From: Deltaproteobacteria bacterium
GTDB taxonomy: Bacteria; Desulfobacterota; Desulfovibrionia; Desulfovibrionales; Desulfomicrobiaceae
Assembly (NCBI GenBank): GCA_009929795.1
Contig: RZZR01000002.1
Location: 1 to 64,000 of the forward strand
Direction of reading: 5' to 3'
DNA length: 64,000 nucleotides
Shown here: one piece after another, positions 1 through 64,000 of the stretch
Layout of the letters: each line of letters starts with the position of its first letter
Position numbering within the stretch: the stretch's first letter is position 1
The notes under the pieces: model-generated
What the model was told of the DNA's origin: nothing
Seen by the model: only the letters and a program-made list of their open reading frames with translations
Database searches by the model: none
Translations under genes and position numbers: made by a program

Positions 1-1
1 A

Positions 2-49
2 CTGAAGGACCTGGAAAAGATTCTGAGATCCTTCGCCTCAAACATGTAA
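2..49 (+). CDS. 3' end of an unidentified gene (partial)
   Basis: An open frame running in from the window edge encodes the last 15 residues (LKDLEKILRSFASNM) and stops at TAA 47-49. The peptide has the look of an amphipathic helical C-terminus, and the following gene starts 21 bases later in the same direction, so the two may be co-transcribed. Too little is present to name the product. The frame choice rests only on reading-frame plausibility. Confidence 0.45.
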   Translation: MKDLEKILRSFASNM

Positions 50-70
50 CTACTTTCTCACAAATACCCC

Positions 71-3000
71 ATGCCCAGAAAAAACCCACGCTCTTCAAAG
101 ATCCCTACCCCCGCAGGCAAATCGACCGGCCCAACCCCACAAGCCCCGGCCCTGTATGTGGCCGTGGGGGCCTCGGCCGGAGGCCTGGAGGCCATCGAGG
201 CCTTTTTCTCGGGCATGGCCTCGGAAAGCGGCCTGGCCTTCATCGTCATCCAGCACCTCTCGCCGGACTACAAGAGCCTGATGGTCGAGATCCTGTCCAA
301 GAAAACCCGGATGAAGGTCCAGCGGGCCGAAGACGGCATGGTCGTCCTGCCGGACAACATCTACCTGATTCCACCCAAGAAGAACCTGACCATCTTCCAC
401 GGCAAGCTGATCTTGAACGACCAGGAACACGTCAAGGGGGCCATCAATCTGCCCATCGACATCTTCCTCCGCTCTCTGGCCGAGGACCAGGGCGAAAAAG
501 CCGTGGCCGTCATTCTGTCCGGATCGGGCAGCGACGGCATGCGCGGCGTCCGGGCCGTCAAGGAGTTCGGCGGCATGGCCATGGTCCAGAGCGAAGAGTC
601 GGCCAAGTTCGACAGCATGCCCCGGGCGGCCATCTCCACCGGCCTAGTCGACTTTGTCCTCCCTCCCGACGAAATGCCGGACCGTCTCCTGTCCTTTGCC
701 AAGCACCCCTTTGTGGCCAAGGCCGAGCGGTCCGAAACCGCCATCAGCGACGAGGACGCCCTGAGCCGGATCTTTTCCATGCTCCGGGAAAAGTTCAAGG
801 TCGACTTCACCTTTTATAAGCCGAGCACCATCACCCGACGCATCGAACGCCGCATGTCCATCAACCGGATCGACGAGATCAGGGACTACGTGGCCTATCT
901 CCAGAAGTATCCGGCCGAAGCGGCCACCCTGTTCCGGGAATTCCTCATTGGCGTGACCCGGTTCTTTCGGGACCGCGAGGTCTTTGATCTCTTGAAGCAG
1001 AAATGGCTGGCCGAAATCCTGGACAGAGCCGAAAATAGGGAAACCCGATTCTGGGTGGCCGGGTGTTCCACCGGCGAGGAAGCCTACACCCTGGCCATCC
1101 TGGCCAAGGAGTGCATGCAGGCCTCGGGGAATTTCCGCGACCTCAAGATCTTCGCCACGGACATCGACCGGGACGCCGTCCAGTTCGCCGCCAACGGGGT
1201 CTATCCCGACAGCATCGCCGCCGACATTCCCGAGGGCCTGCTGACCAAATACTTCTACAAGCGTCAGGACAGCTACCAGATCGCCCGCAACATCCGGGAG
1301 ATGGTCGTGTTTGCCCAGCACAACCTGATCAAGGATCCGCCCTTCACCAACATCGACCTCATCTCCTGCCGCAACCTGCTCATCTACCTCCAGCCGCTCC
1401 TGCAGCGCAAGGTTTTCGAATTCTTCAATTTCTCCCTGAACCTGCGGGGCCTTTTGATTCTGGGCACCAGCGAAACCACCGGTGAGATGAGCGACTATTT
1501 CGAGAGCCTGGATCACAAATGCAAGATCTTCCGGACCAAGGGGCTGGTCAAGCATGTCAAGGACGGGATCATGCTTCCCCACGCCCCGGAAGTCCGGTAC
1601 CGCGACCTTGGCGGCCGTTTCACCGGGCTGCGCAGGGAGCAACAGGGCGCAGGCGATCGGGTTCTGGAGCGTTTTGTCGACGTCCTGACCGAGGACTACG
1701 TCGATCTGGCCGTGATCGTGAACGAGCAGATGGAGATCGTCCACATCATCGGCGACACCGAGGGCTTCTTCAAGGTCCCCTCGGGCAAGCTCTCCATGGA
1801 CATTTCCAAGATGGCGGCCAAGGACCTGGCCATACCCCTGTCCACGGGTATCCAAAAGGTCTTCCGCAAGCAGGAGCCACTGCATTTCACCAACGTCCGC
1901 ATCCGTCATCAGGACGGCCACAGAATGATCGACCTGCGGATCAAGCCCCTGCCCCAAAAAAAAGGCCAGGAGGCCTTGGCGGCCGTCTTCCTCGAGGAAG
2001 TCAGGAAGATGAAACCGTCGGATCCCGCCCAGGCCGTGCAGACCTACGACCTGTCCCGCGAGGCCGAGCAGCGGATCAAGGACCTGGAGCAGGAGCTGCA
2101 ATTCACCCGGGAAAACCTCCAGGCCACGGTGGAGGAATTGGAAACGGCCAACGAGGAGCTCCAGGCCACCAACGAGGAACTCCTGGCCAGCAACGAGGAA
2201 TTGCAGTCCACCAACGAGGAACTCCAGTCCACCAACGAGGAACTCTATTCGGTCAACTCCGAGTACCAGTCCAAGATCATGGAGTTGAGCGAACTCCACA
2301 ACGACGTGGACAACCTGCTCCGGGCCAGCCTCATCGGCCAGTTGCTCCTGGACGAGAACCTGGAGATACGTCGCTTTTCGCCCCAGCTCGTGGAGATCTT
2401 CAAGCTCCTGGACAGCGACGTCGGCCGGCCCCTGACCCACATTTCCCATCACCTGGCCAATGTCGACCCGATCAAGATCATCGAGGAGGTCCAGAAAACC
2501 GGACGCATGTCCGAACACGAGGTCCGGACCATGGACGGCCGATGGCACCTCATGCGCGTCGTCCCCTATGCCGTGGGCCCCAAGATATTTTCCGGGGCCA
2601 TGGTTTCCTTTGTGGACATCACCAGGATCAAGCAGGCCGAGGAAGACCTGCGGGCCAGCGAGGAAAAGCACCGCGGCCTGTTCGAGACCCTGCCCCTTGG
2701 CGTGGTCTACCATCTGGCCGACGGCACGATCTTTTCGGCCAACCCGGCGGCCGAACGGATTCTGGGCCTGACCCAGGACCAGTTGAAGGGCAAGACCTCC
2801 ATGGACCCGCGCTGGAAAATGATCGACGAAAAGGGGGCCAACGTTCCCGGAACCGAACACCCGTCGTCCATTGCCCTGCGGACCGGACGGATCGTCGGCC
2901 CGGTCATCCGGGCCGTGTTCCATCCCGACAGAAACGACTACATCTGGCTGTCCATCACGGCCACGCCCCTTTTCAGGCCCGGGGAGAAAATCCCCTATCA

Positions 3001-3817
3001 GGCCTACGCCATATTCGATGACATCACCGAAAAACGGCGCGTCGCCCAGGACTACCAGACCCTGTTCAAGGAAATGCTGAACGGGTTCGCCGTCCACGCC
3101 GTCATCTGCGACAACATTGGAAAACCCGTCGATTACCGTTTTCTGGCCGTGAACCCGGCCTTTGAACGAATGACCGGTTTGCGGGCCGAAGACATCGTCG
3201 GCCGGACGGTTCTCCAGGTTTTGCCCAATACCGAGCCCTATTGGATCGAGGCCTTTGGCCAAGTGGCCCTGACCGGCGAGGCCAAGACCTTTGACAACTA
3301 CGCCCGGGAACAGAACAAGCATTTCCGGGTCACGGCCTTCAGGCCGGCTCCGGACCAGTTCGCCTGCATCTTCGCCGACATCACCGAACAGAAGATGGCC
3401 GAGGAGGAAGTCAAGGCCGCCCATGACCGGCTCCTGACCGTTTTGGACAGCATCAACGCCCTCATCTACGTGGCCGACATGGAGACCCATGAAATCCTGT
3501 TCATGAACAAATACGGCCAGAACGACTATGGAGACGGTACCGGGCAGAAATGCTGGAAGGTGCTCCAGAACGGTTCCGGCCCATGCGATTTCTGCACCAA
3601 CGACAAGCTGGTGGATGCCGAAGGCAAACCCACCGGCGAGTACAGCTGGGAATTCCACAATCCCGTAACGGATCGGTGGTACGCATGTTTCGATCGGGCC
3701 ATACAATGGGTCGACGGACGGCTGGTGCGGCTGGAAAGCGCCTTTGATATCACCGACCGCAAGCGTTCCAAACGCGACGGCCGGGGTTCCGACCAGGAGG
3801 GTGACCATGAGCGATGA
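71..3817 (+). CDS. CheB-CheR-PAS hybrid chemotaxis-type sensor
   Basis: A 1248-residue fusion protein. Residues about 28-215 are a CheB-type methylesterase: GASAGG with Ser35, His62 in QHLSPD and Asp155 in GSGSDGMRG fit the catalytic triad. There is no receiver domain in front. Residues about 230-490 are a CheR-type SAM-dependent methyltransferase ([16 protein letters not shown]). A long coiled coil built of NEELQST heptads follows (about 668-745), then three or four PAS domains to the end, the last with a Cys-rich loop (CWKVLQ...CDFC). In this family the CheB/CheR parts often act with a sensor kinase instead of a flagellar chemoreceptor. The end overlaps the next gene, a PAS histidine kinase, by 11 bases, so the pair is probably one signalling unit. 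No transmembrane segment is visible, so it is likely cytoplasmic. Confidence 0.93.
2150..2254 (+). repeat. Five 21-base tandem repeats encoding a coiled coil
   Basis: Five in-frame 21-base units start at 2150, 2171, 2192, 2213 and 2234, each beginning AACGAGGA. They encode heptads of the form NEELQST inside the CheB-CheR-PAS protein. The repeats keep the frame and form the centre of the dimerising linker between the CheR and PAS parts. They are a coding repeat and not a mobile or CRISPR element. Confidence 0.85.
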
Positions 3818-5465
3818 TTCCAGGGAAGAAAAAAACTCCCTGCGGGAGCGGGCCGAGGCCCGTCTGTTTCAGTCTCCGCCGATGACCGAGAACCTTTCCG
3901 GAGCCGAACTCAAGGCCCTGATCCACGACTATCAGGTTCATCAGATCGAGCTGGAAATCCAAAACGAGGAGCTTCGGGAAACCCAGAAGCAGCTTGAGGA
4001 AGCCCGGGACCGCTTCGCCAGGCTCTTCAACGACGCCCCGGTGGGCTATCTGACGGTCGACGAGCACGGCATCATCGTCCAGACCAACGAAACCTTCGCC
4101 ACCATGGTCGGCAAGGAGGCCCATCTCCTCCCCACCAAGGCCCTGGCCGATTTCATCCTCGCCGCCGACCGATCCGTCTTTCACGGCCGGTTCAGGGCCT
4201 TTTTCAAAACCCCCAGGGGAAAGGAACTCGACTTTCGGCTGAAGTGCGCCAAAGGAACCCGGAACGTCCGGTGCGTCGGCCGGATCGAGGATGAATCCTT
4301 CAAGCCGTCCTCCCGTTCCGAATCCAGGATCCTGCTCGTGGTCTCGGACATCACCGCCCAGATCCGGGCCGAAACGGCCCTCCGGGAGCGGGAACGTTTC
4401 CTGAGCGCCATCCTTGAAACGACCCAGGATGGTTTCTGGATCATCGACGGACAGGGGCGGATCACCGAGGCCAATGCCGCCTATTGCCGCATGTCGGGAT
4501 ACAGCAAAGAGGAGCTGACCCGTCTGGGGGTCTCCGACCTGGAGGCCGTGGAGCGGTTCGAAGAGACCAAGGCCCGCATCGGGCGTATTGTCCAAAACAG
4601 ATCTGAACGCTTCGAGACCAGACATCGCCGCAAGGACGGAAGTCTGTTCGACGTCGAGGTTTCGGTCTCCCACCTGGACATCGACGGCGGTCGCTTCGTC
4701 TGCTTCTGCCGGGACATCAGCGCGCGAAAACGAGACGAAGATAGAATGGCCAAGATCGTCAAGGAACTCGAACAAGCCATTGTCGAAAAGGACGCCTTCT
4801 TCTCCATCATCGCCCACGACCTGAAGTCCCCCATGTCAGGATTCCTGTCCCTGACCCGGTCCTTTGCCGACGACGTCATGGGCTGGTCCGCAGCCGAATT
4901 GAAAACGATCTCCCAGGCCCTGCTCAAGGGGGCCGAAGGAGTGACGGAACTCCTGGACAATCTTCTCCAATGGGCCATGTTGCGACGAGGAATGATCGAG
5001 TATGAGCCGCGATCCTGCGATTTTCGGTCCATGGTCGCCAGGGCCATGGACGCAGTTCGTCCCATGGCCGCCCTGAAATCCATTTCCTTGGAGAATCGGG
5101 TTCCCGACCATGTCCAGGCCCTGATCGACCAACCCATGATGGACACGATCCTCAGAAACCTCCTGGGCAATGCCCTGAAATTCACCCACCGAGAAGGAAC
5201 GGTCTCGGTCATGGCCGAACGCCGGGGGTCCATGATTCACGCGGCTGTCCAGGACAACGGGGTCGGCCTGGACACGAAGGAGCTCTCACGACTCTTTTCC
5301 CTCAACCAAAAGACCTCCCGGCCCGGAACCGAAGGGGAAAAAAGCAGCGGCCTGGGTCTCATCCTCTGCCGGGACTTCATCGCCAGGCACGGCGGCCGGA
5401 TCTGGGCCGAAAGCGACCCCGGCCGGGGGGCGACCTTCCATTTTACGGTGCCGGCCGGGGAATGA
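3807..5465 (+). CDS. PAS sensor histidine kinase
   Basis: A 552-residue cytoplasmic kinase. The ATG at 3807 is chosen because AGGAGG lies at 3795-3800; a longer frame from 3744 has no such site. The N-terminus is charged and coiled, followed by two PAS domains (about 60-190 and 195-310). The dimerisation/phosphoacceptor helix carries His337 in IIAHDLKSPMSG, and a HATPase_c domain follows with NLLGNALKF (N box), DNGVGL and SSGLGLILC (G boxes). It overlaps the CheB-CheR-PAS gene by 11 bases and probably receives signal input from it. No cognate response regulator is adjacent. A strong bidirectional hairpin follows immediately. Confidence 0.9.
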   Translation: MSDDSREEKNSLRERAEARLFQSPPMTENLSGAELKALIHDYQVHQIELEIQNEELRETQKQLEEARDRFARLFNDAPVGYLTVDEHGIIVQTNETFATMVGKEAHLLPTKALADFILAADRSVFHGRFRAFFKTPRGKELDFRLKCAKGTRNVRCVGRIEDESFKPSSRSESRILLVVSDITAQIRAETALRERERFLSAILETTQDGFWIIDGQGRITEANAAYCRMSGYSKEELTRLGVSDLEAVERFEETKARIGRIVQNRSERFETRHRRKDGSLFDVEVSVSHLDIDGGRFVCFCRDISARKRDEDRMAKIVKELEQAIVEKDAFFSIIAHDLKSPMSGFLSLTRSFADDVMGWSAAELKTISQALLKGAEGVTELLDNLLQWAMLRRGMIEYEPRSCDFRSMVARAMDAVRPMAALKSISLENRVPDHVQALIDQPMMDTILRNLLGNALKFTHREGTVSVMAERRGSMIHAAVQDNGVGLDTKELSRLFSLNQKTSRPGTEGEKSSGLGLILCRDFIARHGGRIWAESDPGRGATFHFTVPAGE

Positions 5466-5466
5466 A

Positions 5467-5511
5467 ATGAAAACGGCCCGTCCGCATTATCTGCGGACGG
5501 GCCGTTTTCAT
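5467..5511. terminator. Bidirectional terminator between convergent units
   Basis: A perfect 20-base-pair inverted repeat (5467-5486 against 5492-5511) has a five-base loop. The GC-rich core is flanked by AAAA on the left and TTTT on the right, so it can act on both strands. It sits between the histidine kinase stop (5465) and the last gene of the leftward GAK operon (stop 5528). Confidence 0.9.
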
Positions 5512-5527
5512 TCGTCCGTTCCCGATG

Positions 5528-5953
5528 CTATTTGCCGGTCTTGGGGCCGGATCCGATTTTGGCCTCCTCGGGCTTGGCCTTAGGCACGACGCTCTTGGGG
5601 GCCTTGGACACGTCCTCGGGCTTGGGCCCGGCCGCCTTTTCACCGCCGATGGGGCACGGGGCCGCAGGCTTTTCCTCGACCGGTTCGGAGGGCTTGTCCG
5701 AAATGCTCAGCCCCTCGCCCTCATCCGCCGCGGAAGTCATCCAGCCCAACTCCATCTCGAACTTGGCCTTGCCTTCCTTGACCTTGGCCTCCACTTCCAC
5801 GTCCACGACCTGGCCGGGAAGAAGCTCCACCGAGGTCTCGCCCTGCTCGACCACGATCCGGCCGGCCTTGAAGGCCTTGACCAGACTTTCCAGGTATTCG
5901 ACGGCCGCAGCCGTTTCCATGGTCTGCTTGAACACGACTTTCTTCTTTTCCAT
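5528..5953 (-). CDS. Amphi-Trp domain protein with Pro/Lys-rich tail (GAK operon)
   Basis: A 141-residue protein whose first 75 residues match the amphi-Trp pattern: two amphipathic helices (AAAVEYLESLVKAFKAGRIV), then alternating hydrophobic strands (VVDVEVEAKVKEGKAKFEME) ending in the signature Trp (LGW). The rest is a low-complexity, Pro/Glu/Lys/Ala-rich tail that looks disordered. The function of amphi-Trp domains is unknown. The family was named for its recurrent place beside HprK-related kinase and ATP-grasp genes, which is the context here. It is the last gene of the operon, 26 bases after the CofD-like gene, and may be a small substrate or adaptor. Confidence 0.82.
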   Translation of the reverse strand: MEKKKVVFKQTMETAAAVEYLESLVKAFKAGRIVVEQGETSVELLPGQVVDVEVEAKVKEGKAKFEMELGWMTSAADEGEGLSISDKPSEPVEEKPAAPCPIGGEKAAGPKPEDVSKAPKSVVPKAKPEEAKIGSGPKTGK

Positions 5954-5979
5954 TGATCCACTCCTTGTTGATTTCGGTT

Positions 5980-7164
5980 TCAGGTCAGCGAAAGCAGGGC
6001 CTCGGTCAAGAGACCCGGATCGATGAACGGCGAGGACTCTGGACTGACCAGGGACGCGTCGATGGCCATCACCCCGTGCTGATGAAGCCGCAGGCGCTCG
6101 ACCTTGCCCTGATACCGTCCGGCCCTGGTATCCAGCAGGACATACTTGAGGACCGCGTCGTTGGACAGGCCCTCGTCATCCTGCTTGAGATAGCGCAACA
6201 ATTCCCGGACCTGGTCTTCAACGCTCATGCCCGGACATTCAGGATCAGGGACCGTGCCGGGAACAAAGACCTTGGGGCAGGGATTGGCCCCCACGGCCCG
6301 GCCAACGCCTCGGGGCAGGATCGGGGCCACCAGGCTGGAATAGAAGCTGCCCATAGGATAGCAGATCAGATCGGCGCCGTCGATCAAAGCCCGGATCTTG
6401 TCCCGGATCTCGACCTCGGCTCGGTTCCCGGCCTTGTCGGCCAGATAGATATCCCGGACCGGGCTGGAAATGGGCCCGGCCTCCTTGCCGGTCAAAAGAT
6501 GCTGGCCCACGATTCTCTCCCCGTTCTCCAGTTCAGCCACCAGGTCGAGGTCAGAGTTGACCACGGCCCGGACCGTGCCCCGAACCTGGACCAGCATGGA
6601 GAAAAGGTAGATGACCGGGTCCAAATGCCCGCCGTTCTCCAGGTATCCAGCGGCCAGAATCAGGTTGCCGATGCTGGCCCCCTGGAGCCGGAAGCCCCGG
6701 GGCATGCGCTGGAGAAAGGTCTCCAGACTGCGGCGGATGATCTTGCGCATGGGGTCCACGATCTCGGCCACCAAGGAATGTTCCCCGGCGGCCATGGCCC
6801 GGAGTTCGTCCACAAGAATTTCATAGTGCCCATCCTTGGGAAAACGGTGGGCAAAAAGCCGAAAGATGGCCGGGTTGCCCAGGAGACTTTGGTCGGCCAG
6901 GGCCATGAGCCGGTTGCGGATGTCGCCGATGGCCGGCATGGCAAAGGCCCGCCGCAACTCGGCCGAACTGCCCCCCGAGTCGAACGGCGTGATCAGGTGG
7001 ATGGAATTGTGAGTGTAGGCCACCAGCCGCCGGCTGGTCTCCCGCAAGGCCGTGCCTCCGCTGAAGAAGAGGATGGCCGGTCCCAGATCCGGGCTGCGCC
7101 GGTATCGCTCCAGGCGGACCCGGTCCGGAATGCGGACCCGGCGATCGATGGACAGGCTGGTCAT
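5980..7164 (-). CDS. GAK system CofD/YvcK-like protein
   Basis: A 394-residue member of the CofD/YvcK fold. The early FFSGGTALRE loop, the LITPFDSGGSSAELRRAF segment and PAIGDIRNRLMAL match the nucleotide-sugar binding signatures of YvcK/CofD, and ICYPMGSFYSSLVAPIL parallels the later GPGSlyTS loop. CofD transfers 2-phospholactate-derived groups to deazaflavin, while YvcK (GlmR) binds UDP-GlcNAc and regulates carbon flux. The divergence here and the lack of F420 genes argue against true CofD activity. The start codon overlaps the stop of the kinase gene by four bases (ATGA), so the two are translationally coupled. In TIGRFAM terms it corresponds to the GAK system CofD-like family; its substrate is unknown. 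Confidence 0.85.
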   Translation of the reverse strand: MTSLSIDRRVRIPDRVRLERYRRSPDLGPAILFFSGGTALRETSRRLVAYTHNSIHLITPFDSGGSSAELRRAFAMPAIGDIRNRLMALADQSLLGNPAIFRLFAHRFPKDGHYEILVDELRAMAAGEHSLVAEIVDPMRKIIRRSLETFLQRMPRGFRLQGASIGNLILAAGYLENGGHLDPVIYLFSMLVQVRGTVRAVVNSDLDLVAELENGERIVGQHLLTGKEAGPISSPVRDIYLADKAGNRAEVEIRDKIRALIDGADLICYPMGSFYSSLVAPILPRGVGRAVGANPCPKVFVPGTVPDPECPGMSVEDQVRELLRYLKQDDEGLSNDAVLKYVLLDTRAGRYQGKVERLRLHQHGVMAIDASLVSPESSPFIDPGLLTEALLSLT

Positions 7165-8255
7165 GCAGCCACTCCGGGTCGGCCATGGCGAAGGAAGTTC
7201 AGACAGGTGTCCGCGGCCAGGATGAAATCCACTCCACCGGAGAATTCCAGGACCAAGGACCCGGCCAAGGCCCGGACATAGACCTCGGGACCCGGTTCCC
7301 GGTTTATTCCCGGACGGGGCAGAAAAAAGAGGCCAGGTGATTTCATGAAGGCCGGCAAAAGATCTCGTCTGGCATCGAGGTCAACGACCTCGACCCGGCA
7401 TTTCCCCTGACCCCGCTTCCAGTTGAGGATGGCCAGCCCGTCCATGGGCGCCTCCAGACAGAACCGGCCCGGGCCGAAGCACTGGTCGAGAAAGGCGTCG
7501 TGTTTGGCCTCCAGGCTCCACAACTCGTCCGGAACCATGGCCTCGTAAATGCCCCGCTCGGTCTCGGTCAGCATTCCGGCCAGGTCGGGGTTGCCCATGA
7601 TCGTTCCCGGGTTGATCCGGGGAAGCTTGGCCACCCCGTGCATGGTCATCGGCTCTCCGGCCTGGACCACGAGCCGATCGTTGCTGACAAAGGAAGTTCC
7701 CCGGCTCATGAGGTGGAGGGCCAGGGTCGACTTGCCGGCCCCGGAGAAACCCGCCAGAGCCAGGCCACGGCCATGGGCGGCCACTCCGGCCGCATGGCCC
7801 AGGATTCCGCCCTGGTTGAGCATCCAGTCGATGTGCCGGTTGTTGATGAAGTTGACCACTTGGTTGGGGTTGTCCAGACATGGCCCCACTGCGGCGTGCA
7901 GATCGCCGCCAAAAGCGAAGACCATGCCGGTCAGGCGCTTGCGGACGATACGGCCGTCGGGCAGATCGACGAACTCTTCCTTGATCTTGGTCTTGCCCGG
8001 GTCCGGCGGTCTGGTCTCGAAGGCCAGATCCGTCAAAGGCGGCTCGCCCTGGTGGGCCGTGACGACCATGACCGGTTCGAAATCGGGCTTCAAGGACACG
8101 AAGGGCCCGAAATACTCCTTCAATTCCCGAATCAGGCCGTCGTGGTTGGACAGAAGTTGAATCCGAAATCGGCCAAAGGCCAAGTTCAGAGCGAATCCAG
8201 CCGGATAGGCTCGATGCAACTCGTTGACCAGGGATGATACGGTCGGTCCGGTCAT
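7161..8255 (-). CDS. HprK-related kinase B (GAK system)
   Basis: A 364-residue protein with a Walker A loop GFSGAGKST at residues 169-177 (Lys175), followed by TLALHLMSRG, as in the C-terminal kinase domain of HPr kinase/phosphorylase. The preceding region (residues about 1-160) is not a normal HprK N-terminal domain, and the length exceeds the about 310 residues of HprK. HprK phosphorylates a serine of HPr. No HPr gene is visible here, so the substrate may be one of the small operon proteins. It overlaps both neighbours by four bases (ATGA): the ATP-grasp gene upstream and the CofD-like gene downstream. Confidence 0.85.
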   Translation of the reverse strand: MTGPTVSSLVNELHRAYPAGFALNLAFGRFRIQLLSNHDGLIRELKEYFGPFVSLKPDFEPVMVVTAHQGEPPLTDLAFETRPPDPGKTKIKEEFVDLPDGRIVRKRLTGMVFAFGGDLHAAVGPCLDNPNQVVNFINNRHIDWMLNQGGILGHAAGVAAHGRGLALAGFSGAGKSTLALHLMSRGTSFVSNDRLVVQAGEPMTMHGVAKLPRINPGTIMGNPDLAGMLTETERGIYEAMVPDELWSLEAKHDAFLDQCFGPGRFCLEAPMDGLAILNWKRGQGKCRVEVVDLDARRDLLPAFMKSPGLFFLPRPGINREPGPEVYVRALAGSLVLEFSGGVDFILAADTCLNFLRHGRPGVAA

Positions 8256-9151
8256 GCCCCCAGCCTCCCCAATACATGTTTGGCATAAAGCTCGGCCGCG
8301 TCCAGGCCGCGAGCCTCGAGTATGCCCCGGAAGCCCCCAAAGGCCGAGACCTCGAAAACCATGGGGCCCCGTGATGTCTCGACCACGTCGACGCAGGTGA
8401 ATTCAAGACCGAACAGGGCCTGGGCCCGCTCGGCCACCTCGATACTCTCGGGCAGGGGGTCGCAGGCCTCGTACTTGCCGCCAGAAACCGTGGTCGTGTT
8501 CCAGGCCGACCCGTCCGTGGAGCACCGGGCGTAGGTGGTCACATATTTTCCGCCCAGAAAGACAATGCCCAGATCCCGGCCGTTCAGGTCGATCATCTGC
8601 TGGATGTACATGATGGCGTTGTCCCGATGGTAGTCCCGGATCTTCTCGGCGCATTGGCCATTGTCGGCGATAACGCACATACCTCGGCCCTTGGAGGTGT
8701 ACAGGGGTTTGAACACGGCCTGATTGTACATTCCGACGGCCTCGATGGCCTCGTCCACGCTCTCGGTTATGGTCGTCGGAGGCATGGGGATTCCGGCCAT
8801 ACGCATGGTCACCGTGCAGGTCAGGCGGTTCAGGACCCGGATAATGGCCTCGGGCGAGGAAAAGACCCTGGTCCCCCTGGATTCGAGATAACGGAGGATT
8901 TCCAGACGATCCAGAAGCAGGGGCGAGTACCTGGCCCCGATCTTCTTGATCATCAGACCGTCCATGGTTGCCAGGTCCACACCCCGGTACCAGACCTGGC
9001 CCGAGTCGAGATCGGCCCGGACCTCTTCCATGTCCACCAGCAGCCTCTGCCCGGTCAACCGGCCCACGGTGTCGGCCAGCAGTTCCGAAGACCATCCGCC
9101 GATGGTCCCCACCACGGCCATGCGTGGCCCGGTCGTATTCATATCGGTCAT
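8252..9151 (-). CDS. GAK system ATP-grasp enzyme (RimK-like)
   Basis: A 299-residue ATP-grasp protein of RimK-like size. The N-terminal alpha/beta part (MAVVGTIGGWSSELLADTVG) is followed by a central region with AVFKPLYTSKGRGM, which supplies the ATP-binding Lys and Gly-rich loop. The C-terminal acidic/metal site is CVDVVETSRGPMVFEVSAF. RimK-type enzymes ligate amino acids, often Glu, to protein or small-molecule carboxylates, so peptide-bond formation is the expected chemistry and the acceptor is unknown. An AAGGAG site lies directly before the ATG at 9151; a second in-frame ATG at 9142 has better spacing and could be the true start. The end overlaps the kinase gene by four bases. Confidence 0.85.
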   Translation of the reverse strand: MTDMNTTGPRMAVVGTIGGWSSELLADTVGRLTGQRLLVDMEEVRADLDSGQVWYRGVDLATMDGLMIKKIGARYSPLLLDRLEILRYLESRGTRVFSSPEAIIRVLNRLTCTVTMRMAGIPMPPTTITESVDEAIEAVGMYNQAVFKPLYTSKGRGMCVIADNGQCAEKIRDYHRDNAIMYIQQMIDLNGRDLGIVFLGGKYVTTYARCSTDGSAWNTTTVSGGKYEACDPLPESIEVAERAQALFGLEFTCVDVVETSRGPMVFEVSAFGGFRGILEARGLDAAELYAKHVLGRLGA

Positions 9152-9181
9152 GCTCCTTTGTCCTTGTGTTGTCGGGCCCGT

Positions 9182-10837
9182 TCAAGCCCGAAGGACCCGG
9201 TCAGGAAAGACATACTCGTGGACGCCTGATCCATCAAGGGCGGCCAGATTCTCGAACAGGTAATGGGCCCGGTTGAACATGTCCCGGGCAAAGGATCCGT
9301 CCAGCTCGAACCGGGTCGAGGTGCACAGGGACCGGGCAACGGCCAGGGCCAGGCGGACCTCGAAGGTCGAATCCTTCTGCTCGGCGGCAAAGGCCCGGGC
9401 GAAGTGCAGAAACGAGTCCATGACCGTTTCCAGGCGTTCGCGCAGACCGGCCTCGAAGACAGGCATTCTGAAATTGGAAACCAGAAAAACCGAAACGTCC
9501 TGGACATAGTCGAACATCCGGGACCGATACACATCGATGTACCGGACCCGCTGCTCGCCATGGTCGTAAACGATGTTGTTGCAGTTCATGTCCCCGTGGA
9601 TGAAGATCGAGAATGGCGCCGTCAACTCCGATTCCAATTTTCGACATGACGAAATCAGGAAAACCGTGGAAGGAATGGTCGTGCCGTTCAGCACGCTCTC
9701 CTCCCGCATGATCCGGGGGTGGACCTGAAGCACGGCCTCCAGTCGATCCCGAAGCTGGGAGATGAAATTCACCCGCACCGGCCCTGGGACCAGGGTCGAC
9801 TGCCAGATGGAGGCCAGGGTCTCCTGCAAAATGAAACAGGCGTTCTCCAGGATCTCGGACTCTGAGGACAGAATGACCTCGTCCATGGTGCACCCGGGCA
9901 AAAATTCGACCAACATGGAGGCGCTGCCCTCGACGCTGTCCTCGGAATAGCTGAAAACCTTGGGTACCAGGCCCGGGAACAGGGCATCCCATCGCTCCAG
10001 GTTTTCCTTCTCGCCATGTATCTTGGCCTGTGTCCCTTCCTTGAAGATGCTGCCCGTGGCTGTTTCCAGGCCGTGGTCGTCCTTTTTCTCCACCCGCCCG
10101 ATCCGGCACCCGGACCGCGTCCCCCAGATGGCCTGAAAGTCCACCTCGTCCAGATGGCCGGCAAATCCGCTCTTGCTCAGATTCCGCTGCAGGGCCTGGA
10201 ATTGGTGGATCTTGATCTTCTCTCCGATGACCGCGAAGAGAATGGCTTCCCCGATGTTCAGCAGGGAATCCCCGATCCGCTCTAGATACCGGAAGATGAA
10301 CAGCACCGTGACCAGATCCTGCACGTCCCGGGTCGTGCTTTGAAGGCGGTCCATGATGTGGCCGAAGGTCAGCTTGTACATTTTGTCAAGGCTGTTCTCG
10401 GCCCGGCAGATCTCCAGGGCCAGGGTCACGTCGTGCTCCTCCATGGCCGGGAGGACATGGTTCAGGCCTTCTTCGATGACCAGGAGATGGCTCTCGTAGT
10501 CGAATTCGTGGAGAAAGGTGAAATGCCGGAAATACTGGACCTGGCGGACGATGTTCACGCAGAAGTCGGCGATCCGTTCCAGGTTGACGGCCACGATGTG
10601 CATGGACCGGACCTTGTTGATCTCGCCCTTCTGAAGCTTCCGCCCGCCCAGGAGTTCCGAGAAGCACTTGTTCTCGATGATGTTCTTCAAATTGTCGATG
10701 TAGTCGTCCCGGGCCACGATCTTGTCGTACAGGGCCGAGTTGGGCTCGTTCAGGAAGTCGAACGTGGCCAGGACCTGTCCCCGGACGTCCAGGATCAGAA
10801 ACCTGAAGTTCTCCATCAAGCCTTCAAAGGTGATCAT
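9182..10837 (-). CDS. PhoU domain fused to aminoglycoside phosphotransferase-like kinase
   Basis: A 551-residue two-domain protein. Residues about 1-215 form a PhoU-type six-helix unit with two copies of the ERIAD/ERIGD signature (AVNLERIADFCVNIV and RYLERIGDSLLNIGEA). Residues about 225-540 are an APH/choline-kinase-like fold: FIHGDMNCNNIVYD places the catalytic Asp416 and metal-ligand Asn421, and YIDVYRSRMFDYVQD gives the second acidic motif. PhoU proteins sense phosphate status through PstB/PhoR; APH-fold kinases phosphorylate small molecules or proteins. The fusion suggests a phosphate-responsive kinase within the GAK operon. GGAG lies nine bases before the ATG. It is 30 bases upstream of the ATP-grasp gene. 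Confidence 0.85.
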   Translation of the reverse strand: MITFEGLMENFRFLILDVRGQVLATFDFLNEPNSALYDKIVARDDYIDNLKNIIENKCFSELLGGRKLQKGEINKVRSMHIVAVNLERIADFCVNIVRQVQYFRHFTFLHEFDYESHLLVIEEGLNHVLPAMEEHDVTLALEICRAENSLDKMYKLTFGHIMDRLQSTTRDVQDLVTVLFIFRYLERIGDSLLNIGEAILFAVIGEKIKIHQFQALQRNLSKSGFAGHLDEVDFQAIWGTRSGCRIGRVEKKDDHGLETATGSIFKEGTQAKIHGEKENLERWDALFPGLVPKVFSYSEDSVEGSASMLVEFLPGCTMDEVILSSESEILENACFILQETLASIWQSTLVPGPVRVNFISQLRDRLEAVLQVHPRIMREESVLNGTTIPSTVFLISSCRKLESELTAPFSIFIHGDMNCNNIVYDHGEQRVRYIDVYRSRMFDYVQDVSVFLVSNFRMPVFEAGLRERLETVMDSFLHFARAFAAEQKDSTFEVRLALAVARSLCTSTRFELDGSFARDMFNRAHYLFENLAALDGSGVHEYVFPDRVLRA

Positions 10838-10868
10838 CGCCGGTCTCCGGAATTCCTTGTGGACTCTG

Positions 10869-11141
10869 TCAACTGCTGATGACCATGTCTTCGGAAGGCG
10901 CGACCGAAGTTATGGCCATTTCCTTCCATTCGACCTTCAGATTGATCTTGCACGACTCGTTTTTCTTCTTGGCCTTGACCGAGAACCGGAGCATGCCTCC
11001 GGGCCGCATGACCATTTCCTCGCCGTCGGTGCTGAGCACGATCTTGCCCTTGGCGAACCCTTCCTCCAATGACTGGAGATATCGTTGGATCGACGTGTTG
11101 TCCTGCATGGACTCGAAGGAAAACTTGCCCTCGTCGCTCAT
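10869..11141 (-). CDS. Amphi-Trp domain protein, single-domain (GAK operon)
   Basis: A 90-residue protein consisting almost wholly of one amphi-Trp domain: FSFESMQDNTSIQRYLQSLE helices, a GKIVLSTDGEEMVMRPGG hinge, then strands (LRFSVKAKKKNESCKINLKV) ending in Trp (EWKEM). It lacks the long tail of its operon paralogue at 5528-5953. It lies 31 bases before the PhoU-kinase gene and 18 bases after the PHP-like gene. No catalytic residues are evident. A binding or carrier role is the simplest guess. Confidence 0.83.
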   Translation of the reverse strand: MSDEGKFSFESMQDNTSIQRYLQSLEEGFAKGKIVLSTDGEEMVMRPGGMLRFSVKAKKKNESCKINLKVEWKEMAITSVAPSEDMVISS

Positions 11142-11159
11142 GGTCTTTCTCCTGTTAGC

Positions 11160-12344
11160 CTAGCCGTCCAGGCGGTTTCGATACTGTTCGATGACCAAAG
11201 ATCGGTCCAATCCACAGAGGACCAGCCGTTTTCTGATGCCCGGGTCGTCCCAGGCCGGCTGATACCCGACTTCACGGGAGGCCTTTTCCCCATCCTGCAT
11301 CTCCGGGTCCTTGATCTTTTCGCCCAAATGGGTGTCATCGCCCATGAACACGAGCAGACGGCGATCATGTGGGGCGCAGGCGTTCTTGCGCTCAACGGCG
11401 GTGATCAGGAACTCGGTGTAGCGCTGCGACTGGGGGTTCCAGACCTCGTAGCCGTCAACGTCGTAATCGGCCAGAAGGATGGGCCAGAATTGTTCCGGGT
11501 GGGGAACCACGATCCCGGCCCCCAGGGCCCGGGCCTCCTCGATGATCTCCGAGGTCCGGTAGAAGTAGTGGAGGGGAAACTCGGCCTTGACCAGGACCTT
11601 GACGGTCTTGAGATAGACTTGGACCCGGTCGATGAAAGTGTCGCCGTAGTCTTCGCGCAAGGCGTTGAACCAGTTCCGCAGCAGCTTGTTCTTGATGGCG
11701 TTGGCCGGAACCTTGTCCAGACTGGCTTCCAGCAGGTCGCGAACCTTTGTCACGCCGGTGCGGACGAAGTCCACCAGAACGCGGTCGGCCCCGGTTTCCC
11801 GGGCCGCGGCCCGTATCCTGTCCTCGTTGGGCCCGACAATGGTCTCCATGAAATCGAACAATTGGGAGGATCGGTACTTGTGGGTGTGGGCCAGCATGGA
11901 CCGAAGAACATGGGCACCCTCGAGGCGGTCGGCCCGAAAATGGAGAAGCAACTGGACCTTCTGGTTGAACCCTCGGGAATAGCAGTCCACCTCCACCCCG
12001 GCATACGGCCCAAGGGTCATGAGCTCATTGTGCTGGGTGGGAATGACCAGTTCGGACTCCCGGTTGGGAAACATGTCGTGGACCCTGTCCATGGCTACGT
12101 CCAGGGGGATGAACTCCGGATGCCAATGCACGGCCAGAACCGATTTCTGCCGGGCGTGGACCCGATCCGGCCGGCGAAGGACATCCAGTTGCTCTGGGGT
12201 CAACTCCTCGGACACGACCCGCACGAACCTGGCCCGATCCTCGTCCGTCACCTCCGAAGTTTCCCGGGCCGGGTCCATGAAAGCCCCGTTTCTGGGCACG
12301 GCCGCAATGTCCGGCCTCCGCCCGACCCTACTTGTGCTGGTCAT
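11160..12344 (-). CDS. PHP-like metal-dependent hydrolase (GAK operon)
   Basis: About 394 residues from the ATG at 12344, chosen because AAGGA lies eight bases upstream; longer frames run through the previous gene. Conserved-looking metal ligands follow the PHP (polymerase and histidinol phosphatase) order: HWH at residues 73-75, TQHNELM with His105 and Glu107, a VVPHPEQFWP segment with His282, and a late GDDTH with Asp337 and His339. PHP enzymes hydrolyse phosphoesters with a trinuclear metal site. Assignment to PHP is my inference from the motif order; I do not recognise a closer family. The gene overlaps the upstream XXXCH gene by 17 bases. Confidence 0.65.
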   Translation of the reverse strand: MTSTSRVGRRPDIAAVPRNGAFMDPARETSEVTDEDRARFVRVVSEELTPEQLDVLRRPDRVHARQKSVLAVHWHPEFIPLDVAMDRVHDMFPNRESELVIPTQHNELMTLGPYAGVEVDCYSRGFNQKVQLLLHFRADRLEGAHVLRSMLAHTHKYRSSQLFDFMETIVGPNEDRIRAAARETGADRVLVDFVRTGVTKVRDLLEASLDKVPANAIKNKLLRNWFNALREDYGDTFIDRVQVYLKTVKVLVKAEFPLHYFYRTSEIIEEARALGAGIVVPHPEQFWPILLADYDVDGYEVWNPQSQRYTEFLITAVERKNACAPHDRRLLVFMGDDTHLGEKIKDPEMQDGEKASREVGYQPAWDDPGIRKRLVLCGLDRSLVIEQYRNRLDG

Positions 12345-12834
12345 GGCACTGTTCCTTGCAGGCCTCCAGCGCCTCCGCGGCCTGGCGCGACCGTTCCAGA
12401 TCGCCGGTCTCGAGTGAGACCCGCAACTCGTCGCAAAGAGCCGTGAACTGCTCGTAGTGTTCGTCGCCATAGCCCTCGTAGGCCACCATCAGTTCACAGT
12501 CGTGCAGAAATACCGAAACGATTTCCGAGGAGGGCAAGGTACCGGAATCCAGGGAGGCGATGATCTCCCGAAAATAGACCTTCATCCGTTTTTTGAGTTT
12601 TTTGTACGAAGGGGGTTGATTCTCTTCATCGTGCTCTCGGGCCTTGATCTTGACCCGGACCGTGAGACTTGGCCCATCCTGACGAAGGCTGACCTTGATC
12701 TTGCTGAAGGCCTGGATTTCGATCCCGTGTTCTTGCAGAATCCCCCCGCCCCTTTCCACGGAATCGGCCAAAGACCGGAAGAAGAGTCCGGCTTCGTCCC
12801 GCTGGATGATGGTTTCAAATTTCTGTGATGACAT
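12328..12834 (-). CDS. GAK system XXXCH protein, first gene of the operon
   Basis: A 168-residue cytoplasmic protein; the ATG at 12834 has GGGAGAAGG just upstream, so an in-frame extension to 12906 is unlikely. The C-terminus ends with ACKEQCHDQHK, the Cys-X3-Cys-His ending after which this GAK family is named. Residues about 4-65 (KFETIIQRDEAGLFFRSLAD, a GGGILQE turn, then LTVRVKIKAR) resemble the two amphi-Trp proteins downstream, although the terminal Trp is missing. The middle is Lys-rich and helical. The Cys-rich tail could bind metal or serve as the site of modification by the operon's kinase or ligase; neither is shown. Confidence 0.78.
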   Translation of the reverse strand: MSSQKFETIIQRDEAGLFFRSLADSVERGGGILQEHGIEIQAFSKIKVSLRQDGPSLTVRVKIKAREHDEENQPPSYKKLKKRMKVYFREIIASLDSGTLPSSEIVSVFLHDCELMVAYEGYGDEHYEQFTALCDELRVSLETGDLERSRQAAEALEACKEQCHDQHK

Positions 12835-13244
12835 GCCTTCTCCCGATGATCGAATGTTGTGTCCCAGGACAACGCGGGTCCGGCCCGCAAAATATCGAAC
12901 GTTCAATTGGAAGTATTAGTCCAAGGCATGTTACAATTTCATGACATCGCCCCCCCTTCTTGGTGACAGACGTGATTTTGTCGACAACCAGGCCGAAAAC
13001 TCAATATACTCAGCACCAAAAGAATTCCTCACTCATGCCGTGAAATTCTTCGCTGGTCGTCGGACGATCTTGACCGAATTAAATCCGTTTCCAAAATTTG
13101 ACGTCATCGTCATCCAAGAGAAACCAAAACCATCCAGTATTCGAGTATGGTGATTCAAAGGAATCAATTCACGGCCAAGCAAAGGCATTCTCGCATCCAG
13201 CGTGAAAACTTGATGGTCAAAAAACTCGAACTGGAGGAAAATAG
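12835..13244. other. Divergent intergenic region upstream of the GAK operon
   Basis: This 410-base gene-free stretch separates the leftward GAK operon from the rightward PstS-OmpA gene and is clearly more AT-rich than its flanks. It must hold both promoters. On the minus side I see an eight-base palindrome GAACGTTC at 12897-12904 and a small GC hairpin at 12873-12887, but no convincing -35/-10 pair. On the plus side a candidate sigma-70 site lies at 13070-13098. A 70-codon frame at 12941-13153 has no good ribosome site or family features and is not called. Confidence 0.7.
13070..13098 (+). promoter_or_regulatory. Candidate sigma-70 promoter for the PstS-OmpA gene
   Basis: TTGACC at 13070-13075 and AAAATT at 13093-13098 are separated by 17 bases in an AT-rich stretch about 150 bases before the start at 13245. 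The -10 box matches the consensus only in part. The position and spacing are the support. Confidence 0.35.
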
Positions 13245-15143
13245 ATGCAGAAGGAAATGAGCACCCTGGCGACCATACCGGGGGTCCATGGTGTCATGGC
13301 CAGGAGCAGGGACGGAAAAATCGTGGATTTCGGCCTGAAGGACTATCTCGGACACGATGGCCTCAGATCGCTGCGGAGACTCATAGCCAAATTGCCAGAT
13401 CGTCCGAAATCAAGACATCGCCTGCGGTTCGCCCCGATCCCGTGGTCCGGGGTCAACGGCTTGATCGCCCTGTTCAACGACGGGGAACTTTTGGTGCTCA
13501 CCTCCCCGGAAGCGGATCAAAAGGCCATCGCCAAGTCCATTGAAGCCCATGAAGCCATCTTGTCGATGTTCTTCGTTCCAAAGGACGATGATACGCTTGA
13601 GATACAGTCATCCAAATTTGATCCGACCCCAAAAAACCGCCGGCTACCACGGGCATTGCTGGCCATGTTCTTGGGAATGATCGTCGTCGGAGGCGCTTGG
13701 ATGATGAACCTTCCCACGATGCTCTTGTCGAACACCGTCGGGAGCGGAACGGCCCAGGCCTTGCCCGAATCCGAGGGACAGGGTCCCACGCCCTCGGGAC
13801 CGCCGCGAACCATATTGCGAATTCAAGGCTCAAACACCATCGGAGCCAAACTTGCTCCAGAACTTTCCAATGCCTATCTGGACGCCATTGGTGCCAGGGA
13901 CATTCGGGTAGAACCCGGCAAGAAACCCGAAGAATGTGCCGTTCTCGCCAGCCATGCCAACGGTGAACAGATCCGGATCGATATCGAAGCCCACGGATCA
14001 TCGACGGCCTTCAAAGGCCTCGGCCAAGCAAGCTGCGATATCGGCATGGCCTCGCGACCGATAAAAAATAAGGAAATGGAAATACTGAACAGGGATGGCC
14101 TGATGAACGACTCGGGCTTCGAGCATGTTTTGGGTCTGGACGGTATTGCCGTCATCGTCCATCCGGCAAATGAAATAGAGGCGTTGACCATTGATCAAAT
14201 CGCCGCCATTTTTTCCGATGAAGTGCATGACTGGAGCCAAATTCCCGAAAGCGGCATCCAGGGCCAGGTTGTCATCGCCGCCAGGGACGAAAAATCCGGC
14301 ACATGGGAACTGTTCAAGGAAAAGGTGCTCCAAGACAAGACGCTCTCCCCTCTGGCCGAACGAATAGAGGATAGCCGGGCCCTATCCGGAATGGTTTCCA
14401 GAAACATGCGGGCCATCGGTTTCATCGGCCTGCCCTATATCCTCTCCTCCAAGGCGGTGGCCGTGGCCGAAGGGTCGAACAAGCCCGTGTTCCCGACACC
14501 ATTCACCGTGGCCACCGAAGACTACCCCCTAGCCCGAAGACTTTTTCTCTACACCCTTGACGATCCTTCGAGTGAGCATGCCCGACCCTTCCTCGAGTTT
14601 GCCCTGAGCAAAAATGGACAGCACCATGTCGAGCAGACCGGATTCGTTCCCCTGACCATAAGCGAACACGTCATTTCTCCTCCGGACGAGTCGCCCGAAG
14701 CGTTCTTCAAGCTGGCACGGTCCTCCTCGCGTCTCTCGATGGCCTTTCGCTTCAAGCCGGGATCTGATCGTTTGGACAGCAGGGGCCAAAAAGATGTCGA
14801 ACGCCTCGTGGAATTTCTGAACACTCATCAAAACCGTGGCCGATCATTGACTCTTGTCGGTTTTGCCGACTCCATCGGCGCCGACGAAGTCAACGACAGC
14901 CTCTCGTTGAGCCGAGCGCAGTCCGTAGCCCAAACCTTGATTTCTCGCGGGCTTCCCATTCACTCCGTTCTTGGGTTGGGCAGCAGGCTCCCGGTTGCCG
15001 ACAACGCCACCCAAAACGGCAGGGAAAAGAACAGACGGGTCGAGGTCTGGGTCGATCATCGGCCTCAGGCCCTGCTCGATCCCAAACTGGAATCGGCGCA
15101 TGAAAAGGTGCTCCATGACAAAAACAAAAATGTGTCGGCATGA
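13245..15143 (+). CDS. Membrane-anchored PstS-like/OmpA fusion protein
   Basis: A 632-residue protein in four parts. Residues 1-110 form a soluble domain (TIPGVHGVMARSRDGKIVDF ... GELLVLTS) with the pattern of Roadblock/LC7 proteins, an uncertain call. A single transmembrane helix lies at about 136-155 (ALLAMFLGMIVVGGAWMM). Residues about 190-475 are a PstS-type periplasmic phosphate-binding fold (RIQGSNTIGAKLAPELSNAY, DIGMASRPIK, IAARDEKSGTWELF). Residues about 500-605 are an OmpA-like peptidoglycan-binding domain with NGREKNRRVEVWV. Topology would put the N-terminus in the cytoplasm and the binding/OmpA parts in the periplasm. GGAGG lies before the ATG. It is transcribed divergently from the GAK operon, hinting at a phosphate-sensing link. 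Confidence 0.85.
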   Translation: MQKEMSTLATIPGVHGVMARSRDGKIVDFGLKDYLGHDGLRSLRRLIAKLPDRPKSRHRLRFAPIPWSGVNGLIALFNDGELLVLTSPEADQKAIAKSIEAHEAILSMFFVPKDDDTLEIQSSKFDPTPKNRRLPRALLAMFLGMIVVGGAWMMNLPTMLLSNTVGSGTAQALPESEGQGPTPSGPPRTILRIQGSNTIGAKLAPELSNAYLDAIGARDIRVEPGKKPEECAVLASHANGEQIRIDIEAHGSSTAFKGLGQASCDIGMASRPIKNKEMEILNRDGLMNDSGFEHVLGLDGIAVIVHPANEIEALTIDQIAAIFSDEVHDWSQIPESGIQGQVVIAARDEKSGTWELFKEKVLQDKTLSPLAERIEDSRALSGMVSRNMRAIGFIGLPYILSSKAVAVAEGSNKPVFPTPFTVATEDYPLARRLFLYTLDDPSSEHARPFLEFALSKNGQHHVEQTGFVPLTISEHVISPPDESPEAFFKLARSSSRLSMAFRFKPGSDRLDSRGQKDVERLVEFLNTHQNRGRSLTLVGFADSIGADEVNDSLSLSRAQSVAQTLISRGLPIHSVLGLGSRLPVADNATQNGREKNRRVEVWVDHRPQALLDPKLESAHEKVLHDKNKNVSA

Positions 15144-15214
15144 TCCGAAACCGTGATCCGCAGCCCTTGTTCTATTGCCGGGTCATGAGCCATCTCCCAT
15201 ATGTCGGCCAAACA

Positions 15215-15242
15215 AAAAGGCCGCCCCAAAGGGCGGCCTTTT
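15215..15242. terminator. Bidirectional intrinsic terminator
   Basis: AAAAGGCCGCCC (15215-15226) pairs with GGGCGGCCTTTT (15231-15242) over 12 bases with a four-base loop. It lies between the convergent stops at 15143 and 15265 and has A and T tracts suitable for both strands. Confidence 0.9.
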
Positions 15243-15264
15243 GCATTCATCAGATCAGCTCACT

Positions 15265-16119
15265 CTACTTGTCCAGCCATTTTTTGACCAGGTCAGGATT
15301 CTCCTTCATGAACCGCTTGGCATTGGCGGCAGGATCGGCGTCCTTTTCCTGATTCCAGGCCATGAGCATCTGCAACTGGTTGGGGTTGTCGTAGGAAAAA
15401 CGATCGAGGATGGCGTAGACTTCGGGCATGTCTTTCTTCAGCCCCTTGCGGACAATGGTGTCGATATGCTCCTCCTCGCCCAGGACACCCTTGGGGTCTT
15501 CCAGATACTTGAGTTCCCAACGGCCGAACATCCAGTGAGGGGACCAAGCCGTGACCACGACCCACTTCTTGTTCTTGATGGCGTCGGACAGGGCCGCGGT
15601 CATGGTCGCCCCGCTGCCTTCCATGAGTTCCAGCTTGTCAAGTTTGTATTCCTTGATGGCTTTTTCCGACAGGCCCATGAGTCCGGCCCCGGGGTCGATG
15701 CCAATGATCTTGCCGTCGAACTTGTCGGCGTTGGCGTTGAGTTCCTCGATGGAGGAAATGGTCACATAGGTGGGAACTGCCCAGCCCAGACGGGCCCCGC
15801 CGGTAATGGGTCCCAGGTTCTCTACCTTGTCCTGGACCTTGTCGAAATAGGTGGCATGTGTCACCGGCAGCCAAGCCGTGACCATGGCGTCAACGTCCCC
15901 GGTGCCGACGGCCTGCCACATGGCCGCTCCGGCCACGGGAAAAAGTTCCACCTCATATCCCTGCTCTTCGAGCACGGCCTTAGCCAGATTGGTGCTGGCC
16001 GTGGCGCAGTCCCACTCCACGTAGGCCAGTCGGACCTTGCCCTTGCCGGCCAGGACCGGAGTGGCGATCATTGCCGTCAAGGCAAGACAACCAACTAAAA
16101 GTATAGCGATTCTTTTCAT
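15265..16119 (-). CDS. opuAC: Glycine betaine/proline-betaine ABC transporter, binding protein
   Basis: A 284-residue periplasmic binding protein with a cleavable signal peptide (MKRIAILLVGCLALTAMIA, cut near VLAG). The mature start KVRLAYVEWDCATASTNLAK is typical of the OpuAC/ProX quaternary-amine binding fold, as are FPVAGAAMWQAVGTGDVDAM and the Trp-rich AWSPHWMFGRW segment that would form the aromatic cage. It ends just before a strong terminator and follows the permease gene by 22 bases, so it is the last gene of an opuAA-opuAB-opuAC operon for osmoprotectant uptake. Confidence 0.93.
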   Translation of the reverse strand: MKRIAILLVGCLALTAMIATPVLAGKGKVRLAYVEWDCATASTNLAKAVLEEQGYEVELFPVAGAAMWQAVGTGDVDAMVTAWLPVTHATYFDKVQDKVENLGPITGGARLGWAVPTYVTISSIEELNANADKFDGKIIGIDPGAGLMGLSEKAIKEYKLDKLELMEGSGATMTAALSDAIKNKKWVVVTAWSPHWMFGRWELKYLEDPKGVLGEEEHIDTIVRKGLKKDMPEVYAILDRFSYDNPNQLQMLMAWNQEKDADPAANAKRFMKENPDLVKKWLDK

Positions 16120-16141
16120 GTCAACTCTCCTTGTTCAGGTT

Positions 16142-16993
16142 TCAAATAGAACGACGGGTGCCGAATTTCTGCAACACCCTGTCCAGAACGATGGCCACGA
16201 TGACGATGCCGATGCCGGCCTCGAACCCATTGCCCATCTGCAGCCGCTGGATTGCCTTCCAGACTTCGCCGCCAAGACCCTTGGCCCCGATCATGGCCGC
16301 GATGACCACCATGGACAGGGCGAGCATGACCGTCTGGTTCACTCCGGCCATGATCGTCGGCGTAGCCATGGGCAATTGAAGCTTGAAGAGCTTCTGCCAT
16401 CGGTTGGACCCGAAGGCATCGGCGCATTCGACCAATTCGCGTGGAACCTGGCGGATGCCGAGGCAGGTTAGACGAATGGACGGAGGCATGGCAAAAATCA
16501 CCGTGGAAAAAATGGCCGCCACCTTTCCCAGACCGAAGAAAGGAATAGCCGGAATGAGGTAAACAAAGGCCGGCATGGTCTGCATGACGTCCAGTATGGG
16601 CATGATGATCCGGTAGGCCACGGTGCTCAGAGCCGCCAGGATGCCCAGGGGAATGGCCATGCTGATGGCCACCAGGGTGGCGATGATGACCAGGGAAATG
16701 GTGCTGACCGTGGCCGGCCAAAGATTCATGTTCCAGATGAGCAGAAAACCGACCAGGGTGAACAGGGCCACGCCCCGCTTGCGGGTCAGGGCCAGGGCCA
16801 GTCCGGCCAGGATGAGAATGAGCACCCAGGGAGGCAAGAACATGAGGCCGGATTCGAGCCAGTTCAGGGCCCGTTCCACGACGGCCGAAAAACCCTTGGT
16901 GATGAAGGCGAAATGATCGACGAAAAAGTTGATCAGCCATTCGATGCCGTCTCCCAAGGGGATGCGCGGTATGGTGATTCCGAAAATGATCAT
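16142..16993 (-). CDS. opuAB: Glycine betaine ABC transporter permease
   Basis: A 283-residue inner-membrane permease, the size of OpuAB. It has about six hydrophobic segments, including PPWVLILILAGLALALT and VSTISLVIIATLVAISMAI, and the cytoplasmic coupling loop ADAFGSNRWQKLFKLQLPMA, which matches the EAA motif contacting the ATPase. Its start overlaps the end of the ATPase gene by four bases. Confidence 0.93.
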   Translation of the reverse strand: MIIFGITIPRIPLGDGIEWLINFFVDHFAFITKGFSAVVERALNWLESGLMFLPPWVLILILAGLALALTRKRGVALFTLVGFLLIWNMNLWPATVSTISLVIIATLVAISMAIPLGILAALSTVAYRIIMPILDVMQTMPAFVYLIPAIPFFGLGKVAAIFSTVIFAMPPSIRLTCLGIRQVPRELVECADAFGSNRWQKLFKLQLPMATPTIMAGVNQTVMLALSMVVIAAMIGAKGLGGEVWKAIQRLQMGNGFEAGIGIVIVAIVLDRVLQKFGTRRSI

Positions 16994-18183
16994 GATGTTT
17001 TCCCCCTCTCGGCTATGGCTCCGATCAGGGAACCGCGGACGATGACCCCTTTGAGTTTTCCGTTTTCGCTCACCACCGGCAAGGGGTGGGGCAGATTGTG
17101 CATGATGGTGAACAGTTCCTGGGCCTGGGTCTCGGGCGGGACCGATGTAAAATCGGTGAGCATGTACCGGGACAGGTCCCGTTCCCCGTCCTCGATCATC
17201 CTGGCGGCATCGTCGGCCGAAAGGATGCCGGCCAGCTTGTGCTCCTCGTCGAGGACAAAGAGGCTCGAAATGCGGTGCTTGCGCATTTTGCGAAGGGCGG
17301 CCCGGGGCCCGTCGGTTTTCAGATGGGCCACGGTCTCGGATTTCTTCATGACCGATTCGGCCGTCAGAACCTTTGAAATGTCGACGTCCTCGACGAATCG
17401 CCGCACATACTCGTTGGCCGGATTGGTCAGTATCTCTTCGGCCGTGCCGATCTGGACGATGGCTCCGTCCTTCATGAGCACGATCCGGTCGCCCAGTTTC
17501 AAGGCCTCGTCCAAATCATGGCTGATGAACAGGATAGTCTTGCGCATCTCCTCCTGAAGGTTCAGGAGTTCGTCCTGCATGTCGCTGCGGATGAGAGGGT
17601 CCAGGGCGCTGAAGGCCTCGTCCATGAGCAGGATATCGGCGTCCAGGGCCAAGGCCCGGGCCAGACCGACCCGCTGCTGCATGCCGCCTGAGAGCTGGCT
17701 TGGATAGCTGTCCTCCCAGCCGGACAGACCGACCTTTTCCAGGGCCTCATGGGCTTTTTTCATCCGGGCGGCAGGATCGACCCCCTTGATCTCCAAGCCA
17801 TAGGCCGCATTCTGGGCCACGGTCCGATGAGGGAACAGGGCGAAATTCTGAAAGACCATGGCCAGCTTTTCCAGGCGAATGGCCTTCATCTCCTTCATGG
17901 GCAGACGGGTGACATCGGTGCCGTCGATATGGATGCTTCCGGCCGTGGGTTCTATGAGCCGATTGATGCAACGGACAAGGGTCGACTTGCCGCTCCCGGA
18001 GAGTCCCATGACAACCACGATCTCGCCCTCGGCAACCTCGAAACTGGCGTCGTCCACCCCCACTCCGTGCCGGGTCTTCTCCATGATCTCGTCCTTGCTC
18101 ACGCCCTGCTTGAGCATGGGAACGATCTTCTTTGGGTCCGGCCCAAAGATTTTATAGATATGCTCTACCGATATTTTGGCCAT
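16990..18183 (-). CDS. opuAA: Glycine betaine ABC transporter ATPase with CBS domains
   Basis: A 397-residue ATPase. Walker A is GLSGSGKSTL, the signature is LSGGMQQRVGLARAL, and Walker B is ILLMDEAFSALDP. The C-terminal about 120 residues carry a CBS pair (TVAHLKTDGPRAALRKMRKH ... SLFVLDEEHKLAGILSAD), which in OpuA-type transporters senses ionic strength or nucleotides and gates transport. It is the first gene of the operon. The 147 bases upstream separate it from the PAS-LuxR regulator gene in the same direction. Confidence 0.94.
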   Translation of the reverse strand: MAKISVEHIYKIFGPDPKKIVPMLKQGVSKDEIMEKTRHGVGVDDASFEVAEGEIVVVMGLSGSGKSTLVRCINRLIEPTAGSIHIDGTDVTRLPMKEMKAIRLEKLAMVFQNFALFPHRTVAQNAAYGLEIKGVDPAARMKKAHEALEKVGLSGWEDSYPSQLSGGMQQRVGLARALALDADILLMDEAFSALDPLIRSDMQDELLNLQEEMRKTILFISHDLDEALKLGDRIVLMKDGAIVQIGTAEEILTNPANEYVRRFVEDVDISKVLTAESVMKKSETVAHLKTDGPRAALRKMRKHRISSLFVLDEEHKLAGILSADDAARMIEDGERDLSRYMLTDFTSVPPETQAQELFTIMHNLPHPLPVVSENGKLKGVIVRGSLIGAIAERGKTS

Positions 18184-18295
18184 TCAACCCCCATGTTTCG
18201 GTTTTGCCAAAGGCCTTGACGTCCATGACCGACAAGAAAGCCCATTAATCTTACAGAGCTCGACAAAAATCGAAAGGGGAGTTTTCGGGGGGAAA

Positions 18296-18316
18296 TCGGG
18301 TATAAAATCTACCCGA
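18296..18316 (-). terminator. Weak hairpin after the PAS-LuxR gene
   Basis: On the minus strand TCGGGTA and TACCCGA (seven base pairs, seven-base loop) are followed by TTT. It lies just past the stop of the regulator (18331) and before the betaine operon. The short T tract makes it a weak terminator; it could instead be an operator for the operon. Confidence 0.4.
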
Positions 18317-18330
18317 CAGGGGGAAAAATC

Positions 18331-19386
18331 TCAGATCGAAGCATTCTGTCGAAGAAAGGATTGCAGAGAGGATTTTCGGCCGCGAAGGCCGAGCTTGCGC
18401 CGGATATTCTTGCGGTGGGTCTGAATGGTTTCAAAGGCGGAGTGGGTGACCTCGGCCACTTCTCTAGTCGTGGCCCCCTGAAGAATCAGCCGACAGATAT
18501 CCTGCTCCGTCGGAGTCAGTCTCAACAACGGATTTTCCTGGACCCCCGGGGAAGATTGATGCGAAGACGTATTCTTGGTCGCCATCCTCATCAAGACACG
18601 AACATATCTGTCTCCTTGCAGATCGAGGAGGCTCAGGGTCAGTATCACCGACGAGATTCTCTGGCCGGAACGGACCAGGGCCTTGATCTTTCTGGACCTC
18701 CCCGGCCGCAGGCGCTCGACCGCCCTGCGCATCGCGTCCGGGACTTCGGTCTCAAACAAATGCTCCATTGGCAGACGCAGAATTTCCGATTCGGCCTTGG
18801 CGAACAATCCTTGGGCCACGGCGTTCACGGCCACCACCCGGCCTTTCATGTCCGCCACGACAACTCCCCTGGGCCCGCAGCGGAATAGAAGTCGATAGAA
18901 GTCCTCAGAACTCCCGTCGGTCTTCACCTCGGATCCAGCCAGACTCGACCCGTACCGGGTATCCTCGCCTTTGGCCCGGAGCCGGACCATGGTTTCCTCG
19001 TATCCGTCGAGCCTGTCCCGAAGATCGCGCCAAAATCTTTCCCGTTCCAGGGCATCGGCCGGACCCGACTCCGACAATTCGACCTCCATGGCTCGGCCCA
19101 GCATCTTGATAACCGTAAGGGCCCTCCATGGAGACACTTCACCGCGGCAAAGGTTCATTAATGCCGATCTGACTGGAAAATGATCCCGATCCGAGGGCTG
19201 GCATGACTGGTACCCGGTCAGGGCATCGAGCGATGCCGAGACAAAGGGTCGAACTTCCATCGGCTCCAAGCCCATGGTCGCTGCCTGGCCGGAAACCCGC
19301 CAGATCAGATTTTCGGTGCGTCGAAACCAAAACTCCGAAAACTCCGAACCCTGGCCCCCCGGTTCTTTGTCGTCATCTTTTCGCAT
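18331..19386 (-). CDS. PAS domain LuxR-type transcription regulator
   Basis: A 351-residue regulator. Residues about 165-265 form a PAS domain (FYRLLFRCGPRGVVVADMKG ... VNAVAQGLFAKAE). The C-terminal about 60 residues are a LuxR/FixJ helix-turn-helix: LRLTPTEQDICRLILQGATT followed by TREVAEVTHSAFETIQTHRK. The N-terminal about 160 residues are of unknown type. No receiver domain is present. Position just upstream of the betaine transporter operon, in the same direction, makes that operon a possible target. A modest AGGT site precedes the ATG. Confidence 0.85.
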   Translation of the reverse strand: MRKDDDKEPGGQGSEFSEFWFRRTENLIWRVSGQAATMGLEPMEVRPFVSASLDALTGYQSCQPSDRDHFPVRSALMNLCRGEVSPWRALTVIKMLGRAMEVELSESGPADALERERFWRDLRDRLDGYEETMVRLRAKGEDTRYGSSLAGSEVKTDGSSEDFYRLLFRCGPRGVVVADMKGRVVAVNAVAQGLFAKAESEILRLPMEHLFETEVPDAMRRAVERLRPGRSRKIKALVRSGQRISSVILTLSLLDLQGDRYVRVLMRMATKNTSSHQSSPGVQENPLLRLTPTEQDICRLILQGATTREVAEVTHSAFETIQTHRKNIRRKLGLRGRKSSLQSFLRQNASI

Positions 19387-19548
19387 AGTTGAAACCTATT
19401 GGATTCTCGGTCATGTGGCAAGACGGAGTCATACCTGATTTCATTCTGCCATTTTTTTACAGAAATCACCAGGAAAGGATGACTCCAAAATGGGGACACA
19501 ATGCTCCGGATGGAAGGGAGGAAGGTGGACGGCCTGAAAAGAGCTCCC

Positions 19549-21723
19549 TCAGACCGGTTTGCCGTCGATGATGCTCCGGATCTTGGCCGAGAGCAGGGCC
19601 AGATGGTACGGCTTTCCGATGAAACCTGCCGCCCCTGCCTGGACGGCCTCGGAGTCACGGCCCGACAGGGTGTATCCGCTAGCGATGAGTACCTTGGCTT
19701 CCGGAGCCATGCGTTTGACCTCGCGAAGGCATTGCATGCCGCCCATGCCGGGCATGCCCAAATCGAGGACGACCAGATCCACGGCCGCGGCCCGCTCGGC
19801 CATGACTGCCAAGGCCTCTTCTCCGCTGGCTGCCGTCAGGATCGAATATCCGAGGGATTCCAGGGCCTCGGAGGTTAATTCCCGGATGGCCTCGTCATCG
19901 TCCACCAAAAGGATGGTCTCGGCGCCCTGAGCGCTGACGATTTCGCTCCCGCCCGAGAAAACAGCCGTCTCCCTGGCCTCGTCTTTTTCCAAAGTCGGCC
20001 AGTAAATTCTAAAGGTCGTGCCCTTGCCCTCTTCGCTGTAGCAGAAGATGTGTCCGTCATGGGTCTTGACAATGCCGTAGACCGAGGCCAGACCCAGGCC
20101 GGTCCCCTTTCCCACCTCCTTGGTAGTGAAAAAAGGGTCGAAGATATGACCAATGGTCTCCCGGCACATACCGCACCCGGTGTCCGAAACCGACAGGAGC
20201 ACATATCGTCCAGCCCGGGACTCCAGATGTCTGTCGGCGAACTCCCGGTCGGCCGTCACATTTTCGGTGTCGATGACCAGCTTCCCTCCGTCGGGCATGG
20301 CGTCGGCCGCATTGCCCGCCAGATTGAGAAGAACCTGTTCCACCTGAACAGGGTCGGCCAGGATGGGCCATACCGAAGGCTCCAGACGGCATTCCACGGT
20401 GATCATCCTGGGAATGGTCCGTTCGATCATCCGCATGACCCCCTTGACCTCCCGGTTCACATCCACTCGGGTCTTCTCGATGTCGGCCTTGCGGCTGAAA
20501 AGCATGAGCTGACGGACCAGCTGGGCCGCCCTGTCCACCGACTTCTCCACGGCCCGCAGACGGGGAGTGTCGGGATCGTCATCGGTGCGGCCCTGGAGCA
20601 GAAACTGAACATTTCCACTCATGGCCTGGAGAATGTTGTTGAAGTCATGGGCCACGCCCCCGGCAAGGATGCCTACAGACTCCATCTTCTGGGCTTGGAA
20701 CAGCTGGCCCTGAAGCCGTTCCCGATCTTCCTCGGCCCGTTTTCTTTCGGTCACGTCCCGGCAGATGCCCTCGTGAAAGGCCACCCTGCCCGAGGCATCC
20801 CGGACGTATCTGGCGTTGTCCTCAATGTCGATGATCCGACCGTCCTTGGTCTTCAGCCGGTAGGTCTCGAAATGACTGGACTCCAGAAACTCGGCATTGG
20901 GTCCGTTCAGATACCGGTTCCGCTCCTCCGGCTCGACATAGAGATCCCTAGCGATGTCCACCCGTAGAAGCTCATCCCGGCTGCTGTACCCGAGCATCCG
21001 GACAAAGGCCGGGTTGACGTCCACGAACCGGCCATCCACCGTAGACCGATAATAGCCATTAGGCATGTTCTCGAAAAGATCCTTTAGTCGGGCCTCGCTC
21101 TCGCGCAAGGCCTCCTCAGCCGCCTTGCGCTCGGTGATATCCGTGTCGCTGCCCCGGTATCCGACCACCTCGCCGTCGATGTCTCTCCGAGGAATGGCAT
21201 TGGTCGAGACCCAGACCCTCCGGCCTTCCGAGGACTGGACGATTCTAACCAATCCCGTGAACGGCTCGCCGGCCCGAATCCTCTCACGCAGGGCCAGGGC
21301 GGAAGGCTCATCTTCGGAAGCTGGCTCGAAATCGACGATATTCCTCAAGCCGACAAGATCCTCGGGTCGATACCCCAGAACTTGTCCCACCACAGGGCTG
21401 ACATAGACGAAGGTTCCCCAGGAATCGATTTCCCAGACAACGGTCCTGCTCTGTTCAGCCAACTGATCGAGCCGCATCTTGTTCTCGGCCAACTCTGCGC
21501 TGATCCGCCGCTGCTTTTCCAAAAGCCGTGCCATGCGGTGCCGGGCTTTTTCCAGGTCGGAGGTCCGCTCCTCCACATGCTTCTCTAGAAGAATGTTCCG
21601 CTCAAACAAGTCGAAGGCATCCCCACTACCGTCCACGGACTGCTCGACCCGTTCCATAAGCACCCGGTTAATCTTGCGCAGAGCCTTGATTTCCCGTTCC
21701 AGTTCGGCAATCCGCTCAATCAT
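19549..21723 (-). CDS. PAS hybrid histidine kinase with C-terminal receiver
   Basis: A 724-residue soluble hybrid kinase. An N-terminal coiled coil (about 1-80) leads to two PAS domains with PAC motifs (about 85-205 and 210-330). The HisKA domain carries His359 in [13 protein letters not shown], the NtrB/hybrid-type H box. The HATPase_c domain follows ([35 protein letters not shown]). The C-terminal receiver has the acidic pair in [11 protein letters not shown], phosphoacceptor Asp654 in [12 protein letters not shown] and the usual late Lys (GKPYH). It starts eight bases inside the end of the FIST gene, so it is translationally coupled to it and likely reads its signal. Confidence 0.92.
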
Positions 21724-22852
21724 CTGTTCCTCCCAGCATGACGCCGGTCAGAGTCTGGTTGACGTGAACGGCCCTGAACTGCTCCCCATAGGTGCTGAAA
21801 CCGACAAACGGGTACTCGGCCAGGACCATCCGGGCCTGTTCGAACCGACCAGTCTGCTCCAGTTCGAGTCGTCGCAGGACACAGTCGCAGCCGAGGACAA
21901 GCTGCGGATCGGGCACCTCCCGGGCCGTTTCGGCCAGGCTCCGGCTCAAATTGTCCACCAAATTCAATCCCTTGGCCAGGGTCAGGACCAGACCGTTGTC
22001 GATGGCGCAATAGAATGTCAGACTGCCGTTGTCGTTGGCCTTCAGGATGGACCGGACATAGTATTGCCCCCCGATTTGCAACACGACAGGATTGGCCGCG
22101 AAAATGGAGGGGCACAGCCCCTCGACCGGCACGCCAACGATGCGGGCGTACTCCTGGGCCGCCGGCAGGCCGTTAATCTCGAAGACCGTCCTACTGGACG
22201 GGTCGGACTCGGTGATGACAAATTTGACGTCCGTGGGCACGAGGTGTTGGATACGGAAGGTCCTGAAGGGCAGGCTGGTCCTGAAGAGGACGATGCTCGC
22301 AGCCTTGTCGTGAAAACGCCCCTGATGGTAGAGCAGAGTCCGCTGAAAATAGAGACCGTCCCCGGCCGAGCCTCCGATCAGGGGTATGCCCCGGAGATGG
22401 CGATGTACGGTGGAGGCCAGCCGCTCCTCAAGCAGAGACAGTCCGTCCACGAGCATCAAGGCAAACATCCGATCGCTGTCGGCCAGGGTCGACGACGACA
22501 GGATGGCAGGATCGGTTTCCCTGACGAAATCGGCCAGACTGGGAATGAACACCGGGGTCATGGAAATATGGGGCGAAAGGAACCCGACCCCGACCAGGCT
22601 GTCCTTCAGATATCCGAGAGGGGAAAAAATCTCTCCGGCCGAGGTGCAGCCCATGACCGGACAGGCAAAGGCGTCTTCCATGGCCTGAGCCAGACGGTCG
22701 AGATCGTAGGAGGGACTGCAGAAGAAAACCACACCGGCCAAATCCGGCCCGTTCAGGCCCTGAGCCAGTTCGGCCACGGCCTGTTCAGCGTCGGTCCTGG
22801 TGCTGCAGGCCCGACGGACCACGGCCGGGCAAGCATGCCTCTCCTCATTCAT
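21716..22852 (-). CDS. FIST domain sensory protein
   Basis: About 378 residues from the ATG at 22852, which has GGGAGAG upstream; an ATG eight codons earlier is less well placed. FIST_N is recognisable in VVFFCSPSYDLDRLAQAMED and ACPVMGCTSAGEIF, and in GIPLIGGSAGDGLYFQRTLL. FIST_C follows, with VFEINGLPAAQEYARIVGV and the terminal MVLAEYPFVGFSTYGEQFRA. FIST domains are predicted small-ligand (perhaps amino-acid) sensors that feed two-component proteins. The overlap with a hybrid kinase supports that role here. Confidence 0.9.
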   Translation of the reverse strand: MNEERHACPAVVRRACSTRTDAEQAVAELAQGLNGPDLAGVVFFCSPSYDLDRLAQAMEDAFACPVMGCTSAGEIFSPLGYLKDSLVGVGFLSPHISMTPVFIPSLADFVRETDPAILSSSTLADSDRMFALMLVDGLSLLEERLASTVHRHLRGIPLIGGSAGDGLYFQRTLLYHQGRFHDKAASIVLFRTSLPFRTFRIQHLVPTDVKFVITESDPSSRTVFEINGLPAAQEYARIVGVPVEGLCPSIFAANPVVLQIGGQYYVRSILKANDNGSLTFYCAIDNGLVLTLAKGLNLVDNLSRSLAETAREVPDPQLVLGCDCVLRRLELEQTGRFEQARMVLAEYPFVGFSTYGEQFRAVHVNQTLTGVMLGGTDD

Positions 22853-23093
22853 GGTTTCTCTCCCATTGACTCCCATCCCTCATTCTCATCGACATCATCT
22901 CTGAATCTCGGCCAGGACACGAGGACGGCCGTTGCGTCGCTGGGCCAGGAATTTCAATTTGACGTTCTCCTGCCGGACTGTCAATGTACATGAACAACCG
23001 AAATGGACCGGCAATGATCACTTTTTGCTGATTTCCCGAGTCTGTCCGGGCCATCGGCCTGTCGTCGAATTTCAATTCATGGAGGACCTCGCC
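22853..23093. other. Divergent promoter region between the FIST and AOR genes
   Basis: A 241-base gene-free stretch lies between the leftward FIST-kinase pair and the rightward oxidoreductase. It must carry promoters on both strands. I see the oxidoreductase ribosome site (GGAGG, 23081-23085) but no convincing promoter boxes or palindromic operator. Confidence 0.5.
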
Positions 23094-25052
23094 ATGTCCG
23101 ACTCCACTTCCGCCTTTGGCTGGTGCGGGCGCCGCCTAAACGTCGATCTCGACACGGGCAGACTGACCGTCGAACCCCTCCCTGTCGACCTCTTGCGGGC
23201 CTTTCTGGGCGGCCGGGGCCTCAACTCCCTGGTCCTATTCGAACGCGTTCGGCCCGGAATCGATCCCCTAAGTCCCGACAACGTGGTCTGTTTCGGGGCC
23301 GGTCCCCTGTCGGGTACCAGTTTGCCCATGACCAGCCGAATGGAGGTCAGCACCCTGTCTCCGTATTCGGGAATATTGGGCGACGGCAATGCCGGCGAAA
23401 AGATGGCCCATGCCATGAAAACCGCCGGATTCGATCAGTTCGTCATCCAGGGGGCCTCGGCCGAGCCGGTCTATCTTTTGGTCCGCGACGGCCAAGCCTC
23501 CATCGAACCGGCAAGTGACATCTGGGGTCTGTCCACCTGGGAGGCCACGGACATCCTCAAGGAACGCCACGGCCGGGCCGTGTCCGTGGCCGCCATCGGC
23601 CAGGCTGGTGAGAACCTGGTCCGCATGGCCTCGACCATTGTCGACAAGTACGCCTCGGCCGCCCGGGGCAGCGGGGCCGTTCTGGGTTCCAAAAGACTCA
23701 AGGCCGTAGTCGTGGACGGCACCCGCCGGGTGGATTTGGCCGAGCCCGAGGTTTTTGCCGCCCTGGCCGAGGAGGATCGTCGCTTTTTCCGGGAAGACCC
23801 GACCCAGCGCGAGGTGGCCGCCAAATACGGATCCCACCACGGGGTGACCCATTGGTATCCCGGCTGGCGAAACCACGAAAAAATCCTGAAAGCCGAGGAG
23901 ATTCCGGCCGCCCTGCATCCCGAGGGCTGGAAAAAGTACGAGGTCAAGCGCACCGGGTGCTTCAACTGCCCGGTCCGCTGCAAGAATCTCTACGAGATCC
24001 CTTCCGGCCGCCGGGCCGGGGAGCGCGGCGCGGCCCTTGAATACGAGTGCATCTATTGCCTTGGCACCAATTGCGGTGTCCTGGATCCCGTCGTCATCCT
24101 GGAAATGGAGAACCTGTGCGACGCCTACGGTCTGGACGTCCTGGCCCTGGGCAACACGGTGGCCCTGGCCAAGGACCTCTTTGCCCGCGATCTCATCGGC
24201 CTTGAGGACACCGGTGGGCTGGATCTGTCCTGGGATGCGGCCGACGACCAGGTCGAACTCATCCACCAGACCGCCCTCCGTCATGGATTCGGCAACCTGG
24301 TGGCCGAGGGCATGTACGGCCTGGCCAAAATCGTCGGCGGCCGGGCCATGGACTATTGCTACCATGTCAAGGGTTTGAGCCGAGGCCCCTTCCCGGCTGG
24401 GATCTTCGCCCTGGCCCACGCCACCTCCACCCGAGGGGCCGACCACCTTCGGGGCCGAAGCTGGGCCTTTGGCGAGAACGACCCCCAGGTCTTTCCGGCC
24501 CTTGTCCAATCGGGCAAACTCCCGGCCGATATGGAGACCAACCCGGTTTCGGCCGTGGTCGTGGCCGAGCGAGTCTGCACCCTGGCCGATGCCATCGGCC
24601 GCTGCAAGGGAGCCGTCAACGCCTGGTCGTGCGCCTTGCCCCTGGTCTGGAAACACCCCCTCTACGATGGCCTTTGTCGCTTGCTGACCGCGGCCACGGG
24701 CCAAGATTTCACGCCCGCAGAATTGGAGACAGCCGCTGACCGCATCTACATGCTGGAACGGGCCTTCAATTGTCGTCAGGGGGCCGGCAGGATCGACGAC
24801 CGCCTGACCATGCGGCCCGAGGACATGACCGATGGCCGGTGGGAGGTGGAGAACGCCAAGCACCAGGCCATGCTGAACGAGTATTACGCCGTTCACGCTA
24901 TTGACCCCGAAACAGCCCGGCCCACGGCCGAACGTCTCCGGGAACTGGGCCTCGACTTCGCCGTTCCGGACATGGAAACGGTCCGCCCGCCCTGGGACGG
25001 TCCGCCCCTGTGGAAGGCCGAGGATTACCCGCGAGGGGGCCAACGCGTTTAA
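23094..25052 (+). CDS. Aldehyde:ferredoxin oxidoreductase family tungstoenzyme
   Basis: A 652-residue enzyme, slightly longer than the about 605 of classic AOR. The start at 23094 has GGAGG eight bases upstream. The N-terminal domain shows GRRLNVDLDTGRLTVEPLP, LLRAFLGGRGLN and FGAGPLSGTSLPMTSRMEVS, all family hallmarks for tungstopterin binding. The [4Fe-4S] ligands are Cys289, Cys292 and Cys296 (GCFNCPVRCKN), with Cys504 in DAIGRCKGAV as the likely fourth. It should oxidise an aldehyde to a carboxylate with ferredoxin as acceptor in the cytoplasm; the aldehyde is not predictable. It stands alone, with no pterin-synthesis or ferredoxin gene beside it. Confidence 0.92.
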   Translation: MSDSTSAFGWCGRRLNVDLDTGRLTVEPLPVDLLRAFLGGRGLNSLVLFERVRPGIDPLSPDNVVCFGAGPLSGTSLPMTSRMEVSTLSPYSGILGDGNAGEKMAHAMKTAGFDQFVIQGASAEPVYLLVRDGQASIEPASDIWGLSTWEATDILKERHGRAVSVAAIGQAGENLVRMASTIVDKYASAARGSGAVLGSKRLKAVVVDGTRRVDLAEPEVFAALAEEDRRFFREDPTQREVAAKYGSHHGVTHWYPGWRNHEKILKAEEIPAALHPEGWKKYEVKRTGCFNCPVRCKNLYEIPSGRRAGERGAALEYECIYCLGTNCGVLDPVVILEMENLCDAYGLDVLALGNTVALAKDLFARDLIGLEDTGGLDLSWDAADDQVELIHQTALRHGFGNLVAEGMYGLAKIVGGRAMDYCYHVKGLSRGPFPAGIFALAHATSTRGADHLRGRSWAFGENDPQVFPALVQSGKLPADMETNPVSAVVVAERVCTLADAIGRCKGAVNAWSCALPLVWKHPLYDGLCRLLTAATGQDFTPAELETAADRIYMLERAFNCRQGAGRIDDRLTMRPEDMTDGRWEVENAKHQAMLNEYYAVHAIDPETARPTAERLRELGLDFAVPDMETVRPPWDGPPLWKAEDYPRGGQRV

Positions 25053-25334
25053 GGCCTGAACTGAACGTGCATCTTTCTGGGTCCACTCCCAAAAAATAAA
25101 CCAGTCCGACGCAATAGAATTCTTCCTGTCTCATTCCATGGCTGCACGTTCACAATTTCGGCCGCACGGACCGGTTCTCCCGCATGATCGAAACACTATC
25201 GTCTGTCGGACTATGATCTCTAGCTGAAAAAATGGTCATGAAGGTTGTTGAAACCGGGATCTGATCATATTTTCTTCGCTGATTTTCCGGACCGGGCTTT
25301 GACAACGGCCTATTCCCCCAGTAATCCTCGACCC

Positions 25335-25988
25335 ATGAACGACAACCGGCAACGATACACCACCGGCGAGGAAATCGCCAACAGCGTCACCCACGGGGCC
25401 GGGATTCTCCTCTCCGTCACCGGACTCTGCATTTTGACCGCCCTGGCCGCCATGCGTGGAAACGCCTGGCACGTCGTCGCCTGCAGCATCTTCGGGGCCA
25501 CTCTGGTCCTCATGTACACGGCCTCCACCCTCTACCACGGCATCCCCCTGCCCCGGGCCAAAAATGTATTCAGGGTCCTGGACCACGCGGCCATTTTCCT
25601 GCTCATCGCCGGGACCTACACCCCCTTCACCCTCATCAGTCTCCGAGGACCCTGGGGCTGGACCCTTTTCGGCATCATCTGGGGCCTGGCCCTTTTCGGC
25701 ATCATTTTCCAGACCAGTCTGCTTCGCCGCTGGACCGCCCTGTCCGTGGGCATCTACGTGGCCATGGGCTGGGCTGCCGTGACGGCCATCAAGCCCCTGA
25801 TTGAGGCCCTCCCCCCTTCAGGACTGGTTTTTCTCGTGGCCGGAGGCCTCTGCTACACACTTGGCGTTGTTTTTTACGTCTGGAGACGCCTCCCCTACGG
25901 ACACGCCATCTGGCACGGGTTCGTCCTGGCCGGAAGCGTCTTCCACTTCTTCGCCGTTCTCGTCTCGGTCATCCCCGAGACCGTGTAG
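25335..25988 (+). CDS. Hemolysin III family (PAQR-like) membrane protein
   Basis: A 217-residue protein from the ATG at 25335, which matches the family's usual length; the frame stays open upstream to 25245 but adds unrelated residues. Seven hydrophobic segments are visible. The conserved family sites are present: EEIANSVTHGAG near the start, ASTLYHG, DHAAIFLLIAGTYTPF and the late IWHGFVLAGSVFHFFAV, whose His and Asp residues resemble the zinc site of PAQR hydrolases. The physiological role in bacteria is unclear. The 282 bases upstream show no clear regulatory element. Confidence 0.9.
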   Translation: MNDNRQRYTTGEEIANSVTHGAGILLSVTGLCILTALAAMRGNAWHVVACSIFGATLVLMYTASTLYHGIPLPRAKNVFRVLDHAAIFLLIAGTYTPFTLISLRGPWGWTLFGIIWGLALFGIIFQTSLLRRWTALSVGIYVAMGWAAVTAIKPLIEALPPSGLVFLVAGGLCYTLGVVFYVWRRLPYGHAIWHGFVLAGSVFHFFAVLVSVIPETV

Positions 25989-26084
25989 CCCCCCTCAAAT
26001 CCAGTCAGATTTTGGCCAGGGCCCTGTCCCCATCAAGAAATGTCTCGGTGTGGATAATCTGATGCCGTCCCCCTGCTTTGTCGC

Positions 26085-27290
26085 TCAAAATACTCCCCCG
26101 GCCGGATCGACCCGACCCAGTTGTCGGTTCACCGCCGCGCGGACCTCGGGCAGGCCGATGCCGATCTGATCGGCGATCACCCGTAAATCCTCGAATTCAG
26201 GCTTGGACCGCAGGACTTGGCCCCCTTCCCCGTATCCTATCTTGATTCGGACTCGAAACGCCCGGCCTTCGACGATGACCTCCGCTTCGAATGTTTCCCG
26301 CTCGGCAATGATCCGGTCCTCCATCCGAACCCGGACCCCGAGGCTGCCCGTCACCCGCATGACCAGCCGGACCATCTCCCCGGCCATGCCTTCCGGGGCC
26401 ATGACCGTCAGTTCCATGACCGGACGGGACTTCTTGCCCGATCCGGTCAAAACGTAGGCGTCCAGGGCTCCGGCTTCCAGGAGGGCTTCCACGGCCCCGC
26501 CCATGTCCTCGCCCGTCAGGTCGTCAATCATTGTCGTCAGCACGGCCACCCGGTCATTGGCCGGCATGGCCTGGTCCGAGTCCAGCCCGAAGGCCCTGAC
26601 CATACTCGGCCGCTCGTCCGAGGCCCGGGACCCGGCCCCGCATCCGGCCATGACCATGATGCCCGAAGGCATAGGGCCGAAGGCCGAGGCCGCGTTCCGG
26701 ATCAGGGCCAATCCCGTGGGCGTGGCCAGCTCCATCTCCCAGGGACCGGACATGGTCGGCAGGCCCTTGGCCAGTTCGACGCAGGCCGGAGCCGGAACCG
26801 GCAGCCGGCCATGGACCGTGTCCACGAACCCCGAACCAAGGGCCACGGCCGAAGCCGTCACCCGGCAAGGCCCGAACCGCTCCAAAAGCCAGAAAAAGCC
26901 ATACACGTCCACGATGGTGTCCACGGCCCCGATTTCATGGAAGTGGACCTCGTCGAGGTCCAGGCCATGGACCTTGGCCTCGGCCCTGGCCAGGTCGGTC
27001 AATACCGCTTCGGCCCGTTCCCGGATCCTGGAGGAAAAACTGCTCTGGCGTCCCAAGGCCAGGAGATCGCTCAGATGCCGCAACGGCTGGGCCTTGGGTG
27101 CCGAAATCTCCAGCCGTCGGCAGACGATTCCGGCCACCCGCTTGGCGGACGTGTGGATTTCAACCCCGGACAGATCGAGCCGGGCCAGAAACTCCGACCA
27201 ATCCGGCTGCGGATCCAAAGCGTCGTGCATGGCCGCCAGAAGCATGTCTCCGGCCACGCCCGAAGTGCATTCGAAATGAAGAGTTCTCAT
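26085..27290 (-). CDS. larC: Nickel insertion protein LarC
   Basis: A 401-residue LarC, from the ATG at 27290 (the frame stays open further upstream only through larB). MRTLHFECTSGVAGDMLLAA is the standard N-terminus, and the EVHFHEIGAVDTIVDVYGF segment carries the His/Asp/Glu-rich conserved core. LarC is the CTP-dependent cyclometallase that inserts nickel into the pyridinium bisthiocarboxylate mononucleotide to finish the nickel-pincer cofactor. Unlike the L. plantarum gene, it is one uninterrupted frame with no programmed frameshift. It overlaps larB by four bases. Confidence 0.93.
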   Translation of the reverse strand: MRTLHFECTSGVAGDMLLAAMHDALDPQPDWSEFLARLDLSGVEIHTSAKRVAGIVCRRLEISAPKAQPLRHLSDLLALGRQSSFSSRIRERAEAVLTDLARAEAKVHGLDLDEVHFHEIGAVDTIVDVYGFFWLLERFGPCRVTASAVALGSGFVDTVHGRLPVPAPACVELAKGLPTMSGPWEMELATPTGLALIRNAASAFGPMPSGIMVMAGCGAGSRASDERPSMVRAFGLDSDQAMPANDRVAVLTTMIDDLTGEDMGGAVEALLEAGALDAYVLTGSGKKSRPVMELTVMAPEGMAGEMVRLVMRVTGSLGVRVRMEDRIIAERETFEAEVIVEGRAFRVRIKIGYGEGGQVLRSKPEFEDLRVIADQIGIGLPEVRAAVNRQLGRVDPAGGVF

Positions 27291-28021
27291 GGCCGCACCG
27301 ACTGGGCGTTGATGACATGGGCCAGGTATCCGGCCCCGAACCCGTTGTCGACGTTGACCACGGCCACGCCCGGGGAACAGGTGTTCAGCATGGTCAAAAG
27401 CGGCGCCAGCCCACCCAGATTGGCCCCGTACCCCACGCTGGTGGGCACGGCGATGACCGGCCTGGGCGTCAGTCCGGCCACGATGGTCGGCAGGGCCCCT
27501 TCCATGCCGGCCACGGCCACCACCACATTGGACTCCCGCAGGATTCCCTTGAGGGCGAAAAGCCGGTGGATGCCGGCCACTCCGCAATCGTGCTCCACCC
27601 GGACCCGGCTGCCCAAAAGCATGGCCGTGCGTGCAGCCTCCATGGTCACCGGCAAGTCGGAGGTCCCCGCGCTGATGACCAGAACCGAGCCCAAATCCTG
27701 TCCGCCGCCACCCAGGGAGACGATGGCGCTTTCCGGATCGAATTCGACGCCCTCGAGATGGGCCACGGCCTCGAAATGCTCGGCCCGGGCCCGGGTGCCC
27801 ATGACCAATCGGCCTCGTCCGGCCAGCTTCTCGAATATGCCCCGGACCTGTTCCGGGGTTTTGGAGGCGCAATAGATCACCTCCGGCGCCCCGGTCCGCA
27901 CCTCCCGGAAAAGGTCCAGGCTGGCCCCTTCCAATCGGCCGAACATTTCATCGGCCAAACGGGTCTTGACCTCGTTCAGACCGATCAGACCGGCCTTGAA
28001 GTCGTTCAGGAGTTTGTCCAT
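27287..28021 (-). CDS. larB: Nickel-pincer cofactor synthase LarB
   Basis: A 244-residue protein of the LarB/AIR-carboxylase-like family. The C-terminal half contains VISAGTSDLPVTMEAARTAM, VEHDCGVAGIHRLFAL, VVAVAGMEGALPTIVAGLTP and PTSVGYGANLGGLAPLLTML, matching the PurE-like fold. LarB carboxylates nicotinic acid adenine dinucleotide at C5 and hydrolyses the anhydride, the first step of the pathway. It is coupled to larE (16-base overlap upstream) and larC (four-base overlap downstream). Confidence 0.94.
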   Translation of the reverse strand: MDKLLNDFKAGLIGLNEVKTRLADEMFGRLEGASLDLFREVRTGAPEVIYCASKTPEQVRGIFEKLAGRGRLVMGTRARAEHFEAVAHLEGVEFDPESAIVSLGGGGQDLGSVLVISAGTSDLPVTMEAARTAMLLGSRVRVEHDCGVAGIHRLFALKGILRESNVVVAVAGMEGALPTIVAGLTPRPVIAVPTSVGYGANLGGLAPLLTMLNTCSPGVAVVNVDNGFGAGYLAHVINAQSVRP

Positions 28022-28806
28022 GGATGCGTTTCACTCCGCGCAGGCAAGAGGGTTGTTGTCAATTCGTCGACCTTGACCACATTCATCAATTCATTTTTCA
28101 GACCGGCCGGAAATTCGGACTGACAGCCATCCGGCCCGGGAGGCAGCCGGATCTCGGCCCGGGAACCGCAAAGAACCAGTCGGCAGCCGGAATACCCGGC
28201 CCGGACCAGCAGGGTCTCGCCCCTTTCGACCCGGGCCAGATCCTTGAGGGTGATGTCCGTGCCTGTCGGGATCCTCGTGGCCAGGCAACTATTGGAGGGC
28301 CTATCGGCCCAGGGCATGCCGACTGTCCGGGCCAGGGCGCGAACCTCCACCTTGGTCAGACCCGCTTCGGCCAACGGCATACGGATGCCCAATTCGGCCA
28401 GGGCCCGGCGTCCGGGTCGGGCCGGATCGTCATCCGCGTTAGTTCCGTCCAAAACCAGCCCTCCGTCCGGCCCGGCATGCTCGAGGATCTCCTCGTACAT
28501 GGCCCGCTTGCACCAATAGCACCGGTTAGGTCCGTTGTCGGCCACACGAGGGCGATTCAACAGGGACAATTCAAGAATCTCATGCCCGATTCCAATCCAG
28601 GCCGCCGCATCTAGGACCCGGACCCGGTCGGATGCGGCCATGAATTCGGTGGCAACGGTCACGGCCCGGGCCCCGTCGCCCAAGGCCCTGTGGGCAGCAT
28701 AGGCCAGCAGCGAACTGTCCACCCCCCCGGATAGGGCCACCACAACCCGGCCCCGGGGAGCAGCCACCTCTCGCAAACGTTCGACAAAAAACCACTCATC
28801 CGACAT
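28006..28806 (-). CDS. larE: ATP-dependent sulfur transferase LarE
   Basis: A 266-residue PP-loop protein (VVVALSGGVDSSLLAYAAHR); the ATG at 28806 has GGAGG eight bases upstream. LarE adenylates the cofactor precursor and transfers sulfur to its carboxylates. Cys174 in SNSCLATRIP matches the position of the sacrificial sulfur-donor cysteine of L. plantarum LarE. Cys96 and Cys99 (NRCYWCKRAM) add a CxxC, giving three cysteines as in the iron-sulfur type of LarE that can act catalytically. That subtype is an inference. It is the first gene of larE-larB-larC; no larA is in the window. Confidence 0.92.
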   Translation of the reverse strand: MSDEWFFVERLREVAAPRGRVVVALSGGVDSSLLAYAAHRALGDGARAVTVATEFMAASDRVRVLDAAAWIGIGHEILELSLLNRPRVADNGPNRCYWCKRAMYEEILEHAGPDGGLVLDGTNADDDPARPGRRALAELGIRMPLAEAGLTKVEVRALARTVGMPWADRPSNSCLATRIPTGTDITLKDLARVERGETLLVRAGYSGCRLVLCGSRAEIRLPPGPDGCQSEFPAGLKNELMNVVKVDELTTTLLPARSETHPWTNS

Positions 28807-28960
28807 TCGTCGATCCCTCCGGTCCCGGCACGTTTGGCATGATCGCACCTTCAGGTCAAAGCTCTCATCCGCCCCCAGTCTCGCGTTGCCGTTCACAATC
28901 CGATGTCATAGGATCGGGCCCATGAAAAACCAGCTTTCCGGTTTTGAAGGCCTCTGACCC

Positions 28961-29410
28961 ATGGAAGCCTACATCTCCCTTTTTCTGGCCGCCTTTCTGG
29001 CCGCGACCCTCGTTCCGGCCTCGTCTGAACTCCTCTTTGCCGCCCTGCTGGCTTCCGGCCACGACCCCCTGGCCCTCTGGTCATGGGCCACGGCCGGAAA
29101 CACCTTGGGCTCGGCCCTGAACTGGTATTTCGGACGATATCTCCTCCGCTACCAAGATCGCCGCTGGTTTCCGTTCCGTCCCGAGAGCCTGGACAGGGCC
29201 CAATCCTGGTTCGGCCGATACGGGGTCTGGTCCCTGCTTCTGGCCTGGGCTCCGATCTTTGGCGACGGCTTGACCTTTGTCGCCGGAGTCATGAAAGTCA
29301 GATTTCCGTTCTTTCTGGTTTTGACTGGACTCGGCAAGGGTATCCGTTACGCCGTTGTCCTGGGCGCAGTCCACTGGCTGGCCGAATTCTTCCGACCCGT
29401 TTCCGGCTAA
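28961..29410 (+). CDS. YqaA/DedA-like small membrane protein
   Basis: A 149-residue inner-membrane protein with four hydrophobic segments. The start MEAYISLFLAAFLAATLVPA, the re-entrant-like GNTLGSALNWYFGRYL and the following FGRYGVWSLLLAWAPIFGDG match the YqaA branch of the SNARE-associated/DedA family. DedA members flip lipids such as undecaprenyl phosphate; the role of the short YqaA branch is unsettled. It is followed after 48 bases by a thioesterase gene in the same direction. Confidence 0.87.
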   Translation: MEAYISLFLAAFLAATLVPASSELLFAALLASGHDPLALWSWATAGNTLGSALNWYFGRYLLRYQDRRWFPFRPESLDRAQSWFGRYGVWSLLLAWAPIFGDGLTFVAGVMKVRFPFFLVLTGLGKGIRYAVVLGAVHWLAEFFRPVSG

Positions 29411-29458
29411 GCCGCATCGAGCCGGATAAGACCTGAACACCACCGCAAGGATTCATCC

Positions 29459-29887
29459 ATGACCGACGAGGAAAGAGCCTTTTTTCGCCGTCTCATCGAG
29501 GAAGGCATCCCCTTCAACGCCTTTCTGGGCCTCAAGGTACTTCATCTCGAACCCGGGGATTGCCGACTGCTCCTGCCTTTCCGATCCGAATTCGTGGGCG
29601 ACGCCCGTCGAGGGGCTCTGCACGGCGGAGTCATCTCGACCCTCATCGACGTCTGCGGCGGGTTCACGGTCTGGAGCCGGGGCCATGTGGATGACCGGGT
29701 TGCCACCATCGACCTGCGGGTCGACTACCTCATGCCGGCCGTTGACGGCGATATCGTGGCCCACGGCCGCCTGCGCCTTCTCGGAAACCGGGTCGGCAAC
29801 GCCCAGGTGGAGGTTTTTTCCCGCGAACACCCCGATCGTCTGTTGGCCGAAGGCAAAGGCGTCTACAACATCCGCCGCAGAAGGTGA
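29459..29887 (+). CDS. PaaI-type hotdog thioesterase
   Basis: A 142-residue single hotdog domain. The core GALHGGVISTLIDVCGGFTV carries the His-Gly-Gly motif and the acidic residue used for acyl-CoA hydrolysis in PaaI/YbgC-like enzymes, and TIDLRVDYLMPAVDGDIVAH is the matching beta-strand pair. The acyl substrate cannot be told from sequence. It lies in a run of four plus-strand genes ending with the DUF748 protein. Confidence 0.88.
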   Translation: MTDEERAFFRRLIEEGIPFNAFLGLKVLHLEPGDCRLLLPFRSEFVGDARRGALHGGVISTLIDVCGGFTVWSRGHVDDRVATIDLRVDYLMPAVDGDIVAHGRLRLLGNRVGNAQVEVFSREHPDRLLAEGKGVYNIRRRR

Positions 29888-29914
29888 GACTTTCAAGATA
29901 GCTGGAGCGACAGC

Positions 29915-30343
29915 ATGAAATCACAGTCTGAAATCATCGCCCATGACCCTGCCCTGCGGCGCAAGGTCTTCCTGGCGGCCCTGCTGGCCGCCCTGGTCCT
30001 GCTTCCACTGCTCATCTGGGGACTGCACGGCGGCAAGGACTGGGTCATGACCCAGCCCCTGGTCAAATCCGTACGAATCCTTGGCTTGGCCATGGCCGGG
30101 ATCTTCCTGACCCTCGTTCCCGTGGCACTCTTCCTGGGATGGCTTGGGCTTCGCATTGCCAAGGCCCGTGTGTTTCCCCTGCCCGGAGCCAGGGTTCTCA
30201 GGCCCACCATCCGGCTGACCGGAGAGGAAGCCGCGGCCCGGGGCCGCCTGATCATGATCCTCTCGGCCATGCTCGGCCTCTGCGGCCTGGCCGGAGCAGC
30301 TCTGGCCATGACCTTCATCCATCTGATGCTCTCCGGATCCTGA
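29915..30343 (+). CDS. Unknown small membrane protein
   Basis: A 142-residue protein I cannot assign. Three hydrophobic stretches are visible: VFLAALLAALVLLPLLIWGL, ILGLAMAGIFLTLVPVALFL and MILSAMLGLCGLAGAALAMT. Between the last two lies a short polar loop with a Glu-Glu pair. Codon use is like its neighbours, and the 13-base gap to the large DUF748 gene suggests co-translation. A role in the envelope with that protein is possible but unproven. Confidence 0.7.
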   Translation: MKSQSEIIAHDPALRRKVFLAALLAALVLLPLLIWGLHGGKDWVMTQPLVKSVRILGLAMAGIFLTLVPVALFLGWLGLRIAKARVFPLPGARVLRPTIRLTGEEAAARGRLIMILSAMLGLCGLAGAALAMTFIHLMLSGS

Positions 30344-30356
30344 CGAGGAATCCATC

Positions 30357-33300
30357 ATGTCCAATCAATCATCATCCGTATCCGTCCTTTCACACCTGGT
30401 TTCGGCCTGGAAAAATCTCGGTCGGACCGGCAAGACCGCTCTGATCCTGGCCGCTATGCTTCTGATCTATACCCTTGTTGGATTTTTCCTTGTTCCGGCC
30501 CTGGCCCGTTCAATTTTGACCGAGCGTTTGACCGAGGTCCTGAACAGGCAGGTTTCCATCGGAAAAATCGCCTTCAACCCCTTCACCTTCAGGGTTGAAA
30601 TCCATCGATTCACGGTCATGGACACCAACGGCGCCGAACGATTCGCCGGATTCGATTTCCTCACGGCCGACGCGGAAATCTCACACGTGGTCAAACCGGC
30701 CCTGGGACTGGCCGAAGTCCGGCTCGAATCGCCATTTCTCCGAATCACCGCCCTGGGCCAGGGCCGCTTCGCCCACTCGGACCTCTTTCCGGAGGACAAT
30801 GCCACCGCCCCGGAAGAGGCCGAATTCGGTACCATCTTTCCCTTCCGGATCAAGGATATTGACATCTCCAACGGCACCATGGTCTTCGAGGACCGGGTCT
30901 TCGGCGTGGACCATCGGGTCGAAGACATCCGCTTTGTTCTGCCTTCCATCTCCAGTCTGGAGGACGACCGAGAAGACGAGGTCCGCCCGGAACTCTCCTT
31001 TGTCCTCAACGCCAGCCCCTTTGTCCTGACCGGGGAGACCCTGCCTTTTCACGATTCCCTGCGGACCCGCTTCGGGCTTACCCTGCAAGACGTAGATCTG
31101 ACCCGCTATTGGGCCTATGCCCCGATCCGCGACGACCTGACTATGGATTCGGGACATTTCGCTCTAAACGCCACCCTGGACTTCAGTCAGGACCGGGACC
31201 GCGGCTTGTCGCTGATCGTCGGCGGTCTGGTCGAGTTTACCGATTTCTCTCTGAGCAGACCCGGTGACGGCCCGGTCCTGTCTTGGGATTCCCTCCGGAT
31301 CGACGTGGCCGAGGCCACTCCGCTGGACGGCCGAATCGATCTGAACGCCGTTCACTTGAGCCGTCCAAGAGTTGTAGTCTTTCGCAGTGAATCCGGCGAA
31401 CTGAACTGGCTTCGCTATCTAGAAAAACTCATGCCCGACCCGTCGGGCCCGACTCAAAACCCTGCCCGGGATTCCGCTTCGGAAACGGCCATGCCCCTGG
31501 TCACGATGACGCGACTCGATCTGGCCGACGGGACCCTCGAGTATACCGACCACACCGTGGGGCACCCGCCCCTGAAACGAACGTTGTCCCCTCTCTCGCT
31601 CCAAGTCCGGGGCTTTACCACCGCCTCCAATCAGTCCTTCGGCTATGCCCTGTCCCTGGCCACATCGGCTGGGGAATCCATGGCCCTAGACGGCTCGGCC
31701 GTGCTCTCTCCCTTGCAGGCCGACGGCCGTCTAGACCTGAAGGATCTCCGTCTTCCCGACTACCTGCCCCTGGCCGGTCCCGACCTCCCCCTCGCCCTGG
31801 AGAACGGATCGGCCTCCGTTCGCCTCGCCTTTTCGACCCGACTGGATGGAAACTCGACCGCTCGAATCGACCTGGAGAGCCTCGACCTGTCCGACATACG
31901 TGGAAACCTGACCGAACCCGGCATCGCACTGGGCATGGATGCTATCGGTCTACGAAACGGCACGGTCCAATCTGGCTTCAACGGCCCAACCGAAATTGCG
32001 TTGGCCGTGGCCGACATCCAAAACATCGACATCTTTCAAGACGGCGAGACACCAGTCAGGTCCACGCTCGGAGGCCTGTCTTTCAATGACTTGAATCTGG
32101 CCATGTCCGGCCGGGGTTCCGACCTGAATCTCGCCAACGCCACCCTGACCGAAATGGTTCTGATCATGGAAGACGGGATGCCCCTGGCCGCGTCGATAAA
32201 CGGTCTTGCCGCCTCGGGCCTTCGAGCCGATCTCGAGGCCAACGGCACCTCGGTCGGCCTGGAGGGACTGAGGCTGGCCGGACTGGCCATAAAAGACCCG
32301 TCTTCGGACAAAGCCCCCATCCGCCTGGATCGGGCCGATTTGCACAAGGCCCTGGTCGATCTTTCGACCCGCCGGATCGAAATCGAGGCCATCAATCTCC
32401 ATGAGCTGGGAATCGATGCCGTGAGGGAGAAGAACGGCCGAATCGATCTCGTCTCCCTCTTTGTTCCGACCGGCCATCAGACCGAACAGCCCGCGCCAAA
32501 TCCGGACTCCAACGGGACCGCTGCCTGGCTCGTGTCCCTGAAGTCCTTTCTGCTAAACGAATGCCGAGTGGCTCTGCAGGACCGAGCGGCCTCAGATCCG
32601 GTCACTACCGTCGCCCAAGGTCTGACCGTAAAGGTGAACGACATCGTCTCGGATTTCAGTCGCCCGGCGACCTTCGAGGCTTCCGTCGAACTGTCCTCAG
32701 GAGGCCGCCTCTCTTCGCAAGGAAGCCTGACCCTGAACCCTCTGCACACCCAGGGCCAAGCTCGACTCGAACACTTGGAAATGAATCCGTTTCAGGGCTA
32801 CATTCCCAAGGACATTCTCCTGACCATCGCCTCCGGACGACTTGGGGCCGCAATCCAATGGGATCTCGAAGAAAACAGGCGGAATGCCGAGACTCTCTCC
32901 GGGCGGGTTTCAGGAGGCCTGGCCCTAGAGGACCTTTCCGTGCGCTCCCGCCGAAACTCGGCCGAGTTGGCCAGACTCCTGAAACTGGACGTCGTGGATG
33001 TCTCCTTGGGACTCGCTCCCAACACCCTGGACATCGGCACGGTCTCTCTTCTGGAGCCCTGGGCCGGACTGATCATGAACCCGGACGGTACCCTGAATAT
33101 CGTTCGCGCCCTGAATCCCGGCCCGGTCCAAGAGGTCGAGAACAAGGCCAAAGACCCTGAAGGACGCCCCGAGGAAAAACCGTTCTTCGAACGGACGACA
33201 GTCGGCAGGCTCGTCGTGAACAAGGGCGGTTTGGACTATCAAGACCAGACCGTCGAACCGGCCTTTGCCATGGCCGTGAAGGACCTCGAGGTTGCCGTTG

Positions 33301-34382
33301 ACAACGTTGGCCTGGCCGAAGACCGTCCGGCCTCCCTCGAAGCCATGGCCCGTCTCGACAGCGGAGCCGCCGTGACAATCAACGGCCGGATCGATCCCCT
33401 GTCCACCCCGCTCTTCGCCGATTTAACCATCGGCCTGAACGATCTGGACATGTCATCCCTCTCCCCCTACACGGCAAAGTTCATCGCCTATCCCATCGAC
33501 CAGGGACAACTCAACTGGTCCGGAAATATCGTCACCAAGGACAACGCCCTGGACAGCAAGAACGATCTGCTCATCCGCAGAATGCTCCTCGGCAAAAAGG
33601 TCGATGCCCCTGACGCTCCCAATATCCCCATCAAGCTCGGCCTGGCCCTGCTTCAGGATCTGAATGGCGACATGGCCCTTAACCTGCCCATCAGCGGCCA
33701 GCTTGACGATCCGAGCTTCAGTGTCGGATCCATTGTCTTTAAGGCCATCGTCAACCTCTTCACCAAAATCGTGGCCGCACCCTTTTCCATCCTGGGAAGT
33801 CTGATCGGAGGCGGTCCGGATCTGAATGTCCTGGTCTTCGAGCCCGGACAATCCGCATTAACCGAAGAGGACCGGACCAAGCTGGACGAAATCGCCAAGG
33901 CCCTAACCCAAAGGCCAGCCCTGAACCTGACCGTAACCGGAGTTGCTGACGAGCAGGCCGACCTCCAGGCTCTGGAGGAACTTGCCTTTCAAAGGACCGT
34001 CAAGGCCCCGGTCTTTGAACGGCTGCAGAAAAGGGGAGAAGCCCCGGCCACGGTTTTCGACGTCGAATTCACGGACGAGGATGCCTACGTTGCAGCCCTG
34101 TGGGACGCCTACAAGGAGGCCCCGGGAGACAAGCCCAAAAATTTTCTGGGGTTTCACGAAGAAGTCTCTGTCGAGGACATGGAACGAGTGGTCCGACAAA
34201 GTCTGCCCGTGTCCGGCAACGATCTCGTCCGCCTGGCCGAGGAACGGGCCAGGATGGCCAGGGAGTATTTTCTGTCCCACCAGGAGATCGCACCGAACCG
34301 GGTGTTCACCTCTCGCCCGCAGGTCAAGGCCGGAAAGGAAGGGGAGAACACGGCCCGGGTCGAGCTGGGTCTGGGAAACTGA
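30357..34382 (+). CDS. Giant DUF748/AsmA-like envelope protein
   Basis: A 1341-residue protein with one N-terminal transmembrane helix (about 27-47, LILAAMLLIYTLVGFFLVPA) and a very long periplasmic region. The repeating FRVEIHRFTV, FSLSRPGDGPVLSWDSLRID and LIMNPDGTLNIVRALN units are the beta-rich pattern of AsmA/DUF748 proteins, which span the periplasm as lipid-carrying grooves. The last 250 residues hold the DUF748 hallmark NVLVFEPGQSALTEEDRTKL, an OmpA-like stretch. Involvement in phospholipid or outer-membrane homeostasis is expected from the family. It converges on thiD with only 15 bases between the stops. Confidence 0.88.
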   Translation: MSNQSSSVSVLSHLVSAWKNLGRTGKTALILAAMLLIYTLVGFFLVPALARSILTERLTEVLNRQVSIGKIAFNPFTFRVEIHRFTVMDTNGAERFAGFDFLTADAEISHVVKPALGLAEVRLESPFLRITALGQGRFAHSDLFPEDNATAPEEAEFGTIFPFRIKDIDISNGTMVFEDRVFGVDHRVEDIRFVLPSISSLEDDREDEVRPELSFVLNASPFVLTGETLPFHDSLRTRFGLTLQDVDLTRYWAYAPIRDDLTMDSGHFALNATLDFSQDRDRGLSLIVGGLVEFTDFSLSRPGDGPVLSWDSLRIDVAEATPLDGRIDLNAVHLSRPRVVVFRSESGELNWLRYLEKLMPDPSGPTQNPARDSASETAMPLVTMTRLDLADGTLEYTDHTVGHPPLKRTLSPLSLQVRGFTTASNQSFGYALSLATSAGESMALDGSAVLSPLQADGRLDLKDLRLPDYLPLAGPDLPLALENGSASVRLAFSTRLDGNSTARIDLESLDLSDIRGNLTEPGIALGMDAIGLRNGTVQSGFNGPTEIALAVADIQNIDIFQDGETPVRSTLGGLSFNDLNLAMSGRGSDLNLANATLTEMVLIMEDGMPLAASINGLAASGLRADLEANGTSVGLEGLRLAGLAIKDPSSDKAPIRLDRADLHKALVDLSTRRIEIEAINLHELGIDAVREKNGRIDLVSLFVPTGHQTEQPAPNPDSNGTAAWLVSLKSFLLNECRVALQDRAASDPVTTVAQGLTVKVNDIVSDFSRPATFEASVELSSGGRLSSQGSLTLNPLHTQGQARLEHLEMNPFQGYIPKDILLTIASGRLGAAIQWDLEENRRNAETLSGRVSGGLALEDLSVRSRRNSAELARLLKLDVVDVSLGLAPNTLDIGTVSLLEPWAGLIMNPDGTLNIVRALNPGPVQEVENKAKDPEGRPEEKPFFERTTVGRLVVNKGGLDYQDQTVEPAFAMAVKDLEVAVDNVGLAEDRPASLEAMARLDSGAAVTINGRIDPLSTPLFADLTIGLNDLDMSSLSPYTAKFIAYPIDQGQLNWSGNIVTKDNALDSKNDLLIRRMLLGKKVDAPDAPNIPIKLGLALLQDLNGDMALNLPISGQLDDPSFSVGSIVFKAIVNLFTKIVAAPFSILGSLIGGGPDLNVLVFEPGQSALTEEDRTKLDEIAKALTQRPALNLTVTGVADEQADLQALEELAFQRTVKAPVFERLQKRGEAPATVFDVEFTDEDAYVAALWDAYKEAPGDKPKNFLGFHEEVSVEDMERVVRQSLPVSGNDLVRLAEERARMAREYFLSHQEIAPNRVFTSRPQVKAGKEGENTARVELGLGN

Positions 34383-34397
34383 CGGCCCATTTCAGCC

Positions 34398-35213
34398 TCA
34401 AAAGGCCGACTTCAATCCCACAAGATGATTGACCGGACCCTGGCCCCGGCCCAGGTCGAATCCCTGGAGCAAGGCCTCGTGAAGGTATGTAATGCCGGCC
34501 CGGACAGCCTCTTCCAGGGTCATGCCTCGGGCCAAAAAGGCCGCAATGGCCGCCGAAAGAGTGCAGCCCGTACCGTGAGTGTTTACGGTGTCCACCCGGT
34601 CATGCTGGATGGCCGTGGGCCGGTCCCCTCTCATCTGAAACCAGTCGGTCATGAATGGGCCGTCGAAATGTCCGCCCTTGAGCAGCACCGCCTGGGGCCC
34701 CATGTCTAAAATTCTGGCCATGGCCCTGAAGACTCCGGCCTCGTCGGCCACGGCCTCCCCGGTCAGGGCCTCGGCCTCGGGTCTGTTGGGCGTGACCAAA
34801 GTAGCCAGGGGAACGATCCTGTCCCGCATGGATTCCAGGGCCTCGTCCTCCAAGAGGCGGTGACCACTCTGGCTGACGCAGACCGGATCAACTACCAGAG
34901 GAAACCCGGATCTGGCAAGAAGCGGGGACAGGGCGTCAATAATTGGGGCCGAAAAAAGCATGCCCGTCTTGCCCGCCCGGATGGGAAAATCCTCGGCCAC
35001 GGCCAAAAACTGGGCGGCCACGAACTCCGGATCCACCGGGAAGATCCCAGACACGCCAAGCGTGTTCTGAGCCGTCAGGGCCGTGATCGCCGACAGGCCG
35101 AATCCGCCCAGGGCCGTGAATGTCTTCAGATCGGCCTGGATTCCGGCCCCTCCTCCCGAGTCCGAACCGGCCACCGTCAAGACGCACGGAGGAGCTGGAA
35201 TTGCGGCCATCAT
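34398..35213 (-). CDS. thiD: Hydroxymethylpyrimidine (phosphate) kinase
   Basis: About 271 residues of the ribokinase fold. [20 protein letters not shown] at the N-terminus and [20 protein letters not shown] near the C-terminus (anion hole and catalytic Asp region) identify ThiD, which phosphorylates HMP and HMP-P for thiamine synthesis. Two ATG codons at 35213 and 35210 both overlap the argB stop; the second has better spacing from GAGG. It is the last gene of the hslV-hslU-argB-thiD run. Confidence 0.93.
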
Positions 35214-36091
35214 CGCCTCGTGATCTGGGTGCCGATGCCTGAACGGGTGAACATCTCCAGAATGACGCAATTCTCGGTCCGCCCGTCCAAGATGTGGGCC
35301 TTCTCCACCCCCCCCTCCACAGCCTCCAGACAGCATTTGATTTTGGGAATCATGCCCCCAGTGAAGACCCCGCGCTCCATCGCCTCCATGGCCTGGACCT
35401 CGTTCAGACTGGAGACCAGCTCGCCCTTCTCGTCCAAAACACCGGGGACGTCCGTCAGCAGGATAAGCTTCTTGGCCCCCAGAGCCTCGGCCACGGCCCC
35501 GGCCACCGAGTCGGCGTTGATGTTGTAGGTTTCACCCTCATCGTCCACGCCCACCGGGGCCAGGATGGGAATGAATCCCTCCCGCTCCAGGGTCCGGATG
35601 AGACTGACGTCGATGCCCACCACCTCTCCAACCTTTCCCAAATCGATGATCTCGGGCGGGGCGTCTTTTTTGGCCACGGCCATCTCCAGCCGCCGGGCCC
35701 GAATGATGCGCCCATCCTTTCCCGACAGACCCACAGCCTTGCCCCCGTTCAGATTCATGAGGTTGACGATTTCCTTGTTCACCTTGCCAACCAGAACCAT
35801 CTCCACCACGTCCATGGTGGCCTGATCCGTGACCCGTAGACCCTCCCGGAACTCCGAGCAGATGCCCAACTGGTCGAGCATCCGCCCGATCTGGGGCCCG
35901 CCGCCATGGACGATGACCGGGTTGATCCCGATATACTTGAGCAGGATGACGTTCATGGCGAAGCTCTTCTTGAGCCGGTCATCCTTCATGGCGTGTCCGC
36001 CGTACTTGATGACCACGGTCTGGCCGCAAAATTCCCGAATATAGGGCAAGGCCTCCATGAGAAGCCGGGCCTTTGTAAATTCTCGATCCAT
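35210..36091 (-). CDS. argB: Acetylglutamate kinase
   Basis: A 293-residue enzyme from the ATG at 36091 with GGGAG upstream; a longer frame is unneeded. [20 protein letters not shown] and [19 protein letters not shown] are the ATP- and N-acetylglutamate-binding signatures, and ITRR ends the protein. It catalyses the second step of arginine synthesis. An N-terminal helix ([20 protein letters not shown]) is the type found in hexameric, arginine-inhibited kinases, so feedback control is likely. Confidence 0.95.
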
Positions 36092-36155
36092 GTATTGGTC
36101 TCCCGGTGCGATGCACCGCGTTGGTTGCCTGTTTGGTCGTCTTGCCGAAATACGA

Positions 36156-37505
36156 TCAGAGAATGTAGCGGGAAAGATCCCGGTCTTCGCGGACGTCCTG
36201 TAAACGCTCCTCGACAAAGGCCCGGTCCACTACCTGGGACCCTCCTCCCCGCTCCGGAGCCTCGAAGGACACTTCGGAGAGGATCTTTTCTAGGATGGTG
36301 TACAATCGCCTGGCCCCGATGTTCTCGGTCTCGTCGTTGATCTGCTGGGCAAAGTCAGCGATGGCCAGAAGTCCGTCCTCCGTAAAACTCAGATCCAGGC
36401 CCTCGGTCTTCATCAAAGCCTGGTACTGGACGGTCAGGGCGTTCTGGGGCTCGGTCAGAATGCGGTAGAACTCTTCCCGGTTCAGGGCCTCCAGTTCAAC
36501 CCGGAGCGGAAACCGGCCCTGGAGTTCAGGGATGAGATCCGAAGGCTTGGCGTAGTGAAAGGCCCCGGCGGCGATGAACAGAATGTGATTCGTGGAGACC
36601 ATCCCGTACTTGGTGTTCACCACACAGCCCTCCACCACCGGCAGCAGATCTCGCTGAACCCCTTCCCGGGACACATCGTGGTTATTGCCCGATGAATGGG
36701 TGGTCGTGCAGACCTTGTCGATCTCGTCCAAAAAAATGATCCCATGTTCCTCGACCCTGTGTTTGGCCTCCTCCACGACCCGGTCCATGTCCACCAGACG
36801 TTCACTCTCCTGCTGGATTAAGATGTCCATGGCCTCCTTGACCGTGACCTTTCGGGTCTTTTTCCTTTTGGGAAAGACCTTGGACATCATGTCCTGAATC
36901 TGCCCCTCCATGCCCTCCATGCCCGGAATGGCCATGACGTCGATCTTGGACCGGGACTCCTCGACATGGACCTCGACCTTGCGCCCGTCCAATTGCCCCT
37001 TTCTAAGCATGTCCCTGAGTTTTTCCCGAGTGTCCTGGGCGTGGGAAACTGGCTCGAAGGGCGAAACGGTCTCCTTGCCCGACAGAGGCTTCCGGGGCAG
37101 AAGCAGATCAAGAAGCCGCTCCTCGGCGGCGGCCTCGGCCTTGACCTGCACGGCCTCGACCTGCTCTTGGCGGACCATGTTCACCCCGATCTCCATGAGA
37201 TCCCGGATCATGGACTCCACATCACGGCCGACATAGCCTACCTCGGTGAACTTGGTAGCCTCGACCTTGTAAAACGGAGCCCCGGCTAGCCGGGACAAGC
37301 GACGGGCGATCTCGGTCTTGCCCACCCCAGTGGGCCCCATCATGATGATGTTCTTGGGGATGATCTCCTCCCGGAGGCTTTCGTCCAGTTGCTGTCGCCG
37401 CCAGCGGGTGCGAAGGGCCAGGGCCACCATTTTCTTGGCATTTTTCTGTCCGATGATGAACTTGTCCAGCTCAGACACTATTTCTCTGGGCGTCAGAGTG
37501 CTCAT
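36156..37505 (-). CDS. hslU: HslUV protease ATPase subunit
   Basis: A 449-residue AAA+ unfoldase. Walker [14 protein letters not shown] and Walker [11 protein letters not shown] are intact. The middle I-domain is present, [12 protein letters not shown] marks the sensor region, and the C-terminal LSRYIL tail matches the docking peptide that inserts into HslV. It overlaps hslV by four bases, giving a coupled cytoplasmic protease complex. Confidence 0.96.
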
Positions 37506-38068
37506 GTCGCCCCCTGCTCTTTGGAGAGGACCTCCACGGTCAGATTCTCATTGGTGAAGACGCAGATTTCCGCAGCGATGGCCATGGAAGAACGGACGAT
37601 CTCCTCGTTGCTGAGGCCAGTATGTCGGAGAAGGGCCCTGGCCGAGGCCAGGGCGTAGGCCCCCCCGGAGCCGATGGCCCCGACCCCGTCGTCTGGCTCA
37701 ATGACATCCCCGGTTCCAGACAGAATCAGGATGGTGTCCGCGTCAGCCACCAGAAGCAGCGCCTCGAGCCTGCGCAGGTATTTGTCCATACGCCAAGTCT
37801 TGGCCATTTCCACGCTGGCCCGGACCAGGTTGCCCCGAAATTCTTCCAGCTTGGCCTCGAATCGCTCGAACAGGGTGAAGGCGTCGGCCGTGGCACCGGC
37901 GAATCCGGCCAGAATACGATCCTTGTGCAATCGCCGAACCTTCTTGGCCCTGTGTTTCATGACCACGCTCTGGCCCAGGGTCACCTGGCCGTCACCGGCC
38001 ATGGCCACACCGGCCTCGGTCTTCACGGCCAGAATGGTGGTTCCTCGTAATGAATCAAGCACTATCAT
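37502..38068 (-). CDS. hslV: HslUV protease peptidase subunit
   Basis: A 188-residue proteasome-like peptidase. The catalytic Thr is Thr10 in [20 protein letters not shown], so a short propeptide must be removed, as in ClpQ-type proteins. [20 protein letters not shown] is the usual conserved core. GAGGAG directly abuts the ATG at 38068, while a GTG at 38062 is six bases from it, so translation may really begin at the GTG and give a propeptide two residues shorter. The exported Cache gene ends 38 bases upstream. Confidence 0.95.
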
Positions 38069-38106
38069 CTCCTCGTTGTCTCGTGGTAACTCTTTGCCTC
38101 ATATGG

Positions 38107-39603
38107 CTAGAGAATCGATTCCATCGCCCGGCCGAGGTTCACGCCATGATCGAGACCCTGATGGCGAATCTGGCCTTCATCCGTTTTCCAGGTGACCAGC
38201 ACTTCCGGAGCGACGTAGTCAAGGGACATGACGCCTGCTTTGGCCCCGGCTTCGCAGAGGACATTAATCTGGGAAAGAAGAAACCCCTGAAGGAGTAGCC
38301 TGTCCACGATGTTCCCTAAACATCTGGTGTGGGGTGCGACGACCACCAGAACCACTGCATGCTTCTCGCAGGGATAGAGATCGAAACTCTGCATCCTCTT
38401 GGTGATTTGCGACAATAAATCCGTCGCTTCGCCCCCGCAAGTCCTGTCCAGGGGCGTAATGTGGCCCAGATAGCCGAATCGGCCCGGCACAAAGGCTCCG
38501 AACCCAGTACAGGTCGAGATGCCGGTGGTCTGCAGCAATTCACCGCTGGTGGCCTTCAAGAATTCGTCCATTTCCACTCGCAGCACGGCCCGGTCATTGC
38601 CGCATGCCCCCTGAGCCACGGCTTCCTTGGATCTCCTACTCGTCACAATTTTTTGCAACTCGTCGATGTAATAATGGCCGTGGGCCTGATATTCCCTGGT
38701 GACAATCTCGTCCCTGTCCACCTTGGCCACCACCAGCCACCGGGTGCCCATAAACTCGAAGACCTCGAAGGAGGTCAGGGCCCTGACGCCCCGATAGTCC
38801 GTCACTTCAATGCCTCCGCTTCCCTGCTTGAACTTGGCCTTGATGTTTTTGTCATCCAGGTGCTTTTCAAGAACGGTCGATTCGCTACAGAAATACGAAT
38901 CGGTCAACATGAGCCCCTGCCGATTCACCAGGAAGGTCTCTCCGGTAGACCAGGCGCCCTCGGTCCCGGAGAACAGGGAATTGATCTTGGCTCCAGCGCA
39001 GCGCAGAGCCAACCAACCCAGAAGCCGTCCGTTTCTGGAAATCGGCTCGACGAAAAAGGCGGCCACTTCGGCCGTGGGCTCTCTCCTGTGGAAGTCGACG
39101 AAAACTCCGGTGGTCGGCTTTCTGGCTAGGCAATTGCCCAGGGGAGAATCGGGGTCCACCACCTGGGCCGGAGCCTCCCCGGTACTCGTCCGCTTGCGGA
39201 TGGAATGGGCAAGTCTGCCCTCGAGGGTCAGAAACATGATGTCCTGAAAGGCATAATACCTTTCCAGGGCGTAGGCGTCGACTTGGGACCGGAGCGTGGA
39301 GACGTTCGCAGCCAGGGATTCCGGAAACTCGTTCCTGGCCTCTAGATACTGCCGACTGATATCGAAGAAGGCGACCAAATATTCATCGACGGCGGCCTCC
39401 CTGGCTAAGCCACGAAGGCGTCCCATGAGACGAGCCAGGCCGTCGGACTTTTCCTGCCGGATGTAGTCGAGACCGATGAAGGCCCAGTCAAGGGGATTCC
39501 GGGCGGCCGAGGCCGCAGGAGCGAGTCCCAGCCCCAGGCCGTAAAGGCTCAACGCTCCGAGAAAAAACCACCGAAAACGAGCCTGGCCAATCATCACGAT
39601 CAC
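38107..39603 (-). CDS. Exported Cache-like sensor with CheD-like C-terminal domain
   Basis: A 498-residue protein with a GTG start at 39603 behind AGGAGG. The N-terminus FRWFFLGALSLYGLGLGLAP ending in ASA looks like a cleavable signal peptide; no second transmembrane segment is seen, so the whole protein should be periplasmic. Residues about 40-330 have the helix-plus-PAS-like layout of double Cache ligand-binding domains (GTRWLVVAKVDRDEIV is a typical end). Residues about 345-480 (TTGISTCTGFGAFVPGRFGY, LGHITPLDR, VVVAPHTRCLGNIVDRLL) resemble the CheD fold with its Cys and His, an uncertain call. Without a kinase or methyl-accepting part its output is unknown. Confidence 0.65.
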   Translation of the reverse strand: MIVMIGQARFRWFFLGALSLYGLGLGLAPAASAARNPLDWAFIGLDYIRQEKSDGLARLMGRLRGLAREAAVDEYLVAFFDISRQYLEARNEFPESLAANVSTLRSQVDAYALERYYAFQDIMFLTLEGRLAHSIRKRTSTGEAPAQVVDPDSPLGNCLARKPTTGVFVDFHRREPTAEVAAFFVEPISRNGRLLGWLALRCAGAKINSLFSGTEGAWSTGETFLVNRQGLMLTDSYFCSESTVLEKHLDDKNIKAKFKQGSGGIEVTDYRGVRALTSFEVFEFMGTRWLVVAKVDRDEIVTREYQAHGHYYIDELQKIVTSRRSKEAVAQGACGNDRAVLRVEMDEFLKATSGELLQTTGISTCTGFGAFVPGRFGYLGHITPLDRTCGGEATDLLSQITKRMQSFDLYPCEKHAVVLVVVAPHTRCLGNIVDRLLLQGFLLSQINVLCEAGAKAGVMSLDYVAPEVLVTWKTDEGQIRHQGLDHGVNLGRAMESIL

Positions 39604-39667
39604 AGATCCTCCTGTAAGGGAACGAGTCAGGGCGACACCATATCACAAGGGCCGCTGCGGGAAACGG

Positions 39668-39844
39668 CTTGACTTTTCTGAGGATGAGAGTCAAGTGTCG
39701 GCACATGATTTTAATCCTTCAGGCCACGCCCTGCGCGACTTTTTGCCTTTATGGCCGGTTCGCCGGGAGGCTCCTGGCCGGACACTAGACGCAAAATACG
39801 CCGAGGGAACAGGCTATGGACTCGTAGGTTCGTGGCCTGTTTTT
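39668..39844 (+). promoter_or_regulatory. Leader with hairpins upstream of paaK
   Basis: The 275-base gap before paaK holds two inverted repeats. CTTGACT/AGTCAAG (39668-39674 and 39689-39695) could be an operator. AACAGGC/GCCTGTT (39808-39814 and 39835-39841) is followed by a run of T, resembling an attenuator-type terminator about 35 bases before the gene. No known riboswitch fold is recognised. Confidence 0.35.
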
Positions 39845-39878
39845 CATTATTTCACATAACGGAACCGGGAGGGATACG

Positions 39879-41186
39879 ATGATCCATGACGTTCGGACCG
39901 AGACCCTGCCCAGGGACGACCTGGCATCCCTGCAACTCAGAAGGCTGCGCAACCTGGCCGAACGGGTGTACTACAACGTACCGTTCTACCGCCAGAAATT
40001 CGACGAGAAGGGATTGCGCCCCGAGCACGTCGCCTCCCTGGAAGACATTCGCCATCTGCCCTTCACCGAAAAGCAGGACCTGCGAAACAACTACCCCTAC
40101 GGCATGTTTGCCGTACCCAGGGACAACGTGGTCCGCATCCACGCCTCGTCGGGAACCACCGGCAAGGCCACCGTGGTCGGCTATACCCAACGCGACGTGG
40201 ACAACTGGGCCGAACTCATGGCCCGGAGCTTCATGTCCTGCGGAGTCACACGCCAGGACATGGTTCACAACGCCTACGGCTACGGCCTGTTCACCGGCGG
40301 TCTTGGGGCCCATTACGGAGCCGAACGGCTGGGCGCGACCATCATCCCCATCTCCGGGGGCGGGACCCGGCGTCAGGCCATGCTCATGAAGGATTTCGGG
40401 TCAACGGTCCTCTGCTGCACCCCGTCCTACAGCATCCACCTCCACGAGGTCATCGAGACCTCGGGCATGCGGCCGGAAGATCTGAAGCTCAGGATCGGCA
40501 TCTTCGGGGCCGAGCCCTGGAGCGAGGAGATGCGCATCGACATCCAGAAACTCTTCAGCATCAAGGCTTACGACATCTACGGGCTGTCGGAGATCATGGG
40601 TCCCGGAGTGGCCATTGAGTGTCAGGAGGCCCAGGAAGGCCTGCACATCTGGGAGGATCACTTCTATCCGGAGATCATTGATCCCAAGACCGGCGAGGTC
40701 CTTCGTCCCGGTGAAATCGGTGAACTGGTCATCACCACCTTGACCAAGGAGGCCATTCCCCTGATTCGCTACCGGACCCGGGACATCACCACCCTGGTAA
40801 CCGCGCCGTGCAAATGCGGCCGGACTCATCACCGCATCCGCAGAATCATGGGCCGCAGCGACGACATGCTCATCATTCGCGGGGTGAACGTCTTCCCCTC
40901 CCAGATCGAGGCTATCCTTCTTGAGACCGAGGGACTGACCCCGCACTACCAGCTCATCATCAGCCGCTCCGGGGCCATGGACAATTTGGAGGTCCGGGTC
41001 GAGGTCGATGAACGGCTCTTTTCTGACGAGATCAAGCATCTGCAGCGGATCGAAAAAAAGATCCAGGGCAACATCAAGGAATTTTTGGGCGTGACGGCCA
41101 AAATCAGCCTGGTGGAACCTAGGTCCATCGCCCGGTCCGAGGGCAAGGCCCAACGCATCGTCGACAACCGGCACCAACCATCGTAG
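39879..41186 (+). CDS. paaK: Phenylacetate-CoA ligase family protein
   Basis: A 435-residue adenylate-forming enzyme behind a GGGAGGG site. [20 protein letters not shown] is the AMP-binding loop, [20 protein letters not shown] and [12 protein letters not shown] are later core motifs, and [20 protein letters not shown] opens the mobile C-terminal domain. It activates an aryl acid such as phenylacetate to its CoA thioester. In anaerobes this gene often accompanies an ACT protein and indolepyruvate oxidoreductase for aromatic amino-acid breakdown; only the ACT gene is next to it here. Confidence 0.94.
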
Positions 41187-41201
41187 TCAGGGAAATCGGC
41201 T

Positions 41202-41228
41202 GCGGGCCAGCCGCTCTTGGCGGCCCGC
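41202..41228 (+). other. Intercistronic hairpin paaK-ACT
   Basis: GCGGGCC (41202-41208) pairs with GGCCCGC (41222-41228) around a GC-rich 13-base loop in the 80-base gap between the two genes. There is no T tract, so a role in mRNA stability or partial termination is more likely than full termination. Confidence 0.5.
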
Positions 41229-41266
41229 CACGAGAGCATCACCATAAATCGACGGGAGAGGTCGAC

Positions 41267-41698
41267 ATGAAAGTTGAACAAATATCCGTTTTTCTCGAAA
41301 ACCGGGCCGGCCGTCTGGAAGAGGTGACCCGAATCCTGTCCGAGACCGGGGTCAGCATCCGGGCCCTGTCCCTGGCCGACACCTCGGATTTTGGCATTTT
41401 GCGGCTCATCGTCAGCGACCATGAAAAGGCCAAGGAGGTCCTCAAGTCCAATGGGTTCACTGTCGGACGGACCAATGTCGTGGCCGTGGAGGTCGAGGAC
41501 CGGCCGGGCGGACTGCATCGCATCCTGTCCGTTCTGAACCAGAACGGCATTAACGTCGAGTACATGTACGCCTTTGTCCAGCAAAGCGGCAAGAACGCCG
41601 TGCTCATCTTCCGCTTCGACCGTACCGACCAGGCCCTTGAAATCCTGCAAAAGAACGGCATCCGCATCCTGCCCGGATCGGAAGTCTACACATTGTAA
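41267..41698 (+). CDS. Tandem ACT domain amino-acid-binding protein
   Basis: A 143-residue protein of two ACT domains. The first begins [20 protein letters not shown], and the second begins [20 protein letters not shown]; both have the typical Gly-containing ligand turn between strand and helix. Such stand-alone ACT proteins bind amino acids and are regularly found next to paaK in deltaproteobacteria and archaea. A regulatory role over the ligase or transport genes is inferred from position. Confidence 0.9.
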
Positions 41699-41718
41699 AC
41701 CTTCCACCGGAGGACACC

Positions 41719-42921
41719 ATGCGCTTGAAAACCATGTTCGGTATTTTTCTCGTTTTGGCTCTCTTTGGCTGCGGATCAGGTGACAAGGCCGAGGACCAGG
41801 CCCAACAGCCCGCGACCCAGCAGGAAAAACAGGCCGAAGCCCAGAAGGCGGAACCTGCCAAGGCCCCCCTGCGCATCGGAGCCGTGCTTCGGCTCTCCAA
41901 GGGAGCTTCCGACGGCATCCCGGCCAAGCACGGCATCGAGATCGCCGTGGACATGATCAACGCCAAGGGCGGAATCAACGGCCGCAACCTCGAAATCCTC
42001 TACTACGACAGCAAAGACGACGCCACAACGGCCGTCAACGCCGTGCAGAAGCTCATCTCGGTGGACAAGGTTCCGGCCATCATCGGGCCCATGATGAGCG
42101 GCAACGTCCTGGCCGCCGCGCCCCTGTGCAACCGCGACCAGGTGGTTTTGATCACACCCACCGGAACCTCTCCCAAGATCAGCGAGGCCGGAGAATTCGT
42201 CTTCCGGATCTGCAGCCGGATCGACATGCAGGCCATGGCCCTTGTGAACAAGGCTCTGGCCATGGCCGACAAGCCGCAGCCCACCGTGGCCATCGTTTAC
42301 AGCAACGAGCCCTACGGCAAGGGCTGTCTGATGCTCTTTGAAAAATATCTTGCCGAGGCCAACATCACCCCGGCCGCGGTGGAGTCCTTCCAGGTCGGCG
42401 ACAAGGACTTCCAGTCCCAATTGACCAAGCTCGTGCCCATCAATCCGGACCTCCTCTTCTTCCCCGGCTACCTCCAGGAAACCGCCCCACTTCTCAGCCA
42501 GGCCCGGAACATGGGGCTGACCGGTCTGAGCGTGGGTGTGTTCGGAGACATGGCTCCGCTCTACATCGAGCTGGCCGGACCGGCCGCCGAGAACCACATC
42601 ATCGCCGGCGAATACGACCAGGACGTCCAGTCGCCTCAGAATCTGGAATTCGTGGCCCGCTACGAGACCAAGCTCAAGGCCGAGCCCAACGCCCCGAACA
42701 ACATCATGTTCGCGGCGCTGACCTTCGACTCCGTGAACATCCTGGCCAAGGCCTTGGAATCCGGTGCGACAACCGGACCGGAAATCCAGAAATTCATGGC
42801 CGGCATCATCGACTTTGAAGGCGTGACCGGAAGTCTCGGCTTCGACGAGAACGGTGACGTCCAAAAGGGAGGCATCGCCCTCTTCCAGGTCAAGGACGGA
42901 GCCTACCACAAGGTCCACTAG
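41719..42921 (+). CDS. livK: Branched-chain-amino-acid-type ABC binding lipoprotein
   Basis: A 400-residue extracytoplasmic binding protein. The lipobox LALFGC places the lipidated cysteine at residue 18, followed by an Ala/Gln/Glu/Lys-rich linker (about 19-48). The Leu/Ile/Val-binding fold begins at LRIGAVLRLSKGASDG, with GIEIAVDMINAKGGINGRNL and YSNEPYGKGCLMLFEKYLAE as further family segments. Next to paaK and an ACT gene, the ligand could be an aromatic amino acid or aryl acid rather than leucine. Confidence 0.92.
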   Translation: MRLKTMFGIFLVLALFGCGSGDKAEDQAQQPATQQEKQAEAQKAEPAKAPLRIGAVLRLSKGASDGIPAKHGIEIAVDMINAKGGINGRNLEILYYDSKDDATTAVNAVQKLISVDKVPAIIGPMMSGNVLAAAPLCNRDQVVLITPTGTSPKISEAGEFVFRICSRIDMQAMALVNKALAMADKPQPTVAIVYSNEPYGKGCLMLFEKYLAEANITPAAVESFQVGDKDFQSQLTKLVPINPDLLFFPGYLQETAPLLSQARNMGLTGLSVGVFGDMAPLYIELAGPAAENHIIAGEYDQDVQSPQNLEFVARYETKLKAEPNAPNNIMFAALTFDSVNILAKALESGATTGPEIQKFMAGIIDFEGVTGSLGFDENGDVQKGGIALFQVKDGAYHKVH

Positions 42922-42931
42922 CAAAGACACG

Positions 42932-42963
42932 CGGCGGGCGGTTCCCATCGGACCCGCCCGCCG
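42932..42963 (+). other. Intercistronic hairpin livK-livH
   Basis: CGGCGGGCGG (42932-42941) pairs perfectly with CCGCCCGCCG (42954-42963), 10 base pairs with a 12-base loop, in the 51-base gap. Such structures after binding-protein genes usually protect the upstream message and lower permease expression. No T tract follows. Confidence 0.6.
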
Positions 42964-42972
42964 ACAAATACC

Positions 42973-43839
42973 ATGCTCCTTCAACAAATCGTCAACGGCC
43001 TCGTGGCCGGATCGGCCTACGCCCTCATCGCTCTGGGCTACGCCCTGATCTATGGAGTCCTCGGCCTCATCAACCTGGCCCAGGGTGAGCTCTATATGGC
43101 CGGGGCCTTCGGTCTGTGGATGGGCGTGGCCTGGCTGGGCCTTCCCCTGTCCTGGTCAGTGGCCCTGGGGCTGGCCCTGGCCGGCATCGTCGGCCTGGGC
43201 ATGGAACGGGCCGTTTTCCGGCCCCTGCGCCAGCGCCATCCCCTCATCCCCATGCTGGCCGCCATCGGCCTGTCCATCATCCTCCAATCGGCCGCCCTCC
43301 TGGTCTTTGGACCCGACACCAAGCCCTTTCCCCTGACCCTGTCCCCCACGGTCTGGGATTTCGGGCTATTCAGGATCTCGTCCCTGCAGGCCCTGCTCTT
43401 CGGATCGGCCATTCTGCTCATGTCCGGGCTGATCTGGTTCGTCAAATACTCCAAGATGGGCAAAGCCCTCCAGGCCGTAGCCCTGGACATGGAAGCTGCA
43501 CGGATCGTCGGCGTCCGGCCGGAAACCATCGTGGCCCTGGCCTTTGTTATCGGGGCCATGCTCTCGGGCGCGGCCGGAATGATGATGGCCGCCTACTACA
43601 ACGCCACCTATCCCTACATGGGTGTCTTGACCGGCCTCAAGGGATTCTGCGCCGCCGTCCTCGGCGGGGCCGGATCCATCCCCGGGGCCATTGTCGGCGG
43701 TCTCCTCCTCGGCCTGGCCGAAAACCTTGGCGCAGCCTACATTTCATCGGGGTTCAAAGACGCCTTTGCCTTCGCCCTGCTGGTCTTAATCCTGCTCGTC
43801 CGGCCCTCGGGATTGCTGGGCAAACCACGACATTCGTAG
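42973..43839 (+). CDS. livH: Branched-chain amino acid ABC transporter permease
   Basis: A 288-residue LivH-type permease with about eight hydrophobic segments. LLQQIVNGLVAGSAYALIAL is the classic N-terminus; GKALQAVALDMEAARIVGV is the coupling loop and LGGAGSIPGAIVGGLLLGLA the conserved C-terminal segment. A LivM partner and LivG/LivF ATPases are needed for function, but the next gene is the convergent phoU, so the set is incomplete here. Confidence 0.93.
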   Translation: MLLQQIVNGLVAGSAYALIALGYALIYGVLGLINLAQGELYMAGAFGLWMGVAWLGLPLSWSVALGLALAGIVGLGMERAVFRPLRQRHPLIPMLAAIGLSIILQSAALLVFGPDTKPFPLTLSPTVWDFGLFRISSLQALLFGSAILLMSGLIWFVKYSKMGKALQAVALDMEAARIVGVRPETIVALAFVIGAMLSGAAGMMMAAYYNATYPYMGVLTGLKGFCAAVLGGAGSIPGAIVGGLLLGLAENLGAAYISSGFKDAFAFALLVLILLVRPSGLLGKPRHS

Positions 43840-43904
43840 CGGGCAGATTGTCTTCCGCTTCCAGGCGGGGCAAGGAAACTGGCCGCCACGTCCTATCCCA
43901 GACA

Positions 43905-43942
43905 TGAAAAAAGGGCGCCCCGGCCAGACCCGGGATCGCCCT
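43905..43942 (-). terminator. Terminator of the pst-pho operon
   Basis: On the minus strand AGGGCG (43942-43937) and CGCCCT (43917-43912), with a further CCGG pairing inside, are followed by a TTTTTT run. It lies 27 bases after the phoU stop. Facing livH on the plus strand there is no T tract, so it acts mainly on the leftward operon. Confidence 0.8.
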
Positions 43943-43968
43943 GATTCAATTTGATCTTCAGATCGCCT

Positions 43969-44643
43969 TCAACGCTGATCAAAATTGACCTTATGTTTGA
44001 TGTTGATCCCCCGGGTCATGAAGTAGACATTCTCGGCAATGTTGGTCGAAAGATCGGCGATTCGCTCGAAACGCCGGACAATGATCACGTTGTGGACCGA
44101 GCGCTCAATGGCAGGCGTCTCCTGAATCATGAATTCGATGATCTTCTTGACAATGCGGTGGTTCAGGACGTCGACCTCGCTGTCCATCTTGGGGATGCTC
44201 ACGGCCAGATCCTGATCCTGCTCGTTGAAACATTGCTCGGCCTTGCGGAGCATAATCTGGGCTTTCTGGGCCATGAAGGTCAGATCCTGGTAGTACGAGA
44301 GACGGGGGCGGTTGCCGATGATCATGACCCGCTCGGCCACATTCGCGGCCTCGTCCGCGATCCGCTCTAGGTCGCTCGAAATCCGCATGCACCCGACAAT
44401 GAATCGAAGGTCCTTGGCCACCGGACATTCCAGGGCCAGGATCCTCAGGCAATACTCGTCGATCTCGCTTTCCAGATCATTGATCAGTTCGTCCCCTTCC
44501 ACGACCTCCTCGGCCAAAAACTCGTCCATTTCCGTATAGGCTTTGATGCTCCGGTCCACGGATCGGTCGACCATGGCGAACATGTTCAGCATCTTGAGCT
44601 TGAGGCCCCTGAGACCTTCCTGAAGGTGGGTCGCCTTTTCCAT
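43969..44643 (-). CDS. phoU: Phosphate signalling protein PhoU
   Basis: A 224-residue protein from the ATG at 44643, which has AAGGA upstream. Two three-helix bundles carry the metal-binding repeats SSDLERIADEAANVAERV and VRRFERIADLSTNIAENV. PhoU links the Pst transporter to PhoR and prevents Pho activation when phosphate is plentiful. It is the last gene of the operon. Confidence 0.95.
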   Translation of the reverse strand: MEKATHLQEGLRGLKLKMLNMFAMVDRSVDRSIKAYTEMDEFLAEEVVEGDELINDLESEIDEYCLRILALECPVAKDLRFIVGCMRISSDLERIADEAANVAERVMIIGNRPRLSYYQDLTFMAQKAQIMLRKAEQCFNEQDQDLAVSIPKMDSEVDVLNHRIVKKIIEFMIQETPAIERSVHNVIIVRRFERIADLSTNIAENVYFMTRGINIKHKVNFDQR

Positions 44644-44719
44644 ATCACGTCCTTGTCTGTTCAAGAGTTGATGATCCGGCCCAATCGAGCGTCGAGAAAA
44701 CCCCTTGTCTGACGAAACT

Positions 44720-45484
44720 CTAACCGAAACGGCCGGTGATGTATTCCTCGGTCTGCTTCTGATCAGGCTTGGTGAATATCTTTTCCGTCGGATTCGTCTC
44801 GATCAGTCGTCCCATGTAGAAGAAGGCTGTGAAGTCCGAGACCCGGGCCGCCTGCTGCATGTTGTGGGTCACAATGATGATCGTGAACCTGGTCTTCAAT
44901 TCGTGGATGAGTTCCTCGATCTTTTGAGTAGCGATGGGATCGAGAGCGGAAGCCGGCTCATCCATGAGCAGGACCTCGGGCTCCACGGCCACGGCCCGGG
45001 CGATGCACAGACGCTGCTGCTGCCCGCCCGAAAGTCCCAAGGCACTCTCGTGCAGTCGGTCCTTGACCTCGTCCCACAGGGCTGAAATCTTGAGACTCGT
45101 CTCGACCCGCTCGGCTATGACGGCCTTGTTGCGATCCCCGTTAACCCGGAGCCCATAGGCTACGTTCTCGAAAATGGTCTTGGGGAATGGATTTGGCTTC
45201 TGAAAGACCATGCCGACTTTTCTCCGCAAATCGACCACGTCCAGGGATGGCGCGTAGATGTCCTGGCCGTCCAGGGCCAGAAGCCCCTGAATTCGGGTCC
45301 CGGGAATGAGATCGTTCATCCGGTTGATGCAGCGCAAGAACGTGCTCTTGCCGCATCCCGACGGTCCGATCAGGGCCGTGACCCGATTGGCCAGGAAATC
45401 CATGCTGATATCCAGCAGAGCATGGAAATCGGAATAATAGAAATCCAGATTCTTGGATTGGAGCTTGATGACTGAATTGTCCAC
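44720..45484 (-). CDS. pstB: Phosphate ABC transporter ATPase
   Basis: A 254-residue ATPase starting with GTG at 45484, which shares one base with the phoR stop (TAGTG). Walker A is [12 protein letters not shown], the PstB-specific [20 protein letters not shown] follows, then [16 protein letters not shown] and [12 protein letters not shown]. It powers high-affinity phosphate import. Coupling to phoR is unusual relative to the pstSCAB order of enterics. Confidence 0.96.
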
Positions 45485-47307
45485 TAGAGGCTTCCTTTTT
45501 CGCCGCTGGATGCGGCTGATGGCAGTTCAAAATGGAACACACTCCCATGGCTCATGCCGGGGGCGGGGCTCTCGACCCAGATTCGTCCGCCGTGATTGAG
45601 AACGATGTGCCGGCAGATGGCCAGTCCCAGGCCTGTTCCGGGAACATCCCGGCTTCGATGCTTTTCCACCCGGTAGAATCGTTCAAAGACCCGGTGCAGG
45701 TCGGACGTTGGAATCCCCGGGCCGTTGTCCGTAACGGCAACCTCGACCATGTCCCCGTCAGCGACGATTTCAATCCGGATACGCCCGGACTGCTCAGGGA
45801 CATACTTGACGGCATTGCCGATGAGATTGACCAGAACCTGGACCAGCTGGTCAAAATCGGCCCAGACAGATTTCTGGCCCTGGACGATTCGCAGATCAAC
45901 GGACACGGCCTTGGCCTCCACCTGGGGCTGACAGATCTTGAGGGCGCTGTAAGCGGCCGAATACAAATCCACCTCTCTCCGGTCCGGCTCAATCTCGCCC
46001 GATTCATACTTGGCCAGGGCCAGGAGGTCGCCGAGCATCTGATTCATGATGTCGGCGTTCTTGAGGATGATGCCCAGAAACGACTGGAGGTCCTCGCCTT
46101 CGCATTCCGGCAGGCTTTGCAGGGTCTCGGCGTAGCCTTTGATGGACGTCAATGGAGTCCGGAGTTCGTGGGAGACATTGCCGACGAAATCCTTGCGCAT
46201 GTTCTCGGCCCGTTTGATCTCGCTGACGTCGTGAAAGACGACCACGGCCCCAAGATCCTTGTACCCGTGCAAGGGAACGATGTTCACGTCGAAGTAGGCC
46301 CCCGCGTTGGTTTTAACGACCAGGGACACGGTCCTGTTCGATCCCTCGTCAAAGCCCGTCTCCTGGATCAAGGCGCAGGCGTCCTGAAGTTCTGGAATCA
46401 GGGTCGCCTCCAAGGGGGACAATCCGGGCTGGGCCTCCAGCCTAGGAAATATCCGCTGCAAGGACTGGTTGCTGCCCACGACCCGCATCTGGTCGTCGAG
46501 TATCATGACTCCTTCCCGCATACCGTTGAACACGGCCTCCAGTTCCACTTTCTGTCTGGTGATGGTCGAAATATTTTCCCCGATGTTCTGGGCCAGATAG
46601 TTGACCGCTTTGACCAGGGGGACGAATTCCGGCGATGGGACGTCCCGGATCCGCTTGTCGTAGTCTCCGGCCCCGATGGCAAGAACATTGTCCACGACCT
46701 GACGCAGGGAAGACAGGACCCTGTTCATCAGCACCCCCGTCAGGACAAAAAAGATCAGAAGGCTCGCGGCCATGAAGCCGAGCATGCTTCTGTTCATTCG
46801 CTCGAGGATGTCGTTCGTCTCGGCATAAGGCACAGCCACCCGAAGAATGCCAGCCGGAATACCGTCCAAGGAATCCAGAGGCCTGGCGGCGTAGATCAGG
46901 TTTTTGTCCAGGGTCCCGCTGTAACGGATGGCGATTCCGGTGCCCGTTTGCCTGGCCTGAACCACTTCCGGCCTGGTGGCATGGTTGTCCAGAACGGCGA
47001 TCTGATCCATGTTCAAGCCGGAATCGGCCACGACCTCGCCTCCGGCGGCGATGTAGGTCACCCGGATGCCGGTGGCCTCGCCTAGTTTAGCGAGCTTCCG
47101 GTTCAAGTCCTCAGGCCCGGCAAACGGACTCCGCGTCTCCAGGGTGGCTACGGCGAGATCAAGATGCGTCGTGGCCGAATTCAGCGCCTCCCGTTCCAGG
47201 GCGGACCTGAAGGTTTGGGCGTAGAACAGGTATGGCCCCAAAAGCGAGGTGACCAGGATCAGGCTGAACCCGACCATCAGCTTGGTCTGCATAGAAAAAC
47301 GTTTCAT
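45484..47307 (-). CDS. phoR: Phosphate-regulon sensor histidine kinase
   Basis: A 607-residue membrane kinase. Two transmembrane helices (about 10-30 and 175-200) flank a periplasmic region of about 145 residues, followed by HAMP, a PAS domain ([20 protein letters not shown]) and HisKA with His380 in [17 protein letters not shown]. HATPase_c has [19 protein letters not shown] and [13 protein letters not shown]. The periplasmic part is much larger than in E. coli PhoR. It lies between phoB and pstB in the operon. Confidence 0.93.
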
Positions 47308-47363
47308 TCGTGATTTCGTCCTTGATGGGCAAGGCTTCTTGCCGCCCTGCCCGGTGACGGTTC

Positions 47364-48044
47364 TCAGGCCAGGCGGTAGCCGATCCCCCGGACCGTTTCA
47401 ATGATTGTCTGATAGGGCTCCAGCTTCTTGCGCAGACGACGGATATGGGTATCCACGGTCCTGTTGTAACCATCGAAGGTGTGTCCCCAGACGGAATTCA
47501 AAAGATGCTCCCGGGTCAGGACCTTTCCTTCGTTGGTCGCGAACTCGGCGAAAAGCTTGAACTCCGTGGCCGTCAATTCCCGCTTCTCCCCGTCCACGGT
47601 GAACTCGTAGTTCTCCAGATCGGCCCGGATTCCGTCTTTCTTCCAGACCACCGGAGGGACCGGGGCCCTTCGGGAACGCTTCATGACGGCCTTGATCCGA
47701 AGCATGAGCTCCCGGGGGCTGAAGGGCTTGACCACGTAATCCTCGACCCCGAGCTCGAATCCGACGATCCGGTCGACCTCCTCACCCTTGGCCGTGAGCA
47801 TGATGACCGGAATGTTCTTTGTTCTTGGCTCGGACTTGATTCTTCGGCAGACCTGAAGGCCGTCAAGACCGGGTAGCATCAGGTCGAGGATGACCAGATC
47901 CGGCGATTCCGTCCGGACCAGCTCCAATGCCCTGTGCCCGTCCATGGCCCGAATGGGGTCGAAACCCTCCCGCTTGAGGTGAAAACTCACCAAATTCTGG
48001 ATGTCGGGTTCGTCTTCGACGACAAGGACTCGTTCTCCGGACAT
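47364..48044 (-). CDS. phoB: Phosphate-regulon response regulator
   Basis: A 226-residue OmpR/PhoB-family regulator. The receiver has VVEDEPDIQNLVSFHLKREG and phosphoacceptor Asp54 (LVILDLMLPGLDG); the C-terminal winged helix shows LTATEFKLFAEFA and GYNRTVDTHIRRLRKKLEPY. It should bind the Pho box before pstS, making the operon autoregulated. It is placed between pstA and phoR. Confidence 0.94.
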   Translation of the reverse strand: MSGERVLVVEDEPDIQNLVSFHLKREGFDPIRAMDGHRALELVRTESPDLVILDLMLPGLDGLQVCRRIKSEPRTKNIPVIMLTAKGEEVDRIVGFELGVEDYVVKPFSPRELMLRIKAVMKRSRRAPVPPVVWKKDGIRADLENYEFTVDGEKRELTATEFKLFAEFATNEGKVLTREHLLNSVWGHTFDGYNRTVDTHIRRLRKKLEPYQTIIETVRGIGYRLA

Positions 48045-48077
48045 GCTCGGCTCCCGTGTTATTTTCTCGATCCCGGT

Positions 48078-48944
48078 TTATTTCATCTTCTTCTGAATCC
48101 TGGCCCGATAGACGATGGCCGCCAGATTCATGCTGAAGACCAAGGCGATGAGGACCAGGGCCGTACCGTACTGCAGGGGTCTGGTCTTTTCAATCTCGGT
48201 TCCGGCCGTGGCCAGGACATAGATATGGTACGGCAGGGCCATGACATCGTGAAATATGGACTTCGGCAAATTGGGCGAAAAAAAGACCGAGGCCGTGAAC
48301 ATGATGGCCGCGGTTTCCCCGGCCGCCCGACTGAGCCCCAGGATGGACCCGGTCAGCATACCCGGCAGGGCCGCCGGCAAAACAACCTTGGAGACCGTCT
48401 GCCACTTGGTTGCCCCGAGGCCCAGGGATGCCTCGCGGTAGGTCTGGGGGACCGACCGCAGGGCCTCCTCAGATGTCCCGATGATGACCGGCAGGGTCAA
48501 AAAACCCAACGTCAGGATGCCCGAGAGTATGCTGACCCCAAATCCCATCCAGATGACAAAAAAGGCCAGGCCGAACAGGCCGAAAACCACCGAGGGCACT
48601 CCGGCCAGATTGGCGATGGCCAGCCTGATGAGCCGCACCGTCCGGCCGGGACGGGCATATTCGTGCAGATAGATGGCCGTGCCCACGCCCAGGGGAAATG
48701 AAACCATCATGGATCCGAAGGCCAGAATGAAGGTCCCCAGAATGCAGGGAAAAATCCCGCCCTCAGTCATGGAGTTCCTGGGAAAATCCGAGATGAAGGT
48801 CCAGTTCAAGGCCGGAAAGCCGTTGACGACGAGGTAAAAGACGATGACGAAAAGGGCCAGACCGTTGACGACCGCCGATCCCCGAATGACGGTGAAGACC
48901 GCCCCCTGACTAAACTTGCGTTTGTCCGTGTATCGCATGGTCAT
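48078..48944 (-). CDS. pstA: Phosphate ABC transporter permease PstA
   Basis: A 288-residue six-helix permease. SLGLGATKWQTVSKVVLPAA is the cytoplasmic coupling loop and LSRAAGETAAIMFTASVFF the conserved segment of PstA. It starts six bases after the pstC stop, behind AGAGGA. Confidence 0.95.
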   Translation of the reverse strand: MTMRYTDKRKFSQGAVFTVIRGSAVVNGLALFVIVFYLVVNGFPALNWTFISDFPRNSMTEGGIFPCILGTFILAFGSMMVSFPLGVGTAIYLHEYARPGRTVRLIRLAIANLAGVPSVVFGLFGLAFFVIWMGFGVSILSGILTLGFLTLPVIIGTSEEALRSVPQTYREASLGLGATKWQTVSKVVLPAALPGMLTGSILGLSRAAGETAAIMFTASVFFSPNLPKSIFHDVMALPYHIYVLATAGTEIEKTRPLQYGTALVLIALVFSMNLAAIVYRARIQKKMK

Positions 48945-48950
48945 TGTCCT

Positions 48951-49844
48951 CTAGAGCGTTGCCGCCCCGACCTGGGAGTGCTTATGGGCGATGTGCTGGG
49001 CCAGCATGTTGAAAAGCAGGGTAAAGACGAACAAAACCATGCCCGTAGCAAACAGGGCGTAATAGTGATCTCCTCGAAACGGAGCCTCGGCCATTTCCGC
49101 GGCGATGCTTGCCGGCATGGGCCGAACCGGGTCGAAAATCGAACCCGGAACCATGGCCGCCCCGCCCGCCACCATGAGCACGACCATGGTCTCGCCGATG
49201 GCCCTGGACATGCCCAGAATGACGGCCGTGGAGATTCCCGACAGCGAGGCCGGAATGATCACCCGGCAAATGGTCTGCAGATGCGTTGCTCCAAGGCCCA
49301 GGGAAGCCTCCTTCAAATCCAGGGGGACGCTGTAGATGGCGTCCTCGGAAATCGAGCATATGGTCGGAATGGACATGAAGGCCAGCATGATGGAGGCGTT
49401 CATGAGATTCAAGCCGGTGGGCAGGTCGAACTGACTCTGCAGGAATGGGGCGACCACGACCATGCCGAAAAATCCGATGACCACCGAGGGCAGGGCCGCC
49501 AGGAGTTCCACCAGGGGTTTGACCATGGCCCTGGTTCTGGACGAAGCGATTTCGGCCAGGTAGATGGCGGTCATGACTCCGAGAGGGATGGCCATGACCG
49601 ACGACAGGGCCGTCACGGCCAGGGAGCCGATGATAAGGGGGAAAATCTGGAAATCGGGCGGATCGGACGTCGGATACCACTCGGTGCCGAAGATGAAGTC
49701 CTTGACCGAGACGTGCTCGAAGATGGGCAGGCCCTCCATGAACAGGAAGGCCATGATCAGGGCCAGGACGATGCAGGATACGCTGGCCACCCCGAAAAAG
49801 GAGGCCTGGATGATCCTCTCCCTGGTTCTTCTGGCGATTCGCAT
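48951..49844 (-). CDS. pstC: Phosphate ABC transporter permease PstC
   Basis: A 297-residue permease from the ATG at 49844, preceded by AGAAGGGG. Segments LGLGATHLQTICRVIIPASL and MSRAIGETMVVLMVAGGAA are the PstC hallmarks. With PstA it forms the membrane channel for phosphate. An 84-base gap with a strong hairpin separates it from pstS. Confidence 0.95.
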   Translation of the reverse strand: MRIARRTRERIIQASFFGVASVSCIVLALIMAFLFMEGLPIFEHVSVKDFIFGTEWYPTSDPPDFQIFPLIIGSLAVTALSSVMAIPLGVMTAIYLAEIASSRTRAMVKPLVELLAALPSVVIGFFGMVVVAPFLQSQFDLPTGLNLMNASIMLAFMSIPTICSISEDAIYSVPLDLKEASLGLGATHLQTICRVIIPASLSGISTAVILGMSRAIGETMVVLMVAGGAAMVPGSIFDPVRPMPASIAAEMAEAPFRGDHYYALFATGMVLFVFTLLFNMLAQHIAHKHSQVGAATL

Positions 49845-49877
49845 GGGACCCCTTCTGAAATGTGATTCCAAATTGTT

Positions 49878-49907
49878 CTTCCGGTCCGGGTCTTCCCGGA
49901 CCGGAAG
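49878..49907 (-). other. Intercistronic hairpin pstS-pstC
   Basis: A perfect 13-base-pair stem (49878-49890 with 49895-49907) has a four-base loop. On the transcribed strand it is followed by AACAATTT and not by a clean T tract. It probably acts as a 3' stabiliser or partial terminator so that pstS is made in excess over the permeases. Confidence 0.75.
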
Positions 49908-49928
49908 GGATAAAGGTCGAGAACGGTA

Positions 49929-50741
49929 TTAGAACAGGGGCACGAAGCCTTGTTCCTTGACCAGCTTCTGGCCCTTGTTCGGGTTCAGGACGAAGTTGAT
50001 GAACTTGGCGGCGTCCCCTTCGGGCCAGCCGTTGGTGAACATGAACAGGGCCCGCGAGATGGGGAAGGTGCCGTCCAGGGTGGTGTCGGGGCTGCCGACG
50101 ACCGAGTTCACGGTCAGGGCCTTCAGGTCTTTGTTCAAATAGCCGTATCCGACGTAGCCGATGGCGAATGGATTCTTGGCAACGGCCTGGGCCACGGCCC
50201 CGTTGGAAGCCTGGAGCAGGGCTCCGGCAAAGACACGCTCCTTCTTCATGACCTTCTCTTCCCAAACCTCGTAGGTTCCTGACGATGTGTCGCGGGAGAT
50301 GACCACAACCTGTTTGTCCGGGCCGCCGACTTCCTTCCAGTTCTTGACGGTGCCCATGTACAGGCCTTTGAGCTGATCAAGGGTCAGATTGGAAACCGGG
50401 TTGGAGGGATGAACAACCGGAACGATGCAGTCGTACGCCACGGCGAACGGAACCGGGTAACGATTCTTTTCGACGGCCATGGCGATCTCCTTGTCCTTGA
50501 TGAACCGTGACGACATGGCGATGTCCGTGCTGCCGTCAACAATGGCCTTGATGCCGTTACCGGAACCGCCGCCCGAGATGGAGACGCTGATGTTCGGATT
50601 TTCCTTCATGAAGGCCTCTGCCGCTGCCTGGCCGATGGGCAAAACCGTGGTCGAGCCGTTGACCTTGATGGCTCCGGCCCATGACGTTCCGGCGATGATC
50701 ATGGCTCCGACCATGGTCAGCAAGATGGTTCTGATGCGCAT
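49929..50741 (-). CDS. pstS: Phosphate ABC transporter binding protein
   Basis: A 270-residue periplasmic phosphate-binding protein from the ATG at 50741, preceded by AGGAGGAGA. The signal peptide RTILLTMVGAMIIAGTSWAG is cleaved near SWA. AIKVNGSTTVLPIGQAAAEA, SGGGSGNGIKAIVDGSTDIA and VVISRDTSSGTYEVW hold the phosphate-coordinating Ser/Thr/Asp/Arg residues. It is the first gene of the Pho-box operon. Confidence 0.95.
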   Translation of the reverse strand: MRIRTILLTMVGAMIIAGTSWAGAIKVNGSTTVLPIGQAAAEAFMKENPNISVSISGGGSGNGIKAIVDGSTDIAMSSRFIKDKEIAMAVEKNRYPVPFAVAYDCIVPVVHPSNPVSNLTLDQLKGLYMGTVKNWKEVGGPDKQVVVISRDTSSGTYEVWEEKVMKKERVFAGALLQASNGAVAQAVAKNPFAIGYVGYGYLNKDLKALTVNSVVGSPDTTLDGTFPISRALFMFTNGWPEGDAAKFINFVLNPNKGQKLVKEQGFVPLF

Positions 50742-50811
50742 TGTCTCCTCCTGTTGGTTTATGGTGTGGTTGAAATACTTGGCGTTGCCGAGTGTGTATG
50801 TAAATTTGAAT

Positions 50812-50829
50812 TGTGACAGTTTGATGACG
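50812..50829 (-). promoter_or_regulatory. Pho box upstream of pstS
   Basis: The minus strand reads CGTCATCAAACTGTCACA: two seven-base half-sites (CGTCATC, TGTCACA) with starts 11 bases apart, as in the PhoB consensus. A further CTGTCACC lies 21 bases upstream (50844-50851). An AT-rich TTTACATA follows at -10 distance. The site is 71 bases before the pstS ATG and would be the PhoB-dependent promoter of pstS-C-A-phoBR-pstB-phoU. Confidence 0.75.
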
Positions 50830-50885
50830 ATGGTGTGGGGGCACGGTGACAGGATTTCAAACATATAATGATCATTTTTGACGAT

Positions 50886-53063
50886 TCAGGCTCCCAAGGG
50901 TCCGGCCAAGGTCTGAATCGGTTCGCCGACACATGGCGTTTCAGAACCGACATATGAATCCATGATCCGGCCCAACCGGTCGATGGTGGTCGCCAGATCG
51001 GCCATGACCCGGTCCGTCTTCTGCATCCTCTGCCCGGTGTCCCTGGCGATACCGCGAATTGTCGAGAGTCCCTCGTTCACTTGGATGGCCATTTGCTGTT
51101 CTTGGACCAGGGCCGAGGCAATGGAGGCAACCTCACTCTCGGCCCGAGTAGTCAGTTCAACGATCTCTTCCAGCCGTTGATTGGAGGCTGCCGCCAGAGT
51201 CGTCATCTTGGTCACGGTTGACGAAGCCTCGTCCATCTTCTGCTTGTGCTCGCCGACCCGGGATTGAATGGAACGGACGCTCTCCTCCACCTTGCTGGTG
51301 GCGGCCACGGTCCGTTCTGCCAATTTACGCACCTCGTCGGCCACCACGGCGAATCCCCGGCCGGATTCTCCTGCCCTGGCGGCCTCGATGGCCGCGTTCA
51401 AGGCCAGGAGATTGGTTTGGTCGGCGATGTCGTTGATCAGATTGATCACCCCGCCGATGTTCCGTGCTTCGTTGTTCAGTTCGTCCAAATCGGATCGCAG
51501 CTGGTCGCTGATCTCCTGAACCCTGGTCATGAACCGTACGCTGTGTCCGACGGTATCCCGGCCTTCATCGGCCTTGAGATGAACATCGCTCGAATTTTCA
51601 GCCGCCATGGTCGCGGCCTCGGACACCGCGTCCACGGCCATGACCAGCTCGTCCATCCATCTCGTCAGATCACGGATGCAGGCTCTCTGTTGGTCGGCTC
51701 CCGTGCGAGCTGAATCCAAGGAGGCAAAAACCTGCTTGGCGTGTTCCTGACTTTCCTCGGCCAGTTCCTCGGCTTTTGCCGACATGTCCATCAATCCTTG
51801 AACGATGTTTTCGAGTTTCTGCTGATTGGCCGTGGCCAACAAGGCCGCCGCTTCGGCCTGCTGGGCGTGGCTGTCGGCCTCCTTGGCTTTCTGGTCGGCC
51901 TGGATGATTTTCGATTCGAGGGAGTCGACCATTCTGGAAATGGCGTCGAACACGGCAAAAAATTCAGTTCTGAACCGGCCCTGAATCTGCTTTTTCAAGT
52001 CTCCTCCGGCCACGGCGACCGAGTACCTCTGAAGCAAGGCCATGGGTCCGAACAATTCTCGCCGAAGAAAGAGAAACATGGCGACAACTGCCATGGCCAC
52101 AAGCAAAGCCGTTGAAAGAGCTAGGACAGTATTCAAATCTTCGGCCGGGGCCATCACCTCGTTTTCGTCCACCATGGCCACAAGATTCCAAGTCTCAGTT
52201 CCGAATGGGATGTCGACATCGGAGGCCAGCCGTCGGCCATCCGGTCCATCAAGGGTATACAGAAACCCCGGAGCATGCCCTTGAGCCAAGGCTTGAACGA
52301 TGTCGTCGACAACGTCCATAGAAACGTCCTGCCCCGATCCAAGCACCCCGGCCGAACCGAGCAGAATGGTTCTCCCTGTCTGCCCCAGGCCTTCGTTCAT
52401 GCCCATCATCTTGTTCAAGTCGGTATTGGAAACCGACAGAAAGGCCACCCCGGACGTCTCCCCGGTGTGGCTGAAAATCGGAGCCCCGACAAAGGCCACA
52501 GGCTCGTCGCCATATACGGCATAACGATTAAAATCGGCCACGGCCTCCTGTCCGGTCATGCAGGCCTTCCAGGCCTCGCCCAAAGGCGTGCCGGCCATGG
52601 CCCCAATGTCGAGATCATGTCCGAGATCATCCAATCCCTTGGCCGTCAGAAGGATTCGACCGCCGTCATCGACGATCAAAACGTCCCGGTAGCCGAGACG
52701 TTCGACATAGGCATTGAGTACCGGGTCGAGATAGGCGCGGAGATCCTGAAAAACCGGGTTGGCCACATCGGCCCGCAGGCCCTTGGCCGAACCCATAAAA
52801 TGGTCTCTGAGCATGACCACGATGTTGTAGACCTCCTTGGAAGCCGCCAAGTGGGAGGCCTCCCGGACCCAGACGGAAGCCATGTTCATCAGGGCCATCC
52901 GTTTGACGTCCCGGACAGCCAACAATTTTTCCCCGGCCTGCCGAACCATACTTTCCCGGGCCGATTCGGCACTGAACCAGCCCAGAACGGCCACCGGGAC
53001 CACAACGATCCCGACACAGAATAACAGAATCATGGTTCGCAGTGAAAGAAACCGTTTGGTCAT
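50886..53063 (-). CDS. Methyl-accepting chemotaxis protein, Cache type
   Basis: A 725-residue chemoreceptor from the ATG at 53063 (GGAGAGGTG upstream). TM1 ([20 protein letters not shown]) and TM2 ([20 protein letters not shown], about residues 310-335) flank a roughly 280-residue periplasmic double-Cache domain. HAMP, a coiled coil and the signalling hairpin [20 protein letters not shown] with [17 protein letters not shown] follow. The ligand is unknown. No chemotaxis signalling genes are adjacent, and it lies directly upstream of the Pho-box promoter. Confidence 0.94.
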
Positions 53064-53157
53064 GGCATCACCTCTCCTTATGCTTTTGCTGACGAGCATA
53101 GGATTCTCGAGGTGACGAACGGATGACGGGAAAGAGACGATTTCGGGAAAGGAAGGG

Positions 53158-54396
53158 CTACAGCCCTCGGCCCCAGATAAGGGCCTGCTTTTGAATGGAC
53201 ACGTTCATATCCCACTGCAGGTATTCAGCGATATTGTCGGAAAATGGCACGTGGACCAAGCGAGCGGATCGAAGTTTGAACCTGTTCTCCTTCACCAGGG
53301 GAGCCACCTGTCTCTTGTTGGGCGCCAGGTGGGCCAAAACCATGGGCGAGGCCTGAAAGGCCTCCCGGGCCGGCAGGGTGACCGGAAAAAACGAAGCATC
53401 GATCGGGACCCTTCCAGGCCGAGAATCCCCCCGAAACAGGGTCAACTGTGCGGCCAGACGGAGAAAAAGCGGCGGGTTGACCTTGAAGGCCGGAATTCTG
53501 AAGACCAAAGGCCGGGCTTCGTGCTCCGGCCTGACGACCATGGGCAGATTGGTCAGACGGATCAGGTCTGCGAAGGTTTCAAGGGCCAAGTCCGAGGCCG
53601 TCAGGGTTACCTCCCAGACCGGCAGACAGAGGTCACCTGAACCGGGCTCGGCCAGAAAGCTGAGGCCTCCGGCCTGCAAGCCTCCTCGATGGGGGATGTT
53701 CACGGTTTGGCATTGTCGGCAAACCAGGGCTAAGCTATCGGCGGGCCCTTCCAAATCCCATCCGCAGACCGGGCACATGGCCGGCAAGAAACCGGGAACC
53801 GGCAGAGAATCTCGGCTGCCTGCCCTGGAAAGGACCAAGGCCAGATCGGGATCGGCCTCCCGTCCGGAAAGGGCGTCGAGAACAGTGTCGCCTCGAACGT
53901 CCATGGGGGCGTGGACCAGGCTGACGATGTCTCCGATCAGGGATTGGGGAAGAGACACCCGGTCGGAAACATCAGGACCGGCCCCGGGATGGCCGACGGT
54001 CAGGATGGTCCTCACGGCCTCAAGTCTCAGCTCCGGTCGCAGGAACCGACCCGGAATGCCCGGCTCGGCGAATCGCAGCCGCATGGCCTGGGCCCTCAGG
54101 CCCAGCGAGACCGGAAGCCCCGGAAACGGGACCGCGGCCAGGCTGGTGTCCACCAGACGGTGCTCGACCCGATGGACGTCGTTGATGACCAGGGCCATGC
54201 CTCGCACTCGCCAATACGGGACATAGACGAGTTCGCCCCGAACCTGATGCCTTGGCTCGATTAAAAGGCTGGGATGGGCACCGGCATCAATGAAATGACG
54301 GACTTGACAGAACCGGCAGTGAAAAACCCGGGTCGTTTCCGGCATGGTCACCGGCGCCCCGCATTGGGGGCATTGGTATCTGAGTTCAGCCCTCAA
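53158..54396 (-). CDS. Zinc-ribbon protein of unknown function, partner of the SPFH protein
   Basis: A 412-residue protein with a TTG start at 54396 inside the last codons of the SPFH gene (11-base overlap). The N-terminus has a zinc ribbon ([10 protein letters not shown] ... [10 protein letters not shown]) and the middle a second one ([10 protein letters not shown] ... [10 protein letters not shown]). Between them a region containing [10 protein letters not shown] resembles the conserved blocks of zinc-ribbon proteins whose role is to process or present membrane components, but I recognise no family. The overlap implies it works with the SPFH protein. The start is less certain than for its neighbours, but the first Cys at residue 9 supports it. 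Confidence 0.75.
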
Positions 54397-55507
54397 TGCG
54401 TCCGCCGCAAGCGTTGCAGAAGCTGGCCCCGGGTAAATTGTCTGTTCCGCAGGCCGGGCATCTCACCTGGCGCGGCCCCTCGGTCACGGCCTGGCCACAG
54501 CGGGAGCAAAACCGGGCATTGGGCGGCAAGTTCTTGCCGCAACCTTGGCATTGGTGGAAAACCATGACCTGATGGCCGCAAAAGGGGCAGAATTGGGCGT
54601 CTTCAGGAACCTGTCGGGAACAATCCGGGCAGGTCGTGAATTCGACCGCGGCCTTGCCTTGGGCCTGGAAAATCTGGCCCATCATGCCCGGAAGCATGAG
54701 GCCCATGCCCATGCCCATGCCTCCCCCGGCCTCGCCCGGATTCTCGGCCGCTTTTTCCAGGGCCATGGCCGCCTTGAGGCGCATGAGATCGTTTAGATTG
54801 TCGAACACGGCCAGCTTTGAGCGGTCGTCGATGGCCTGCTGGACTTCGGGGGGCGGAGTGATGGAGTTGATGTAGAGATGGGTCAGGGCGATGCCGAAAT
54901 GGGAGAAATCCTCCCGAAGGCGCTGTCTCAGCCCGTCGGACCATTGGTCATAGCGGCCCGGAAGATCGAGAACCGTGTCGAGATGTTCACCCATGTAATC
55001 GTTTAGCCGGGAGACGATGACCTTGCCCAGATAGTCCTCGACCTCGTCCGTGGTCACCCGACCCATGGTTCCGGCCATGGTGTTGATAAAGAGCAGGGGC
55101 TGGACGATCCTGATATTGTAGACGCCGAAAGCTCGCAGACGAATGAGACCGAGTTCCTTGTCCCGAAAGGCCACCGGTTCCCGGGTTCCCCATTTGAGGT
55201 TGGGGAAAACCTTCATGTTCAAGAAATAGACCTCGGCCCGGAGCGGGCTGGTCATTCCCCAGGGGACCGAAAGGATCTTGGTCAGGATGGGAATGTTGGC
55301 TGTCTTCAAGGTATGCCGCCCCGGGGGGAAGGCGTGGACCGCTTTGCCGTTGTAGAAAAAGACCCCCACTTGGCTGGTTCTGGCGATGAGTTGGGCCCCG
55401 AACTTGATCTCCCCGGACCCCTCGGCTGGAATCCGCTTCAGAATCTCCCGCCCGGTTTCGTCGAACCATTCGATGACTTCCAGAAAAATGACGTTGTTCG
55501 TGCCCAT
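54386..55507 (-). CDS. SPFH/band-7 protein with C-terminal zinc ribbons
   Basis: A 373-residue protein. Residues about 10-220 are an SPFH domain of the YdjL/YdjP-like class (FFYNGKAVHAFPPGRHTLKT, then YFLNMKVFPNLKWGTREPVA). A Gly/Met-rich linker (EAGGGMGMGMGLMLPGMMGQ) leads to three CxxC...CxxC zinc ribbons: CPDC/CPFC, CQGC/CSRC and CPAC/CNAC. No transmembrane segment is visible. Homologues are thought to organise membrane or stress complexes; the target is unknown. Confidence 0.88.
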   Translation of the reverse strand: MGTNNVIFLEVIEWFDETGREILKRIPAEGSGEIKFGAQLIARTSQVGVFFYNGKAVHAFPPGRHTLKTANIPILTKILSVPWGMTSPLRAEVYFLNMKVFPNLKWGTREPVAFRDKELGLIRLRAFGVYNIRIVQPLLFINTMAGTMGRVTTDEVEDYLGKVIVSRLNDYMGEHLDTVLDLPGRYDQWSDGLRQRLREDFSHFGIALTHLYINSITPPPEVQQAIDDRSKLAVFDNLNDLMRLKAAMALEKAAENPGEAGGGMGMGMGLMLPGMMGQIFQAQGKAAVEFTTCPDCSRQVPEDAQFCPFCGHQVMVFHQCQGCGKNLPPNARFCSRCGQAVTEGPRQVRCPACGTDNLPGASFCNACGGRIEG

Positions 55508-55634
55508 GTTCGCTCCTGTTCGTCGTGAGAAAAAACGCTCTCTTCGGCCTGTTCACAATTTCATCCTGTCCGTGACGCCGTTCGTCGAATCCTTTTGGTC
55601 CTCCCGGCCCGAATCAGGCCATGAAGTCGTGGAC

Positions 55635-56507
55635 ATGGACATGACGATCTTCCATCTTGACCGGGACCGGCCCGGCCTGGCCCAACCCTTACCGCCCAGT
55701 ACTCTAACGGTCGAGACCGAAGAAGGTCAAACCATTTCCCTGCCCAGCGTCCCCTTTTCGAACCGAAGCGACCAAGCCCCCTACGTACTTCTGGCCGGAG
55801 CCTGCTCGTCGGCCCTGGACTTGGCCTGGAAGCTGATGGAAGCCGAGGATTTCCCCGAGTGGTCGTCGGTTCTGTGCGTCTCCCAATGGGCCGGAAGGGG
55901 CCAGTTCCGTCGGCCGTGGGCATCGCCCGAGGGCAATCTCCATGCGGCCTGGCGCTGGCCGTATCCACCGGAGAACTGGCAAAGGATCGTTCCGCTCCTT
56001 GCCGGGGCATGCATCCGCAGTGCCTTGGATACCCTGGGGTTTGCCGTGACCATCAAATGGCCCAACGATCTACTTCAACACGGCAGCAAGGTTGGGGGCA
56101 TCCTGGTCGAGGAACGGCAAAATTGTCTTCTGGTCGGTGTCGGGCTCAACCTGACGGCCCGGCCACATGCCCAGGAACGCAGGGACAATGCTTTTCCGCC
56201 CGAAACTCTGGAGGGTCCGGCCTTACCGGAACCGGCAGCCCCCGGCCTCTGGGCCGCCCTTGTGCCCCGATGCCGAGACTGTTATTCATCCCTTCTTGGA
56301 TGTACCCCTAGATCCTTCCTTAACGACCTTCAAGCCGACATGGCCTTTATTGGTCAAGAGGCTCTGGTAGATTCCTCCGGACGCCGCCTGCGCGGCGTTG
56401 TCTCCGGTCTGAACGACGATGGCTCCCTGCTCCTGCGTCGAGGAGAGGCCCTCGTCGTCCTGAACTCGGGCAGCATTTTGCCCCTGGATCCAGCGACCGA
56501 TTCCTGA
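55635..56507 (+). CDS. birA: Biotin-[acetyl-CoA-carboxylase] ligase
   Basis: About 290 residues if translation begins at the ATG at 55635; a GTG at 55629 and an ATG at 55641 are alternatives, and none has a strong ribosome site. The catalytic loop GRGQFRRPW, the core FAVTIKWPNDLLQHGSKVGG and LLVGVGLNL identify BirA. There is no N-terminal winged helix, so it is a ligase without repressor function. It lies 33 bases before the biotin-dependent pyruvate carboxylase gene and is the obvious enzyme for modifying it. Confidence 0.88.
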   Translation: MDMTIFHLDRDRPGLAQPLPPSTLTVETEEGQTISLPSVPFSNRSDQAPYVLLAGACSSALDLAWKLMEAEDFPEWSSVLCVSQWAGRGQFRRPWASPEGNLHAAWRWPYPPENWQRIVPLLAGACIRSALDTLGFAVTIKWPNDLLQHGSKVGGILVEERQNCLLVGVGLNLTARPHAQERRDNAFPPETLEGPALPEPAAPGLWAALVPRCRDCYSSLLGCTPRSFLNDLQADMAFIGQEALVDSSGRRLRGVVSGLNDDGSLLLRRGEALVVLNSGSILPLDPATDS

Positions 56508-56540
56508 ACCCGCATCGACGCCCGACGGAGCTATCCCTCC

Positions 56541-59500
56541 ATGAAGAATTACGATTTCGACACCGTTCTCGAAAACATCAGGGGCCGAAAAATCCTGGTA
56601 GCCAACCGGGGCATCCCGGCCCGGCGGATCGTCCGCTCCATCCACGAACTCCGGGCCGTACCGGTCCTGACAGTGACGGACGTAGACAAGACAGCTCCCT
56701 TCACCTCCGGGGCCAGGGAACTCCTCCTCCTCGGGGACAATCCCCGGGCCTATCTTAACATGGAGCGAATCATATCCATGGCCAAGGCCCGCAATGTCGC
56801 GGCCATCCATCCCGGCTGGGGATTCTGCTCCGAGGATGACGCCTTCCCCGCCAAATGCCACAAGGCCGGTATCATCTTCATCGGCCCCACCTCCGAGGCC
56901 ATGCGTCTTCTGGGCAACAAGGTCGAAGTCCGCAATCTGGCAAAAAAACTGGACATCCCGGTGGTCCCTGGCTCCGATGGCGCCGTGAGCATCGAGGAGG
57001 CCAGAGAGGTGGCCCATATAATTGGATTTCCAATCATGCTCAAGGCCGAAGGCGGTGGCGGCGGCCGTGGCATCTACGAAGTCTTCAACCAGGATCAACT
57101 GGCCGACGCCTTTTCCAAGGCCTCTGCCCTGGCCCAGGCCTCCTTCGGCAATCCCCGTCTCTACGTCGAGCGCCTGCTGACATCGGTCAGACACATCGAA
57201 ATCCAGGTCATTGCCGACACCCACGGCCATGTCTTCGCCTTTGACGAACGCGACTGCACGGTCCAGCGCAACCATCAGAAGCTGGTCGAAATCACCCCTT
57301 CGCCCTGGCCCGGCATGACCGAGGCCCTGCGGGAACGACTCAAGGAGTACAGTCGCCGGCTCATCAAACACGTGGGGTATCATTCCCTGGCCACGGTCGA
57401 ATTCCTGGTCGAGGCCGACGGGACTCCCTTCCTCATCGAGGTCAACACCCGGCTCCAGGTCGAACACGGCATCACTGAATGCCGATACGGCGTGGATCTG
57501 GTCGAGGAGCAGATCGCCCTGGCCTTCGGCTCAACTCTCCGCTTCAACGAGCGGGACACAAGGCCGAGTAGCCACGCCATGCAGGTCCGCATCAACTGCG
57601 AGGATCCTCAAAACCACTTCTCGCCCAACGCGGGGATCATCACCAGGTACCTTTCCCCCGGCGGCCAGGGGGTCCGGGTAGACTCATGCGTCTCCGGCGG
57701 CTACGAGTTCCCGGCCCAATACGACTCTGCGGCCTCGCTCCTCATCACCTACGGCAAAAGCTGGCCCAAACTTCTGGGAACAGCCGCCCGGGCCCTGGGC
57801 GAGTACACCGTGGGAGGGGTCAAGACCACCATCCCCTTCCATCGCCAGATCATCCGACATCCAAAATTTCGCTCCGGGGAATACGACACGAATTTCGTGG
57901 CCCAACATCCAGAGCTCATGAAATACCGGGACCAGGAGCCCGAAGCCCTGCGCCTCTCACGTCTGGTGGCCGAGATTTCGGCCCACGGCCACAACCCATA
58001 CGTCAAGCTCGGGGAATACCGTAGCCGGGCCGACAAGCGCATGGGCCGCTTCAACCCGGTTCTCCCGCCCATTGAACCCGAGTACTATACCTACCCCTAC
58101 CCCCGGGGTGACCGCCAGGCCACCCTTGACTTCGTCAGGGACTCTGATCTGGTCCACTTCACGGACACCACCACCAGGGACATTACCCAGTCCAACAGCG
58201 GCAACCGCTTCCGACTGGCCGAGGACAGGCTCATCGGCCCCTATCTGGACAATTGTGGATTCTTCTCCCTGGAGAACGGTGGCGGGGCCCACTTCCACGT
58301 GGCCATGCTGGCCAACATGACCTACCCCTTCACCGAAGCCGCCGAATGGAACAAATTCGCGCCCAAGACTCTCAAACAAATCCTTATCCGCTCCACCAAC
58401 GTTCTGGGCTACAAGCCTCAGCCCAAAAACCTCATGCGCAAGACCGGGGAGATGATCTGCGAGCACTACGACGTCATCCGCTGCTTCGACTTCCTAAACC
58501 ACATCGAGAACATGAGGCCCTTCGCCGAGGTCTGTATGGCCTCCAGGACCAACATTTTCGAACCGGCCATCTCTCTGTCCTTTGCCGAGGGCTTTGACGT
58601 CGATCACTACATGAACGTGGTCGAGGAGATCCTGGACATGACCGCCCAGGCATCGAGCCTGCCCAGGGCCAAGGTCACCAAGTCTATCATCCTCGGCCTC
58701 AAGGACATGGCCGGGGTCTGCCCGCCCAGATTCATCCGAGCCCTGGTCTCAGCCATACGTGCCAAGTATCCAGATTTGGTCATCCATTCTCACAGACACT
58801 ACACTGACGGACTTTTCGTGCCTTCGGTGGGAGCTGCGGCCGAGGCCGGAGCCCACATCGTGGACACTGCCATCGGGGCCACGGTCCGCTGGTATGGCCA
58901 GGGGGATGTCCTAGCCACCTCGGCCTACATCGAGGACGAACTCGGTCTCAAGACGCTCCTGAACAAGGACATGATCCGGACGTGCAACTTCGTCGCCAAA
59001 CAGATCATGCCCTACTACGACCGCTACACGGCCCCCTACTTCCAGGGCATCGACTACGACGTGGTTCAGCACGGCATGCCTGGCGGGGCGACATCCTCGT
59101 CCCAGGAAGGGGCCATGAAGCAGGGCTACATCCATCTGCTTCCCTTCATGCTCCGTTTTCTGGCCGGAACCCGTCGAATCGTCCGCTACCACGACGTCAC
59201 TCCAGGCTCCCAGATCACGTGGAATACGGCCTTTCTGGCCGTGACCGGAGCCTTCAAGGAGGGCGGCAAAAAGGCCGTGCGCCGTCTTCTGAACGTTCTG
59301 GAAACGGTCGTTTCGACTCCCGAGGCCGATCTCGATCACGATATGCTCCGGGAACGGCTGAACATCTACAAAGACAGCAACGACGCCTTCCGGGATCTGC
59401 TCCTTGGAAAATTCGGCCGTCTGCCCTTAGGATTCCCCGCTCCCTGGGTCTACGAGAGCGCCTTCGGCCCGGACTTCGAGCAGGCCCTGACCAGACGAAC

Positions 59501-60224
59501 CACCAACTCCCCCCTCTCAACCCTGAAGGAAACGGACATCGAGGCCGAGCGGACGGCTCTGGCCGGCCATCTCGACCGCCAGCCCACCGAGGAGGAACTG
59601 GTCCTCTATTTAAACCATCCCGGTGACGCCCTGAACACCTTCGCCTTCAAGCGCGAATTCGGAGATCCGAACCAGCTTCCCCTGGACGTCTGGTTCGAGG
59701 GCCTCGAGGCCGGGGAGGAACTCTTCTTCAAGGACTCCCAGGGCCGCTACCACTCCCTGGTCATCCATCACATTTCCCGTCCCGACTCCCAGGGGCTGAG
59801 CACGGTCCAGTACTCCCTGAACTCGGAATCCTTCACCTCCCACATCAAGGTGGCCGAGGGTGCCCACAAGTCCGCCGCGGACATCGAAATGGCCGATCGC
59901 AACAATCCCCACCAGATCGGCTCCCCAAGCACCGGCGATCTCTGGATCATGCACGCCAGACCGGGAATGAAGGTCGCCAAAGGGCAGGAACTGTTCAACC
60001 TGTCCATCATGAAGCAGGAAAAGGCCGTCCTGGCCCCTGTGGACGGTTTGGTCAAGAGAGTCCTCAAATTCGCCGACTACCAGGAGGACAAAAAGATGGT
60101 CCCGGTCCGCGAAGGTGAGCTCCTGGTCGAGCTTTCGGCCATTCCCCGGACCTGCGGAGCCTGCCACCATCCCATCGTCACTAAGGACAGCGTGTTCTGC
60201 TGCCAATGCGGGGAAAAGCTCTAG
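56541..60224 (+). CDS. pyc: Pyruvate carboxylase, divergent, with terminal zinc ribbon
   Basis: A 1227-residue single-chain enzyme. The biotin carboxylase part (about 15-465) begins KILVANRGIPARRIVRSI and has the ATP loop KAEGGGGGRGIYE and the EVNTRLQVEHGITE site. The carboxyltransferase part (about 540-850) has a variant first metal motif, RDITQS at 546-551 in place of RDAHQS, carbamylatable Lys721 (KDMAG) and HSHRH at 749-753 in place of the usual HTHDT. The biotinyl lysine is Lys1158 (SIMKQEKA). A C-terminal extra CxxC...CCxxC (Cys1205, 1208, 1220, 1223) looks like a small zinc ribbon and is not part of ordinary pyruvate carboxylase. It should convert pyruvate to oxaloacetate; the variant motifs leave some doubt over substrate. 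Confidence 0.87.
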   Translation: MKNYDFDTVLENIRGRKILVANRGIPARRIVRSIHELRAVPVLTVTDVDKTAPFTSGARELLLLGDNPRAYLNMERIISMAKARNVAAIHPGWGFCSEDDAFPAKCHKAGIIFIGPTSEAMRLLGNKVEVRNLAKKLDIPVVPGSDGAVSIEEAREVAHIIGFPIMLKAEGGGGGRGIYEVFNQDQLADAFSKASALAQASFGNPRLYVERLLTSVRHIEIQVIADTHGHVFAFDERDCTVQRNHQKLVEITPSPWPGMTEALRERLKEYSRRLIKHVGYHSLATVEFLVEADGTPFLIEVNTRLQVEHGITECRYGVDLVEEQIALAFGSTLRFNERDTRPSSHAMQVRINCEDPQNHFSPNAGIITRYLSPGGQGVRVDSCVSGGYEFPAQYDSAASLLITYGKSWPKLLGTAARALGEYTVGGVKTTIPFHRQIIRHPKFRSGEYDTNFVAQHPELMKYRDQEPEALRLSRLVAEISAHGHNPYVKLGEYRSRADKRMGRFNPVLPPIEPEYYTYPYPRGDRQATLDFVRDSDLVHFTDTTTRDITQSNSGNRFRLAEDRLIGPYLDNCGFFSLENGGGAHFHVAMLANMTYPFTEAAEWNKFAPKTLKQILIRSTNVLGYKPQPKNLMRKTGEMICEHYDVIRCFDFLNHIENMRPFAEVCMASRTNIFEPAISLSFAEGFDVDHYMNVVEEILDMTAQASSLPRAKVTKSIILGLKDMAGVCPPRFIRALVSAIRAKYPDLVIHSHRHYTDGLFVPSVGAAAEAGAHIVDTAIGATVRWYGQGDVLATSAYIEDELGLKTLLNKDMIRTCNFVAKQIMPYYDRYTAPYFQGIDYDVVQHGMPGGATSSSQEGAMKQGYIHLLPFMLRFLAGTRRIVRYHDVTPGSQITWNTAFLAVTGAFKEGGKKAVRRLLNVLETVVSTPEADLDHDMLRERLNIYKDSNDAFRDLLLGKFGRLPLGFPAPWVYESAFGPDFEQALTRRTTNSPLSTLKETDIEAERTALAGHLDRQPTEEELVLYLNHPGDALNTFAFKREFGDPNQLPLDVWFEGLEAGEELFFKDSQGRYHSLVIHHISRPDSQGLSTVQYSLNSESFTSHIKVAEGAHKSAADIEMADRNNPHQIGSPSTGDLWIMHARPGMKVAKGQELFNLSIMKQEKAVLAPVDGLVKRVLKFADYQEDKKMVPVREGELLVELSAIPRTCGACHHPIVTKDSVFCCQCGEKL

Positions 60225-60410
60225 TCGCCGTGACGAATGGGACATTTTTGTTGGAAATTGTTGACGAGGGCATGAAAGGGCGGGTATCCCCATTGTAACG
60301 GGCCAGAAACACAAGGCAAAGTTTCTTCTTTTTTTGGCACGTTTTCGTCATCAGATGTTTTCCGGCAGGACCCCGCCGTGGATCAACGCTGAATTCCAGG
60401 GAGGAATAAA
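60225..60410 (+). promoter_or_regulatory. Intergenic region before the PEP synthase gene
   Basis: This 186-base gap holds a possible promoter, TTGACG (60261-60266) and a weak -10 GTATCC (60284-60289) at 17-base spacing. AGAAAC (60305-60310) pairs with GTTTCT (60321-60326) before a TCTTTTTTT run and may be a weak terminator or attenuator. GGAGG at 60401-60405 is the ribosome site. Confidence 0.35.
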
Positions 60411-63400
60411 ATGGATAAGGCTCGCCAGAAAAAAGATTCCAGGGAGAAGGACGTCGACGCCGTAGGGCGAAAACTTGTCCTCTCCGGACCCGACATCGCC
60501 CTCATCGGCGAGGAGGCCGAACTCCTGGTCGGCGGCAAGAACTACAACACGGCCATCATTTCCAACATCCCCGACATCAAGGCCCCCCAGTTCAGGGCTA
60601 TAAGCTCCGTCGCCTTCCACAGCGTCCTTGACGAGACCAAGGTCAACGCCGCCCTGGTCCGCCAGACCGTGGAAAAGGCCTACAATTCCGTCTCCTGGGG
60701 AGATCAGGAGGTCAACGAGGATCCGGACTTCCTGAGGGCGTTCGTCCGCCGTATCGCCCGGGAGATCCGCGACGGAGGCAAGGCTGAGGAACGGACCGTG
60801 GCTCTGCGGACCTTTATCAACAATGTGGTCGATGGTTTCGCCACCTCCCCCGAAGGCATTGACCAGCTACGCAGACGTTCGGTCCTGGTTCAGGCGGCCA
60901 TTCTCTCGGTGACTTTGCCCAGGCAGGTAGACGGGGCCGTGCGCGAGGCCTACCAGCAGATCTGCGACGAGGCCAAGATGGAGGGTGTGCCTGTGGCCGT
61001 CCGCTCCTCGGCCGCTGGCGAGGATAGCCGAAAAAAGGCCTTCGCCGGGCTCCAGGATACCTATCTGAACATCGTCGGCGAAGACAACGTTGTCGAGGCC
61101 TATCATTGGGACTGCGCCTCAGCGTACAATCTGCGCTCCATGACCTATCGACGGGAGGCTGTCCTGGACGCCGTGGCTAGAGCCGAGGCCGTAGGGGACA
61201 ACTCCATTGCCGAAAAGGCTAAACGCGAGTGGTCCATCGAAAACACATCCCTTTCAGTGTGCATCATGCGCATGATCGACCCGGTCATCTCGGGCACGGC
61301 CTTCAGCGCGGACACGTCCACTGGGTGCCGGGGAACGGACCGAAAGGACCTCGTGTCCATCGACGCCAGCTACGGCCTGGGCGAGGCGGTGGTCAGCGGT
61401 CTGGTCACTCCGGACAAGTTCTACGTCTTCCAGCGTGACGACGGCCACGAGGTGGTCATCCGCTTCATGGGGCTCAAGGACAAGAAGATCGTCTACGACG
61501 ACAGCGGCCTGGGGACCAAGGTTATGGAGGTCGAGCCCGACCTGGCCTGCCGCTGGTCCCTGTCCATGGCCCAGGCCGAGATTGTGGCCCGGGGGGTCCG
61601 GATTATCAGCAAGGCCTACGGCGGCATGATCATGGACTCGGAGTTCTGCATTGACAACACCGACCGACTCTGGTTCGTCCAAGCCCGGCCCGAAACCAGA
61701 TGGAACGAAGATCTGGAAAAACATCCCCACACCATCTTCATGCGCCGCATGGAGGTCGACCCCAAGGCCACGGTCAGCGCCGAGGTCATTCTAGAGGGCA
61801 ACGGCGCATCCCGCGGAGCCGGCCAGGGCAAAGTCAAATTTCTCCGCTCAGCCCTTGAATTGAACAAGGTCATGAAAGGAGATGTGCTGGCCGCCGACCG
61901 AACCGACCCGGACATGGTCCCGGGTATGCGCATCGCCTCGGCCATCATGGCAGACGCCGGGGGCGACACCAGTCACGCGGCCATCACCTCCCGTGAACTG
62001 GGCATTCCCGCCGTCATCGGTATCAAACGGCTGGAAACCTTGCGTTCTCTGGACGGCCACCAGGTCACCGTGGACGGTTCCCGGGGCCGGATCTATCGCG
62101 GTATCATCCCCCTCATTGAGGTCGGCGGCGAGATCGATGTCCAGGCCCTGCCCGCGACCAAGACAAAGATCGGCCTCATCCTGGCCGACGTCGGACAGTC
62201 ATTGTTCCTGTCCAGACTCCGCAACGTCCCGGACTTCGAAATCGGCCTTTTGCGGGCCGAGTTCATGCTCGGCAACATCGGGGTCCATCCCCTGGCCTTG
62301 GAGGCCTACGACAACGGCACCTTGGAATCCATGGTCCAGCAAAAGCTCAAGGACCTGGAAAATGACCTGAGCAAGATCATCCGGGACCAGCTGGTGGGCG
62401 GGCTCATCTCCATGGACCTCAAGCTGCGGCAGTACGTGGGCATTGTCACCGGGCTGACCGAGGCCATGGATGAACTGGCCAACCGCGAAGGCATGCGTGG
62501 AACCGACGAGGTCCTAGCCATCCACCGCCGGCTCCGCGAGTTGGACAAGAAGCTGGACAAGCATCTGGAATTCGCCACCCAGCGTCTGGACGTCCTCAAA
62601 ACCTCCGACGACCTGAACGAACACATTGCCGTGATCATGGGCTGGGCCGACGAACTGGACAGCTTGGGGAATGATCCGGCCAATTCCAGGGTCCAGGAAC
62701 TCAAGGAAGAAATCAGCATCATCTACGGCCGGATTAGCAGGAATTCCCTGGTTGCCGACACCATGGAGCGTATTGCCGAACTCAGGCTCGACGTGGCCAA
62801 AAAGGCCGGACTGGTCCAGGACATGGACGACGTCAGGAACCTGACCCAACGAATTTCAGAACTTCTCCGCCAGCGAGGCTACCGCAACGGCCGGGAACTC
62901 TACATGCAGACCCTGTCCCAAGGATTGGCCCTGTTTGCCATGGCCTTCTACGGCAAGCCCATCATCTACCGGACCACCGACTACAAATCCAACGAGTACC
63001 GCAACCTCCTGGGCGGCATGCTCTTCGAATCGCACGAGGACAACCCCATGCTCGGCTACCGGGGCGTGTCCAGGAACATCCACGACTGGGAATTGGAGGC
63101 CTTCAAGCTGGCCCGGGGCATGTACGGCGGCCAGAACCTGAACCTCATGCTGCCCTTCGTCCGGACCATTGAGGAAGCCAGAAGCATGAAACGCTACTTG
63201 GCCAAGGTCCACAACCTCGTCTCCGGCGAGGATGGCCTGAAGCTCATCCTCATGTCCGAGATCCCCAGCAACGCCATCCTGGCCAAGCAGTTCATTTCGG
63301 AATTCGACGGTTTCTCCATCGGCTCCAACGACATGACCCAGCTCGTCCTGGGCACGGACAGGGACAACTCCATGCTCCGGCACATCTACGACGAGGAGGA

Positions 63401-63965
63401 TCCGGCCGTGGTCTGGGCCATTCTGACCACCATCTTCACCGGTCAGAAGGTCGGTAAGAAGGTCGGATTCTGCGGCCAGGGCGTTTCCAACTCCAAGATC
63501 ATTCGCGGTCTGGTCTGCATAGCCGGCATCGTCTCGGCATCGGTCGTTCCCGACACATACGCCCAGACCAAGCACGACGTGGCCGAGATCGAACAAGAAG
63601 GTATCGACCTGCCCCGTCTGGGACCATGGCTCCAAGAACAGCATCTGGCCCGTCTGCACGCCAGAATGAAGGAACACAACTACGACCACATCCTCAAGCA
63701 CACCACCGCCCCCTCGGACCTCATGGAATGGTACGAAGGCGAGCTTTCCAAGCTGCACCAGCAGCTTCGCGACGCCCTGGGAAGCCTGAAGGAAGAAGTC
63801 ATCCGTCAGCAGTTGGCAGATTTCCGGTCCCATTTCCACAAGCCAATCATCTACGCCAACTGGGACTGGGACACCACGATCACCGACGCCCTGCATCAGG
63901 CCGGATTCTCCTCCTTCGAGGAACAGGCCGCCGCTTTGAAAAAGCAGCGCCAGAACATCTGGTAG
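60411..63965 (+). CDS. Phosphoenolpyruvate synthase/dikinase family, enlarged
   Basis: An 1184-residue enzyme, well above the about 790 of PpsA. Residues about 150-430 are the PPDK N-terminal ATP-binding fold (GVPVAVRSSAAGEDSRKKAF, FVQARPETRW). The swivelling domain has phospho-His522 in GGDTSHAAITSRELGIPAVIG. The PEP/pyruvate barrel is split: LLRAEFMLGNIGVHPLALE is followed by a helical insert of about 200 residues before YRTTDYKSNEYRNLLGG, then SIGSNDMTQLVLGTDRD and the catalytic Cys1021 in FCGQGVSN. About 160 residues follow, where PpsA has about 40. An N-terminal extension of about 150 is also new. It most likely makes PEP from pyruvate and ATP for gluconeogenesis; whether water or phosphate is the co-substrate is not clear. 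Confidence 0.87.
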   Translation: MDKARQKKDSREKDVDAVGRKLVLSGPDIALIGEEAELLVGGKNYNTAIISNIPDIKAPQFRAISSVAFHSVLDETKVNAALVRQTVEKAYNSVSWGDQEVNEDPDFLRAFVRRIAREIRDGGKAEERTVALRTFINNVVDGFATSPEGIDQLRRRSVLVQAAILSVTLPRQVDGAVREAYQQICDEAKMEGVPVAVRSSAAGEDSRKKAFAGLQDTYLNIVGEDNVVEAYHWDCASAYNLRSMTYRREAVLDAVARAEAVGDNSIAEKAKREWSIENTSLSVCIMRMIDPVISGTAFSADTSTGCRGTDRKDLVSIDASYGLGEAVVSGLVTPDKFYVFQRDDGHEVVIRFMGLKDKKIVYDDSGLGTKVMEVEPDLACRWSLSMAQAEIVARGVRIISKAYGGMIMDSEFCIDNTDRLWFVQARPETRWNEDLEKHPHTIFMRRMEVDPKATVSAEVILEGNGASRGAGQGKVKFLRSALELNKVMKGDVLAADRTDPDMVPGMRIASAIMADAGGDTSHAAITSRELGIPAVIGIKRLETLRSLDGHQVTVDGSRGRIYRGIIPLIEVGGEIDVQALPATKTKIGLILADVGQSLFLSRLRNVPDFEIGLLRAEFMLGNIGVHPLALEAYDNGTLESMVQQKLKDLENDLSKIIRDQLVGGLISMDLKLRQYVGIVTGLTEAMDELANREGMRGTDEVLAIHRRLRELDKKLDKHLEFATQRLDVLKTSDDLNEHIAVIMGWADELDSLGNDPANSRVQELKEEISIIYGRISRNSLVADTMERIAELRLDVAKKAGLVQDMDDVRNLTQRISELLRQRGYRNGRELYMQTLSQGLALFAMAFYGKPIIYRTTDYKSNEYRNLLGGMLFESHEDNPMLGYRGVSRNIHDWELEAFKLARGMYGGQNLNLMLPFVRTIEEARSMKRYLAKVHNLVSGEDGLKLILMSEIPSNAILAKQFISEFDGFSIGSNDMTQLVLGTDRDNSMLRHIYDEEDPAVVWAILTTIFTGQKVGKKVGFCGQGVSNSKIIRGLVCIAGIVSASVVPDTYAQTKHDVAEIEQEGIDLPRLGPWLQEQHLARLHARMKEHNYDHILKHTTAPSDLMEWYEGELSKLHQQLRDALGSLKEEVIRQQLADFRSHFHKPIIYANWDWDTTITDALHQAGFSSFEEQAAALKKQRQNIW

Positions 63966-64000
63966 TCCCGGCTCACACTTCACGAATAAAAAAGCCCCGC

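Follow-up and report, generated by a model that had tools for sequence, protein, structure and literature searches.

A conserved eight-gene GAK operon of a Desulfomicrobiaceae bacterium and its predicted membership of the Pho regulon

Gene content and signals of the locus

ORF coordinates and profile searches place eight tightly spaced minus-strand genes at positions 5528–12834 of the window, the whole 64-kb stretch of DNA analysed here, followed by a strong terminator. From the first gene to the last, the junctions are an overlap of 17 bases, gaps of 18, 31 and 30 bases, two overlaps of 4 bases and a gap of 26 bases. The first gene (12328–12834) encodes an XXXCH protein (TIGR04358, 101 bits, cut-off 40, E 4e-29) and the second (11160–12344) a protein with the predicted fold of a PHP phosphoesterase, assigned by structure prediction and Foldseek. 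They are followed by genes for a short amphi-Trp protein (10869–11141; TIGR04354, 65 bits, cut-off 31; PF20068, E 5e-8), a PhoU domain fused to an APH-type kinase (9182–10837; PF01895, E 3e-25, 89 bits; PF01636, E 2.5e-7, 31 bits), the GAK ATP-grasp enzyme, which resembles RimK, LysX and MptN (8252–9151; TIGR04356, 435 bits, cut-off 300), the HprK-related kinase B (7161–8255; TIGR04355, 481 bits, cut-off 200), the GAK CofD-like protein, nearest to YvcK/UPF0052 (5980–7164; TIGR04357, 516 bits, cut-off 340), and a second amphi-Trp protein, whose sequence has a Lys/Pro/Ala-rich tail (5528–5953; TIGR04354, 66 bits, cut-off 31). The four families of the NCBIfam/TIGRFAM GAK set (TIGR04355–TIGR04358) are thus all present above their cut-offs, adjacent and within one operon. 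The first-pass annotation, made from the sequence alone, had described an intact eight-gene minus-strand GAK operon with PhoU-APH and PHP-like additions; the junction sizes, the four scores and the terminator agree with this, as do the Pfam PhoU and APH matches and the predicted PHP fold.

The intrinsic terminator (hairpin at 5513–5465, minus strand, -43 kcal/mol, z -8.7) is symmetrical and would terminate transcription of the convergent gene as well, whose end lies at 5465. At the other end, a predicted Pho box, TGTCATGAAATTGTAAC, lies at 12930–12946 on the minus strand, about 96 bases upstream of the first gene. The divergent neighbour (13245–15143, plus strand) encodes a PstS-like phosphate-binding domain fused to OmpA (PF12849, E 2.5e-24; PF00691), with a TIGR02136 score of 166 bits, under the 207-bit cut-off of that model. 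Farther along, at 43969–50864 on the minus strand, the window carries a pst-pho operon for PhoU, PstB, PhoR-like, PhoB-like, PstA, PstC and PstS proteins (Pfam; TIGR00972 above cut-off), in which PstC was assigned by position, the Pfam scan having left out 48951–49871. Rfam and tRNA scans of the 64 kb gave no matches, and a generic promoter/terminator pattern scan yielded nothing beyond shuffled sequences.

Conservation across genomes

The same block order recurs across Desulfobacterota, and MAGs placed in several further phyla have it too. All eight genes occur in this order in 13 of the 40 loci compared and 11 more loci lack just one or two of them, so that conservation of the block, which the earlier annotation had proposed to check, is far beyond chance. 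The window's flanking genes were rejected as operon members, since no other neighbour was constant in the 40 loci. The ATP-grasp and HprK-related kinase B genes were each detected above cut-off in 24 of 395 genomes; 23 genomes have both, one more has a truncated ATP-grasp match, and the two genes are adjacent in 24/24. Every one of the 25 genomes with an ATP-grasp or HprK-related kinase B gene also has amphi-Trp genes. Within the host's order, Desulfovibrionales, one GAK gene was found in 169 of 199 sampled genomes. The HprK-like kinase is relocated or absent in some genomes, and a strict linear pathway is therefore not required. In Gammaproteobacteria, the GAK locus has no PHP gene; the operon contains RHG-Nudix, RHG and metallophosphatase genes instead.

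The names of the NCBIfam GAK families carry no function. The first-pass annotation knew of none, and a literature search on GAK, amphi-Trp and HprK-related kinase found no relevant paper and no description of the operon. Compared with the NCBIfam set, the PHP, PhoU-APH and amphi-Trp genes are added here, being about equally conserved, and the whole is placed in the Pho regulon for the reasons given below.

Pho boxes and linkage to phosphate-uptake genes

The repeat at 12930–12946 is the only exact match to TGTMAY-N5-TGTMAY in the window; a box with one mismatch, at 50813–50829, precedes the probable true start of pstS. Among dereplicated GAK operons, a Pho box (at most 1 mismatch, coding strand) was found before 16 of 70, compared with 6 of 361 control genes (Fisher P 1.6e-9), while repeat spacings other than the 11-base period occurred in 0–3 of the 70. 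One of the six control genes with a box is pstS itself. The result was replicated with 23 new GAK operons, 6 of which have a box at the 11-base period and 0–2 at any other period. With the looser core GTNAY and controls matched for G+C, the 11-base period was seen in 24 of 91 GAK operons and 18 of 406 controls, other periods giving 0–4. On the other side, about three quarters of the GAK operons have no recognisable box under the strict pattern, and only some of these sit inside pst operons. In D. vulgaris, the PhoB box is a direct repeat of the form (c/t)GT(n)AC; an EMSA-proven site, AGGTTACAGCATAGTTAC, corresponds to the complement of that motif (PMC3333781, PMC6456213).

A pst component was found within 14 of 120 GAK loci, in several cases in a single transcription unit. 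The gene orders include pstS-C-A-B-phoU-XXXCH-PHP (L086), PstB-PhoU-XXXCH (L039 and L124), PstB-PhoU-HprKB-CofD (L045) and pst genes followed by GAK genes (L098, L104, L091 and L132). Within the 2.08 Mb of locus sequence, 8 GAK loci encode PstB, versus about 0.5 expected from 26 PstB in approximately 99 Mb of relatives. A locus-tag search found no link between D. alaskensis phoU (Dde_2835) and GAK.

From these sequence data, the GAK operon very probably belongs to the Pho regulon, a clue to its role that the first-pass annotation had missed. With the Pho regulon operons, i.e. pstSCAB-phoU and PhoB-controlled genes, it shares a PhoB-type box upstream, repeated pst-phoU linkage and a PhoU domain; to our knowledge, no known operon of this regulon combines a pair of kinases with an ATP-grasp ligase, a YvcK-like protein and small proteins of the amphi-Trp family. 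At low phosphate, PhoB is predicted to bind the box at 12930–12946 and switch the operon on. Since the operon is apparently under phosphate-starvation control and in several species adjoins or lies inside phosphate-uptake operons, its role is directly testable by phosphate starvation. Genes so far named without function would thereby gain a place, open to experiment, in the phosphate physiology of sulfate reducers and of other phyla.

Predicted enzymes

In the PhoU-APH protein, the catalytic residues K266, E276, H414-G-D416, N421 and D435 are all invariant in 21 sequences. The operon supplies a kinase built onto a phosphate-signalling domain; judging from the domain fusion, this kinase may be gated by its own PhoU domain, in which case its activity would follow phosphate transport status. 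The PHP-like protein matched no Pfam or NCBIfam family. Its AF2 model (pLDDT 92) has the RNase AM and BAD_1165 PHP phosphoesterases as top Foldseek matches (prob 1.00), and this predicted fold identifies the product of the unnamed second gene as a probable PHP phosphoesterase. The invariant residues H73xH75xE77, H105, E118, H135, H282 and D337xH339 are, by motif, putative metal ligands.

The ATP-grasp enzyme has MptN as its second-best NCBIfam match (151 bits) and aligns with RimK/LysX structures at E 1e-21. It shares the fold and RimK-like residues with the RimK/LysX/MptN ligases, but forms its own hypothetical-equivalog family (TIGR04356) and has Ser in place of the metal-site Asn of E-x-N (EVSAFGGF). 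The HprK-related kinase B matches HPr kinase structures at E 9e-6 and conserves H154, GFSGxGKST and NDR, but scores 28 bits with TIGR00679, for which the cut-off is 240, and almost all aligned members carry Asn where the HprK DD motif has its first Asp. Both kinases are plausibly active. The CofD-like protein (TIGR01826 YvcK, 109 bits; PF01933 CofD, E 1e-34; UPF0052 structures, E 2e-34) appears more closely related to the binding protein YvcK than to a true CofD.

Small proteins

The XXXCH protein (AF2 pLDDT 93) consists of an amphi-Trp-like beta domain (hhalign prob 90) and a cytochrome c'-like four-helix bundle, ending in CHxxxK. Its likeness to cytochrome c' was seen with Foldseek (prob 1.00, TM about 0.6 by target length, E-values 0.01–0.1) and in a profile match to cytochrome c' chains (E 0.003). 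The C-terminal domain resembles cytochrome c' in its predicted four-helix bundle and in a last helix that carries the CH of CXXCH, but lacks the first heme Cys, has just XXXCH in place of the heme motif, shows no evident signal peptide and is preceded by the fused amphi-Trp-like domain; in one member (L077), Ser replaces the Cys. This suggests that the name XXXCH reflects a degenerate cytochrome c' motif. The sequences stop at a constant distance past the CH motif, which the predicted cytochrome c'-like last helix explains. XXXCH is missing in 13 of 17 tested genomes having other GAK enzymes and occurs without an adjacent ATP-grasp or kinase gene in three loci (L049, L054 and L062). Being missing from so many systems, it was ruled out as an obligatory substrate of the ATP-grasp enzyme.

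Across 48 amphi-Trp proteins, Trp71 is the single invariant residue, and no Ser, Thr, Tyr, His, Lys or Cys is conserved. Among 20 neighbourhoods of amphi-Trp genes outside GAK, none was linked to pst and no partner was constant; by itself, an amphi-Trp gene therefore does not predict a phosphate function.

Possible function

The likeliest reading, to which we give about an even chance, is a phosphate-starvation module for making or turning over a small phosphorylated molecule; that the enzymes themselves perform small-metabolite chemistry we propose somewhat more tentatively. The PhoU-APH protein, the HprK-like kinase and the ATP-grasp enzyme would jointly act on a small phosphorylated metabolite, the YvcK-like protein may bind a ligand of the nucleotide-sugar type, and the PHP phosphoesterase would take the phosphate off again. 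The amphi-Trp and XXXCH proteins would be non-catalytic scaffold or ligand-binding subunits instead of modified substrates. The Nudix, RHG and metallophosphatase enzymes of the gammaproteobacterial version belong to types usually acting on small phosphorylated molecules. A point against metabolite chemistry is that relatives of the HprK and RimK types can have proteins as substrates.

RimK/LysX relatives attach amino acids to the C-termini of proteins, and HprK relatives phosphorylate small proteins. The first-pass annotation had proposed a modification or phospho-regulatory system with the small proteins as the modified targets. The phospho-regulatory direction was right. That the kinases and the ligase modify the amphi-Trp and XXXCH proteins, in a protein-modification or phospho-relay system, would fit the constant company of amphi-Trp genes and the fixed end of XXXCH, but we consider it unlikely: the lone invariant Trp and the frequent absence of XXXCH leave the small proteins unsupported as targets, and the fixed end is accounted for by the last helix. 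Protein targets outside the operon would be called for if the HprK-related kinase B and the YvcK-like protein adjusted central carbon or cell-envelope flux to phosphate status, as a phosphate-tuned version of the HPr kinase/phosphorylase-YvcK network of Firmicutes. Both systems place a P-loop kinase of the HprK type in the same genetic unit as a YvcK-like protein, HprK/P responds to phosphate and pyrophosphate, the catalytic His and P-loop are kept, a Nudix gene accompanies the gammaproteobacterial version, and Pho boxes are accommodated equally well. However, GAK has no HPr/Crh or other HPr-like protein, ND for DD, predicted regulation by phosphate rather than sugar, and four extra conserved enzymes or subunits, and its ATP-grasp and PhoU-APH proteins have no counterpart in the Firmicutes network; such a network is likewise rather improbable here.

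The MptN and CofD matches could also point to a pathway that builds the tail of an F420-like or pterin-like cofactor, in which an MptN/RimK-like glutamate ligase would act after a CofD-like transferase. This seems very improbable, as the CofD-like protein appears nearer to YvcK, flavin or pterin genes are never constant near the 40 loci, and PhoU, HprK, PHP and the Pho boxes would be left unexplained. To return to the phosphorylated small molecule, a more specific proposal, which we regard as a long shot, is that the operon both makes and destroys a soluble hyperphosphorylated or pyrophosphorylated compound, which would signal or store phosphate. Phosphates would be added by PhoU-APH and the HprK-related kinase B and a final group by the ATP-grasp enzyme; removal would fall to PHP or, in Gammaproteobacteria, to the Nudix, RHG and metallophosphatase enzymes. 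Bacteria would then have their own equivalent of inositol pyrophosphate signalling, or else the operon would supply the missing route to the glucose-diphosphate granules that were reportedly seen long ago in Desulfovibrio gigas.

Identity and conservation of the GAK operon

The eight minus-strand genes at 5528-12834 have the spacing and the terminator described in the first-pass annotation, and the four GAK families (XXXCH, ATP-grasp, HprK-B and CofD-like) and both amphi-Trp proteins were confirmed by NCBIfam profile search, as was the PhoU-APH fusion by Pfam search. No sequence family matches the PHP-like protein; its proposed fold was supported by an AlphaFold2 model (pLDDT 92), the only significant PDB matches of which are PHP phosphoesterases, namely RNase AM (9etk) and BAD_1165 (3e0f/3o0f), with E-values of 3e-5 to 8e-5 and probability 1.00. 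Across 49 sequences, the PHP-type His, Glu and Asp residues (HWHPE, TQHN, GVEVD, LLHF, HPE and GDDxH) vary little or not at all.

GAK is a real, widely conserved, uncharacterised system. Among 199 Desulfovibrionales genomes, 169 have a CofD_rel_GAK match above cut-off. Gene order was read in detail in 40 loci (the window and 39 others), and the eight genes were, as had been predicted, conserved together: all eight occur in the same order in 13 loci, one is missing in 7 and two in 4, the remainder being lone CofD genes, XXXCH-CofD(-amphi-Trp) mini-loci and other partial sets. No constant flanking gene was found beyond the eight among these 40 loci. The HprK-B gene lies elsewhere in the genome in three genomes of group f2 (G001, G032 and G017), was not found in G002 and G037, and gave only a weak match in G170. 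In G053 (C21:56100-57200), a TAG stop codon interrupts a second HprK-B copy.

A named scan gave 80 GAK loci in Desulfobacterota, in MAGs of other labels (Zixibacteria/GN15, Eisenbacteria, FCPU426, Phycisphaerae, SAR324, Nitrospirae, Atribacteria and Spirochaetia, labels which may carry binning errors) and in Onishia isolates (Gammaproteobacteria). Of these loci, 76 contain PhoU-APH, 73 HprK-B, 62 PHP and 59 CofD; many of the contigs are cut. Across 395 genomes sampled from the phylum, ATP-grasp and HprK-B have almost the same distribution and adjoin on the same strand in 24/24 genomes having both; amphi-Trp was found in 25/25 genomes with either protein vs 52/370 others.

Smaller sets were also seen. 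Three minimal loci (L049, L054 and L062) have only XXXCH and CofD-like genes, joined by an amphi-Trp gene in L049 and L062, and a lone CofD-like gene is kept in many further genomes. The 11 genus g12 genomes of the phylum sample gave no ATP-grasp, HprK-B or amphi-Trp matches; a CofD-like gene is nevertheless kept by most of the g12 genomes sampled. At L171:5095-8386, PHP, amphi-Trp and PhoU-APH genes, possibly a core sub-module, stand together without ATP-grasp or HprK-B and are followed by a PD-(D/E)XK nuclease gene.

Predicted Pho boxes and linkage to pst-phoU genes

A predicted PhoB-type direct repeat, TGTCATGAAATTGTAAC, lies in the intergenic region upstream of gene 1 (12946-12930), with two repeats at an 11-base period; no other site in the 64 kb matches TGTMAY-N5-TGTMAY exactly. 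CGTCATCAAACTGTCAC precedes the probable true start of the pst operon in the same window. Since 3 matches with ≤1 mismatch were found in the window vs 1.15 expected by chance, the window by itself proves nothing on Pho boxes. Before other loci were tested, the pattern was fixed from the window site and the E. coli consensus. Coding-strand sites with ≤1 mismatch precede 16 of 70 dereplicated operons vs 6 of 361 control genes of the same loci (P 1.6e-9), one of these six being pstS itself, and spacers other than 5 gave 0 to 3 in the same 70 operons. The unreduced set of 86, searched on both strands, gave 23 vs ~1.5 expected from shuffled upstream regions. Among 23 new operons examined as a second set, 6 had a site with spacer 5 and 0 to 2 with any other. 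When pooled, the core GTNAY repeat with the 11-base period was found in 24/91 operons vs 18/406 controls (G+C matched at 52.2 and 53.5 per cent), other spacings giving 0 to 4/91. The literature form YGTNAC-N5-YGTNAC, with zero mismatches, was found in 10/91 vs 5/406 (P 4e-5).

In independent experimental work (PMC3333781, PMC6456213), a (c/t)GT(n)AC direct repeat was described as the D. vulgaris PhoB box, and the EMSA-proven site upstream of por, AGGTTACAGCATAGTTAC, carries this same motif on the opposite strand. According to PMC3333781, phosphate transport regulators (PhoU) are among the PhoB targets; these may or may not include GAK PhoU-APH.

GAK genes are also linked to pst genes. In L086, PstS-PstC-PstA-PstB-PhoU-XXXCH-PHP and the following genes lie on one strand; PstB-PhoU is immediately upstream of XXXCH in L039 and L124, pst genes lie shortly upstream in L098, L104, L091 and L132, and L045 has the order PstB-PhoU-HprKB-CofD. 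A pst component is present in 14 of 120 loci. PstB was observed 8 times in 2.08 Mb of loci vs ~0.5 expected because relatives carry 26 PstB above cut-off in ~99 Mb, an expectation that comes from one order only and could be too low for other orders. The gene divergent from the operon in the window encodes a PstS-like protein fused to OmpA, and the pst-pho operon of the genome is found ~31 kb away.

Enzymes and small proteins

The ATP lysine K266, E276, the HGDxNxxN loop and D435 of PhoU-APH are kept in 21 sequences from many phyla; since these catalytic residues are retained, PhoU-APH is likely an active kinase controlled by PhoU. In HprK-B, the HPr-kinase histidine (His154) and GFSGxGKST are conserved, and the DD motif reads ND, with Asn in place of its first Asp. 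The ATP-grasp enzyme, a relative of RimK/LysX/MptN, keeps D255 and E267 but has EVS where EVN is expected. The nearest relatives of the CofD-like protein are YvcK/UPF0052. The locus lacks PHP in Onishia and L148, where the operon has instead an RHG phosphatase-Nudix fusion, a second RHG phosphatase and a calcineurin-like phosphoesterase; this replacement by non-homologous phosphatases suggests that phosphate removal is the function needed from PHP.

The XXXCH model (pLDDT 93) has a beta-alpha-beta3 domain, which profile comparison links to amphi-Trp (probability 90), ahead of a four-helix bundle. Confident PDB matches of the bundle are mostly to cytochrome c' (probability 1.00, TM ~0.6 by target length, E-values only 0.01-0.1), which a sequence profile also matches across the heme-motif helix (E 0.003-0.01). 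The XXXCH motif thus appears to be CXXCH minus its first Cys. No signal peptide was seen in XXXCH by eye, and the Cys is replaced by Ser in L077. The earlier proposal that the small proteins are modified substrates was unsupported; the amphi-Trp proteins have a single invariant residue, Trp71. The second amphi-Trp copy frequently carries a Lys/Pro/Ala-rich tail.

Phosphate starvation would be expected to induce the operon through PhoB. The PhoU domain would gate the APH-type kinase, a phosphorylated small molecule may be made or turned over, and amphi-Trp and XXXCH may have structural or binding roles. As far as the literature searched shows, assignment of GAK to the phosphate regulon is new. 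Under phosphate limitation, D. alaskensis loses polyphosphate granules and other inclusions appear, and a phoU homologue has a late-starvation phenotype, which does not identify GAK (PMC5193443); these phenotypes offer a ready setting for testing GAK.

Other neighbours

A large protein with PHP-like and family-4 glycosyltransferase parts, perhaps a glycolipid synthase used under phosphate limitation, is encoded near GAK in three loci of different phyla (L091:15684-18164, L136:4276-6678 and L139:1414-3867), the L091 gene having its own Pho-box-like site. In MAGs of Nitrospirae and SAR324 (L139:12718-14824 and L140:4630-6765), the surroundings of GAK include a phosphatidylserine decarboxylase gene that forms a pair with a membrane gene distantly resembling LGT. 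In the window, a probable glycine-betaine-type ABC transporter operon (15265-18183) encodes an ATPase with CBS domains (16990-18183) and, judged by sequence only, a substrate-binding-like protein (15265-16119). Convergent with the GAK operon are genes for a putative CheB/CheR/PAS-type hybrid regulator and then a PAS sensor histidine kinase (71-5465). Outside GAK, a separate amphi-Trp subfamily (FKSEEPKS..; L152-L165), with no constant neighbour seen, occurs in many Desulfobacterota, and Haloferax volcanii carries a member.

Follow-up and report, generated by a model that had tools for sequence, protein, structure and literature searches.

Overview of the protein

The window, meaning the whole stretch of 64,000 nucleotides analysed here, carries a gene for a protein of 498 aa (38107..39603 (-)) in which a signal peptide and a dCache sensor domain are followed by a domain with the predicted fold of CheD. 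This domain retains the Thr-Cys-His triad of CheD throughout a family of 26 aligned sequences, and part of the family is encoded directly beside chemoreceptor (MCP) genes. Our preferred reading, for which we would give about an even chance, is that the protein is exported and serves a chemosensory pathway as an accessory, with a CheD-fold domain that acts on a partner chemoreceptor.

Gene structure and export

The open reading frame starts with GTG, and an in-frame ATG is located three codons downstream. At the N-terminus, two Arg residues precede a hydrophobic stretch (residues ~13-27) and an AASA/ARN-type site. According to hydrophobicity, charge and the -3/-1 rule, residues 1-33 (39505..39603 (-)) represent a signal peptide with an estimated cleavage site. 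The initial annotation regarded this segment as the only hydrophobic stretch, and no second one was found in the window protein with 19-residue Kyte-Doolittle windows at a threshold of 1.6, the best later window reaching 1.38. The same pattern is observed across the family: all 21 proteins tested possess a single N-terminal hydrophobic segment with no other window of at least 1.6, and a net positive charge lies ahead of it in 20 of them, the exception (L038) having a trimmed start. One segment with positive charge before it indicates an N-in, C-out topology, whether cleaved or uncleaved, and not the retained anchor with a cytoplasmic C-terminus that the annotation had named as its counter-case.

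Additionally, a canonical lipobox was matched by pattern in the relative L091. In five planctomycete proteins the hydrophobic segment ends in LFGC (three) or NTGC (two), with a Cys that appears lipobox-like by eye. These lipoprotein-like relatives support the predicted extracytoplasmic place of the family. A lipobox pattern match inside the hydrophobic segment of L039 was taken as chance. L044 is without a clear cleavage site directly after its segment; its anchor may be retained, and its body would still lie outside. PMC4822843 describes Cache domains as sensors outside the cell. Both domains of the window protein are thus predicted to lie outside the cytoplasm, as had been proposed.

A gap of 38 bases separates the end of the gene from hslV, and hslU comes next, all on one strand (37502-38107 (-)). 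It may be co-transcribed with hslVU in the window, and the arrangement was seen beside the studied gene in the window only.

The dCache sensor domain

Residues ~35-306 (38686..39501 (-)) are assigned to a dCache sensor domain. The Pfam match is weak: dCache_1 (PF02743) covers residues 161-293 with an E value of 1.2e-4 and 22.2 bits against a cut-off of 45. Among eight relatives scanned, this cut-off was passed by five (L037, L158, L161, L090 and L087) and missed by L091, L044 and L045. NCBIfam gave no match at all for the window protein. The full-length model (pLDDT 82.5, pTM 0.76) shows the dCache fold over residues ~35-306, with 2p7j as the best match and Z up to 19.5 over 245 residues, and the Cache-like sensor noticed earlier is therefore confirmed at the level of predicted structure. 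The fold is common to the dCache sensors of chemoreceptors and kinases. Unlike those sensors, the domain is not followed by a transmembrane helix, and its output is the CheD-fold domain.

Predicted fold of the C-terminal domain

The C-terminal domain (residues 337-498; 38110..38595 (-)) was modelled with AF2 from an alignment of 11 family members, comprising the window protein and related loci, and the model has a mean pLDDT of 94.3 and a pTM of 0.90. The best match among solved structures is the CheD of T. maritima, 2f9z_C (Foldseek E 8.3e-8, TM 0.67/0.70), to which VIA-align gives Z 15.9 and 2.1 Å over 133 residues. The next matches are NTAN1 (Z up to 11.0), YlmD/YfiH (up to 10.4), BLF1 (8.7) and CNF1 (7.7). 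The 26 best rows consist of CheD, NTAN1, YfiH/YlmD, BLF1 and CNF1 (Z 7.3-15.9), and the first row outside the superfamily has Z 4.0. In the full-length model CheD is again matched, for residues 337-484, with Z 15.1. The structural comparison suggested by the initial annotation thus returned CheD and not an unrelated fold, and the domain is predicted from the models to have the alpha-beta-beta sandwich fold of the CNF1/YfiH-like cysteine hydrolase superfamily.

Sequence comparison alone gave a different picture. No match to the Pfam CheD family (PF03975) appears for the window protein up to E 1, or for the eight relatives scanned up to E 0.01, and NCBIfam and PDB sequence searches returned no CheD match. 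Local hhalign of the family against CheD was not significant (P 0.042 with 11 against 15 sequences, 0.2 with 26 against 32); in its best alignment the Thr, Cys and His of the family sit on those of CheD. The global mode aligned nothing useful. As no sequence-only route gave a significant match, the CheD link rests on the predicted fold and the motif. The C-terminal model also matched predicted giant-virus proteins with a CheD fold in BFVD (Mimiviridae sp. ChoanoV1, Tupanvirus, Moumouvirus and Fadolivirus), one of which carries the name CheD.

CheD acts in the cytoplasm. With this chemoreceptor glutamine deamidase the window protein shares the predicted fold, the Thr-Cys-His triad at nearly equal spacing and, in part of its family, gene linkage to MCPs. 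Unlike CheD, it is predicted to be exported, is fused to a dCache domain and is without a Pfam CheD match. CheD itself is encoded elsewhere in the window's genome, in two copies. NTAN1, the N-terminal asparagine amidohydrolase (6a0e), shares the fold (Z 11.0) and a Cys-His dyad but differs, according to PMC7022378, in having Ser as the third residue and an appended C-terminal region. YfiH/YlmD/PgeF (DUF152) share the fold at Z about 8-10; the compared chains are without a Cache domain, and YfiH has zinc in the active site according to the same paper. The catalytic domains of BLF1 and CNF1 possess the superfamily fold and differ by a weaker match, eukaryotic substrates and no relation in context.

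The active-site residues

All 26 family members carry the pattern T-x5-C-x15/16-H-x4-D. In the window protein the triad is spaced T-x5-C-x15-H and consists of Thr359 (codon ACC, 38527..38529 (-)), Cys365 (TGT, 38509..38511 (-)), which is the predicted nucleophile, and His381 (CAC, 38461..38463 (-)); Asp386 (GAC, 38446..38448 (-)) is likewise invariant. The three triad residues are the equivalents of Thr21, Cys27 and His44, which form the triad of CheD according to PMC7022378. The spacing in CheD is T-x5-C-x16-H, as read from an alignment of one CheD of the window's genome with 2f9z. These four residues are among 14 invariant columns of 160 scored in the 26 sequences, and the chance that three given columns are all invariant is ~5e-4, a value to be read with the columns not being independent.

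The Thr position is occupied by Thr in only 15 of 32 true CheD sequences of relatives, so the family is stricter here than CheD. PMC7022378 treats Thr as the variable member of the triad, in line with this count.

The peptide patterns that retrieved ten loci on GTDB contigs contained the Thr and Cys, and none of the patterns contained His381. Searches free of Thr/Cys patterns recovered 17 of the 25 homologues (L004-L006, L018, L086-L091, L158-L162, L036 and L040). L036 and L040 were found both by pattern and by the pattern-free genome search, and L161 and L162 are nearly identical. All 17 keep Thr, Cys and His. Planctomycete members retain the triad though neighbouring residues differ, with GPCT in place of STCT. 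His425 ('APH') was dropped as a candidate catalytic residue, being absent from L006, L018 and L088.

It can be seen that the Cys- and His-containing CheD-like motifs first noticed in the protein are real in substance, with the triad codons checked. The earlier choice between a new periplasmic role and a resemblance that is only structural has shifted. Conservation of the triad in 26/26 argues against the latter, and the former gains the receptor context described below. Catalytic activity of the family protein, as an amidase or deamidase, appears somewhat more probable than its absence.

Distribution of the family

The same architecture exists elsewhere, as the initial annotation had asked, and the family alignment contains 26 full-length sequences, that is, the window protein and 25 homologues. 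Among 61 genomes searched, five yielded another six homologues of full length, with identities of 38-45%. The ten loci on GTDB contigs, two of them on contigs already found in that search, carry the labels Desulfohalobiaceae, Desulfobacterales, Desulfobacteraceae, Desulfopila, Desulfotignum, Phycisphaerae and, for three bins, 'uncultured bacterium'. The family was present in 5/395 genomes of a sample of the phylum, the window's genome counted, and in 5/169 genomes sampled from the phylum of the Phycisphaerae genome (G733). The family is sparse. The carrier G727 contains two copies, the second of them divergent.

No stand-alone CheD-fold domains of the family were seen in the genomes searched, where matches lie in frames of ~500 aa or more. 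A weak stand-alone candidate in G195 (E 5.4e-4, a 260-aa frame) overlaps a methyltransferase-like ORF and was dismissed by eye. Viral contigs searched for the family yielded none confirmed, and plasmids yielded 10 records with the Cache part only. No description of an exported or Cache-fused CheD was found among the titles and abstracts returned by searches of an open-access library.

Linkage to chemoreceptor genes

At 8/26 loci an MCP gene is the immediate same-strand neighbour of the family gene (L036, L040, L086, L087, L088, L089, L090 and L037). The sensor of the adjoining MCP is HBM-like in seven of these (L036, L040 and L086-L090) and dCache_2 in L037. Only ~0.23 MCP-adjacent loci of 26 would be expected (P ~4e-11). 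This estimate assumes a density of one gene per kb and uses MCP counts from nine genomes, which have 4 to 27 MCPs each, with the highest MCP rate seen assigned to the 15 loci of uncounted genomes. An 11-locus version of the test was set aside because most of its genomes had been chosen after adjacency was seen. The Pfam signalling domain was detected in 7/8 of the adjoining MCPs; in L040 the contig ends before that domain, and this neighbour, with no Pfam match, was called an MCP by its sensor, which is 60% identical to that of L036. On the partner MCPs HBM (PF16591) scored 21.4-23.8 bits against a cut-off of 29.8 in three of four scanned and was not matched in L087. The label 'HBM-like' is used since these sensors fall below the cut-off. 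HBM-like modules are repeated in the partner MCPs, in numbers that differ between receptors, and every module has a motif resembling RV.NFKAQA..D (L036 4551-7673, L089 10677-13427 and L090 5513-8215).

Other chemosensory genes are also located at these loci. In L036 and L040 the order is CheW, family gene, MCP, with CheW recognised by eye. Hpt, CheW and CheB proteins surround the family gene in L087, and a CheW-like gene is nearby in L090 (by eye). In L038 an MCP is one gene away, with a TPR protein (1237-2748) in between. In that genome a similar ORF also comes after the HBM-like MCP of a different contig (L128 3327-3715).

The other 17/26 loci, including that of the window, have no MCP within one gene, as judged by eye on contigs of which some are short. 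None of the nine flanking genes scanned with Pfam outside the MCP-adjacent loci is an MCP.

Several other genes of the window were recorded. A 1248-aa protein (71-3817 (+)) combines a CheB methylesterase, a CheR methyltransferase and several PAS domains. A 737-aa MCP is encoded at 50886-53099 (-), in which Pfam sees the signalling domain only, the sensor part having no match at E up to 1e-5. A phosphate-binding-protein-like domain (PBP_like_2) is fused to an OmpA domain at 13245-15143 (+), and an SPFH/Band 7 domain is followed by double zinc ribbons at 54386-55507 (-).

Co-occurrence with one receptor type

A receptor profile was built from the seven gene-adjacent HBM-like sensors and applied with a threshold of 200 bits. 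Sensors of at least 200 bits were found in 16/18 carrier genomes (213-456 bits); the carriers G727 and G729 had none. Among carriers outside the profile 10/12 match, or 10/16 once four planctomycete carriers are added. In the phylum sample (395 genomes, taken as the same set in both searches) such a sensor occurs in 5/5 carriers and in 4/390 non-carriers (G611, G381, G514 and G352), and 50/390 non-carriers have a weaker match (E up to 1e-3). In the phylum of G733 it is found in 1/5 carriers (G733 itself, 253 bits) and 0/164 others; the four other planctomycete carriers, which form a divergent, lipoprotein-like branch, are without a sensor match of at least 200 bits. Fisher tests, which ignore kinship, gave 2e-15 for 10/12 carriers and 1e-9 for 6/8 in Desulfobacterota.

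In the window's genome the HBM-like sensor (229.7 bits) lies at G000:C48:5619-6413, on another contig, and in this genome the two are paired through homology alone. Distances in the family and in the receptors, compared over 16 pairs, show a moderate Mantel correlation of 0.46, with 3/5000 permutations as high and the species tree uncorrected. In the case of the window's genome, family protein and receptor have different nearest neighbours, which falls short of strict co-inheritance. A functional partnership of the family protein with this receptor type is likely in the main clade, and the branch without the HBM-like receptor must have another partner or role.

Candidate substrate sites

Substrate sites were surveyed in 22 sensors, 17 from carriers and 5 from non-carriers, with the G000 and G732 sensors left out. 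At the 'MYQMRGYG' site the carrier sensors comprise six with Q, four with E and seven with A, and the non-carrier sensors three with A, one with E and one with G. The 'NFKAQ' site has Q in 15 and L in 2 carriers, and Q in all 5 non-carriers. The G000 sensor itself has E at the former and Q at the latter. At one sensor position Q is found in 6/7 gene-adjacent receptors and E in the seventh, and non-adjacent receptors have E or A. No Gln or Asn separating carrier from non-carrier receptors was found among the 22 sensors, and the Q/E alternation at the 'MYQMRGYG' site is a lead only. That the receptor outer domain is the substrate seems rather doubtful to us.

Proposed mechanism and rival explanations

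An HBM-type sensor is a helical bundle. Docking on this outer bundle is a natural inference, since CheD itself acts on alpha-helices of MCPs, in which it deamidates Gln, as stated in PMC7022378. According to the mechanism proposed here, the dCache domain would bind a small ligand in the periplasm, and the CheD-fold domain with its triad would dock on the helical periplasmic HBM-like sensor of the partner chemoreceptor. The docked domain would then set the signalling state of the receptor, most probably through hydrolysis of a Gln or Asn side-chain amide, either in the receptor or in a receptor-bound protein.

The strongest rival, which we judge to be unlikely overall, is a non-catalytic adaptor in which Cache senses the ligand and the CheD fold only docks on the helical bundle of the receptor. 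TorT with TorS, a periplasmic binding protein acting through a membrane sensor, is comparable. The same linkage and co-occurrence data fit such an adaptor, and it needs no receptor Gln, in agreement with the survey above in which no diagnostic one appeared. However, docking alone does not require Thr, Cys and His to be invariant in 26/26 when only 14/160 columns are. Less probable still is an envelope amidase or deamidase, YfiH/PgeF- or NTAN1-like, acting on a non-receptor target (a peptidoglycan fragment, a peptide or another envelope protein), with receptor linkage confined to one branch. In its favour, NTAN1, YlmD and YfiH/PgeF rank next after CheD in the structural comparison, the family protein occurs without the receptor type in G729 and in planctomycete carriers, and the flanking genes scanned outside the MCP-adjacent loci are diverse. 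Against it stand the tie to one receptor type in the main clade, by both gene adjacency and co-occurrence, and a fold nearer to CheD (Z 15.9) than to YfiH or NTAN1 (Z 10-11). Ordinary cytoplasmic CheD activity behind a retained N-terminal anchor is very improbable, for it finds a foothold in the missing cleavage site of L044 but is opposed by the N-in, C-out pattern (single segment in 21/21, positive charge before it in 20/21), the lipobox of L091 and the extracellular nature of Cache sensors as described in PMC4822843.

Implications for chemoreceptor signalling

The family had previously shown only a Cache match in Pfam and now has a testable hypothesis. In the textbook picture, covalent modification of chemoreceptors takes place on cytoplasmic helices. 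In the most specific form of our preferred reading, which is tentative and on balance improbable, a ligand-gated exported CheD-type deamidase would edit the helical sensor that a dedicated chemoreceptor exposes to the periplasm, providing a second, extracytoplasmic layer of tuning or ligand memory. If this is true, receptors would be modified from outside, besides cytoplasmic methylation and deamidation, and a soluble sensor could write a lasting mark on a receptor.
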